NCBI RefSeq assembly: GCF_037975245.1
Contig: NC_092570.1
Span: 2,871,501-2,935,500 of the forward strand
Direction of reading: 5' to 3'
Length of the DNA: 64,000 bases
DNA from: Apostichopus japonicus
Lineage: Eukaryota > Echinodermata > Holothuroidea > Aspidochirotida > Stichopodidae
Positions within the stretch are counted from its first letter, which is position 1. Every line of letters starts with the position of its first letter. The translations under genes and the position numbers were made by a program. Below, one piece after another: positions 1 through 64,000 of this stretch. The notes beneath the pieces are model-generated. The model had not been told where the DNA came from and made no database searches. It saw only the letters and a program-made list of their open reading frames with translations.

Positions 1-257
1 TATTTAACCATACCAATTAGTTAAGTAATTAAATCGAAACAGCTATTGAGTTACAAATTTAGTATATAGAATAACCGAAAATTTAAAAATACACTGTTAA
101 TTCCTATGTGTGGTTTGACTGTCAATATTTGAATTATTAACATACGAAACAAGTTAAATTTTATAGCACATTTATTTTTGCTTTTAAACCACACATTACT
201 AACTATTTAGTATGGTCACAACAAACAGAGATTTCCGTCAGCTGAGAATTTCGAGAT

Positions 258-3200
258 ATGGCTTCCAGTATATTCCAGTCATCACTAAATGTGACCCGTC
301 GTAACAATGCAAATAGGTAATGTTACATTTCCTAATTTTCGACTTCAGGCTCTAATGCATTCAATGTGATTACAAGTTTCCCGAGCTTGAACCACATTTG
401 CGCGAAGTTTACCCTGTTTGTCACACTCACATTCACATCTGCAGTAGGCAATTGAGCATGGCAGTGTTCCTAGTCTATGGCCATAGCCTAAGTTAATGGT
501 GAAGGTCTAGGCCTAACCTAGGACTTGTGTAATAGTGAGTTCGCCTTGCATTGACTTGATAGTATGCATTTGTATGTGAGATCCTCCTGCAAGCAGGAAC
601 TCGCGAAGAAGCCTCATGGCTTATCAAAGCCGCAAGCTGACCGAAGTCAGGCTCTTAGATTCATATTTAATGTCCATGATTATGAATTGTAATTTATCAA
701 CAACTCTGTAACTGGACGACATACATTATCCCCATTAATCTTGAAGTGACTGGAACTGGGACCTCATGATTGGAAGGCACTGGCGTTGACCACTGAGCTA
801 ACAATATGTTGTATAAGTGTCTACTTAGTATAAGTAGTAGAAGATAGTATAAGTGTCTACTTAGCCTAGACCTAGGGCCTATATTCAAGTGTCGCAGGGT
901 ATCCCAGGTAATGCTTCTTTATCTTCATTATGTTGGTAAGTATTTTTGAAGTATGCCTATTAGACAAGATCCCAAACAACATAATAACCTTGTTAGTTTA
1001 AGCCAATGATAGTTACAATTTGACATATTAAAATATTGTGAATTAACTAGGCTACCAACGTTTAACATGAAGGTGATGATTTGTGACTTAATCTTCTCAA
1101 TTCTTTCTTTCTCTCACAGATGTTTCCTTCAACATTACAGAAATTTCCAACGAGCAGAAAAAGGATCAGAAGTGAGCAGGAAAACTGCAAAAGAAAAGAG
1201 AATTATTAGAGCTAATCTAGAGAGTAAAAGTCCTGAGAAGATCGATGTTGTTTATGCCAGAAATGGTAGACCATCATTTAGGACACTTATCAGACCATTT
1301 GGGTTTGCCTGCCTTGTAAGATTTATTACTTGTGTGGATACATATTTTTTCTTTCAATTTTTTCTTTTCATATGCACAGTTGGAGAATTGGGATGTAGAT
1401 TATTGATCATGTGTATGATGAATGATTCACACTTATTACAGATTACATGTTTGGCGGTCGCAAAATTAAAACAAAATTATTACTCAGTTCGTCCAGCAAA
1501 GCGAAAATAAACTCTAGTCCACTGCGTATATGGTCCTTAGCGAAATAACTTAATAGAAAATACAGGATCCATCCATATTAAACAAGATTAAGAGTATGAT
1601 GAAATCATTCACACAACATGACTTGTTTATGTAACCAAATAAAGGATTGCAGTTCCAATAAAATAAATCGATAGCGGTCGGATAGGAACGTTTCCAACTC
1701 GATCAAGTAATATTGTAGGCGATTAACGTAGTTGGTAACTTGTCATGTTGAGCGATCGAAGTGGGAAGTCAAAGTGGTGTAAGTTTGAACTAGCCATACT
1801 ACAAGGGTAATTGAGGGCGTTATCAGTTGACAGGAACAGCAGCACTGTCAAATTATGCCGCAACACCTGTAGTGTCTGGCGAGGGGTTTCGTTAGAGTAA
1901 AAGCACATAGATGTCATGATATGTTATTAGCAAGGAGCAGGTACCATAGGGTAGAAGGCTTGACTCCACCTCCCCACCTAACCTACATAAACAACAGTCA
2001 ACAAAAAAAAGCAGACCAAGATACCCAGTGCCAATTATCACTGCTTCAATTGCAAATGAAGTTTCACTTGCTAACCTTTCAAATGTATGTAAGTAATTTC
2101 TCAGTAGGATCTTTCTCCAAAAGTTTCCTGAATAAATATGCCTCATTTACCTTCAGTTTACCGGCGGGAGCTTTGCTGGATGTGCTGTGTGGCAATATGA
2201 ATCTATGAGGTCAAAGGCCACCAGCTCCAGAATACACGACTTTGCAGAGTCGTTCTTTGAGACGGAGAAGAGAGGAGAGTTCAGAAATCAAGTAAATTAC
2301 TGGTTACCCACTTTCCAACACATTATCTGAATGTTGAACTGATGTGTTTAGTACTACACATTTCCTACCAATTACTTGCTTAGTTTCGATGATTGGGTCT
2401 AATGAAAGAACTAATTCCCATAACTTGCAGAAGATCAGCATACTTTTATACATCAGCTCTGGTACTGCATCCCAAAATTCTATCCAAATTGGGCAAATTC
2501 TTTTACAAGTTCAAAGATGTATAGAAGTATTTGTACACTGAAACGGTACAGCTTTCAAAACTTTGGGCATTATATTGTTCCCTAATTAGCTTACCTTTTT
2601 CAATAGAGAAATGTCTAACCCCTTTTTTTGCAAATGATAAAATTCTGTAATCTGAATAGAAAAGAATGTTCCATACTCTCCCACAGTTGCTGCATCAAAA
2701 ATGCCACTTGGTGAAGTTTGCTAAAGAAAGATTTTCTTTTTAATTGGTCAATAAGTTTAGGAGACCTTCATATTATTATTCTATTGTATTGAGTTTTGCC
2801 TTCATAATTGCAGCTAAATAGATGGTATCATTCTCTCTCTGGGACTCAGAAGATGGTACTTGGTATCATAGCAACCAATGTGGCTGTCTTTGCCTGCTGG
2901 CGTGTTCCAGCCCTGCAGATGTTTATGATACGCTGGTTTAGTGCCAGCCCTGCTGCCCGTGAGTACTTCATGTTTCTACTCTGCTTCTATTCGTGATGGA
3001 CTTTTACTTTCTCTTGGAAAGTTGTAAAAAATATTCTTTCGGGAAGTAGTAACAATCAATGACGTGCATCATTCAAACTTTGTGACTTGCACTTTTAATT
3101 CATGGGACTACATGATTTGGTCACATATATACCAAAGCAGTAACCATGTAAGGTGGGGTGCCTCTAGAATGATGGTTGATGTATGGAAAAGTAGTAAAAT

Positions 3201-5269
3201 ACAATAGTTTATAACACAGTATACTATACAACTATATTTATGCGTCTCAAGTATAAATTAATAAATCAGGGACATGAGCAATTTGGGGTTACCTATAGAA
3301 TTGTGGTCCGGATAGTGAAGAATTGGAATAAATAAGAAATATTGCAGAATGCCAATTTGAGTATAATTAATTGCTGATAATTTTTTTTCCTATTTTTCTT
3401 TTAGAGGCCACCTGTTTACCAATGGTATTATCAACATTTAGTCAATTCTCCTTCTGGCATCTAGCTATCAATATGTATGTCTTATGGTCATTCACTCCCA
3501 CCATTGGAGCTGTGCTTGGCAGGGAACAGTTTCTAGCATTTTATCTCACTGGCGGTAGGTTTCTTTCATTTAGTTATATCGTTCTAACTAATAGGCAGCT
3601 TCTCCACTCATTTGCATTCTTATTTTTTCACCAAACCTACCAAATATTTTACTCAAGATAGGTTTTTCACTTAATCATAGAATGATGTCATACATGTCTC
3701 TATAGCGTCATATTTTTGTATACTGTTTACTGATTTATGCGAGCATTCAATTACCCTTTGTTGGGTGTATTAAAGTTGCTATTATCATATCTTATCCTTA
3801 TATACTTTCCATCATGTGAAGATTAATAATCAAATGATTTAACACTATGAGAGATTGTAACATGCTGGGAGTATAAATTTAGCATGTTTATGTACTGTAG
3901 CTACATATGGAGATGAGGTGCCTTTAAACTGCCTACATCTTTCTATGTACAGGACAGCTTGGAGCTCATTTATGTGACACAGTAAGTCATTAATGGAAGG
4001 GTCACACGGTGTGATTCTTGAGACACATGGTGTGATAATGTGGTTCAAACCTGCTTTGAAAAAAAGTGAACAGGAAATTATTGCCCCAATTTCCTGAATT
4101 TTTTAATTTTTTCCTTACTTAATTTCTCAGGAGTCTGGGCCTCATTTGCCAGCTATGCTGTTAAAGTTGCAACGAGTAGTGTACATCCATCCATTGGAGC
4201 AGTAAGTTATTTTCAACCTCAGCCTTTAAATCCTTCGAGCACTAGTAAGTTTGGGTCTTGTGCTCAACAAAGTTATCTCTCTAGGATTTGATTTTACATC
4301 TTGTGTTCTTTCATGAGAAAACGTCAGTGTGCAAGAACGTAAAAGCAATACCATTGACATAACTGTACTACTCTTAAAGTAGGAATGACAGTCCTCGAAA
4401 TTCAGGCTATTTACTGGCTAAGTGGATTGACCATTTGCCAGTTGGAAGAAAGAGGTAATTGAATTATTCTGTCGGTAGACCGTATGAACTGTATTACTGT
4501 ATTAAACTAATGTTTGCTGTAGTACAGGAAAATGCCAGTGGCAACTTGATTTTAGCAAGTAGAGTTTTCTTTTTTAGCACTTTTCAGTAAGTGTCAAAAG
4601 TTGTGAACTTCTACCCCTGTGATGACTCATTTTGTTTGTTCCCAGTCTGGTGCAATCATGGCTGTTCTGGGGGCAGTCTGTACACATGTACCTGACGCTA
4701 CTCTCTCCATCATCCTGTTACCATTTATCACATTTTCAGCCGGAGCTGTGAGTATTATTAATATTTGTCAACTATTGTTAAGAAAAAACAACTTGATGTG
4801 ATATACTTTGAACCCCAGTCCCCTGATTCATTGAGACTGTAATCATGTGATCACCACGGTGCCATGTCGAGTGAAGTATCACAAATCCTTCCAGAAAGTT
4901 TATAAATAATATTTTCACAGAATCTTGGTTGAAGGTCTGTGAGAGATCTAAGAAAAGAGCAGATATTGCACAAGGTCTTATCCAAAGGCATCATGTGTGC
5001 AAATGGCAACACTCAGTATTCACCATGTGAACTGGTTAGGCAATGATTTTACAGTAGTACCCTTTTCACCACAGATATGACATTTACTGTTGCAACCATG
5101 GACATCTTTCTCTAATGTTTTGGATTACGTCTTATTTATGTAACAAATCTCTGCGAACAACTGTGATATTAGTTTATATGTAAAGTTGCCTGTGTTGCAT
5201 CTGTGATCTCTAGATTGAGGATACCGAATGTCGTGCAATATTGGTAAATGGTAGCGAACCCACATGTAG

Positions 5270-5300
<31 letters not shown>

Positions 5301-5782
5301 TTGCAATATCATAGTATCCCAACAACATTTTTGCACAGTAAAGGGCAGTTGCATACAATATTTTCATAATTGCATCGTGTTTTTATTTCTTCTGCAGGCA
5401 TTGAAAGGGTTAGTAGCCTTTGAGTCTCTAGGAGTGATCTTACGATGGAAGTTTTTTGATCATGCCGCTCATCTCGGCGGATTACTGTTTGGATGGTGAG
5501 TTTTTTTGCAATTAAACTTTTGAATTGATTTCTCTCAAGGCTTGAAATGACGCTAGTGTTCATGTACGATCATCGCATCGGTGTAGAATTCAAAAGAGTG
5601 GATGTATAGCTTCTTATAATAACACTTGCGATATTCATTCTAACACTTACATAAAGTGAACTAATTCTTTGCATTTTCTTCCCAGCTACTATGTTACAGA
5701 TGGACACAAGAGGACCTGGGACCACAGGGGGAGATTTATGGAAAGATGGCATAAATTTAGAGGGAAACCGGTGGACAGTTAA
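258..5782 (+). CDS. PARL: PARL-like mitochondrial rhomboid protease, 9 exons
   Basis: Exons 258..316, 1120..1315, 2157..2291, 2814..2958, 3405..3554, 4131..4201, 4646..4747, 5398..5495, 5686..5782; all phases agree and give 350 aa (human PARL is 379). By family it is an inner-membrane serine protease that cleaves PINK1 and PGAM5 in a transmembrane segment. Seen: a basic, Ser/Asn/Arg-rich N-terminus starting MASSIFQSSLNVTRR that looks like a mitochondrial presequence; the HLAINMYVLWSF segment with the rhomboid HxxxN pattern; GASGAIM with catalytic Ser at about residue 253; and FFDHAAHLGG with catalytic His at about 311. Several hydrophobic helices lie between. The start is chosen because the 59-nt first exon ends in AG|GTAATG at the phase needed to join 1120. 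The family call is certain; exon 1 is the least certain part. Confidence 0.95.
5266..5301. repeat. (AT)n microsatellite
   Basis: About 30 bp of alternating AT in PARL intron 7. Confidence 0.9.
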
Positions 5783-6200
5783 AGGCCCAAGACAATTTTG
5801 AGAAGAGAATGTTTGATGGTGACCATGAGTTGTAGCTTGAAATTGAGGAAGTAAATTGCTCAACCAAGCAAAACCAGTGTTGCCTTTAGTGCTAACTACA
5901 GCAAGGCAACTCACACCTAACAAACGTGAAACTGAGAAAAGCTGCAAAATTATGATGCAAGCTGACATTTTAAGTGTAACATGCATTTCTGCACATTTCG
6001 ACAGTGGTTAGGAAGTCTTTATTTAGTTGAAAACAATATTTGGTGGGATTTTCAGAGGAATGTGGAAGCTTCTTTTGCATTGTTCCAGCATCTTCAGCTT
6101 CCTGCATTTTAAATGTTTTATGATCCTTGGTCATCGACTGTTTATTTCCACAAAATTAATCGGAAGGCATGGTCTTGACCATAGCATCATAATTCAAAGA

Positions 6201-6206
6201 AATAAA
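6201..6206 (+). terminator. Candidate PARL poly(A) signal AATAAA
   Basis: AATAAA lies about 420 bp after the PARL stop codon at 5782, a usual 3' UTR length. No transcript evidence is available, so this is inferred from the hexamer and its position. Confidence 0.45.
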
Positions 6207-7316
6207 TGCTAACAAACAGAATTTTTAAAAGTGAAGGAGTTCAAAGAACACAATCAAACATTGTGTTTGGCATGTCCAGTTTATGGTAACAGGAAGTAAG
6301 CCATTTGGAGAAAGAACAAGATTTCAATTCTCATATGGAAAGTGAATTTGTGGAGGTCACCATATTTATTTCATTTTTCATATTTGGGTGTTTTCTAAAA
6401 CTAATTTTGTGCTGAAAAGGTGTGGTAGTTTTAACTTTGAACATCTAAATATTCCTTATATTCTCCTGCCTTAAATATATGAAATAAGAAAATTGAATTT
6501 TTTTCACCAAGGTTTTGTCACAGTTTCTACCTTTGCTGGCATTTCCAAATTTTCCATGCAGTGCATGCTCCAGAAACTTGTTTCAGACATGACGGAATAT
6601 TTCATTGATCTAAACCGACTCTTAAACTTGTTTTCAATGTTTTTATTCAGTCGATGCAAAGGACACTGCTAGGATCAGATGTAATGCTCTCTAAACCATT
6701 TGTTTTGTGTGCTTAAATTTGATGGAGTAATGATATCAGAAGTCTCATGGTTTGTTGTAGTACTCAAAAAGTAATTGGTACTTAAGTACTCTTTTGCAGG
6801 TGCTCTATTCTCAAACTCCGAATAAAGTACCTTGGTGTTTAAGTACTTGTACTGAACACTGATCTCTAAGTCTGAATGGATCTCATTGTTAGATTTCACA
6901 GCATCTCAGGGAAAGATTATGAATAAATTTGATCCCACCAATGGATCTGATATGATCGTATTATGGTATGACTTGAGTCAACAGACCTTTCGACATTTTA
7001 GATTGAGGATCGTTTGAACCCAGTATTGGAAATTTATACTGTCGTAGGGATGCAAATCTCTATAAGAGAAAACTCACCGTGGAGAGAGTACATGTGTGAT
7101 GATGTCAATTGTGGGAAATTTTGATATATTTAGATTTATGAGAAATATAAATTATTCATTTCAAAATTTTCATTTTTTCTCTTTCAGTCTTTGTTTCTGT
7201 TTGATTCAAAATGCTGATCATGTCATATTTAGGGTCATTAGTGAGGTCAGATTAGTACGTAACATAAATTTAAAGCTAAAAATTTGGTCATGAGACAAGG
7301 AAGAGTAGAGACCCCA

Positions 7317-7373
7317 CAAATTTTCTAGATGCATCATGAGGCGATAAATTTTCTAGATGAATCATGAGGCAAT
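7317..7373 (+). repeat. Two tandem copies of a ~29-bp unit
   Basis: The motif aaattttctagatg(c/a)atcatgaggc occurs twice back to back, directly beside the AT-rich tail of the SINE that begins at 7404. Confidence 0.6.
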
Positions 7374-7403
7374 TATCGCATATATATTATTATTATTATT
7401 TTA

Positions 7404-7761
7404 GGTTTACAGTCTTGTACAGGGCCAAGGCCCTTTCACACGACTTTTACAACTTAACCCTGATCATTGGTAACTTGTCACACCTACACACCAAAGTGTG
7501 CACAATTCAAACAATCTCTCCTGGGGCACCACAACCACGTGTCCCCCGGGGGCTTCCCATAGGGTGCAGCCACAAACCGGCGCACGCAACTATATTAAAG
7601 TTACCTCGCAAGTCCCCATTTATACACCTGGGTGAAGAGAGGCAATAGAGATAAAGCGCCTTGCCCAAGGACACAACGCAATGATCTGGCCAGGGCTCGA
7701 ACCTGTAATCCTTAGATCACAAGTCCACTGCCTTAACTAACCACTTGACCACAACGCCCTC
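7404..7761 (-). mobile_element. tRNA-derived SINE, copy 1
   Basis: On the minus strand the element starts gagggcgttgtggtcaagtgg. It has a box A-like tRNA head and a box B, GGTTCGAGCCC (complement at 7693-7703), then a body of about 280 bp, and ends in a (TAA)n-type tail seen on + as tattattattatttta. The body matches the copy at 42533-42899 almost throughout. The box A region carries a small insertion (ggttagttaagg against ggttaagg). It lies in the PARL-IFT81 intergenic region. The SINE class is clear; the named family is not known to me. Confidence 0.85.
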
Positions 7762-10590
7762 AGCTTAAGCTGTCTATTTGTTAATATTTTCAAAAGTACC
7801 TTCCCAGTGGTTCTGGATCTCCAGACTTGTTCATTCACAAGATGTAAACGAGACCATTCAAATATCTCAGCCGGGAGCAGTACTTTGAGGGGTGGCAGTT
7901 AAATGTTCCTGTTGGAAGTTGGAGCATGGGTGACCATTATTTGACTTTCTAGCATATTTGGGGACGATACTGATGGTCTTTAAAGCTAGATTTCTGTGAC
8001 GACACTTAGTTACAGTATTCTAAGTAAAAACATAATTAACTACACTATTCTTAATGCAGAAATGGAAAGAAACGAAACACATTTATGAATCCAATTTGAA
8101 ATTTATATTCACTCTTAGAATGAATGAAGACCACTCTTCGAATTAAACAATAACTTAAAAGATTATAGAGTGTACATGCAATATAAACATTTCACTATGT
8201 CAAGCATTGCTGCTGTGAATGTATGCAAATCAAACCACACAAACAGTTTTCTAACAATTCATGACTTGGGCCACTAAAATTTCATGTAAGTTACCCAAAG
8301 AAATAAGCAAAGTTTCTACACGTAGAGATAATACAGTGACTCTTGTCGGGAAATTACTGGCAATGACTCAACAGTAAGCTAAAGTGACTTGTTACAACTC
8401 TGCATAAAAATGACATCAAATTGTGAAATACATACATGTATCTTATTACCTGTTACAAGTTTTATTCAAATCGAAGAAGAAAACAAATTGATACTAATAA
8501 AAAGGCAATTCTTTGATGTAAAGAATCATGTAAGGCCTATGTAGGAGCAATAGTATGTCATCGTCGAGGTAATGTTAGTTGCTCATGCAAATAACACTAT
8601 GTTCTTACTGATGTGGAAAAACATCCACTTTGGGGTAAACAAAAGCACTATTGTGATAACATTTCATAATGCCACACAATATAAAAATTGAAATCGCTTT
8701 CAAAATCCTTTGAAAAACTTCTCCAACAGATGCAAATTTTTGAAGAAAAAAAAGGGATTTTGTTACATTATTCATTATCTCCCTAAACTTATTTTTTTAT
8801 TTACATTGACAAAGCTGAATAGATAAGCAAAACCTGCAGTATCAGGTTGAAAATGGAAGGAATCTGTACAGATTGCATTACGGCATTGCAGATAAGCATC
8901 TCTTGTTAACCTAGGACAAACTCATTGGTCAACACTGAGATGATGATATCAAGGTGAAAAGATAATTCCAAGAATACGCCTTCTTTCAAACTTGAAAGGT
9001 GAACACCAGAAATTGATTGTGACAGGTCATGTTTATTCAAGTAAATAAACATACTGTCGGCTTGGGATATTCTTTGAAACACCTTCAATTCTCATTATGA
9101 CATTTAAAATTTAATTAATAAATATCTAGAACCTTTTGTGAGATTCTAACTATGACATTTCATTTTGCACATTAAAAACATTAAAAGAAATCGACAACCG
9201 TTAATGAAAATTTGGTACGAATTAACTCAAATTTCTTTTCTGAATGATTTCATATGAAAACATAATTCAATTTTTTGTTCTAAATAGTGGTAATTTTTTT
9301 TCTTTCAGAAGAGACTTCACAGAAACTGTGAAAGACATACAAATCTGAGATACTAGACATCAATTAACAGAATTAGACACAAAACTAAAAGGAGGTAATA
9401 CAAAATGTGTATTAGATCTGATCATTCCATCTATAAACTAAAAACACACCGAGAATATCATTCTCACAAATGACTCTCATCTTTCGATGGCTCCCTCAAG
9501 GTGAATATGAAGTGAAAGACTGGATAGCAATATATATATTTACATGCGACAGTAACTGTGCAGAAGAACATCTTTACAAGGGGAGCAGAAATTTAGCAAT
9601 TTTTTCTTGTCCAAACTAAAGTATGCTAACTAAAAATCAAAGATGGTAGAGACCCTCATTGGAAATCTTCTTAAGTTAATAACTTTTTCGCTGTGAACTT
9701 CAAAGTCACAACAACTAAATGTGCTAATCTAGTGTCACTCCTAATGGTTTTGTTTGCGGTTAGGAGGTCTGTAGTAGACACACTGTAAATGTCCAAGGGT
9801 CAATCTTAGTACCAGCTCAGATAATCAAGGCACTGTGTCAAGAAGAAAAAGCTGCAGCTTAACTTTTGACACATTGCCCTAAAATTAATTTCAACCACAG
9901 AAGACTTTTTTCTTACTTTCCATTGACTACCCTGAGAAAGTGATCTTGATATACCAGCATGCTGGTATATTAAGATCACTTTCTGACGCTATGCATTAAC
10001 CTTCAAAGACAAGCAAGGGCTATACTAAAAACTGAGATGTTACAGTATGTATCATCAGCGAGTCAGCATAATATTTATTGCATGTAATTGTTTTATTCAT
10101 TCTGACTCATACCATTTTGCACTTTGCAGGGATAAAGTTATTCGGTTTCCCATTGCAAAAAGCTCTGTAAAATGGTCGAATTACTATGCAAATCCAAACA
10201 TGAATAGCAGTTTTTTTTTGGTTACATAGGCACCATGGACTTCAAAAGAGACAAAATTCAGAGAGTTCAAAACTGCCGCAAGAAACTGACACAGTTAATT
10301 ATTCCCTGCCTTTCTTAATAACTCTACTAGCTAAGCTTGTTGTTGTCAATGGTATGGGTTTGGTATATTTCTGTAACTTTATGTTCTACCCAGTATGCTT
10401 TGAACTACTACAATCTCCAAATTCCCTGTCACACATCTGTGATACCATTTTTTTTTGGGGGGGGGGGGGTTTGGCAAACTATTCAAGGTAAGAAATATAT
10501 CAGGGATGATAAAGCAAAGAGTATCGGAGAGACATTGATCACAAGAAACGTCTTCTGTAGCATCATCTCCGTATCTGTACCTCCTAAGAT
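7762..10590. other. PARL-IFT81 intergenic region / IFT81 3' UTR
   Basis: AT-rich DNA between the SINE and the last IFT81 exon. I see no ORF with protein-like conservation. It includes the 50-bp palindrome at 9935-9984, a possible IFT81 poly(A) signal at 10074-10079 (TTTATT on +), and a T8-G12 homopolymer junction near 10449-10470. Confidence 0.6.
9935..9984. repeat. Near-perfect 50-bp palindrome, no loop
   Basis: Two 25-bp arms centre on GCATGC (centre between 9959 and 9960). The only mismatch is G at 9948 against T at 9971, which would still pair as G-U in RNA. It lies about 600 bp beyond the IFT81 stop on that gene's 3' side. Confidence 0.9.
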
Positions 10591-13500
10591 TCAGAGAACC
10601 AGCCGGTCCTCTCCGTCGACCTCGCTCCTGAAGATCTGCCCCGATTCTTCATGCTGGTCGGCCGAGAGGAAGCAACGTTTCTTGCATTCCATCAATGATT
10701 CAAAGTCCTGCCACATCTTCATCTGTTTCATACTGGGTCCATGACTCGCCTTGACTGCCTTCTGCTTCTCTCGAAGGCTCTGAGAGACGAAAACATGGGA
10801 AGACTTTCAGTGAGTAAAATTACACATGTAGATGTGATTCTATACGCTCGAAAAGCAACTAAATTAGCGACCAGGTTTCCTTTACCCTTTCCTGGTATAC
10901 TCAGGTATGACACTGATCGATGAATCATCAACATTCATCAAAAGTGTGATCGTCCAATGAGAAAGTCATGATGGGATTAACACAAGCAACGGTGATACAT
11001 CTGACCAAACCTGAGATCATACTAACCTGTCTAAGATTCACTAATTTATTCTATCAAGAATTTTCCTAAACATCTACTTTATTCTAAAATCAACTCCTTA
11101 CCACTTTTCCCTTTTTCTTTGATTTAAATCAATCATTGCAATCTTCTGGAATCAACATGGATAAATCTGATCAACACTGATACGTCTGATCAACATTATT
11201 GATTGATATTCTATCAACAATATTGATACATCTGATCAACATTATTGTTGTCTGATCAACATTGATACAACTGACCAACATTGACAAACCTGATCAGCCA
11301 GTAATACATCTGATCAATATTTACAAATTTAATCAACGTTGCTACAGTTGTCCAGCATTCGACATTCATACATCTAATCAACATTTTTTATACCATTGGT
11401 CAACATTAATAAATCTGATCACACACCGATGCATTCATCAACATTGATAGTCATCAACATGATACATCCGATCACACACCAATGCATTCATCAACATTGA
11501 TACATTCATCAACATGATACATCCAATCACACATGGATGCAGTCATCAACATTGCTACATTCATCAACATGATACATCCGATCACACACCGATGCATTCA
11601 TCAACATTGATACATTCATCAACATGATACATCCAATCACACACCGATGCAGTCATCAACATTGATACATTGATCAACATGACACATCCGATTACAAACT
11701 GATGCATTCATCAACATTGATACATTCATCAACATGATACATCCAATCACACACTGATGCATTCATCAACATTGATACATTCATCAACATTATACATCCG
11801 ATCACACACTGATGCATTCATCAACATTGATACATTCATCAACATGATACATCCGATCACACACTGATGCATTCATCAACATTGATACATTCATCAACAT
11901 GATACATCCAATCACACACCGATGCAGTCATCAACATTGATACATTGATCAACATGACACATCCGATTACAAACTGATGCATTCATCAACATTGATACAT
12001 TCATCAACATGATACATCCAATCACACACTGATGCATTCATCAACATTGATACATTCATCAACATTATACATCCGATCACACACTGATGCATTCATCAAC
12101 ATTGATACATTCATCAACATGATACATCCGATCACACACAACTGATGATCACCTTTCCGAGATTCTCCTGTTCTTGAATCTTCCTGCCGTACATCTCTCT
12201 GTAAGATTTCTTCCTCTCTGCTGGATCTGACGAGGTGTAGGCCTTCATCTCATCGGCCACTCGTTGCTGCTGTACCTCTATCATCTTCAACATACTATTT
12301 AAGTAGTGAAATCGACTCTCTTCTTGTGAACACTCCTCTTGCAACACTCTCACCTCCTACAAAGATTTTTTTAAAAACAATAAATAAAGTAAAATGAGAG
12401 AATCTGTTTGAATTTGCAAACATTTCCAAAAGCAAAGAAAAAATATGTAAAACTTATGTTTAGAATCTGAGTTAAGAGTAATATTTACATCATCCAACAT
12501 AACAAAACCAGTACCATGACAAAGGCTCAAGCCTCCCATTCTCCTTTTCTAACAATTTAATCACTTTGCTATATGATACCAGACCATTTCTTTCCCCATA
12601 ATGCAAAGTTTACTTCTCGTTCCCTTACTACAACTATATAAAGACAATACCTGTCTGGAAATGACTGCATTTTATGGACCGCATTTTACCTGTTCGAGCT
12701 TGGACCGATTACTCTCTAGTCCGGCACTCATTGTGTCATAGGTCATCTTCTTGTCATCGTAGTCTGTCTGCATCTCTTTGGCTTTCTCTCTCAGCGGTCG
12801 TAGCTCCTTGATGATCGGTGCTAGAGATGTCTTCTTGTTTGCAATGGATGCATTTAGTTTCATAACCTTTAAAAAAAAGGGGGGGAAATAATGCAATAAA
12901 TTAAAAAAGGCAGAATAAATCCATCTAGAAAAACTACTTAGCTTACAATCTTTATTCCATTCTTTACCATCTCAGATAATTTTTTGTACACTTACGAGTA
13001 TTGGTGAAACACCAATACTTCTATAGTGAAAGAAAGGTTTATGTTATATTGTTTCATTAATTCATTTAATTTTGACTCCTTACCATTCCTGACATGTCAT
13101 CTAGAGTTTTTCCTTTCATATCGTCTAGCTCACTTTTGATCGCTGAGACTTTCTCCAGTTCCTCTTGTGTGTCATGGTACCCAGAAACTCCCTTCTTGGC
13201 CTCCAACATTGACTGCAAAATGGAGAAAAAGTATTCCAGTGTAAGGTCTCCCTACTGTGATGAATATCAAGTCTGGGAATACTTCATGATAATTATTATT
13301 ATAAATTAAAGTATTACCACTTCTTAAATGCTAAAGGCAACATGCAGTCAAACAGATTACCTTCCAGGAAATAATTTAGTCTTTTACTTACATGGAAACA
13401 AATAACTTATCCTAAGCTTATAAATTTCCACTAGTTCAATTTTGTGAGAAAGGGGAATAAGGGTCCTTAGAAAGGGATACTCCAATGTGTGAAGTTGACT

Positions 13501-16500
13501 GATTCAATTACAAATTTATGGGAATTTTCTTCATCTTTTTAAGGTCCAAACCAGATCTTTGTTGTAGTTTGTAAAGTGAAGATATAAATTGTTCGAAGTA
13601 GGCGATACTTTGTGAATGCAATTGCAATTGAGCTGAAAATGTTTCTGTTTTTCTTGATGATATTTCAATTATTTATCCAGAGGGGAAAAGTAATATTTCT
13701 ACAAGAAAAAAACATGTGCATTTTGATGAAATTCTTAGTACAGGGAACATTGTCAGCAAAGGAAACATTCAAAATTTATAACAAAACAATAAAAGGAAAG
13801 TAAAGTTTTCAAAGAAAACATTTGTCATTAGGAAATGACAGGTCACATAATTTTCTCCAATTCTTGGAATAAGAAAAGGGGTGAAAATGATTTACATTCA
13901 AACAACCTTTTCTAGAGATAGGGGAAAAAAATATTGAGATTTTTTTTTTTTCTGTTCCATATCGGTGCCCCACTGTCTGTCAACAGAATATTCATCTAGA
14001 GAATCAAGAAAATCTTGAATTGGTGGTTCATTCATAAAAATAACAATTTTATTTTCGAAATGACGCAAGAAACCCACAGCTACCAGAAGATACTGACCAA
14101 CTGTTCTTGGATGGCTTCATCTCTCTGTCTCAAGATCTCTTCCGTTCTCGTCAGGACACCGTACTCTGATCTCAGCTCAGCCAATTCTTGTCGTTTCTTT
14201 TTGTAAGTGCTGCTCTTTCCTCGTAATTTGTTGACGAAGGCTTTGAACTGTGAACGGCAAGCAAAATACATGAAACAGAATGAGAGGTTAGGAAGCAGAA
14301 AAAGATAAGAGATAATTTTTAGAAAAGTGACTGAATGTTTATGACAGCAACCAAACAAACTCTTAAATATTTCCAACATTTATCTTGTTTGCAAATAATA
14401 AATCACTTACTTAGTCTAGAAATAGTTGCACGTTTAAGAGACAGATGAATAGTGCAAGAACAATTACTAAAACATTAGACATACTAGGAGGAGAGCGACG
14501 CATTTGTGCACTCACGAAGGACTACTTGGGTGACCTTTGAGGTTGTGATTCAATTCAACATTCATTACAACCAATGTAACAGATATAATAGTATTAACAA
14601 GGCTATATGTGACTACCTACCATAGTCATATTACAAAGAATGACAAATAAAGAATACAGAAATATAAAGAATGGTAGAGGAGATTCACTGAAAAGCTACT
14701 GAAACCTTGTTTTAGTGAACCCAATAATAATAATAGATACATATATACACATCAACATACATGTACAGTAAGCACACTTAGACAAACAATTAGGTTAACA
14801 GAACCCCAAAAATTCCATGAATTTTGTGTCCTTTCTGAAAATTATATGACTTTCTAATGCCTCACAAGATTAGTTTGTCAGTAATCAAGTTTCTTTGTAG
14901 GATTTCCAGACCCTGTTTTCATCTACAACTTTTCAGTGAAAAGGTACTAAAGCTTACATCATCTCCTTTGAGAATTTGCTCCGAACCGACATTTTTGGCA
15001 GCCTCTCGTTTCTCCTGCAATTCTTGCTGACATTGTTGGAGTTCATCTTTAGCCTCCTTCAGAGCCTCAGCTGCCGTTTCTTTCTTACCGGCGATGATGA
15101 CCGCTTGCTGACGGAAGAGGGAGAGTTTGTCATCGATGGGGTCATTCCTCATCATACGTTTCTCGATCAGATCGTTGACCTCGGAGTTAAGGTTATTTAT
15201 CTGTGGAGAGAAAAATGAAGCAGTTTAATATATTTCACCATTGTGATTAAAATATTCAATACAGAATAGATGAGGTAAGACGTCTATACCTCTGTTGATA
15301 CAAAGTACAGCAAACAATAGTAGTTTCTACTTTGAAAATTCTCAGAACATCAAGATGGCACAATGCACTGATTTATGTGAATTTCTAGTTGAGATTCGGT
15401 CAGGGCATGAACTGGGTGGGTGTGAGACTTTAACAGTTTGTACCAGGAACTTGTGTCAATTTTTTCTAACATAAAGAGGTACAAAAATTGGATGAAAACA
15501 CCTTTCCTAGGCACTTCAACAGATGTAAATCAGTAGGGAGCAAAACATCTTCTGTCAAATTGGCAAATCCGAATTTGTCGGTTATCAAATAAAATATTCT
15601 CTTACGTGAAAACTACACATTTACACCACTTACTAATACTAACTACTATTACCCATTTTTTCTCAGAGGTAAATACAAATAAATATCAAATGAAAGTCTC
15701 ACTTTATCGTGGATTTCATCCAGCTCGGACTGGCCCATAGCAGGGACACTCATCACGTTTTCAAGGTTTCTACATGCAGCCGTCATAGCCTCAATCTCTT
15801 TGGGTATTTTCTCCTCGCAGAGGTACTTGTTTACCTCATTCTCTTCCTCTAGCTTCTTCACCAGTCCTTACAGATGAGAAAACCATGAATATTAAAAATG
15901 ATATAAATAGTCAGGAACAGTTATAAGAAACAGAATCACCACTTTATTTAATGGCCTGAAGAATAAAAAGATGATTTTTTGTTTTAATTATGCCAAATTT
16001 CTGGTGCAATACATTGAGAAAATTGCTTCCTGATTGGTCTGACGACCAGACGTGTTTATAGTTGCGAAAACGAAGGGTGGCCAAAATTTTGTTGCTAAAA
16101 TGTGCTAGTTATGAGTGGTAAAACCGATACCTTAGCTCGAATATGTAACACTATGTGTGATCGGAATGTGCAGGTAGTTTGCCCAGAAGTTTCCATCAGA
16201 GATTTACTCAAAGGAATTATCAGTGACTTCTCAGAGACTGCAGCTTGTCAAGTTTTTGCAGAACTAGACGGGACAGATATGAGAGCGCTCCTCTTTTGAT
16301 TGAGGGCGTGACTGAAGATCCCCACCCGACAACTCACCTTCTGCAGTCGCCCCAACAGTGGACTGCTTTAAGTCCTGCACTTGCTTCGTTATTCGCTGTA
16401 GCTTTTGTTCTGCATGATGAAGCTGATGTAACACAAAGAGTAAGTAAAAGACTGAAAATAATTACGGATGAAAAATGCAATTTGTGCTTCAAGTTTTTAA

Positions 16501-19500
16501 ACAGACCATCAATAGCTTAAAGCTGAAGATTCTTAGCTTGGTTGACAAGCTATTCTAGGGATGGCATCAGTAATCAAACATTTTCAATTTCAACTCATTC
16601 TGAATTCCTCAGATAAATTCCATGTGGCATGATCTTGTTGAACTTTTGTGAGCAAACCTTAAGAAAATTATACAAAAGTAAAACAAAGCTTCAAATTGTT
16701 TTAGTCTATTAGTTCTGACTGTTCACCAAAAGCAAGTTTTATAAGACAATTTTAGAGCAACAATCTTAACTTTACTCCAGATGATACAGGTCTTGCTTGG
16801 CTAATTAAAATAACCAATATGGATTTTGAAGTACAAAATAGGTGTCTCGTAACAATACTTAATCTGTATCCTCCACCCATCCAAACCCTTCCAAGTCGTC
16901 TCACAGAAACCTGTTCCATTTCTGTATAAATCCCTTTACCTGATTTCTCTGGTCTTGTTTCTGCTGCATACGAGTTTGCTGCTGTTCTTGCTCATTACGA
17001 TAGTTTCTGGCAACTTCCAACATCTGCTCGTGTTTCGGGACCGTTTCCACCTACAGGGGATAAAACAAAATTCATAATTATCATACACATATAGCAGTAT
17101 TAAAACATTACTACCAACTTGGTAACTTATACCCAAATAAATAAAGGTAATTGAATCAGATTTTCCCACAAAAAAAAACAAGATTTTTACTTACTTTCCA
17201 GCATTTGGAATCTGGACAGTTTTACCCCAAATTTGCAAATATATTAGATGGTCCTCATCCTACTTAGAACCAATTTTGCAAGATGGTTTAACACATTGAC
17301 TGCCAAAGACTGCTTAGTATTTTTGCACATTTGCCAGGTATTTCGTGACATTTCCATCGTCAAAATACGGCTGATATTCTTCTTTCGACGACTGAATACT
17401 TTGCCTTCTAGTATATGCCACAACAGTGAAATGAAATGTTAAGTTTCTCATGCAAAGCAGGATACTTATGACCAAGAGAACACAAAAAAGGAGCTTTCCT
17501 TTACCTCAATACCATAAATTATTTTAACTTACCCGTTTCTTCAATCTTTCTATCCTCTTGGAGACCTGCTGTTTCTCTTCCATCATGTGGTCAATATCTT
17601 TCCTAATATCTGAGGCTGAAAAGCCAGAAGTCTTCAAATTTTCGGATTCTTTGTGAAGTATCTTGAAGGTTTCTACCAACTCCTCATACTGCAAGTCGGA
17701 CAATGAAGCAAAAAATACCAAAATAAAAATTGATCATCACAGCTGAAACATTAAGGAACAGGTGTTACAACCATTCAAACATCCTGACACAGTAGATTAT
17801 CCACAGAGTTGTAAACCAATAAATTTGCGGTTTCACCACACTGAAACTAGATATGAATTTGTCTTTATTGACTTTCCTGCTTCCAAGGGTAATGAATAAT
17901 ATGTTACTCCTGCATCAGAGAGCCTGTCACGAAACCAAACTCTTTCTGTGACACTTTCTGTGACACCTCTTTCTGTGACAACTCTTTCTGTGACACCGAT
18001 AATGAGCAATTTGGTTCAGTTTGTTAAGTTCCTGTAAGAAACATTTTTCGCAATCTCAGATAAGTTAGTTAAGTCTGTTCCACTTATTCCGATTTGGAAT
18101 GCCATTTTGTAAGTGTAAATGGGACAAGTACAGACCCTGAGCTAAACACAGAAGCACATTGTAGTGTAAACCTTTCTGAATCAAATATAACTGTTGAACA
18201 AACCACACTAACATTTATGTTCAAAGGGTAATATTGCAAACCTTGCATTGTTTATGTGACACTACAATGTAATAAAATGATGGATCTACTAATTTAAAAG
18301 ACATAGAAAAATGACCAAATGTTTCATTCTGACGAACAAAATGATCTCACCTGTGCAAAAGTATCCCCTACTTGTTCATCTTGTAAGATGTCTGGCGGTA
18401 TATCCACCTTGACGAGGTACCGGCCCAGGTACGCTCGCTTCTTCAGCTCGGGTGTTTTCTGGAAAAGCCATACCAGGATGGGGTATATGACAGGTTTGTT
18501 TGCTGATACCAAACCTTGGCGAAAAGTACTCCTGATGGCAGAAACAGATGAACTAGCATTGCAAAAAAAAACATGCAGCAACAAACCTCTGCCAACAGCT
18601 ATGAGGACTGGTCAGGAAAACTTTCATCTAAGACTTGCACTGTCATGCAATTAAGTGTGCAGGTCAAAGGTTGTACGAATTTCAAACAATTAGATATCCA
18701 GCAGCCACAAACAAATCTTTGAGCAGTCTTTGAACTGCGCACAACTCTGCTTTTTTCCCGCAATGGACACAGCAAAATGAAGCATTATACCTATCATAGG
18801 GTTAAGCTTTAGGGTTCGGAACCACCCACTGTCCTGGTAATAGAATGGTAGCCAATACAAACTGACCAATGTAACAAGTTAAGGCTTCTATGAAACCAGA
18901 AAGGCCAATGTCACTTACAATCGCGAGAGTAAAGATTAACAGCTTTTTCTAAAAACTTACGGATCTTCCGTTGGCTTGTACTTGAGGATTTTCAATTCGT
19001 TGAGCATTCGTAGTGCAGTCTGGTCAGCGCCTTCCTCCCTGATGTCCAGCTTTTGCTGGGATAACCAAAAAAAAGATGTGAAAATCAAAGTGACAGAGAG
19101 TTTTGGTGTAACAGTTGTTAATCCAAACACTGCTAGTGTCAGTTATAGTTTTATCATGATCTCTGGCTACCAAAAAATGTTTCATAACTAACCCCAAAAT
19201 GCAAAAACCCTTGAGTTTGTTAAGAGATATCAACCTTTCAGGAGCTATTTATCCTTTTTAAAAAAGGTAACAGTTGTTCTCTTTGCTTGGTCTTATTGGA
19301 TATTTCTTAGATTAAGCTGAATGCAAATAGACGTAGGATACCAAAAACATTGCATAGCAACATTCACCAAACTCTCATAGCTTGTGGCTCCTTAAAATCT
19401 TGAAGCCCTTTACCTTCGAATGTCTCAGAGTCTCTGCCATTTCAACTGATATTAAGGACTTGGTTGATCTACAATTACGATTTGATATTGTCTTACAGTA

Positions 19501-20001
19501 ATAATCATTGATGTCATTAATATCCTAATGTAGTTCTTCTTAAAGGGTGTGAAGACTAACGCAAAAAGAAACGTCTTATGCCGATAATCTGACCTAGTTT
19601 CGAATGAAGTGTAAGCAGAAGTGTTAGACACCACCATTGATCCCAGAAAATACACACACAGCTTGCTACCGTCTGCATTTTGTAGCGATCAGAGAAACAC
19701 TTCACTTGCAAGCAACGGAAAGTTAACTTTTTCACAGGGCGGCACACGGTTTGGGGCGAGTCTTAAATGCCTTTAATCATTACATCCTTAAACAATATCT
19801 ATACCACCTATAATATTACATGAGATTTACAACGCCATAAAAATTAGTTCTTCATACCTGTGGGTTGACCTCTGCCAAGACATCATTTAGCACCTGCAGC
19901 AAATGCAAGGCTTCCAATGAGTCAAAGCTGATGAGATTATAATTCCTCTTGAATGGCTCCTTGTTCAGTTGTTCAACGATGTACTTGAGTTGTTCACTCA
20001 T
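10591..20001 (-). CDS. IFT81: Intraflagellar transport protein 81, 13 exons
   Basis: Exons in transcript order: 20001..19858, 19055..18961, 18531..18351, 17688..17533, 17050..16940, 16422..16338, 15866..15703, 15200..14958, 14247..14098, 13212..13084, 12866..12690, 12356..12153, 10779..10591. They sum to 2028 nt, 675 aa plus stop; human IFT81 is 676 aa. IFT81 is an IFT-B subunit that pairs with IFT74 and carries tubulin into cilia. Seen: the N-terminal calponin-homology-like domain (about residues 1-120) beginning [20 protein letters not shown]; the conserved TFRQGLV and [11 protein letters not shown] stretches; then charged heptad coiled coil to the C-terminus, including [23 protein letters not shown] and the terminal GEDRLVL. 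Every splice phase closes. No break or missing exon is seen. Confidence 0.97.
11150..12140. repeat. 55-bp minisatellite with 275-bp higher-order period
   Basis: Units carry gatgcattcatcaacattg and continue with a cacac-containing tail; successive starts such as 11811 and 11866 are 55 bp apart. A variant unit beginning gatgcagtcatc recurs at 11646 and 11921, exactly 275 bp (five units) apart, and the variant units after it follow in the same order. The first ~490 bp is more degenerate. The array fills most of IFT81 intron 12 and stops about 10 bp from the splice donor at 12151-12152. Confidence 0.92.
12997..13019. repeat. Perfect hairpin, 10-bp stem, AAA loop
   Basis: AGTATTGGTG, then AAA, then CACCAATACT, inside IFT81 intron 10, about 65 bp from the exon 10 donor. 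The function is unknown. Confidence 0.85.
17938..17998. repeat. Short tandem repeat (ctctttctgtgaca)4
   Basis: Four imperfect copies of a 12-15 bp ctttctgtgaca unit in IFT81 intron 3. Confidence 0.75.
19544..19772. mobile_element. TTAA-flanked MITE, copy 1
   Basis: TTAA at 19540-19543 and 19773-19776 flank a 229-bp segment. Its ends are imperfect inverted repeats (left AGGGTGTGAAGACT, right complement AGGCATTTAAGACT). The interior, for example cacttgcaagcaacggaaag and ggcggcacacggtttggggc, is repeated at 24194-24454. It lies in IFT81 intron 1 and has no coding capacity. Confidence 0.7.
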
Positions 20002-20300
20002 TTTTACAGCTTGCCTTCGTCCGTTATTGATATAGACAAAGAGACAGTAGCCTACATTAGTAAGATAAATAGGATAGTTAAAGTTTAGCTGACATTTCAT
20101 ACCAATAAAGATTACTGGTTAACATTTAAATATTTCAGTCAATTCTGAAAATTTACCAAGCAAATCAACTTTGAATACTTAATTACCATTATGCCTATAG
20201 GCTAGGGCCTATTTGCATGCAAATAGGTACAAAGAAAGAAGTTTAGTATAATGGTGTATGGTAACTTTGCATGTACTCTGGGTACTGTTGTAGGCCTACC

Positions 20301-20466
20301 TTTAGAATCTGTACCATATGAATGGGAAAGCTTACTTCGAATCGGCAGAATAAGGTTAGGGGTTAGGAAGTAGGGTTAGGGAGTAGGCCTAGGGTTAACT
20401 TAGGGTTCGGGGTTAGGAAGTAGGGTTAGGGGTTAGGAAGTAGGGTCGAATGGTACGGATTCTAAA
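20301..20466. mobile_element. Foldback element with TTAGGG-like core
   Basis: The 17-bp termini tttagaatctgtaccat (20301-20317) and atggtacggattctaaa (20450-20466) are inverted repeats with one mismatch. Between them are many gggttagg and aagtagggtt motifs that resemble the metazoan telomere repeat. It is about 300 bp upstream of the IFT81 start codon. It could be a small MITE whose core is a simple repeat. Confidence 0.65.
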
Positions 20467-21205
20467 TTAGTACCCTGTTGTATATATGTCTAAATGTCAC
20501 TGATAGACACCATCATCAATAGGCCTGTTAGTGTCATGGTATATTACTAAATATTAGTATCCCAATTTCAAAAATCCCAAAGTTACATCTGCTGCCATAT
20601 CATATGTATGTAATGTGTCCATTTGTATTAAGAATATACCAATGACATTGAACCACAGGTATTTCTTCGAGATAATATACTTTTGGTTCATTATTTAACT
20701 CATTACACTACTCGTTAAATTATTGGCATAGGGGCCTCTCTATACAACTAGGCTTACATCCATGACTAGAGAAAAGGCTAGGCCATAGGCCTAGTCTAGC
20801 TACAGTAACGTGGGTAGGCCTTCGTATGATTATCGATAAGTAACATGACTACCTGTTAACAACAAAAAAAAGTCAATTATACCTGTTTACAAATATCACA
20901 AAATTGCATAACATATAACCATAAGTTTAATGCGATCATTCGTCGGATTCAATTAGTAAATTCAACTAAAATTTGCGACGTAATAGTGCCACTGTCCATC
21001 ATGTATCATACCACTACCGTACCTTTACATAGCTCTACCGGCCAGTTATGCGAGTCCGTTGCTGTGCAGAAAGTATTCGGTATCCCGGAAATAAGTAAAC
21101 TTCTGTTGCATGGCGGGAAGGTAGAACTTTGTTTGCCCATTTAGTTGCTCATAAATAGGCTAGAGTTTCAGAAAACAATGTAGAGAGGCTGAGTTGTATT
21201 TCAAC

Positions 21206-21236
21206 CAGGGAGTTGTTATGGAATAACAACTCCCTG
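21206..21236. repeat. Perfect hairpin, 14-bp stem, GGA loop
   Basis: CAGGGAGTTGTTAT, GGA, then its exact reverse complement. It is isolated in the intergenic region. Confidence 0.85.
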
Positions 21237-21454
21237 ATTTCAACACAATGCCGATAATTTTCGAATGGAATTGCATAAATGTTGCATCCTGTTACACTGA
21301 CAAATAATGACGAATTACTCAATTTTCAGTTCTTCAATAAAAAGTAATTATTACTGACGTCACCGTTAAAAATATAGAATTTCAGTGGATCGTTTCATAT
21401 TTGATTATTAAAAAATAAGTAGAAAAAATCCCACTTTGGATCTTTCCTTTAGGA

Positions 21455-22122
21455 GCATAGGCGTAGGAGGCGGGGGGCTGGGGGGGGGGGCTGCAGCCCC
21501 CAACCATTTTTTGTTGTTGAAAATTCGGGCAATATGATGAGAATTTGTCGGGCACCTATTGAAAGAAAATTCATTTGCAATTTGATTTTCAATGGTTAAA
21601 CTGATATTATTATTATCATTATTGTAACGACTTCCCCAATAATTTTAACCAATATGGAAGGGTAATAACACGGCAAATGATTGTATGTTATTGGCATACG
21701 ATGCAATAACCGATGCGTGCCTATATGATATGAAGATTAAGATGTTGAATGCGCGCAAAACGCGCGAAAAATTTTGGTGATATTTTTCGGGCAAGTCGTA
21801 ACAGCCCCCAAATCAAACTGGGCTCCTACGTACTAACACTCATACACAAGAGATGTACAGACATTATGATAATACTCATGAGTGGCAACTTGCTATACGG
21901 TCACAGAAACGACCATGAAGAGTCATTTACCTCATGCAGCATGTGTTGGATGAAGTTTTAGCCACCCCCAAATATGATTTGGATAAATAATCTCACGCAT
22001 TATTTTCTATTTATGGCCACAAAAAAACTATGCCACAAAATATTGGGGGGGGGTATTATATATCCCCACCTAAAATATTGGGGGGACATGCCCCCCCCGT
22101 CCCCCATGATCGCCGCCCATGC
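21455..22122. mobile_element. Possible non-autonomous DNA element with G-run termini
   Basis: The left end begins GCATAGGCGTAGGAGGCGGG followed by a long G run. The right end, read on the other strand, begins GCATGGGCGGCGATCATGGG and also runs into G tracts, so the termini are imperfectly inverted. The interior has fragments such as ttcgggcaa on both sides. No transposase ORF and no convincing target duplication is seen. Confidence 0.4.
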
Positions 22123-23399
22123 ATGCAGAACTCTATATTTTCTTAGGATTTTTCCGTCGGTCAATCTTTTTTATGTGCCGTACATATATCACTATGCCAG
22201 TGGTAACGTCGTACGCACATGAGTGGGCTGTTCAACGACGAAGCAAATAACGTTCGAATTCGGTTCCATCTCATGTAATTGTTGCAGCTTGCAGCACCAA
22301 TTGAAGAAACCGACATTATGAGATACATATCACAAATGCAGGTGCCCTACACACCGCGACCTATACACTCACCCCGAATATACAAAGAAGACACCATATG
22401 GGAACTCGTGAAAATCTCGGTGTATTTTGAGGGGTTGAAGTTACCGATATATCTGCGTCATGTACGGATCTGATATTCCTATTGAAGTTTGATTTGTGTA
22501 ATTTAAATACCTACACCGCGTGCATGCAGATAGTTTATTCATTCAGGCTATTCGTTAACATATATGTGACTAGCTTGAATTATATTGTTTCATTTGACAT
22601 CATACCACATATTTCCTCCAACATATGTTGAACCCGCGGACCCCTCTCCCTGCAAGCGCACCTGACCAGAGGTGTATTGCCACGACATATACGTTACCCA
22701 GGCTGCTGTTACTATGCATTAACAAAATATACGTCCCAATGCATATATGAAAAAAACTTCGTTACATAAAATACTATGTGATGATGTGGTTTTGACCCAA
22801 AGAGGCACATTTTCGATTGATTTTGGTTTCACCCAACGGATGATTATCCCTTTATGTGTTTTGTTTGACCGTGGCACAAAAGATTAACAATATGTTTTTG
22901 TAAGAAAGGTCTTCCAGTGTTTTGTGTCATGTTTATCTCTGCAAGTCACGGTCATCAACTTTAAAACCAAACGTTCGCACATGACCTCCATTTTCTTACA
23001 TAAGCTCCACGCCGACTGCTTTTACACAACGAATACATTGTACGCAGTTACAAAATTAATACACACCTCCTCGACCTGTCCTTGACAGCTACCATATTAA
23101 CATTTCATAGAATTGATAGTTAAAATACCAGGGGCGACGATCCAGGGTCGTATAACAATCCGATAGAAACAGCTGTCTGTTGCCATACGAAAACCTTTCG
23201 TAACTTATGAAGTGATCATGTATACTTTCACGTTAATTAGTTATCCTTTATCGAAGAAAAATTAACTAGTTCTGTCAGGTGAAAAGAGAAGTTGTTCTAA
23301 TCATAACATAATCACGACGTGCTGACGTTCCGATCAGAAAGTGATAATTCTGGGTACAATTTCCTTGCTTTACATGAGCAAGATCGAGTTAACCTTGAA

Positions 23400-23552
23400 A
23401 TGTGTATTATGTAACCAACTCAATTGCGCACGCGGAGTGGCCCGTGATAGTAGTGTTCATTTGGACTATCAACGTAACAAAAGGACTCTCGTTGGCAAGC
23501 TACTCAGCAGCAAGAAGCAGCAAGAAGCCAGTGAAATCTCATGAAAATCAAG
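23400..23552 (+). other. Possible photolyase 5' UTR exon
   Basis: A strong donor CAAG|GTGAGT ends here and could join the acceptor TTAG at 25187-25190 just upstream of the photolyase ATG. In that joined leader an ATG at 23541 would open a 10-codon upstream ORF that stops before the main start. This rests on splice consensus only; the 5' limit is arbitrary. Confidence 0.25.
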
Positions 23553-24193
23553 GTGAGTCAAAGGTATAACTTAGTGTCTTGATTTCTTTGGACAGGCGCG
23601 CTAACACATTTTAGGGGAACTCCTGCAGCCACCGCTGCCCACACACTCTTGCTTTTCCTTATAGGCGTAGTGGGTTAGGCTTTATAACTATGGTAGTTTA
23701 ACTACGCATAAATTATAATACACTATATTGTTGATATGATCATGAGTTAAAAACGCAAAACAAAGTGCAGGCCCTAACTATTAATGGCAGTTTGACTGCA
23801 ACTACGTAGTAGGAACAAAGTAGACCCAGTGAACTATATTGTACACCATTCCAGTTTAACTGAGGTTACTTATACTTACAGTATAGCCTAGGCCCAGGTT
23901 GTCAGTCTATTCATATACCAAACGATAGTGCACTCAGCATTTTCTTTTAAAGAATTGAATTTTAACTATTATTTCAGTCTTTTACATCAAAGGTTTACAA
24001 CCATGCACTTGCTTTAAAAGAGGCTAGCTATCAAATATCTTGGACTATTTATAGGCTGTACCGCAATCACTCACACAACACCTGTAGAGCCAAGTTATAC
24101 TGTAATAGCCTGACAATTATCAAGATTTTAAACAAACAAACTATTGTTTATCTATATTGTTAACTTTAAAGTGTTCTTCTAGATGGCTCTTGA

Positions 24194-24454
24194 ATGGCAT
24201 TGAAGACTTTGCGCACAAAGAAACGTCTCATACCGATAATCTGACCTAGTTTTGAACATTTGAGGTGTACAGAAGTGTTAAGACACCACCATCGATCCCA
24301 GAAAATATGGACATCTCAGGTCTAGAAAAAGATAACAAGGTATCATGTTTCATTACTGTCTGCATTTTGTAGCGGAAAAAACTTCACTTGCAAGCAACGG
24401 AAAGTTAACTTATTCATATGGCGGCACACGGTTTGGGGCAAGTCTTCAATGCCT
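24194..24454. mobile_element. TTAA-flanked MITE, copy 2
   Basis: Same family as 19544-19772. The right end reads, on the other strand, TTAA then AGGCATTGAAGACTTGCCCC; the left end reads TTGA then ATGGCATTGAAGACTTTGCG. One TTAA has decayed to TTGA. The copy has about 30 bp of extra interior (around atggacatctcaggtctag) compared with copy 1. Confidence 0.7.
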
Positions 24455-25218
24455 TTAAGCAAGAATTATGCAGATCAGTTTAAAGTCTCAATACGTGTTT
24501 GCTGATGAATTTCAGAAAACAAACTCACAAAGCAGATTCAATGTTTCTTCTTCTGATCAGAATGCACTCCGACCAGGTGGGTTTAATGGAGAAAAGCTGT
24601 CGCAATTGAAAGAAGAAATTTATTTTCTGTTGGCCTTATGGCCCGAAAGATTTACCATAAAATCAGTGCGACCGCCCATATCAGCTTGTTCATTTAACAA
24701 ATGTAACCTATATATGTACTCATATCGTCCAACTTTTTTGACCCAATTCCATGGACACGTCTGAAGATAGCTGTTTATTCATTGCCATGGAAGGAAATGA
24801 CACAATTTTGCTAGCTACATCGGTAAGAAAGCTACTATTCAAGAGACCTAACACAGGCTAGCCATGAAAGTGAAAGTAAGACAGGCCTTGCAAATTTGAT
24901 GATAGTTTGTAGAATCTACTGACTCGTTAAAAAATCTGGCAAATTTGATTTAGCTCAAAATGTTAAACGACAGATAAATCAATAAAAATAATGCATAATA
25001 ATATGAAAATGTCATAGAACAGTGTCAGTTTTACTGAGCTTTCAGGGCAGTATATAAGTTGAAAGGTCAAAGTTTAAATTTGGCAAAACACACATTGAAA
25101 CTTTAAATTAATTTTAAATAATTAAAACAAGCTTTTGAATTTCTTGAAGTTGGTTACCTGTACTGTGCACTATATATTTTATACTGTTAGGAATATCTTT
25201 GGAGGCTCTAAAATAATC

Positions 25219-28200
25219 ATGGCAGATACAGACAAAGGCCAGAAGAGACAGGCAGAGGCTGACAATGGAACAACTGAGGAGAAAAAATTAAAAGCAGATA
25301 CAGAACAGGTAACAAAACCCATCTTTGAAAAAACCTTGTTTCATTTCTCATCATGGACATAAATATAAGCCAGCACATCTAGATATGTGACTTGGCAGTG
25401 GTAAAGTTATTGACAAGTTTGCATCTAATCAGATCATTACAAGTTGTGTTGTTCATATATGTGTGCCTCATTACCCTTATAAAACGATGCAATTAATGTT
25501 TACATAGCAACCTGCCATTTAATTTCTTGTTAAGAAAATTTGAGACTGTAAATTTTCCCCAAAATTAACTAAATGCGGAGACTGGTCACATGTCTTCCAC
25601 AATATCTGCAATATCAGATATAAAATACTTTACATTTATGCAAAAGATGCCTCCAAACTTGGCACAAATTTAGGGCTCTTAAAATGCAATCTGGATTTGG
25701 TTGCTAGGCTGGGCCGTATCCTACCAACCAAAAAGTTTTTAAAAGATTTTTGGCCCAATTTCAATCTTTTAGACATGTGGCAAGACACCATCAATTTCAG
25801 GCGATTCTGAGAGGGTCGACGTGGAAACGACCCAAAAATCTGTTGATTTGGCATGGATTGACCCATATATTTTCTTCTACAGGCCAGTGAGTCCCTTTTG
25901 TCAAAAGTTACTCATTTCAGAGAGGAGTGTGCAGCGTCCATTGCAGACTTCAACTTCAATAAAAAGAGAGTGAAGGTTGTATCTGATGTCAAAGATATGC
26001 CAGAGGAAAACGAGGGCATCCTTTACTGGATGATGCGTGACCAGAGAGTTCAGGGTAAACTTTCCTACCCAGCATATTTAACATAATATACTGACTGTGA
26101 GGAGGCAGTAAAATGGCTCCCATTCCTCCCGAATGTGTCAGACATATTTAATTACAAGACCTGGCAAAATCAGTGTTTGGATCCTGGTTTTAGTGAAAGA
26201 AGGTGCCTGGGACACAAGAATTGATAGTTATCGAAATAGCTGGTTATGGAATAGCAAAGTCTTGGTAAAAAAGTAACAAATGCCCAAAATATCTCTCTGT
26301 TCACTTTGCTTTGAACAAAGTTATGTTTGCAACTAATTTTTAGTGCCCAAAAAATTTCAGTAGAAACAGCCTCGGTCATTCCTCACTGGACACTCCCTTC
26401 CTGAACCTTGGACATCATAATTAATACTGATTCTTACTCTGTTCCACAGAATATATTATTTCCTGAGACATTTGTCTGCTCTGACTTTGTTCTTAAAAAC
26501 TAGTAATTAGTTCAAAGACTAGATTCGTAAGGATGTGAAAATTGACTCAAAAGTTGTCATTATTCCTCCGTTTGAATATGGATTGCAAATTCTAACTGAT
26601 CAGAGTTGAAGTATACACAATGGTCAGAATAATAGAACATAGATGTTAATTTTGATGTTCAAAAGAAGATGTTAATTACTTTGCATGTTTGCTTTTTGTT
26701 TTAATTTAAATAGATAACTGGGCAATGTTGTATGCCCAAAGACTGGCACTGAAACAAGAAGTTCCTCTTCATGTCTGTTTTTGTCTGGACCCATCTAACC
26801 TTCTTCCGCTGCGTCATCACAGTTTCATGCTGAATGGCCTCAAAGAGGTGGAACAGGTACACATATATTTGAGAAATGACATACTAAATGATGAATTGAT
26901 GTATAAGAATTTGCCAAAACTCAACGTGCAGCAAATTTATGCCTCTTGATGTAATGGAGATTCTCAGACAGGGATTGTGTTGATTGGTTAGATTCATGAT
27001 CTCTGAAGTGAAACCCATATTCCTGAGATCCCAGGTTTAGCAGGGAGAGATTTCTGGACTTACATGTTGAAATACATGTTTTGATTTAGATGAAGTTTAA
27101 TCAGAGGCCTTTATAATTTTCCAAGGAGTAAAGCAAAGATACAGTGCAGGGATCTAAGAGTAAGGTGATCTTTTTTATCAGGGCGTCTGGGAAATTGATG
27201 TCTGTATTGACCCCTTTGTGATGACTGTGAGGATCAGTTATACCTTGACTGTTATTAAAACTGCGGGGTTGTAATTTTAAGGACCTCTTAGTGTTTTGGT
27301 TTTCTATGTTTCATGGATGATCATCAAATGCCTTGGTTTAGAATCTAGCAAGAAGCATTTTGCAAAGAAAAATCCAGTGCCAAAAAGGAAAAACGGAACT
27401 TAAAGACCAATTATGGAGACTTTTCGATGAACATAAAATCCCACCATTTTGCATGTATGTAATCCTTAACTCACTCCAATTACATTGCTGTAATTAACTT
27501 TACCAATTTTGGACGTTAAATACGTGAAGAATGGGAAGAAAAGTCAGCTTTTTATGAAACCTACTTCAGACATTCCTGAAACATTCCGAAGACATCAGGT
27601 GACCCTGTGACGTCACTGTTTGTATACCTCACTCACAACAATACTTTTAGTGTGTAAAGTTGTATACTTGAGCTGCCAAAAACATCAACGATATTACTCC
27701 TTTTCCCCCGAAATGCCACAATTCTGTGTTGTTGGTAGTTGCAGTTATACCTCATCCACCAAAAGCATCAGCTTTTTTAGATTTCCAAGTAAAAGAACCG
27801 ACGTAAAACGCCGCAGACTTTGGATCAATTTTTTGAGATCCACGCGGAAAGATTTTTCAGCACCCGGAGTATCTCATGCCCATGAGTCCACATGCATGAC
27901 CCTGCTCTGTGTATGCTGCAAATGTCTCATTCTGCGAAAATTATATACTGTCGATAGCTGTGTCGGACCATGGTCGGACATAGCTAATGTGAAATTGACC
28001 GTAAACAAGCTCTGGACGACCTTACATGTAACATTATATCACGCAATTGACAGTATAATATTTACTGTAAGAGATGACCGTGTATATACCGTGCCTATAG
28101 GGTAGCATTGTTAGTACATGTAGTGAGTTGGCTCACAGCATGTGTAAATAGTCATGTTAGGATTTCATCGCATTTATCTATTTCCTTTGTTGTATTCCAG

Positions 28201-31200
28201 TATCGTGAGTTCGTGATACATTGTGTTATATTGTCCGTTATGTTTATTCCGGCATCTGCATGGTCCAAGGAGTTGAATAAAAACGGTTCTATGTAGCGAT
28301 CGGACGTTTTATTTCGTTAGTGACTGTCTTGTGATTGTTGGATGTAACTGGTCAAGGCCTGTTTCAACTAGACCTAACTCTATGGAATTACACAGAGTCA
28401 CGGTAGTATTTCGCCCAGGATTGAACGAGAAACGTGGATTTGGAAATTCAATGCTAAATTTTGTTTATTGAAAGGATACTTTTTCTGTGTTTGTACTTTT
28501 GGATATTAAAACGAGTAAGTACTATGTTCAGCTGAAGCTTAGTCATGTATATGCTACCCTGGTCGATTCGGGTCAGCGTCTTCTCGTAGTTGTTCGATTA
28601 TGTTTAGTGTCTTTTTGGTAATTTGTTGACAGTAACGTAAGCCATTTTCCGTCACATTTCACGCATGAGGCATCTTTTAGGTCTATTCTTCTGTTCAGTT
28701 TACGGTATCTTGCGATCAAATTGTATTACGGAATCGCCAAGCTGCTTGCATGTTCTACAGTATATTGTACCGTATGGACCTATTGACGCTCCGCTATGTA
28801 AAAGATGCTTCCATTTGAGTGGAAATTTTGCTAATAAAATAACCAATTTAACTAAATTTTCTTCTTAAAATTGTCTTAAAACTATTTGTTTACCTTCATG
28901 TGTTCTTGTTTTAAGCTAACAGCTTTTCAACGCTCAAAATTGGAAGTCAAATACAGTACAATTGTTCGCTATCTGTGTATAAACAGTGCCTATATCAGCA
29001 TTTGATTTTCGCGGTATACAAACAATGACGTCACACGGTGACCAGAGGCTCCTTTGGGTCAATCTCTGTTTTCAGACATTCCAGAGGTTCATGTCACGTG
29101 ACTACCCAAAATGTCCATTTTCGTGGTCATTTTTTGATGGGTTATAGTAGGTTTTCGAAGATTATTTTTTACATATGTTGATTATAGGTATGTAAACTCC
29201 CAAATAAATGGAAAATCCCCCCCCCCCCAAAAATTGTCTCCATAGTTGGTCTTTAAGGGAATTGGAAATTGGAATTGGAAAAGGGAATTGGAAATTTATC
29301 ACCCTAAGTATAGAAAGAAATTTCCATGTGAATTTAGGCTATGAAAGTATTGAATGATCTGGGGTGCCTTACATTTGTAGTTTGTAAACAATCACAGTTT
29401 CCTTCGAGCTGTCTCTACCAACGGAGGTACAAGGGCCTTCTTAAAAATTCAAGGATATTTCCAAGACATTATAGAAAACCGTCATCATTATAGAAAAAAA
29501 TCGTCGTCCCCAAAATGTTTGGGGATGACTTTCTTCAGGGGACAGCATGTGATTATTCCCTGCTCTACTCATTTTACTTTTTATATGATATCAATATGTT
29601 TGGGAAAAATGTTTGGGGACGACTTTCTTCAGGGGACAGCATGTGATTTATGGGGACTGTCCCCGGATATACAAAAAACAACTGGTCACCTTATCAAAGA
29701 GTGACTCATCTTACAAGAGTTTACAAGAATGATGTAGATATTATGGTTTAAGTTTCAGGAAACCTTCAAAATTGCCTCACAAAATATGAACATTAAAATA
29801 TTCCCTACTCAAACACTTTTTTTATGATATCAATTTCTAGGAACTGAGCAAGCTGGACATCTCCTTCCATCTTTTGATTGGAGAAACTGCAGAGACAATT
29901 GCCAAGTTTGTTGGAGAGAAGAAAATTGGAGGGCTCGTGGCAGATTTCAGTCCATTGAGGAAACCCCAAGAATGGGTCCAAGATGTGGCCAAAGCAATAC
30001 CAAAGAATATCCCTTTCTGTCAGGTTAGGAAAAATATAAAAAATGTATCAAAACCAAAATGCAAGGCTTAAAGGGATAAACAGCACAGATGACAAATAAC
30101 CATGGCCATTACTCCACTCCCCCTCCCCTCCCCCACCCCACCTCCTTCACCACTTCATGGAACCTGAACACATTTGATGAGGGTATGATTCCTACAGGCA
30201 CTACAATGCAGTAATCACTTTTCATTTAATCTGTTGAATATAGGTGATATGTCACATGATCCAGAAAACAGATACATGTTTTCACATGTCATGGATATGT
30301 CTTGGTTAAGGCATGCAATTCACTAGAAGCAATTCAGGTCCTGGATACTTTTCTGATATAGTTGAACTATGCAGCCAATTGACAAAGTTCTGCAAAATTT
30401 GTTTTATATCCAAAGTGATTCAAGCTATTGCTTTGTAAGACTCCTTGAACCTACCATCTGTCCCTCCCCCTCCACCTCCCCCTACCCACTCCATCCCAAA
30501 AATATAAATCTTACAATGTTGAAATGGAAAATAGAAACTTGATGATCTAAGTATGAGAAGCATTAGAAGTTAAGAAAGAGAAGAGTTGGGAAAATTTCTT
30601 AGTTTTGTCTTGTCAACTTATTTAATTTCTGACAGCCATGTACAACCATGCCTTCATCATGGCTGAAAATAAACACGGACATTGCTGCCAAAGGCTTAGA
30701 GGTGTTAATGTTTAGAGTTTATTCACAGAGTGGAATCTTAGGTACAATGCCACTGACTTGGTTGGTTAGCCCCGGTCCTCTTCAGAACAATTTTGCCCCT
30801 CCCTCCCAACCCACCCCCCTAAAAAGGAATTAGGACTTGCGATGTGTATACCTTACTCTCTCCACAGTTTTGTTTTCTACAAGCACCTGCACAGTAGTCA
30901 TTTTCTCAGTTTTTTGTGAGATGTTCATTTCCTATGAAACTTTTCAACGAACAAATTCAAAAGCTGTGAACACATTGCATTGTTTCAAGAGTAGATCCAG
31001 TGAAATCGAACTGTTTTTAGCTTCAACATTATTTCATTTTACCAAGGCCTTATCATTCATTGCTTTTATGGTGGTAATTTAGGTACCAACCATTCAGTAC
31101 TTTTCCACACCCTTTCTAATTCTTCCTTTGTGATGATGTGATTATTCTACAAACTTCAAAACCTACTGTTGAAATATGTAAGGTCATTAAGTCTTCTTTG

Positions 31201-34200
31201 CTGTTGTTGATATTTACTTGGCAGGTGGATGCGCATAACATTATTCCCTGTTGGGTCACTTCAGAGAAACTAGAGTATGCTGCTAGAACCATCAGACCAA
31301 AGGTACACAAGCAACTTGGATCGTTCCTGACAGAATACCCACCAGTCACTGTTCATCCGCACAAAGCAACGACAAAGCATGAGGTATGGCTTGAGAGAAT
31401 ACCATGAAATATATCTATTGGCACTTAAAAAAGTGCTTGTAAATCTCTTGAAAATATAGAATGCTTTCAGGCAAAGAGAACATTCAGATAAATGGCTTGC
31501 TGGAATCTCTAAATATTCATTATTCTTGAAATGCACTATAACATTTACAGACTTAATACAGATCAAAGAACTTCTTAACTCATGCTGTGAAAGTGTCCAT
31601 TAGCTATAGGTTGTCAACTGTTGTGAATATACAGTAGCTTCTTTATAATATTCTTGTTTATCAATATCAACTTGACTGCATTTGTTCGTTTTCCAGGCGG
31701 TGAATTGGGATGAGCCCATGAATGATCAGAAGGTGGACCGTTCCATTACAGAGGTAGATTGGGCAACCCCTGGTTCCACTGCAGCCTTCGACATGCTAGA
31801 ATCTTTCGTGAGGGACAGACTGAAAGTATTTGCCACCGAGAGGAATGACCCTACAAAAGAAGCCTTGAGTAATATCTCACCTTGGCTTCATTTCGGTGAG
31901 CAAGAATGTTGACATAGCACCTTCTTGTCTTAAGAAATTTCCCTGTCTACTTTGCAACACTGCAATTAGTTGTGTCACTGACAAGTAGCATTTCGGCAGA
32001 GATGGTGAACAGACCTTTGACCTACTTTCCCACCCTCACCCCACCCCTTTCACACCTGACTTTGCTATATGATACCATGTGTTGAGCTGGATTGTTAAGT
32101 CATCCCAAGTCATCACTTACACTAGAGATGCAGATTTAGGAGGTGGACTCCAGGTTTTATAAAATTTTGTTTGAAAAAAATTTTTGTTTTGACACTTTGA
32201 GATCATCCTTACTTGATTGTCCAAGCCCGATGCAGGCCATTGTAGGGCCCAGAAAAATATTAGATAAATTGTCTTCTCACATTTATAATAAACTTTAAAA
32301 CAAGAAAGAAGATCTTGCAAAGGAATGCCTTACATAAATACGACATAATTGACAATATAGCTGGATTAGGCCTTGGTCTCTATGCCTCTTCGAGCTTCCT
32401 CCAAGATCTAATAGATCAAAAAGCCTTGTGCTGTTAATATTTCTGCATGATTCTGGCAACGTCTTCCGAAATCTTATCAATTCTTTCAGGTCAAATCGCT
32501 GCACAACGATGTGTATTGGTGGTTAAACAATTCAAGAATAAGTACAAGGATTCTGTCGATAGTTACACTGAAGAGCTGGTCGTTCGAAGGGAACTGGCGG
32601 AGAATTTCTGTTTCTACAACGAAAAGTATGACTCCATTGAAGGTTGGTATTTTGTTTCATCTGGGTTTATTCACCAAACGACAAACATTATGAAGAACGT
32701 ACGCAACTAATTCCATCGGGAATGTGATGTTTCAAATATTCTATCACAAGTGGGCCCCTATATAAAATCTCTTCAGAGTATGTATGTTTTACCTGTTCCT
32801 TGCTGAGAGGTTCTGCAGGTGGCAGCATTAAGAGGGATTTGAAAACCAGGCCATGTGGTCCATAGACTGCACTCTGCCAACTGGTTGTTTAAAGGCTAAT
32901 GCTCTATCCTAGCTTAATCAGAAAGTTTTCAGGAGAGTAATGCCGTGACAATCTTGCTCTCCTTGCCTAACTTATTCTTCTGTCATTCTTATTCCGGTCA
33001 TTTTGGTCCAGTTTATGAATGCTGGGCTGAATGAACAGTTTATCAGTTACCTAAACTTAACATTTTCATATCATCGCCTACTTGAGTATCAGTGGGCGGG
33101 AAAATGCAGTAATGGAAAGTAAAGTTTTGTCATTGCATGTACTTGTCAGTAGGATATAGCACAGGTGCCTAACATGAAAAGAGATTCAAATTTGTCTACA
33201 ACACAAGTTTGGACTATTCCATATGCTAGCGTCCGATATATACATTTCACGTTATTTGGTTGCTGAATGTTTGTCAATTGAATTGTCACAGACATTTTTG
33301 AGTCTGCTTGATATACTTTCATGTCATAATTTCATTTTTTTTTTTTGTCTCCTATAAAGGAACAAACGAATGGGCTAAGAAAACTCTTGAGGTACACGCA
33401 GGTGACGAAAGGAAGTACATCTACACACAAGAACAGTTTGAAGAAGGGAAAACTCACGAAGACCTCTGGAATGCTGCGCAGGTATGAGCACTATTTTCTT
33501 AGGCATGTTCTATCAAAGTTAGGATTTAAAAAATTTCATTAAGAGAAAATTTGTATCCATCATTACCACATAAACGTCAAGTTAAATTGTCTCTATTTCA
33601 GTGGTGTTCATGAATGTAGCTAGATCATAGATTTTATCACCAGGTATCCCAAAAGTTGGCAATATTTCATACAAATTTATGAATCTGTTTTTCTTCCTGT
33701 GTTAAAACAAAGTCATTAGCCATTAATTAGCATGTCTATTGTTTTTTATAATATTTTTTGCCTCCATGCTGAGTGCTATGAACTTGTATCAGAATTGTAT
33801 ACAAGTCACTGCATTAAAGATCAACTGCAACCATAAGCAGTACTCCTTGTCGAGTCTTTTACTTGAGGCAAGTCACTGAATGTATGTTTCCTATGCAGAA
33901 AAACTTGTCACACATATGTTCTAATCAGTTCAATTTTGATATCTAGTGACTCAACGTCAAATTACAACAACAACAACCTGAAATGAGTGTTGATTGTCTT
34001 GAGGTACATTATCCGCAACTCGCACAGATCATTTATTTGACAAGTTATGTCAGTATATTTGTCCTGCTGGATTTTCATACTGCCTTAGTTTGCAATCACT
34101 GCCTGCTGCACAAGACCACCAGTAAAGAAAGAATTTTAACAATTTCATAATTTTGCCTGTAATGGTTTGCTTCGATCAATCAGACTCAACTAGTACAAGA

Positions 34201-35556
34201 AGGTAAGATGCACGGATTCTTGAGGATGTACTGGGCCAAGAAGATCCTAGAATGGAGCAAGTCACCCCAAGAGGCTCTGAATATCGCAATTCATCTCAAT
34301 GACAAGTACAGCTTGGATGGTCGTGATCCTAATGGGTACACCGGTGAGTGTTCATGCTGTCTAATATTAAACATGAATAAAAAATATCGCTATAGCAATG
34401 CCGTAAATATGGTTGATGTTACATGCATCAGTTGGCTGTATGTATACAAATGTCATAGCCTCTGCTTTATTGCAATTTATGCCATATATACATTGTCAGA
34501 GAAGTAGCCATATTTGTGGTCAACTGATACTGGGATGTTCTCCCAGTATATACATTGAGCTACGTTGATCTATAGCTCTATACTGCAGCTCTGTACTACA
34601 GCTCCATATGTATTGAGCTACAGCTATGGAGAGTGTTTTAGAGAGTTGTACAGTACAGACAATTCTCACCCAGGAGATAAATTTATGGTGTTATAGAAAG
34701 CCATACTCTTTGAAAACTGGACAAAGTATCAAAGAGTTGAGTTTATGATGGTTTAGTCCCTCCGTCTTCTGCAGGTGAGCTGTGCAGGATCGTCAGAAAA
34801 TAACCAAATTGAGTTCAGTCACAGTTTACTTTTGTGGCTGCCACTTAAAGAGAAAATGATTGGTAGATCTTCAATTCAAGCATAAGTTCAGATCTGACTA
34901 TACTGTTTGATTAAGATGCAGACTTGTCACAGACACACCCTTAAAGATATAAATATTAATTATTTGCTCAAAAATTATGGCAATCAGAAGTCAACATGCA
35001 AACTCATTAAAGATATATATATTACTTAGTAGTACATCAACCACACCAGTATATTGCTGTGAGGGGGGGGGGGAGGGGGGACAGAGGAGGAGGGAGGGGG
35101 ACAGAGGAGGAGGGAGGGTGGACAGAGGAGGAGGGAGGGTGGACAGAGGAGGAAGGGGATGGGTTGGAGTGATGTTCATCCCTCTAGTCATCAGCAGTCT
35201 CACTAAGTAGATTATATTGCTCACATCTATTGTTTCAATTGTAATCACTGAAGCATTGACGTCCTGTGCATATTACTATTCTTGACATGTGTGTAACCAG
35301 CCCCTTCATTCTATACCCTCGATACCTTTAAATCTTTATATTTATTGATGTGTTCTTATAAAATGAATTTCTTTCTAATCTTTTCTTCTCGATTCTTGAT
35401 TTTACAGGTTGTATGTGGTCTATTTGTGGAATCCATGACCAAGGCTGGGCGGAGAGAGACGTCTTTGGGAAGGTTCGTTACATGAACTACGAAGGATGCA
35501 AGAGAAAGTTTGACGTGGATTTATTTGTGAGGCGATACAAAGCAAAGATGAATTAG
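25219..35556 (+). CDS. Class II CPD photolyase (deoxyribodipyrimidine photo-lyase), 10 coding exons
   Basis: Exons 25219..25308, 25883..26054, 26714..26856, 29841..30023, 31225..31383, 31697..31895, 32490..32642, 33360..33481, 34184..34343, 35408..35556; 1530 nt, 509 aa, all phases closed. The enzyme uses FADH- and blue or near-UV light to split cyclobutane pyrimidine dimers. Seen: a charged, Lys-rich N-terminal leader (about 30 aa, possibly nuclear targeting); [16 protein letters not shown]; the [15 protein letters not shown] helix; [20 protein letters not shown]; and the [10 protein letters not shown] / [15 protein letters not shown]-terminus typical of class II. Trp 403, 424 and 431 have the spacing of the class II electron-transfer tryptophans. 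Placental mammals lack this gene. An upstream non-coding exon is likely; the ATG used is the first one after the acceptor-like TTAG at 25190. Family symbols vary (PHR, PHR2), so none is assigned. Confidence 0.96.
27404..29252 (+). mobile_element. Kolobok-like DNA transposon remnant, TTAA-flanked
   Basis: TTAA at 27400-27403 and 29253-29256 flank inverted termini: AGACCAATTATGGAGAC on the left and AGACCAACTATGGAGAC as the complement of the right end, one mismatch in 17. Further in, the arms match again: tgacgtcactgtttgtatacc near 27610 opposes ggtatacaaacaatgacgtca near 29013. The element is 1849 bp, lies in photolyase intron 3, and contains a THAP-like ORF start at 27712. TTAA duplication, AG at the termini and a THAP domain together fit the Kolobok superfamily. 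No DDE transposase is present, so it is non-autonomous or decayed. Strand is given by the ORF. Confidence 0.75.
27712..28105 (+). pseudogene. THAP-like zinc-finger remnant inside the transposon
   Basis: Reading from ATG 27712: [18 protein letters not shown], then SFFRFPSKR, then [10 protein letters not shown] and KDFSAP. The C-x4-C pair, the FxxFP motif, the Trp and the FxxP-like stretch follow the THAP order. The expected downstream C-x2-H pair is not visible; the frame goes on with low-complexity residues to a stop at 28105. I read this as a truncated or frameshifted DNA-binding domain left from a transposase. It could also be a first exon whose partner is lost. Confidence 0.55.
29514..29648. 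repeat. Direct duplication of a ~40-bp segment
   Basis: atgtttggggatgactttc plus the following cttcaggggacagcatgtga occurs at about 29514 and again about 94 bp later with one or two changes, in photolyase intron 3. Confidence 0.7.
35059..35158 (+). repeat. G-rich ~21-bp minisatellite (quadruplex-prone)
   Basis: A G9 run leads into about four copies of acagaggaggagggagggtgg in photolyase intron 9. The runs of three or more G at short spacing suit G-quadruplex formation on the transcript strand. Confidence 0.8.
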
Positions 35557-38390
35557 GTGACCATGTAATTAGGTGACCAATTAGGTGACCATCCGATAGG
35601 AACCAGGGTTTAATAGATTTAAAAATATCTGTCACGGACATTTACTCAGGGATGTTGAGAGCACTCTCCAGCATTTTCTTTCAGTTCCCACCCGACGAGA
35701 TGAAGACTTTATGAAACAATCGTGTCACGCAAAAGAGATGACCCTTTTGTTCCCTATCTCACTAAGAGACGGTAGATGTAAATAGTAACAAGTGTTACTT
35801 ATTTTCAGTTATGCATTTGTCTTCAATTTTCTGTGTGAACTGTTTTGTGACCATTTTTGTCTTCCAATCCTATTTTGATTTCATATTTGAACGTCCTTTC
35901 CCCTTTTTGACTCAAAATCTTGCATAGAAACTTATAAAGTTTTGTATTGAGTCACTTCGCACTTTTCTGTTTAACATTATGTTTTATTAGCTTAGTTGTA
36001 ACATTTTTTCACCTTGTTAGCTTAATTAGACTTGAAAGATGTCTCTTGCCTGCCTGTGTCAAGTATAACTGTCAACTTGAATGTTTAATCTTTGAATCAC
36101 ATTTATTTCACCATTTATTTCTTCCTGATAATTGGTAATAAAGTATTCATTTGTATTGACAATCAATCATCTTTTGTGCCGCTTTCATTTTTAACCAACT
36201 GTTCATTCTGATTGGTGTCAAAAAGGACCTCTTGCGGAGTGGAAGTCCATTTCAAGATTCCAACGTTAAGTGCATTGTCTGTGGGTCATATTAGTTGACA
36301 CAAGCACAAACGCATCAAGAGAGAGTTTAAGGCTCTGGAGACAATTGTGTGATTTAATATTGATATATTTCTTAGATTACTGAAGATCATCCTCAAAGCT
36401 AAGATGATGCGGGTTGCTTCCTTCTTAGCATGATCCATAATTCTAGTGTTCATCATCAGTGGAACCAGGTTGGAGACAATGAACTGTTTTTTTTTCAACA
36501 TCAAGCATATACAATATACACAGCATATGGCAGAATGCAATTTGTCAGAAAGGATGGTTGGGGAACTATCACTTTGGGGATACTGATGTCATTTACAGGA
36601 GGGGGTGGGGGTGAAGGGATAGGCCAGAAGTGAACTGCAGTGTGAAACATGTATAGATTCCCCAGCTCCTCCCCCCATCCCAAATAGTTTGAGATTCATC
36701 ACATTTTAGCTCAACTTTCACAGAAGTACTATATGATATAACTTCTGCAACATGCTACTACCTTCATCACCTTTGGAGGAGGTGCAAAAACAGAAAACAA
36801 AACCAGACAAGCAGCGCTGGAATTGGATTACTTTTTATTGCCATTCGATGTATACAAAATACTCACAAAGCTAAAGCTTGTTCAATTCTTACCAACTTTA
36901 GACAGTCTATTTATCAACATGAAATAATAAAGTTTGTCGATAATAGACTCAAAAGTTTCTAACATGTTATGAAATTATCAAACTCCAAAATTGCACTTTT
37001 GTTTGTAGACTCTCCATCTCCCCGCCACACACACACCCCCCGCCCCCCAAAATCCCAAATAAAATGGGCCACTTTCTTCCACAAATATATTTTAAACATT
37101 GATGCAAATATGACAAAGGATACATAAGAAAAAACATTTCTGATAATCTGAAGGTTACCAAAGTCTTATATGTGCATAAACTTACAAAGACCAGTTGGAA
37201 GAACTCCTTCCCCAAAACTCTGGACACGAAGGGACATGGCTTTGGTAAACTTGGTTAATGCCTGGATGTTACTATAAACTTATGCCATTATGTTAGCCCT
37301 CTAGGCAAAACAGAAAGACACCAAATTTTCAGGTACAATTGAATATCAATGCTGTTTATCTTGATTACAAGGATACTTCGGCAAACCATCAAAGGAAAAA
37401 TCAGACAATTTCATTCCCCAGTGATGCGAATGCTTTAAAGGTGCGATTGTGTCTGCATTGTAAAGTCATCTTATTGTAATAAATTTAAACACAAGCTATT
37501 TGTTATAACTACTACTTTGCGGCATTATTCTCATAGCAAATGAAAAGATTCTTGAGCAATTTGATTGTTTTCTAGAATGAGATAGGTGTTAAATTAATAG
37601 CCATTTATTGTGCCTTTTTTGGCTAAATTTGAAATGCCTTCATGTAATTTCAACAGGACATTGCTCAAGTAAATTTGTGAATGTGGTGACAACTGAAATA
37701 AGGTACTGAGAGGCATCGAACAGCGTTACAATGCGCGGAACTGTCTCTAAGTGACTCCATAGGACATCACAGTTTCAACACTCCTACAAAATGTTGTACT
37801 GTAAGACAGTTAACTCTCAACATAATGTGTATTATGATGGTTTATTCACCACTTCAGAGTTAACAGATATAATAGAGTACTAATAAATTGGAATGCAAAT
37901 ATAGCCAAATTCATATGCCAGGCTTGTAATACCTAGTTCACTATATATCACACAGGAATACTATGCATAATCTACATATTTACTACATATGATGCCACGA
38001 TAAGCTACTAGGACGCTATGTAGTGTCTCACCCATGCTTTCTATTTCACTCCTCCCCCGATGCCCGTTGCAGAAAATAAAAATGAAAAAAGTCAAGATGA
38101 TCAATATTTACTTTTCACCGTCAATGACAAGCATTCTACCTGCAAATTACAATGATGTCTCTCTGTACATACCACATGCAGTCATATAAACAATAGAAAG
38201 ATGGGCACTACAATTAATCACATTTTCCAAACGAATCCCTGATGAAGCTCCTTTGTGGAAAAACTATGACACTGAGGTTGAATTAAGTCCTAGGAACCCT
38301 CAGTGAGTGCAGTGCACGTCTGTTACCACACCGAGGGGGTACTTTCAGATTACACAGTTCGAGGTACTATGAGATGCTTCATTCTGTCTA
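35557..38390. other. Photolyase-MMGT1 convergent intergenic region / 3' UTRs
   Basis: 3' flanks of two convergent genes. A photolyase poly(A) signal AATAAA is at 36137-36142. A TTTATT at 36834-36839 could be the MMGT1 signal, which would imply a 1.55-kb 3' UTR. No further coding sequence is recognised. Confidence 0.5.
36137..36142 (+). terminator. Candidate photolyase poly(A) signal AATAAA
   Basis: AATAAA about 580 bp after the photolyase stop codon, inferred from hexamer and position. Confidence 0.5.
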
Positions 38391-40432
38391 TCAACTGTCA
38401 TTTTTTGTTTTTGCTTCTTCTGGTTGTTTCTTGAACCCTCGATGTGCAAAGCTATAAAAGGAGGGTCTGTTACCTACAGTGTCCATAGATCTGTATTAAT
38501 TGAAGGCAAGAAATGTACATTTTTTACAACGAAATTATGTGAAACTGTGAAAGGATATATGGTAACTAAACATAATTTAGCAGCAAAGTGAAAGCAAAAT
38601 CAGATGGGTTTGGTGATTCGATAAGAACACGGAATCCATTGTGTTTGAATAAACACAGGGAACAGGCGAGTGATGAATTGTCCTGTTTTACAACTTTACA
38701 GTAAAGAACTATTGATATTGTAGAAATTGATTACCTTGAGTAGAAATAATGACTACAAAAAGTACAGTTTGCAATGATTTACAAGGTTTGAAACAGTGAC
38801 AAAGAAAACAACTATTTGTTAAACTTACAACAATGTAATGATAAAATTGACTTACTTGGTTTGAAATTCTGCCATTGCTCGTATTCCTTTAAACTTCCCA
38901 GCCATGGTAATGACTCCATAGCATGTAACGATCAAACTAAGTAAACATTCCAAGACAATCTGCAAAAAGAACGTATTGACTGGAATGTAATCACATTTTA
39001 AAGTAAGACTCATCACTGGTAACATACTTTAAAGCATTATTTTTTTCTCTATTGCCTCCAAAGTTAACCTTGCTTTATCCTCAAAACATTAAATATTCAA
39101 AAGCACTTTCCTGTATTGATGGTGGTGAGATTCAAACATACTTTGCAGGCACCGAGCATGATAAAGTAAGACGATCAAAGGCCTCAGTGAAGATAATGGG
39201 GGGTATGCCAGGAAGAGGTGTTAATGTATTCACCATTTGTGACATGTTTCAGTATATTTAATTCTTTTTGTAACAATTATACTGAACTTCAGGGAAAAAG
39301 TGGACCAGAAACTTTCCATAAAAATCTGACTTGTTTTTATTATCCCTAATTTTTAATTTTTTTTGGCTGGCTACACAGATCAGTGACAAATGATGAGTTA
39401 TTGTAACTATAATTGTCATAAATTTATGTTGATTCTTTAAACAGGTTTTGGCAACTAAGTTCGTGAAGGTTTGATGGCACCTAGCATATACACAGTTGCC
39501 AGACCATCATACTTACATCTGCAGGAAGTCTGGTAAACTCCTGTTCTGTTAGTCTTATATAACTGCGATCTAGATGAAGGAAAAAGAAAACATTGATTGG
39601 AAATAGTTTATTGCAACAGTTTTTAAGTTGACCAGAAAAAAATTGTGGCAGAATTGGTACAAACTTCCTACTTAAGTGTTTGTCTAATATTTCTGCCTAG
39701 GCCTAAAGCTCTAGCCAGAATAATATTTGTCGTCGTTTGGTCCAAAGAACGGACAGCAAATCCCACAAAAATGATGTGAGTGGGTGAATCCCTCCATACT
39801 GGCTTTTTTTCACTCTCTCAACTCAACTCACCCCCCCCCCCCCCACTTTAATGAGTCTCTCCACCTTGCTAGGCCTACTTACCGAAGCAACCATTACAAT
39901 CTTCAGAAAATGCTCTGACTGTTTACTTTTGTCAATTTGTGGTCACTGGTCAGTCACTCTAGTTTCTTAGTCTTACTGTACCACTACTAAGTCAAGTTTT
40001 ACTGATCACATTCTGTATGGTATTGATGAGATTTCAGTACTATGGTTCTCATGAAATACTGAGATTGCGACACTTTTAACAAATAGATTAGGTCCATCAC
40101 TCCAGCCTTGTCTATACTTTTAAGTAGTCCGTTAGGCTGTACACATGTGTTTATTTACCAACTAGCCTAGGTCTAATACCCTAACGTGAGTTACAACAGA
40201 CTTAAGTCAAACTTAATACTACCAAGTATCTTACACACAACAAACATACGTTGAGCAGTTCTGCATTCTACAAGTAACTTGAAACGGGATATTTTTTTCA
40301 GAGAAAACGTATAAATCGATCAATTTTGAAAAAGCTGACATCCTATTAATTCTTACGTTGAGCTGCAGAGAACGCAGCATGTGCTAGACCAAGAATACCG
40401 GCAATCACGATTAAGTGACAGAAGGTCGCCAT
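38391..40432 (-). CDS. MMGT1: Membrane magnesium transporter 1 / EMC subunit 5, 4 exons
   Basis: Exons in transcript order: 40432..40357, 39569..39517, 38959..38856, 38490..38391; 333 nt, 110 aa, phases closed. The family (EMC5) is a core subunit of the ER membrane protein complex, which inserts tail-anchored and multipass proteins; a Mg2+ transport role was also proposed. Seen: first membrane helix at about residues 5-24 running into the hallmark AHAAFSAAQHRSYIRLTE; the LPADIVLE stretch; the second helix at about 45-63 with VTCYGVITMAGKFK; and a cytosolic tail with NRPSFYSFAHRG. The tail is shorter than in human (131 aa). The gene is head to head with IWS1. Its small size hides it in simple ORF searches. 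Confidence 0.95.
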
Positions 40433-40827
40433 TTTTATCTGCTTCGCAATAGACGATTGGATTCAGGTTGCTTTAGAGAAATCATTACTTTTAGTATTTG
40501 AGGTTTCTTTTCAGACGAAGTCAAACCTGAAAAGCTTAAATGGGTATAATAAGAGATGTATAAATATATTTAATGAAACAGTTAATGTACATATAAGGGT
40601 GCGTAGTAGGAGTTAAACTTTTATCAGTTTTCCTTTGTTACTACTTCTACTGCACCTGGCAACTATTTCCTAAGAAATGATAAACTGTGCTGCTTCGTAT
40701 TTATGCTAACTGCGAAATTGTGTTCTCATTTTAAAACTTGTATATGTGTGGCTGCAGGAGACTGGACTTCAAAAACTGCTAAGAATTGTACAGCTTAGCA
40801 TTAACTAACGTCTTAAATAGAACTTAG
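40433..40827. promoter_or_regulatory. Shared divergent promoter region of MMGT1 and IWS1
   Basis: Only 395 bp separate the two start codons on opposite strands, so both 5' UTRs and both core promoters must lie here unless non-coding exons exist elsewhere. I see no clear TATA box and no CpG-island character. Confidence 0.55.
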
Positions 40828-43800
40828 ATGGAGGAAAATTATAGTGGTAACTTTTCAGATAAGAACTTCTTCCGGTATCACTAAACTTGGCGTATCGTTA
40901 GGCCTAAATTACTCTATGGAGTAGCCTAGGTTATGTTGAAATTAGACACGCCATAGCCTATGCCTAAGTTAGTAACAGGTTTGCCTAACTTTCTGTGAAC
41001 CTGTAGGCTGTGGTTGGTGAGCAGTCAGACTGATGTTAAGCTAGCCAGGCCCTAGCCTATAGGCGTACGACCGATAGTTTACCATAAGTTTAGTGAGAGA
41101 TTGATAGTTGACAATATTTAGCCCTAGGCCTCATTGGCTTTTATTCACATTTGGGAACACAAGGAGCATCAGGATCCCATTTTCTCCCAGAGAGGTAGTA
41201 AAGCAGAAAGGTCACATTAATTGGTAACGATTCAATGAGGGCTTTGTTCAGATATATGTTCATATATTACTAGTGTATCAGTTTGTGCAGATGTCAAGTA
41301 ACTGGAGATTGGGTCAAGTGATCTCATGAGCGTCCACACTACAAGTACAATCTCTTGTGTCTCTCTTGTGAGACCAGTATCCTCCCTGAAAGGGAGATAA
41401 TGATTGTGGGGTCTAATCCCCAGTATGCGAGTATCCACAGTACAATCGCCCTTGAGGGGTCACATCCTCCTTCCATTCTTAAATGTTAACAAGGCAATAC
41501 ACTTTTAAGGACAAGATATGAGCCTTTGTTAAAACAAAGAAACAAGTTAATCATCAACTTTAGGCCAGGGCCTAAATGAAACAGGGCCTAGGTCTCTTTG
41601 TAAACATTTCTTAAACGTTTGCTGTGTTCTTGATCTTGTTCATTTGTAACACTTTGCCTGAATGGTGTCTGAAAGTGATACAGACTGTACTTATTCCATG
41701 GATCTTCTTCTGGGAGAAAACAAAACAGACTGGTCACAGAGAGTTTTACATATTTATTTTTTATTGTTGCAGATCCTGGTGATAGTGATGGAGGATCCAC
41801 TCCAGTACAAGATGAACATGAAGATATTGAGGTATTGTTCATACAACAGACAAGAATTGAAGCAAAGCAGATAGTCACAAAGAATAATAATATATTCGGA
41901 GATCATTTAAGCTTCAGAAATATGTTTCAGTTTTAGGCCTCCTTAACTGGTAAAAACAATATGCTCATTGCTATTTGAAGTGAGAAAAGTCCTCAAAGGA
42001 TGACAAAAGATGATTGCTTAGCAAAACTGCAAGAAAAATTTACTTCCAAACTATATTTGCATAGATATCACTTTAATGATGCAACTGGAAAATGAAGGGT
42101 TGATTTTCTGTTGATGTTGAGTTCAATGCACTTTGCCAACTTGTGTCGTCTGTGAGACATATACTTTACATTAGAACAAATTCATGTTGATCTTTTGAAT
42201 GCTGTGTTGATTCCAGGAGGAGGATTTACCGGAAGCCGATCAGGATGTAGCAGTATCTCCAGTGACAAGTCCCAAAGAGCAAGACGAAGATGAAGAGAGA
42301 CAAGAAGCTGAAGAAGGTGAGGTGCCTTATGATGAAGAGGAGGAGGAGGGTGAGGAACAAACGGAGCCTGGAGAGGAGGAATGGAAAGGAAATGCAGCTT
42401 CAGATGCTGAAGGTAATATTGACACTTTGACAGCCTGGCTGAATTTTGCAATGATTGTCTGATAGTCTGAGAATATTACATTTCTATTCGGACAAACTCA
42501 TTCAAACTAAAAAAAAAGTTAAAAAAGTTGAAGGTTTACAGTCTTGTATGAAGCTAATGCCTCCTCACACGACTTTACAACTTAACCCCTGGTCATTGGT
42601 AACTTGTCACACCCACACAACAAAGTGTGCACAATTCAATCAATCTCTCCTGGGGCACCACAGTGCACCACAACCACGTGTCCCCCGGGGGACTTCCCAT
42701 AGGGTGCAGCCACAAACCGGCGCACGCAACTATATTTACAAGTTACCTCGCAGGTCCCCATTTATACACCTGGGTGAAGAGAGGCAATGGAGATAAAGCG
42801 CCTTGCCCAAGGACACAACGCAATGATCTGGCCAGGGCTCGAACCTGTAATCCTTAGATCACAAGTTCACTGCCTTAACCACTTGACCACAACGCCCTCC
42901 CAAACTATCCTTGAGGTTACTCAACCCACAGACAGTTTAAAACAGATCAGTCAGATATAGTATTTTATTATGTATATACTTCTGTTGTTGAGTATTAAAC
43001 CAGCTTTGCCTTTCGAATATAGAAGAGACTCCTGTTTTGGAATCAGCAGAAAAGTTTCCAACAAAAACTTTATCCTATCTGCTAACTGCAATTATACTGG
43101 GTACCAAAAATTGTTAATCACCGACTTCAAAACCAATCCCCCGACCCCCAGATATTAGTTTGAGGGGAAAGAACAATTTGAAAAGTGTTACTTGTTGTTT
43201 AAAAAGGAGGTTAAAGAGTAACTCTTTAACTTCCTGTTGGTCCAATATACAATAGGAAAGTAATTAAATGAAGTCTAAATCAGATAAGTATTGTACATTA
43301 TGAATAATTAGCTGTGTAACATTCATATCTATGATGAATAATGTGAAATGATAAAGAATTACGTTTTTCTGTTTGGTCTCGTAGGAGGGGAGGTAGTTTC
43401 TGATGCCGAAAGTGAAAAAGAACAAGAGGAGGTGGGAGAGGTACAGAGTGAAGATGAAGCACAGGCGGAGGAGGAGGAAGACAGAGGAAGCGAAGAAGAT
43501 GGGGAGGGTCAGTTTGATCCTATTTCTCCTAAGGAAGTGGAACAGGAGGAAGGAGAATTTGATTCTTCCAAAGGTAAAAAAACAGGCTATGACATTTTGC
43601 TCACATGTGCTAGCTGAAAATGAAATGATTGTCGAGGATAAGACACGACGAGTTGTCTGTACCAGCAGTGTCACACGTTCAAGTAAATCCTTTCGTAGAA
43701 GAAAATATGGTGGGGAAATCACTTGAAAGTAGATTACAGCCATGAGAATAATTTTCTTGAAATAATTGTAACGTTTGACAACACTGAGAATTGGAAGAAT

Positions 43801-46800
43801 GTAATTTTGTAAAAAGTTACAACAGTCTGTTATTAGTGCCAATGCTAGTTTACGGATTGTTTATTGTCTCCAATTGATCTTCAACCTTGCTTCAATATAT
43901 TGTGTGATTACTTGATGAACGGTCATCTGTCAGTATGTGACACTCTGGGTTATAGCACGTTTACTGTCTGTTTTAGGGATGGATATAAGGAAATACAGGA
44001 TTTACGGTTTACTCAAAAAAATTATAGTGGTACATATGTGCAAATTTTCTGTTACAACTCTAATATTGACAGAAATGGTGGACTTAAAAACTTGATCATT
44101 TATGACATACATTTATGCTAATTATGTTAGCAAGTATGCGATTCCTGTTGCAATTTTAACTTAAGGAGAGAAGAATGGCTTCTGCAGCACAATAAAACCA
44201 TTACTTTGAATAACTATAACTGAGGTCTAGATCTTAATATTATATAGTATGTAATCAAAATTCACAAGTGTGTCAATAGAGTAAACATTGTTTGTTGGTA
44301 CTGTTTACATTTCCAAAGTGGGTGGAGGGTTTGGATGTTAAATTGTATCAGGTTTTAGTGGATGGTCTAAAAGCCAAAGTGTATAAAATGTGGCTGATTT
44401 TAAAGATACTGGATTAAATGTGGCGTCCTTTCATAAAACTCATCTAGAGGAGGAAGGTTTGGTTGAAACTCACGCGGAACCAGAAGAGGATAAAGAAGAT
44501 GAAGAAGACGGAGGAGAGGTGTCAGATGGAGAAGTTGCTGAGAGGATAGACGAAGGAGGAGAGGTATCGGATGGAGAAGTGGCCGAGAGGATAGATGAAG
44601 GAGGAGAGGTGTCAGATGGAGAAGTTGCTGAGAGGATAGAGGAAGGAGAAGAGGTGTCAGATGGAGAAGTCACTGAGAGGATAGATGAAGGTGGAGAAGT
44701 TGCCGAGAGGATAGATAACGAAGGAGAGGTGTCAGAAGGAGAAGTTGCTGAGAGGATAGATGAACGAGGAGAAGATGCCGAGAGGATAGATGACGAAGGA
44801 GAGGTGTCAGATGGAGAAGTTGCTGAAAGGATAGATGAAAAAGAAGAAGATGCCGGAATAGGAGATGTGGATGATGTGTCTGCAGATGAAGATGACGTAC
44901 AAGAGAGTGGAGGTAAATGCTTTGTCAATCAATTAGTCATGTGTACTATATGAAAGTTACAGATGTATACACTGCTGGGGAAGCAAGATAGGATTGGACG
45001 AATATCTACTTTTCGTTAAACCCCAACTTTTTATACCGAAGTTATTCAAATTGCTAAGGTACAAGTAACAGTGATCTGTCATTGATATTACTGGTAGAGT
45101 CACTTACTGTACAGGTCAAATCATGAGAGTATTGGATGATGAAAGACTAAGTGAAGTTTGGACACAGTATTGCTATACCAGAGTCTACCTGTAATTAAAT
45201 GCTTCTTTAATTCACAGTGTTGCCAATTTTTGGTTTTTTTTTTTGCCATTTTATGGTTTTCAGTAAATCTTGTCAAATATGTCGTCAAATCAATATCCAA
45301 GTGACAGGGATAGTTCACTTCAGGTTGAAAAATTGCTTAGCTCTCATCTTAAGTTTTTTATTTTTTTATTTATTTATTTATTTTATTTTATTTTATTTTA
45401 TAGTTTTTGGTTCCTTGCTAAAAGCAAAGGAACCTATGTATTCAGGTTGGCGTGTGTGTGTGTGTATGTATGTGTGTGTGTGTGTGTGTGTGTGTGACGC
45501 TTAAGCTTGTATGCACGATAACTCAACAAGGGATTGACTGATCATGATCAAACTTGGTGGGTGGGTGGCCCATAGTGAGTAGATGAACCCTATTGTTTTT
45601 GGTGCCCACAAAGGTCACCAAAGGTCAGTTATGGTCCAAAAACCCAAAATACTAAAACTGCAATAACTCCCAGTGCCAATGTGCGACAAGGTTGATATTT
45701 TGGGACAAGTTGTGAACTGGTTAGGGAAACATTTTGAAACTTAACGGTCATGTGATGTGAGGTCACCAAAGGTCAATTAATGTTAAAAAACTAGTTTTTT
45801 TGCGATAACTTGAGAACGAATTGTCCGTTAGGGTTGGGAGTTGCTTCAGTGTAATCCAATTGTCGACCCACATCTGGGTGACCCTTGACCTCAATTTGAC
45901 CTCTGGTGACCTTTTCATGTTTTGGGGATTTTTACAGTTTCGATGCTATTTTCAGATGTCAAAGGTACCTTCCGATCATAAATATCGATAGGTTGACCCC
46001 CGTGTGACCTTTGTGTGCGAACTTATAAGGGGTCAAAGTTTTCGGTCGGAGTTAGGATGGCTGTAAAGACTTATCGTGTTGATTTTTGGAATCAGCAGAT
46101 CAAACTACATTTGAAACCAAGGTCAAAAGGTCAAAGGTCACATTAGAAAAAATGTGCTTAGTTTGGGAGAAAACGGGCGAAAAAGAAAATGTTTGGTTTT
46201 GATGCTAGATTTGGATATCAAAGGTACCTTCCGATCAAAAATGTCAATGGGTTGACACCCGGGTGACCTTTGTGTGTAAAGTTATACAAGGTCAAAGTTA
46301 ATTTTCAGACATTTAATGCAATAACTCCCAGGGCCAAGGTGTAACAAGGTTGATATTTTGGGACAAGTTGCAAATGGTATAGAGGAATATTTTCAAACTT
46401 AACGGTCATGTGATCCGAGGTCATCAAAGGTCAATTAATGTTAAAAAACTAGTATTTTGGGTGAGAAAATGGGCAAAGAAAAAAATGTTTGAATTTTTAC
46501 AGTTTTGATGCTATATTCACGTCTCACCAATCAAAAATGTCAATAGGTGTACCCCAGGTGACCTTTGTGTGTGAAGTTATATGAGGTCAAAGTAAATTTT
46601 CAGACATTTAGTGCAATAATTTCCAGTTCCAAGGTGTGACACAGTTGATATTTTGGGACAAGTTGCAAATGGTATAGGGGAATATTTTCAAACTTAACGG
46701 TCATGTGATCCGAGGTCACCAAAGGTCAATTAATGATAAAAAACTAGTATTTTTGTGATAACTTGAGAACGAACTGTCCGTTAAGGTTGGGAGTTGCTTC

Positions 46801-49800
46801 AATGTAATCCAGTTGTCGACCCGCATCTGGGTGACCCTTGACCTCAATTTGACCTCTGGTGACCTTTTCGGGTTTTGGGGATTTTTACAGTTTCGATGCT
46901 ATTTTCAGATGTCAAAGGTGCCTTCTGATCATAAATGTCAATAGGTTGACCCCCGTGTGACCTTCGTGTGCGAAGTTATACGAGGTCAAAGTTAATTTTC
47001 AGACATTTAATGCAATAACTCTCAGTTCCAAGGTGTGACACGGTTGATATTTTGGGACAAGTTGCAAATGGTATAGGGGAATATTTTCAAACTTAACGGT
47101 CATGTGATCCGAGGTCACCAAAGGTCAATTAATGATAAAAAACTAGTATTTTGTGATAACTTGAGAACGAACTGTCCGTTAAGGTTGGGAGTTGCTTCAA
47201 TGTAATCCAGTTGTCGACCCGCATCTGGGTGACCCTTGACCTCAATTTGACCTCTGGTGACCTTTTCGTGTTTTGGGGATTTTTACAGTTTCGATGCTAT
47301 TTTCAGATGTCAAAGGTGCCTTCTGATCATAAATGTCAATAGGTTGACCCCCGTGTGACCTTCGTGTGCGAAGTTATACGAGGTCAAAGTTAAAAAATAT
47401 TAATGAGGTCACAGGTCAAACGTGAAAAACTCCCAAGTTGCAATAACTTGGCTACTATTTATTGGAATTTCGTCAAACTTGGTATGATATTGGTAGATAG
47501 TCTCCACACACTGATGTGTGTTGCAATTGATATCATGCATGTTTATAGGGGGGGGGGGGCCTAGCATTATTTCGTTATGAAAAGTTTGTATGCACAATAA
47601 CTCAACAAGGGAATGACCAATCATTACCATACTTGGTGAGTGGGTGGCCCATAGTAAGTAGATTAACCCTGTTGATTTTGGTGCTCATTTCATGAATATT
47701 AATGAGGTCATGGGGTCAAACGTGAAATACTCCAAATTGCAATTACTTGGCTACTATTACTAGTCGGAATTTCGTCAAACTTGGTATGATGATAATGGTA
47801 GATAGTCTTCACACACTGATGTGTGTTGCAATTGATATCAGGGCTTAGCATTACTTTGGCAACAAAAGTTTGTGAGCATAAATTACTGTTGTTGTATTAG
47901 GGCTTTGTTAGAAATTTCCCTATGAATGGAACTAATGAACAGCAGCAAGGAACCATGAAATGTTTTCATTCTGGTTTATTTATTTTTTATTGGTTTTTTA
48001 TTTTATTTTATAATAAATTAAATGTTGTTTTGCCTTTTATTCTTGGTGTAGAAGAGCATACAGTTAAGTGACTTTTTTTAGTCATAGAAATTTCAATGCA
48101 TGTCATTGGCATTTGGCTTTTATCACTTAGAACTGGAAATTGCTGAGAGAGAAGAAGAGGAAGAAGAAAATGAGGTTGAAACAAATGAGAATAAGGAGGA
48201 AGGGGAGGTGGAAATGGCGCAGGAAGATACACCCCTCTCCCCTGCATCTAACATCGATAGCCCGGAACAGTTTGATGATGAAAAGGAGAGGGAGAGTGGG
48301 GGTGAGGATGATGACCAAAGACCCCTTGAAACGAGGAATGAAGGAGAGGAGATGGAACAAGAGGAAGAAGTCGATGAAGACAGTAGTCATCAAAGAGAAG
48401 AAGTTGGCGATGGTAGGGAAGATGCTCAGGGAGATACAGAAATGTATGAAGGCGGTGAGTGAGAAATGCTTATATGGAAATGTAATGAAAATGGGCAAGG
48501 AGAGAGGAAAAGAGATTGAATTTCTAAATTTAACAAATATTCAAGGTTTTTGAGCTATGGCCCATCTTCCTGATTAAAGATTTTCTTTCAAGTTTCTCTC
48601 AATTTGTTCCTTTCTTTTCACTTATGATTTAAATTTGCATGCATTGATTCAGAAGAGATACTCTATTTCTATACTATTCTGCCCCTCAGTAAGATATAAC
48701 TTTGGCACTCCAGTCATGTCATCCCTTTGATCATGTGAAAGTGAATGGTTCATGAAATTGATCGTTAAATTAAAATGAATTCAATTAAAGTGATTAAAAT
48801 AATTTAATTAATTACTTAATAAAAATTAAATCAGTTAAACTAAATTAAATGAAAGACACAACAAAGTTACTCTGAGAATGAGCATACACATACTGTTCGT
48901 CTTCATAATCAGTAATAATGTTTTGTTTTTTTGTTTTTTTAAGCAGCTGAACAAGTGAGTGACATTGAAGATGAAGATAGGCAAGAAGGTGAGGTTGAGG
49001 GAGATGGACGAGAGAAGGCACAGAGTGATGATGAGAGGAAAGGAGAGGCAGACAGTGATGACGGAGAGGCTCCATCCCACAAGGTGACCGAGGAGACACC
49101 CATGAGCCCTGTGGACGGGCTAGGTCAGTACAATGTCTGCCACATTCAACAGCTTTTTTTTTTTATCTCTCATTTAAACTTTATCCCCTCATTAATTTTC
49201 ATCCAATATACATACATTCATTAGTTACTGTTTTATACTCTTTATTTTCAATTTGTGAATAGATGCGGTTAGTGATGATGAAGATGATGTTGGCGACGGA
49301 GACAAGCCAAACAAAGACGCCGAAAGTGGCGAGGAAAGTGATGAGGAAAAGTAAGTTTTATACCAGCAGCCATTCCTGCTCCGGGCATCATCCACATGTT
49401 CGTTCCCCTCAAGCCCATCTGTGTCCCTATTGGTCAATTGAATGAGAACATAAACCCATATGGGATGGGAGTATTGAGATTTTGTTAAAGAACCTCACAG
49501 ACATTATTATTTTATAATTATCGTTTATAAATGAACAAGTGCAGTATTGTAATTCTTTTATTCATGTGTAATAAATAAGAAACAAGTCACACTCCCAACT
49601 CAATAAAAATATGATATTCTGTAATATCATATGAAACAATGTCTTCTTTTGCTCCTTTTATTTAAAAACAGAGGACTGATTGCAGATATCTTTGGTTCTA
49701 GTGATGAAGAAGGTGAAGAATTTGAGGTAAGGAGGAAGAATTGTTGTTGTGTGTAAAACAGGTCTCAGACAGACACGTCAGATGTCAAACGATTTTTTCA

Positions 49801-52800
49801 AAATTCGTCAAAATTTTTGGAATGAAAATTATGTACTGCTATATCTGTTCTGAGAAGGATCAAAATGTAATTCATAATTCTGAAGACAAAAATTGGTCAT
49901 GATATTGAAATCACATTTTGACTGCCGCTTGCATTATTATGATTTTTTTGTGTGTGTATCGTACAAAGAGCCCACAATTTGAATGTTTCAGTGGTATATT
50001 AGTTCAGAAAACATCATATCAATATTATATTTACAGTAGGAGTTTTGTAGTACCAATCCCCCACCCTCTGCCAAGTTCTTTGAAAAGTTGAACATACAAA
50101 GAATTGTGTAAGTAAATAATACAAAGCCATAACAGCATAATGGTAATTAGAAATGTTGCTGCTTCAGCCTTACCAACTATTTTTGATTTAGGTTTTGGTT
50201 AAATTTGATAGCAAATATCATAATTCTCAAATAAATCTTTGGAATAAATTTCCTCTCTTAACAGGGATTCGGGGAAAAAGATTTGGAGCCGGCCTCCAAG
50301 AAGAAAAAAACAGGTGATCAGTCATTTTTGTTGTCAGAAATTATTTACTTACTTGTAAATGAAAAAGTGGAGCAATTCAGGCATTGAATTCAAGCAGTAA
50401 ATTCAAGCAGTTGCTTGTAGTAAAGAAAGTGGTTCGTTGGTTATGGAAGTAGCATTTTGTTTTTGGTTTGGGACGTCAGCTCTCAACCTTTCAATTACAT
50501 TTAACTAATCTGATTAAAGTAAGCTCTGAAAGATTTCAAGAAAGTTATACACTTGAACCTTTGACCTCAGTAAGACATTGTCCTCTTTAGAGGACTTTCA
50601 TTCCTGAGGTTTCCATCTTTCTCTCCAACCCAGTAATGTCTTTGTTCATAATTTTCACATTCAGCTTCTTCTTTTTTTCTCTTATGATTGGTTTATACTC
50701 CTTTATTTAATCAGAAACGTGTAGCTCTAATAAATGTTTATTTCAGAAAAAAAAAGGTTTAACATTCATTTCCTAAAGCTACTATTTGGTAGTTGAGCCA
50801 AATGTCAATTAAATGAAGCCGTGTTATTTTACAGCCATTGTCTCAAGTGACGATGATGACGATGTAGGGGTACCTGGTGGAGAAGAGGAGGAGGAGGGGC
50901 AGCAGACATCGCTGGCCGATGAGATGGCGCCCTCTCAGCAGAGAGAAGATGATGGATCGGACTCCGACGAAGGACTAGACCCTCAGAGAGGATATCAGAG
51001 ATCGTAAGTCAAGCTACCCATCATAGTTTGTATGCCAATAGTACTGCATAGACAAACAGATGTATAGTACACGTGGTAACGGCCCAAGGCCCCAGCCAAA
51101 CATGCAACATACTCAGGAAGGTAATGCTTGAAGAGGCCTCTCTGGCTTGATGGCAGCCTCAGACAACCCTATGTTGTTCCTTATCAATTAACAAAAGATG
51201 GAAAATGTATACTAACATAACATGGAAATAAAAGGCATGAACAGTATGTGGTGATACTAGGCCATTACACTACGAAACATAAGTATCATTAATGAAATAA
51301 ATTCATGTTTCAGTTTAAATGATTTAAACTTGCAGCTGCAGGAAGAAATAACATCTAAGGGCACTTCTTTCAATCCAAGACCATCTCTGAAAGGAGTTGG
51401 AAAGCATCCACACTTGTTTACTTGTGAACGTGTTTACTTGTGCACTTTGAAGTAAATTCGTCTTCAAGTTCTACTTCAATGAAGAAGGAAAATTCATTCA
51501 ATTTTGGGGATATTAATTATTAGCAATATCAGTTCCTTTCCCTTCTTTCTAGTTTATGTCATCTTTTTGGTAGTTGACTCTGTAAATCGCTGCAAAAGTA
51601 GAACCCGTCCCGTCCTTCATTTATTCAATTTAATTTTTCTACAGTGATTTTGTCAGTGACTTTGACTTAATGATGGAAAAGAAGAAGGCCGAGATGGGAA
51701 GGAGGAGAAAGAGGCGGGATGTAGACATCATCAACGATAACGATGATATCATCATGGCAATGATCACACAGATGAAGGAAGCTGCAGAGGTGAGAAATAA
51801 CAAAACAGAGAGGAGGAAGAATAAAATATTATTTGGTGGATGGCCTCCCTTTGAAACGAAACTAATTGGTAGTGGGCTATGCTGTGAAGGGGATAGCGAA
51901 GACAATTGTGTTACAGTGACAACAACAACAACCCTCTCCCCCACCCACCCACCCAACCTCTCCCACCATCCCTCCCAAAATAGTTGCCAAATTTACAAAC
52001 GTAATTTTCTATTTGAAGAGTTGTTCACGTTCGTGACCAGCTTGTTTCATCTGTTGTGGTTAATTTGTCGACATTAGACTTTGATATAACTTTGTCGATG
52101 GTAGTACTGTGCATTGGAATACAACCTTACACCCTTTTTATGTGTCACAATTGTACATATTCTGTTACCTTCCTAGGAAGGACAACACTGTGGAGGATAA
52201 AAACCTTAAGATTTGTGTGGTTTTGTTGATGAGTATACGAAAATGACTTACAGTAAATACCCTTCATCTCAATTATATAACTGAGTGACTCCTGTTATTG
52301 CAAGGATCTGGGGAGATTTCCATCAACAACATAGCATTGTGGGTACAGGCATGCATCTTGTTTTTGTTTCTTACCTAGTAGTTATACATCCTGATTCTCC
52401 CCCTCCCTTCCCTTCCCCTCACTCCAGTCCCCTCCCTACCATTCCCTAATTAAACTATGCTTTCCCAATATCAATCTGTTATATGCTTCTTACATGTATG
52501 TTATTAGTTTAATTTATTTTGTAGCAGGTCTACAAATTTAGTCTCCGTCACCTCTCTCTCTTTAGTTAAGTAGAAAAAGAGGATCAGGAGGGACACTCAA
52601 GTCCCCATCAAGGACCCTGTAGGAGAGAAAAAAAAACTGAAGACGCAAACACTCAGACCCGATTACAATGCTTAAAGTTCTTGTCCAAAAGCATTCTTAA
52701 ACCCATTCACAGTACTTGCAAGTACAACTTTTTCAGGCAAACCATTCCACTCATTCACAACCCTATTAGAATAAAAGTTATGCCGAATATTAATCCTACT

Positions 52801-55800
52801 TTAATCCTACTTTGTGGCCCTTTCTTCTTGCATCAGGCTGATCAGGAACTAAACAAGGAGAGGAAAGCAGCTGTAAAGAAGTTACTCATGTTTACGAGAG
52901 TCATGCAGCAGTTACAAAAGTAAGTGCAATTCACAATTTTAGAAAGAAACAACATCATTGAATCCTCGATGTTTGTTTATAGTGTGTAGAATAGCATTCA
53001 ATAATGTCACATTATTTGAACAATAGAAGGGAATACCCACCTGTAATAATAGTGTGGTCTTTGTAGCAACAAATAAATGTGTCTATTGTTTCTGCAGTGA
53101 GATTTGCTAATTATGCAGATCTCATTAAGTTTCCTTGTTTGGCCACTAGACGATTGCCCAATACATACAAACAAGAGGAAACTAATTGTTGTTTTTATGT
53201 TGGGGTGTTAATCAGAGCATTTTATTGTATTTGTGTGATATAGTTAATGTGTGTGTGGCATATATGTAATGTGGGTGTGTGAAACACATTTAAAGTGTGT
53301 GTGGATTGTGGAATATCTTTATTGTGTGTGTGTAAAATATATGTAATGTGTGTGTGTGTGATACATGTAGTACTACTGTGTGTGTGTGGAATGTATCGAA
53401 TATCTGTGTGGAATATATTTAATGTGTGTGTGTGAAACACATTTAAAGTGTGTGTGGATTGTGGAATATCTTTAATGTGTTTGTGTGAATTATATGTTAT
53501 GTGTGTGTGTGATACATGTAGTACTACTGTGTGTGTGTGGAATGTATAGAATGTCCGTGTGGAATGTAAGTGCCAGATACTCCAACACAGAAATGGGCAG
53601 ATGTCTTGTGTCCCTTCAAATCTACTGTCCTACTGTCCTTCAAATCATCTGTTTCAAGAACTCAACAACTTTTAAGTGACTTTCACCTTTTGTTATCTTA
53701 TTCTTTGTCTGTTTACTTACTTTCCCCATTCTCACTGTTTGTTTCAATGCGCCATGAGCGTCTTTTTGACAGAAACCGGCGCATTACAAATGTTTATAGC
53801 CTTCTTAATCCTCGTCGCCCTCATCTTGCTTGAAGAATTTAACAGAGCAAAAACATGGATGGATGAATTGTTGTCTACATTAAATAAAATTTCTGACATT
53901 GAGATTGTATAACCTTCTCTTGTAGTCCTACAAGAGTATGAGTTTAAAAAAATGTAATCTATTATGTATTAAATTTTCAGGGCAGACCTTCAACAGACGT
54001 TGTTAGAATGCGGAATTCTCTCGGCGATGAAAGAATGGTTGATGCCATTACCAGATAAGAGCTTACCCCACCTCAAAATTAGAACAAATTTTCTCAAAGT
54101 ACTGAAATCAGTAAGTAGTTTATTTTTAGTCTTTTGTTTTTAACCTGATAAATACATGTAATAGAATACAAAAGAGACATAATAATCATAATAATATAAT
54201 AATAATAACAATACTAATGATATTAGATGTCGTTAGGAAAAGGCAAAATTTAATGAGGCAATGTAGAAAACTATAGACAGACAGACAGACAGACAGACAG
54301 ATACACAGGAAGAAGAAGGAAATGAAACACAAGAATGCATACAAACAGAAAAGCATGAATGTTTCTTACAAAGTTTACAAATATCCATTTTTCATATAAA
54401 TGCCATCAGTTAAACTCCACACGACAGATTTCTGGTTCAAAGTCCTGATGTCTATGAAAATGTTTTATTGGCATGTTGCTAAGGTATATTTGCAATGGAA
54501 ATGAAGTAATTTATTACTATTATTATACACACAATATTTTACAAAATGATTGATTTTACCTGGAATAAAGTGAAAGTTTGAATAAAATTATTTTACGTTG
54601 AATAAAGTCAATTGTATTTTATTAGATTTGAGATGTTAACACCAATAAGTTTGATTGAATTGGAGCCTTGAGAAGACATTTCTATGTATCAGTGAGCATG
54701 CAACCATTACTTTGTGTTATAAATAATGAGTTACTGATCCCTTTGTTTCTTCTTCTCTGTCCATTTGTTAGAATTGTGACATGTAGTTAACCATTGCCAT
54801 TAAACTGTTTAAGTTGTTGGTATGTATTGTAACCACACTAATTGATAAAGAAAACATTGTGGTCAATTGGTTAAGGAAATGAACTTGCAATCTAAGGATT
54901 GCAGGTTTGAGTCCTTGCCAGAGTTTTACGCTGTGTCCTTGGGCAAGGCACTTTATTTCCATTGCCTCTCTTCAGCCAGGGACCTGTTGAATAACTTGTA
55001 ACAATAATTTAGTTATGCACCCTGTGGGGTGCCCTCTTGGAAACACGTAGATATGTTGCACCGCAGTGCTGCTGGCCCCCACGATAACTGTTGGAATTAT
55101 ACACACTTGCTTGTGTGGGTGTGGGACAAGTGACCAGGGTTTAACTGTGCTAAAGTCATGTGAGAAGAGTTCACATGGCACTAAACTGATGCAGCTTCAA
55201 CTAATTAACAGTTTATTGTTTTATTTTCTATTTCTTCCATCAGTTCCCACCAATTAGCCAGGATCTCCTGAAGAGCAGCGGGGTCGGTAAAGCTGTCATG
55301 ATCCTCTACAGACATCCTAAAGAACTCAGGTTGAATAAAGACCTAGCGGGTAGAATAATTAGTAAGTGAAAACAATCCCTAGCCTGTAGAATAATTAGTA
55401 AGTGTAAACTATACTTTTTGGGCAGTGTCTTCCTTGGAGTTGTAACTGTTTACACTTCTGGCTTTCAATCATCTCTGATTCTTGTATTCTTTCCTTTAAG
55501 TTTAATGTCCGACCTGGTAATACATTTATAGTCGATTATCAAACACTCACCTTTTCAACCTCAGCCTTTCCTGTATAAATACTGATGATAAAGTGCTCCA
55601 CAATCAATTTTAATAACACAGTGATGTATGTTCTTTAATTTAAAGTGTTCAGCTTCCGTGAAAGAATGAATAAAATTAAGGAATCAAGGAATGCAACAAT
55701 AAGCCTCTACTGGGATTTGTTTAATAATTTAAATGAAAATATATTGAAACGTTAAAGAAAATGTGATCAACAATTAGCCTATATTTACAAACTCATCAGA

Positions 55801-57838
55801 CTGGAATCCTCTTGTGTAATTTTAAAACTTGAAAAGGTTCATATGTTACATATGTTTTTTTGTTTTTGCTTTGATAGATCAATATCCAGTTTTCCATTGA
55901 TCTTTACCTATATGATAATCAAAATCTTGTGAGATTTTTAAGCAACCTGTAAAAATGAAAATATATTGAATCGTGAATTAATCAACAATTAGCCTACAGA
56001 GTAAACCCATTAACCGCTTTTTTTGATTCTGTGACCCCTCTCCTCTTCAACTGTCAAGTTTTCTTGGAAGAGGAAATGAGGTTTTTTTTTCCTTAAAATT
56101 TTTTTTTGTTTTTTTTGCAGACAATTGGTCCAGACCTATATTTGGTGTGGATGACAGTTTTCTAGCTATGTCTAAAGAGGAGAGGCAGCACAGAGATTTA
56201 GCTCAGCTCTCAGCTGTCAAGAGACGGAGGATGAGGTAAGAAGCTGAGAAGATGTAGCCTGGTTTTATCTCACCCTGAGTATTTTATAGAAGTAAAAAGG
56301 ATCGGAAAAAATATGGAATTTTCAAGATTGTATTACGTTATGACTGAGAATCATCACAGAGGATAGATGTCTTGAAATGATATTTTTTTTGTCACTTTTT
56401 TGTAATATTTTAATTCTTACTTTTGTAGTTGGGGCAAGGTTGGGGGGGAGGAGCTATATTTATTTTTGTGGTGATAATTAAAACTGGTCTGTCAAAATGT
56501 TTATTCCACACAGAAATTTTTATCTGCAGAAATATTGAATGATAATAAAGATGTACATTTCCAGATCATCCCACTGTTATTTTGTTTTTGATGTTTTTAC
56601 ACAAATCTGTCCTTTTCTTTCAGTTCTGTAGATGGAGAGAGACCAAAGACAATTGAAAGGGCTCTTCAACAAGGAGAGAAGTAAGACTTTTCTTTTGTAA
56701 AATTCTAGTAGCATTTGGTAGTTTAATTTAAACTTACTCACATGCCATCTAGATTACTCTATTGTACACACACACAAACACACACCCAAGATTACAGGCA
56801 TGAGTTTTTTGATGAAATTTTATTTTTGATGAAAAAAAATTTTGATGAAAAAATTTTGATGAAATATTAATGAAATATTTCCAAAATCTCATGGTAATAC
56901 TGTTGATTTCATAGAAACTAGTCTTTTCAAGTTTGGCATTGGAAGTTAATTCATCACCTTAGCCTATTTAATTGTGTCTGGTAACAGCACTACCTTGAGC
57001 AATTTATAAATCTAACAGACAGCATAGGGTTATATTGCAGTGTAAGTGTAACTGTTTTGGGATCTACGAAGTCATTTAAAAGTAAGCAATGACATGAAAA
57101 CCATATTACTTTTTGGTATCATCTGTACTTCAGAGGAAATGTCTTCCTTTAGAATTCCCTTTTGACACATCCTGGTCCAGAATGTAACACATTATATTTG
57201 GTATTTCTTTGATTTATTTATGTGTTTGCTTTCTTTTTGCTTGCTTTTCAAGAGCTCTGAGGCCTGGAGACAAAGGCTGGATAGGTCGAGCTAGAGTACC
57301 GATGCCTTCAAATAAAGACTATCTAGTTAGACCAAAATCAATGGTAGAAGTGGAATTTTCATCTAGTGTAAGTCAATTTTCTTGTTCCGCCATCTTTAAA
57401 GGGTCTCATATATGTCCGACAGCATTCCATATTGAACAAAGCACACACTGGTTGAATTGGTGTCAGGCCTCCACTAATATGTCAACAAACTGTCTTTAAA
57501 GTATTATTATATTTTTTGTGGTTGGCACAATATGGAAGTACCAGACAGGAGCTGTGCCAAGTACAGGATTTCAAAGGTGGGTATGTGAATGGGGAGGGGG
57601 GTATTCCAATTTCCCTGGTAAGGGGGGGGAGGGAAGTAGAAGGTTTAAATCATGACATAACTTCATTTAAATTTGGTCTTGTGGCTGCTCTTTTCTTCCA
57701 TTTCAGAGTTTCAGAAAACCACCTCCGTCCAAACTGGACCAACAGCTGAAAAAGATGAAAGCCTACAAAGCCAAATCCAAGAGTGGTAATATGAGGGCTA
57801 TCAACGTGAACATTGCCGGTGCGAAGATGTCGTTATAG
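40828..57838 (+). CDS. IWS1: IWS1 transcription elongation factor, 19 exons
   Basis: Exons 40828..40846, 41773..41831, 42217..42412, 43385..43573, 44448..44912, 48131..48454, 48947..49123, 49263..49350, 49672..49726, 50265..50313, 50835..51003, 51645..51789, 52837..52919, 53981..54110, 55244..55361, 56121..56235, 56624..56680, 57253..57367, 57707..57838; 2685 nt, 894 aa (human 819), all phases closed. IWS1 binds Spt6 and travels with RNA polymerase II. Seen: N-terminal [20 protein letters not shown] matching the human start; a long acidic disordered arm (to about 595) with tandem repeats; LIADIFG and [12 protein letters not shown], the conserved TND-interacting motif type; [14 protein letters not shown]; the TFIIS-N/LW domain (about 645-790) including [14 protein letters not shown] and WSRPIFG; then ALRPGD and [12 protein letters not shown]. 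Exon 1 (19 nt) and the exon 5-7 acceptors are the least certain. Confidence 0.95.
42533..42899 (-). mobile_element. tRNA-derived SINE, copy 2
   Basis: Same family and orientation as 7404-7761; box B complement gggctcgaacc at 42835-42845, uninterrupted box A head, A/T-rich tail on the left (+) side. It has a short internal duplication (gcaccacagtgcaccac). It lies in IWS1 intron 3, antisense to the gene. Confidence 0.85.
44510..44839 (+). repeat. In-frame coding tandem repeat in IWS1 exon 5
   Basis: Six 45-bp units and two 30-bp units that lack five codons encode [15 protein letters not shown]-type repeats (IWS1 residues about 176-285). The order is 45, 45, 45, 45, 30, 45, 30, 45. Because every unit is a multiple of three, the frame is kept. 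Each full unit has an S-x-x-E acidic site of the CK2 type. Confidence 0.9.
45435..45497. repeat. (GT)n microsatellite
   Basis: About 60 bp of gtgtgt with two gtat interruptions, at the left edge of the AGGTCA repeat field in IWS1 intron 5. Confidence 0.9.
45505..47900. repeat. Complex repeat field rich in AGGTCA half-sites
   Basis: Two block types alternate: one with ttgatattttgggacaagtt (45.7, 46.34, 46.64 and 47.04 kb) and one with ttgagaacgaactgtccgtt (45.8, 46.76 and 47.16 kb). The last two composite copies are 399 bp apart and nearly identical. A cataactcaacaaggga-like sequence with gggtgggtggcccatagt appears at both edges, and a pair near 47.47/47.77 kb is also duplicated. There is no ORF. 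Five perfect DR4 motifs (AGGTCA-n4-AGGTCA) occur at 45612, 45760, 46418, 46713 and 47112, and a DR2 plus DR1 triple at 46120-46140. Confidence 0.85.
52672..52800 (-). mobile_element. LINE ORF2 C-terminal fragment
   Basis: The minus strand reads [14 protein letters not shown] then [20 protein letters not shown] then NAFGQEL and a stop. This is the recurrent end of many metazoan non-LTR reverse transcriptase polyproteins (NRVVNxWNxLPxxVVxAxTVNxFKxxLD). Only about 42 codons remain. It lies in IWS1 intron 12 and ends 36 bp before the exon 13 start. An 11-bp taatcctactt duplication sits at its edge. The clade is not determinable from this piece. Confidence 0.75.
53228..53555. repeat. GT-rich minisatellite with ~153-bp duplicated unit
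   Basis: Runs of tgtgtgtg alternate with gaatatattt, gaaacacatttaaag and gatacatgtagtactact. The gaaacacatttaaag block occurs at 53281 and 53434. It lies in IWS1 intron 13. Confidence 0.85.
54273..54302. repeat. (CAGA)n microsatellite
   Basis: About seven perfect gaca/caga tetranucleotides in IWS1 intron 14. Confidence 0.9.
54855..55165 (+). mobile_element. tRNA-derived SINE, copy 3 (diverged)
   Basis: Same family as the other two but on +: gtggtcaattggttaagg head, box B GGTTTGAGTCC at 54904-54914, then ctgtgtccttgggcaaggca and caccctgtggggtgccc. It is more diverged and ends about 80 bp before IWS1 exon 15. Confidence 0.8.
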
Positions 57839-60800
57839 TCCCGCAGGATGTCAAAGGATAGATACAGTCGAGACGACCGAGAACATGTGTTCGTGTGTGA
57901 TGATGTCAGACATAGCCGTCGGTCGACGTCGTGTGTAACTTTTCGAAAGGAGATTGGCGGATGTCCGATAGGCAGAGGACGGATCTCGGAAGGACCGTTT
58001 CCAAAGTTACCTCGGTGGTGGTTTCAAGGCGCATATTCAGGGTCAGTTTCTGCATTTAATTAGGGCAGATGGAATCAATGGACTAGCAGCTCTCTGAAGC
58101 AAGACAATGACGACGAACAAGTTGTCGCTGCCTAAATTTCATCAGGAATGGAGTCCGTAGACAATCGGTAATAAAGCTGACGGACCCTGTCTTCTTTTGA
58201 TGTGAGATTTAGTGGATGATATGTAAAACAGTTGTGTCCAGTTTAAAGGTTCGACTTGCCACAAGCATCTTTCAGAAATTACCTGGGAACAGTTTCAAAT
58301 CCTTTCTGGTTTGTGTTTGTGTATTCACCCATTTGTGGATGATTGAATATAGGATGGGAATTTTTCCAAGCTTCAGCGGTAATTAGTCAGTGTCTTAATA
58401 CTCTCTCTTGCTCGGACATCTGTAGATGCTTATATCGACATGCTCGCAGGATGAACCAGGTCGTGGAAAGTGGTTGAAATTTAAACTTGCTTCAAGCATC
58501 CATCTGACTCATTTGACAAAGATGTACTAGATTGCTTCCACCAAAGAGGAACCTTTCATTTAAATAACAAATGTCTTGCTTTACTGCAAACACTTTAGTT
58601 TGACATTTTATATTTTGCTCTGCATGTATTGGCTTACCCAGGGCCAGAAGAATTCATGCAGAGTTTAATTTTGTTTGGTTAACCTGTAATTACTGATTGA
58701 GTAACCTTGGGTCATGAACCAATATCATGTGTAGGAAGAAGCTTCTTTTTAATGTTAAGAGAACAACTTGCAAATAACTGCCACAAGCCATACCAGAAAA
58801 TAATTTGATACTTTTTTAATCATAAATGTCAATACTTCATAAAAAAGTAAGATGCTGACATAATTTCTCTGATTTTAGAAGATTTAAGGACGTAATGAAG
58901 CTGTAATGTGTGTAGTTCAAGTAGCACTGAAAATTTCAAGCTATTCCCCTGCTAATCGCCATTGGGTTTCTCCATTTGCCAGTGGAAAGATTAAACTACT
59001 GGCATTTTTTTTCCGCCAGTGGACATTATTCTTCCGAGTAGACATAAATATTAAAAACGTGATAAGTCGGTTAACAATCGTCAGTCACAAAATGGGCATG
59101 ATTTTGTGTCTCACATTAAGTCCGGTAGTCTGCTTGTAATAATAATAATAATAATAATTATAGTATTGAGGATTTATAGAGCGCAGACATATCCAACTAT
59201 AACGGTGCTTGTCATCAGCAAGTATTCTTGGGCGGCTTCTCTCATCGGCTTGCACAGTAACCGATGTGTGCTGTAAATGCAGGAAGATGCCAGTAGGAAC
59301 TAGTTTTTAGCCAGTAGATATTTTAAAACCTTGCATATTTTTATTGGGGGTGGGGTGGGGCAAGTGGTTAAATTTTTTTAAATTTTAGACTTGCCATGGA
59401 AGGTGCCAGAAACTTAAATCTCTTTCTCACATTGTCACTGAATGATAACAGGAGTCGTTTGCTCCATGGAAGTTATGCTGAGAAGTCATGCGGTGATGAT
59501 GCATTGATAACCTTTGGTGTTGATAGATGCCGTGCTGTACCATTAGTTACTGCAGAATTACTTTTAATTGTGAATGTTGTGCAATTTTTGGTGCTCATTG
59601 CGTGGTATCATCGACCTGTTTAGAATAAGATTTCACCAAACCTGAGTTTGCAGCAGGCCCATATCCAGGAAGAAGTAAAGGGGCAGTTTCCTCTCCTGTG
59701 TAAACTAATACACACCCCTCCAACCTTCCCCCCCCCCCACCCTCTCCGATCTGAGTCACCATAATGTGTGCAAAATATCACAAGTTATGGGACAGAAGAA
59801 TTATGCCCCTTCTTAAATTGTTGTTGTCCCTCCATCATTGTTGGCACCCTGCCAACCCAACTCCTGGCTATGGTTCCTGGTTTGCTGCATGCATGCATGT
59901 TGGGTATTTAAAAGTAGTCATATTAGGTTGAAGATAGCCTGTTAAAAAACCGGTATGGAATTTAACCAGTTTATGGAAATATTTCACAAGTTTTGTAGCA
60001 CTTTTGTGTGTACCATATATATATCATGTGTACTCAGGGTCCGCACACGTAAAACTGCACAATACCTTCGCTATTGTAGCAAGTTTGGTCATATATATGG
60101 CAGTGTTGCGTGCCACAGCAGCAGACAAATTATTGACACAAAGTTTAACTGTAATGGTATCAACAATTTGCCAAGTTCTTGCAAAGCAGTGGTATCAGCA
60201 GGCCCGACTAGATGGTGGGGGAGCAGACATACCAGGGCAAAAAAAAACAGCTCCATAGCTTGAGTCGATTAGTTGGCCTTGGCATGTAACAGAATAAAAA
60301 AATACTGCATTGTGATTTTCATCGTCATTTTCATACAGTTTACTTAATGTAACGTGGCATCTAAAAAAGAGTTCCTAGTGACATCATTGTCCCTCAAGAC
60401 TAGTCTTGGCTTTCTGACACCCCTGTTTATCAGAACAGTTCATACAGAAACTTGAATCGCTGCCAAATATTAAAGGCTTTATATTAAGGACAAAGGTAAA
60501 CATGCTATTTCCAGATTTTAAAGTTTGTCCAACTCAGAGCCATTTTTAAAGCACAAACAGGTTTTTGTTGTTGAGAATAATGGAATTCATAGTCCATTGT
60601 ATTGTGCAAAGTTAAACTTGTTTGTACTTTGTAATTGTCTGATTTGTAATATCGCTCTCTAAAGTGTGTCCCTCCCAACTGAGTGCACTGTGTGTGTGTT
60701 TGAATACAGTTAATATAGTACAATACAGTACTATAACACATATGACCTCAGTTATACACTGCTGTGTTAGGGTGTGCATTTTCAGCTGTTTCCTGCAGGG

Positions 60801-61365
60801 CTTATAATGTCATGTCAGGAAACGGTTATAGTTGATTCCATGAGTGACACGTTGTGAATTTCACATTTCTTTCTTCTTTTCGAATCAGATGTTTCAATTT
60901 TAGGAGAGTTTGTTACGTTTGAAAGCGAACTGTAAAAAATCTTCATGTATCTAGTCTCACCTTCTTTGCCCAAACCAATTTTAATGAGCAATTGCTTTGA
61001 TAAACATTTCAGTTTGTACCACAAATGGAAACAGGTATCGTTAAGGAATGCAAGATCCTTCAGAGCTATTATTCTTTACCCATCTTCTCATAATTACATA
61101 TTGTAGCCTTCCCTATATAAGCAGACCGCACACAGTTGTTATGTTTGTTATAGGTATTGTTTTTAAAAGGCATTGTGCCAACAAATAAGACTTGAAATGT
61201 TATCGTTGAAATGGATCGTAGCCTTATGTGGTAATTCAACTTTTTGTACAGTCCTTGCAACTTCCTTGGTTATAAGGTATTGGTCAAAAAGGAATTGTTT
61301 CATTCTGGTCGATGAGTCATCTTTGGAAGAAAACAAAAGAATAGAAAAACTTGCAAGAAAGTAGG
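57839..61365. other. IWS1 3' UTR and gene-poor DNA
   Basis: After the IWS1 stop a poly(A) signal AATAAA is at 58170-58175. Beyond it I see an (AAT)n run near 59140 and short homopolymer tracts, but no ORF with recognisable protein features. Confidence 0.5.
58170..58175 (+). terminator. Candidate IWS1 poly(A) signal AATAAA
   Basis: AATAAA 332 bp after the IWS1 stop, inferred from hexamer and position. Confidence 0.5.
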
Positions 61366-61369
61366 ACAT

Positions 61370-62565
61370 GATATGTATCATGAGTAAGATGGTACAGGCA
61401 AGATACCAGGAGGTGATATGTATCATCAATAAGATGGTACAGGCAAGATACCAGGAGGTGATATGTATCATCAATAAGATGGTACAGGCAAGATACCAGG
61501 AGGTGATATGTATCATCAATAAGATGGTACAGGCAAGATACCAGGAGGTGATATGTATCATCAATAAGATGGTACAGGCAAGATACCAGGAGGTGATATG
61601 TATCATGAGTAAGATGGTATAGGCAAGATACCAGGAGGTGATATGTATCATCAATAAGATGGTACAGGCAAGATACCAGGAGGTGATATGTATCATCAAT
61701 AAGATGGTACAGGCAAGATACCAGGAGGTGATATGTATCATCAATAAGATGGTATAGGCAAGATACCAGGAGGTGATATGTATCATCAATAAGATGGTAT
61801 AGGCAAGATACCAGGAGGTGATATGTATCATCAATAAGATGGTATAGGCAAGATACCAGGAGGTGATATGTATCATCAATAAGATGGTACAGGCAAGATA
61901 CCAGGAGGTGATATGTATCATCAATAAGATGGTACAGGCAAGATACCAGGAGGTGATATGTATCATCAATAAGATGGTACAGGCAAGATACCAGGAGGTG
62001 ATATGTATCATCAATAAGATGGTACAGGCAAGATACCAGGAGGTGATATGTATCATGAGTAAGATGGTATAGGCAAGATACCAGGAGGTGATATGTATCA
62101 TCAATAAGATGGTATAGGCAAGATACCAGGAGGTGATATGTATCATCAATAAGATGGTACAGGCAAGATACCAGGAGGTGATATGTATCATCAATAAGAT
62201 GGTATAGGCAAGATACCAGGAGGTGATATGTATCATCAATAAGATGGTATAGGCAAGATACCAGGAGGTGATATGTATCATCAATAAGATGGTATAGGCA
62301 AGATACCAGGAGGTGATATGTATCATCAATAAGATGGTACAGGCAAGATACCAGGAGGTGATATGTATCATCAATAAGATGGTATAGGCAAGATACCAGG
62401 AGGTGATATGTATCATCAATAAGATGGTACAGGCAAGATACCAGGAGGTGATATGTATCATGAGTAAGATGGTACAGGCAAGATACCAGGAGGTGATATG
62501 TATCATCAATAAGATGGTACAGGCAAGATACCAGGAGGTGATATGTATCATCAATAAGATCATAT
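61370..62565. repeat. 45-bp minisatellite, ~26.5 units
   Basis: Unit: gatatgtatcatcaataag, atggtac, then aggcaagataccaggaggt. Units differ at two places only: caat or gagt after tatcat, and ggtac or ggtat. The gagt form is at units 1, 6, 16 and 25. The unit order Cc Cc Cc Cc Gt is shared by units 2-6 and 12-16. The unit length is divisible by three, so several frames stay open through the array, but no gene signals surround it. Confidence 0.97.
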
Positions 62566-64000
62566 AGGGAAGTTGTCAATAATTTGATTTCTGTAAATAT
62601 ATGAAAAATACATTCAACAAGGAAAATGGACAAAATAATGTGAAATTCTTTATGTTTTCAAGTTGTATACGTTGAACCAACACCCCTGTGCTATCCCTAA
62701 CCCACCCCTCCCCCTGTTGAACCTCTAGTTCAAATCGTCACCATCTTGGCAATTAATTATTACACTGAAGGTAGTCACAGTTGAAGGTACCTAATTGATG
62801 TATATAGACCTAAAAATTTGGTGAACCGAGTTATGTATACTAAACAAGGAACAGAAAGAAGGAACTTATTTTTAACCTTCGTACTAAGGCTTATACCAAC
62901 ACAATACACGGGAACAAACAAGTTTTGAACGGTGGTACAAAAAATAAAAGGTGTGTTCTAACAGGTTCTGGCACCTTTCAGTGTTTTTGTAACCATAGAA
63001 ATCCAACGACCCGTAGATATGTACTATTGTTACGGAATGCTGGCACATGAAAGAAATGTAAAGAAGGGCTAGGTCAGGCGGTTCCTAGTCAGAGAGAACA
63101 ATTGGTCGAGGGGCCTACAGTAAATATTTGGGATCGAAACAAACAGAAGTCAAAAACTAATCAAGTCACGTATATATAGTAGGCAAACCCTTTACGTAGC
63201 GCTTGAGCTGTTTCACACATTGGCAAGTTAATTTTCTGCCATACCCTTTGATCTTTTATGTGAGCATGAAGACACCCTGATGCAATTCGCTCATATACAG
63301 TGTAGTTATGTTAACGGGTTATATCACTATATCATGAAGAAAATTGGCGGAAAAATTCATTTGAAGCAAAAACAAAATTTCGAGTTCATTCCATTGACGG
63401 TCATGTCGTCTATCTAGAGTGAATTCGATGGTTCTGGGGGTTGATGGAACTAATATTTATCAACTTGTTGTAAGGCCTTTTATTGACAATATGAAATCTC
63501 TATAAACGAGGTACGTTAAAATTGAACTACAAAAAGAAATTGATGGTACCAAGATTTGTTTTAGCACTGCTTTGTGCTCATTTTTAGGTGGTTTTTCAAT
63601 ATTGTGAACCGCAGTGATTGATACAGAATTATTAATACCAAACATATATAGATATTCCAAAAGTGTTCGTTAGTGTGTTGGAGGACTTTTTGCGACCACT
63701 TTAGCATATCTAGCAGATATTATGTTCTGTGATCTCTATATATACAAAAGTGATTACAATACTTTTAACTTTAAAAAGTCCGTGTTACTAACTAGCCAGA
63801 AATAACATCATTCCTACAGCCTCGATTCAGGCCCGTAGCCAGGCCGGGCACAGAGAGGCTGCCCCCACCCTCCACCGTGCAGACTTCTGTGACCCCCCAC
63901 CTATGCCATCAACATGTGGGAACAAACCAGACCAAGTTACAGGACACGGACTGTGGACCTTAAATCTTTTGGTGCCTCTTCGACTCAGAATCGTCTCGAT
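62566..64000. other. Gene-free tail of the window
   Basis: AT-rich DNA with no supported gene. The stretch from about 63830 (aggcccgtagccaggccggg) looks like the edge of a dispersed repeat that runs toward the window end, but too little is seen to classify it. Confidence 0.4.

Follow-up and report, generated by a model that had tools for sequence, protein, structure and literature searches.

What kind of mobile element occupies the intron of a photolyase gene in Apostichopus japonicus, and could the protein start that it carries still act on DNA? To address this, we analyzed a window of 64,000 nucleotides (the whole stretch of contig NC_092570.1 from 2,871,501 to 2,935,500; positions below are those of the window). 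The features described here indicate that positions 27404 to 29252 probably represent one inserted DNA transposon of the Kolobok type, non-autonomous and with its interior deleted or replaced.

The host intron is delimited by two photolyase exon frames on the plus strand. The upstream frame (26710 to 26856, start not defined) corresponds to residues 53 to 100 of photolyase chains and to positions 13 to 60 of the Pfam DNA_photolyase profile, and the downstream frame (29841 to 30071, end not defined) corresponds to chain residues 104 to 162 and profile positions 61 to 125. Their Pfam scores, 22.0 and 25.6 bits, respectively, both fall just below the cut-off of 26.6, and the two parts of the profile adjoin exactly across the intron. 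As for splice signals, the intron begins with a GTACAC donor at 26857 and ends with a CTAG acceptor at 29840. The flanking exon frames and the splice signals therefore confirm the location in a photolyase intron that was originally predicted. A further frame at 31676 to 31912 matches photolyase chains (E = 1.3e-10), with no Pfam match at an E value of 0.01. The photolyase gene (26710 to 31912, plus strand) lies head to head with IFT81, seen as calponin-homology exons at 18324 to 20118 on the minus strand. We also observed two repeats in the same intron just outside the element: a 13-bp unit (GGAATTGGAAATT) present three times at 29258 to 29296, immediately beside the right TTAA, and a 43-bp direct repeat at 29512 to 29648, with two copies that are 94 bp apart and 98% identical.

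The insertion measures 1,849 bp in plus orientation and is flanked on both sides by TTAA (27400 to 27403 and 29253 to 29256), a putative target site duplication. Its termini read AG...CT and are formed by 17-bp terminal inverted repeats with one mismatch between them; the left repeat (27404 to 27420, plus strand) starts with 5'-AG, within a tip that begins AGACC, and the right repeat (29236 to 29252, minus strand) ends with CT-3'. With the TTAA included, the arms span 21 bp and still mismatch at one position only. When TTAA-anchored 21-bp inverted pairs with at most one mismatch and starts 100 to 6,000 bp apart were sought, these tips were the sole pair in the window, and none appeared in 10 dinucleotide shuffles of it. 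The TTAA-flanked inverted ends of the original prediction are thus upheld as a pair beyond chance. Since TTAA is self-complementary, a single copy cannot prove that it represents a target duplication, and it may instead be part of the repeat.

Internal to the tips and separate from them, local alignment and motif counts revealed a second pair of inverted repeats, each of 34 bp. The left one, which holds TGACGTCA, lies at 27595 to 27628 on the plus strand and the right one at 29013 to 29046 on the minus strand. They start 191 bp (left) and 206 bp (right) inward of the tips and match at 30 of 34 positions (88% complementary). Local alignment of the 320-bp ends gave a score of 48, which none of 2,000 shuffles reached (maximum, 32). 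A null based on window sampling was set aside, as random placements may overlap the element, and its maximum equaled the observed score. The 22-bp core of the repeat, GTGACGTCAYTGTTTGTATACC, occurs at only these two places in the window with three mismatches allowed, against 0.00 expected. Deeper inverted arms around TGACGTCA had been proposed, and the alignment bears them out at a length of 34 nt. The possibility that each end is one degenerate repeat some 240 bp long was also considered and rejected, because the spacers align equally well in 346 of 1,000 shuffles. Weak similarity between the ends was seen in the last 40 bp ahead of the subterminal repeat (21 of 1,000 shuffles as good) and less in the 83 bp internal to it (69 of 1,000). 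Because the spacers between them are dissimilar, the tips and the subterminal repeats are two discrete blocks.

The element also carries an open frame of 164 codons (27611 to 28105), a length that 4 of 500 shuffled versions of the element attained, and within it an ORF of 130 residues from an ATG (27713 to 28105, plus strand). All three ORF forms tested matched the Pfam THAP profile (PF05485), the 69-residue form with 29.8 bits and an E value of 1e-6. This score exceeds the curated cut-off of 23.9 bits and is not background, which was the check proposed at the outset, and the predicted THAP-type start with a Cys pair, FxxFP, Trp, and FxxP is present as C5, C10, FRFP, W37, and DFSAP. The closest solved chain is THAP domain-containing protein 2 (E = 0.0049). 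The match is limited to profile positions 1 to 46 of 87, corresponding to residues 5 to 50 (27725 to 27862), the N-terminal half of the domain; it halts there with the reading frame still open, and the remainder of the ORF matches nothing.

As described for Xenopus Kolobok, THAP motifs comprise a C2CH signature, P, W, and F residues, and an AVPTIF box (PMC6004289). The second half of the domain was not found in any frame, either with Pfam or with two simple motif searches. No C-x2-H pair lies downstream of the THAP start in any plus frame, the three occurrences in six frames being one on the minus strand and two in plus frames upstream of the ATG; none of the six frames contains an AVPTIF-like box. 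Two of the four zinc ligands are therefore missing from the THAP domain of the ORF. By the motif definition (PMC6004289), a C2CH site reduced to half should be unable to coordinate zinc, and since neither the C-x2-H pair nor the AVPTIF box was found, the ORF should not give a working zinc finger. A nested insertion splitting the domain was rejected, as the second half is absent from all frames. Structure prediction yielded no usable model of the ORF (mean pLDDT, 35.8). At the three codon positions, G+C is uneven in codons 1 to 50 (0.28, 0.54, and 0.38) and flat in the later codons (0.45, 0.42, and 0.42); nothing was drawn from this, because the pattern of codons 1 to 50 is not typically coding. 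A 32-nt imperfect palindrome with longer arms is located at 27938 to 28063, with an unremarkable DNA fold (z, -1.9; 8 of 200 shuffles as good).

The six frames of the element were then searched with X at stops. No DDE or other Pfam transposase domain was detected in any of the six at E values up to 10, and no family other than THAP scored above its cut-off. One minus frame matched Ntox34 with an E value of 0.23 and 12.1 bits, below the cut-off of 25, and this was set aside as chance. Rfam gave no matches in the window. Since no frame holds a DDE domain, the class assignment rests on the ends and the half domain. The window contains no second copy of the element. When as many as two mismatches are allowed, the short tip TTAAAGACCAA occurs 40 times in it against 41.6 expected, a count so close to expectation that it gives no sign of further relatives there, and a 22-nt match to 5789 to 5810 (E = 0.028) was discarded as chance. 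In viral contigs, 62 stretches fit the peptide pattern of the THAP-half protein and none was confirmed; the tip and subterminal motifs gave no matches in any of four scans of viral contigs and prokaryote genomes. These misses say little, because such collections are not animal genomes. THAP domains are described as confined to animals (PMC7776569), which suggests an animal host.

Kolobok elements duplicate TTAA, their 5'-RR termini set them apart from piggyBac (PMC9587614), and all ten full-length Xenopus copies carry AG at both ends, with TTAA in 19 of 20 flanks (PMC6004289, Table 5). With Kolobok (XKol of Xenopus, PMC6004289; lineages, PMC9587614), our element shares the TTAA flanks, the 5'-AG termini, which follow the 5'-RR/YY-3' rule, the short terminal inverted repeats, and a THAP start, which sits at the N-terminal place expected from Kolobok transposases. 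It differs in its conspicuous 34-bp subterminal inverted repeats and in the absence of the DDE and H2CH parts that accompany THAP in the Xenopus transposases (PMC6004289), as well as of a complete THAP domain. Because such a loss is expected in a decayed copy, the missing THAP half bars the term functional but not Kolobok descent, and a DDD/E transposase with the Kolobok signature is also lacking in non-autonomous members. T2-MITEs, presumed to be non-autonomous Kolobok elements, resemble the element in their TTAA target, AG-start tips, and lack of a transposase; their tips read AGGRR, whereas those of the element read AGACC, and the element also keeps a gene remnant. The ends of piggyBac are CC, and its combination of TTAA with non-5'-RR termini is not that of the element, which ends in AG. 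ISL2EU also has a THAP transposase, but it duplicates AT within AATT and usually has GG ends (PMC4482050), in place of the TTAA and AG observed here. The TTAA flanks, 5'-AG termini, and N-terminal THAP start fit Kolobok best, ahead of P, piggyBac, and ISL2EU. Hence, the original reading of a Kolobok-like, non-autonomous element with a THAP remnant is supported, while its notion that the DNA-binding part was kept is not supported, as only half of the THAP domain remains.

Against a Kolobok insertion, it should be considered that there is no second copy in the window, that the TTAA is self-complementary, that no catalytic domain is left for classification, and that THAP occurs in P and ISL2EU transposases too, with P-type elements known for subterminal repeats. 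A non-autonomous member of the P superfamily (THAP9-like), with the TTAA incidental or within the repeat, nevertheless seems improbable. P elements do combine an N-terminal THAP domain with 31-bp tips and 11-bp subterminal repeats (PMC7776569), and zebrafish P copies are described with 13-bp tips, 12-bp subterminal repeats, and 400-bp spacers, so that P elements, zebrafish Pdre2, and Anopheles P-MITEs share with the element the THAP domain, the terminal and subterminal inverted repeats (17 and 34 bp here), and internally deleted copies. However, P elements duplicate 8 bp (PMC7776569), and none of 15 symmetric boundaries showed an exact 8-bp duplication, the best reaching 6 of 8; the tip sequence is also different, with AG where Pdre2 has CAT. 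About as improbable is some other or unknown class of transposon with 22-bp tips from CTTAAAG and a 4-bp GGAA duplication, the TTAA lying within the repeat. The tips indeed gain one complementary base beyond the TTAA, and once the repeats are extended to CTTAA, GGAA stands as a direct match on both sides. Nevertheless, direct matches of at least 4 bp at such offsets arose in 1,000 of 20,000 random site pairs (5%), and we know of no THAP transposon with CTTAAAG tips and a 4-bp duplication of the GGAA type, which counts against this class.

Two further proposals concern the ORF. The half THAP could correspond to exon 1 of the transposase gene, with an intron inside the THAP domain and the later exons deleted, which would refine the Kolobok reading. 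The clean end of the match at codon 50 in an open frame is consistent with this, as are the long non-coding stretches normal in autonomous Xenopus copies, which measure 6.8 to 13.9 kb around coding regions of 2.3 to 2.4 kb (PMC6004289). Yet no GT with at least 6 of 9 donor-consensus positions, by a simple consensus, lies between 27840 and 27988, and we consider the refinement rather unlikely. It is hardly credible that the ORF gives a working short DNA-binding repressor of relatives, comparable to the 207-residue KP protein of Drosophila; the length of the open frame and the repressors encoded by some short non-autonomous P elements (PMC7776569) would favor it, but the ORF lacks the AVPTIF box along with half of the zinc site, and the codons past 50 match no family.

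The preferred reading, a Kolobok-type insertion, draws on paired tips and paired subterminal repeats, both beyond chance. In such a scenario, a transposase supplied by a full-length relative at another genomic site would have recognized the 17-bp tips, and probably the 34-bp repeats too, and the element would then have been pasted into an intronic TTAA. Before or after insertion, its interior would have been deleted or replaced. The two ends would have been kept along with the 5' portion of the former transposase gene, which may be why the first 50 codons of the THAP domain survive. The P-MITEs of Anopheles, in which both ends are kept around unrelated interior DNA, provide a precedent (PMC1562414). 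THAP domains of P and Galileo bind sites inside the tips (PMC7776569; PMC3688188), which makes the 34-bp repeats, by analogy, good candidate binding sites. We tentatively propose, as a possibility and no firmer, an element of Kolobok type whose two-part ends resemble those of P, and whose 34-bp repeats would serve a THAP transposase as a pair of docking sites. If so, the terminal-plus-subterminal layout of P elements would be common to THAP transposons that target TTAA, and relatives sharing the two-part ends would offer a simple case in which to compare end recognition by Kolobok and P transposases. The literature search turned up no Kolobok element described with subterminal inverted repeats, which is weak evidence of absence since most subscription journals lie outside the search; the subterminal passage in PMC4298943 is about a hAT element.

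Today, the element is most likely an inert passenger that would be spliced out with the intron, and no sign of present function was found at the sequence level. The suggestion that it might still bind the termini of relatives is unsupported, given the half THAP domain. Structure and probable class had thus been read well and function over-read: a THAP start in a sequence does not imply a functional zinc finger. The element is of an ordinary kind apart from its two-part ends, and it provides a clean example of THAP-type transposon decay, with recognizable ends and a gene cut through its DNA-binding domain.

Other repeats were observed elsewhere in the window. A different element of 229 bp lies between perfect TTAA sites at 19544 to 19772, between two IFT81 exons. 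Its AGG-type tips match at 14 of 18 positions (TTAA included) and resemble the AGGRR described for T2-MITEs, presumed to be Kolobok; they differ from the tips at 27404 to 29252. A degraded relative of this short element, with TTGA at the left, is located at about 24194 to 24454, inside an inverted repeat (24163 to 24486) that extends past it. A TTAA-anchored 21-bp inverted pair with three mismatches and no further extension spans 24480 to 25106 and may be chance, because the 10 shuffled windows gave one pair at up to three mismatches. A dispersed repeat family has members at 7403 to 7740, 42532 to 42941, and 54808 to 54980; two copies are in direct orientation, with segments 85 to 96% identical, and one is inverted and more diverged. 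Finally, tandem arrays occupy 61369 to 62560, 11400 to 12139, and 46530 to 47393, their repeat units measuring 45, 55, and 398 bp, respectively.
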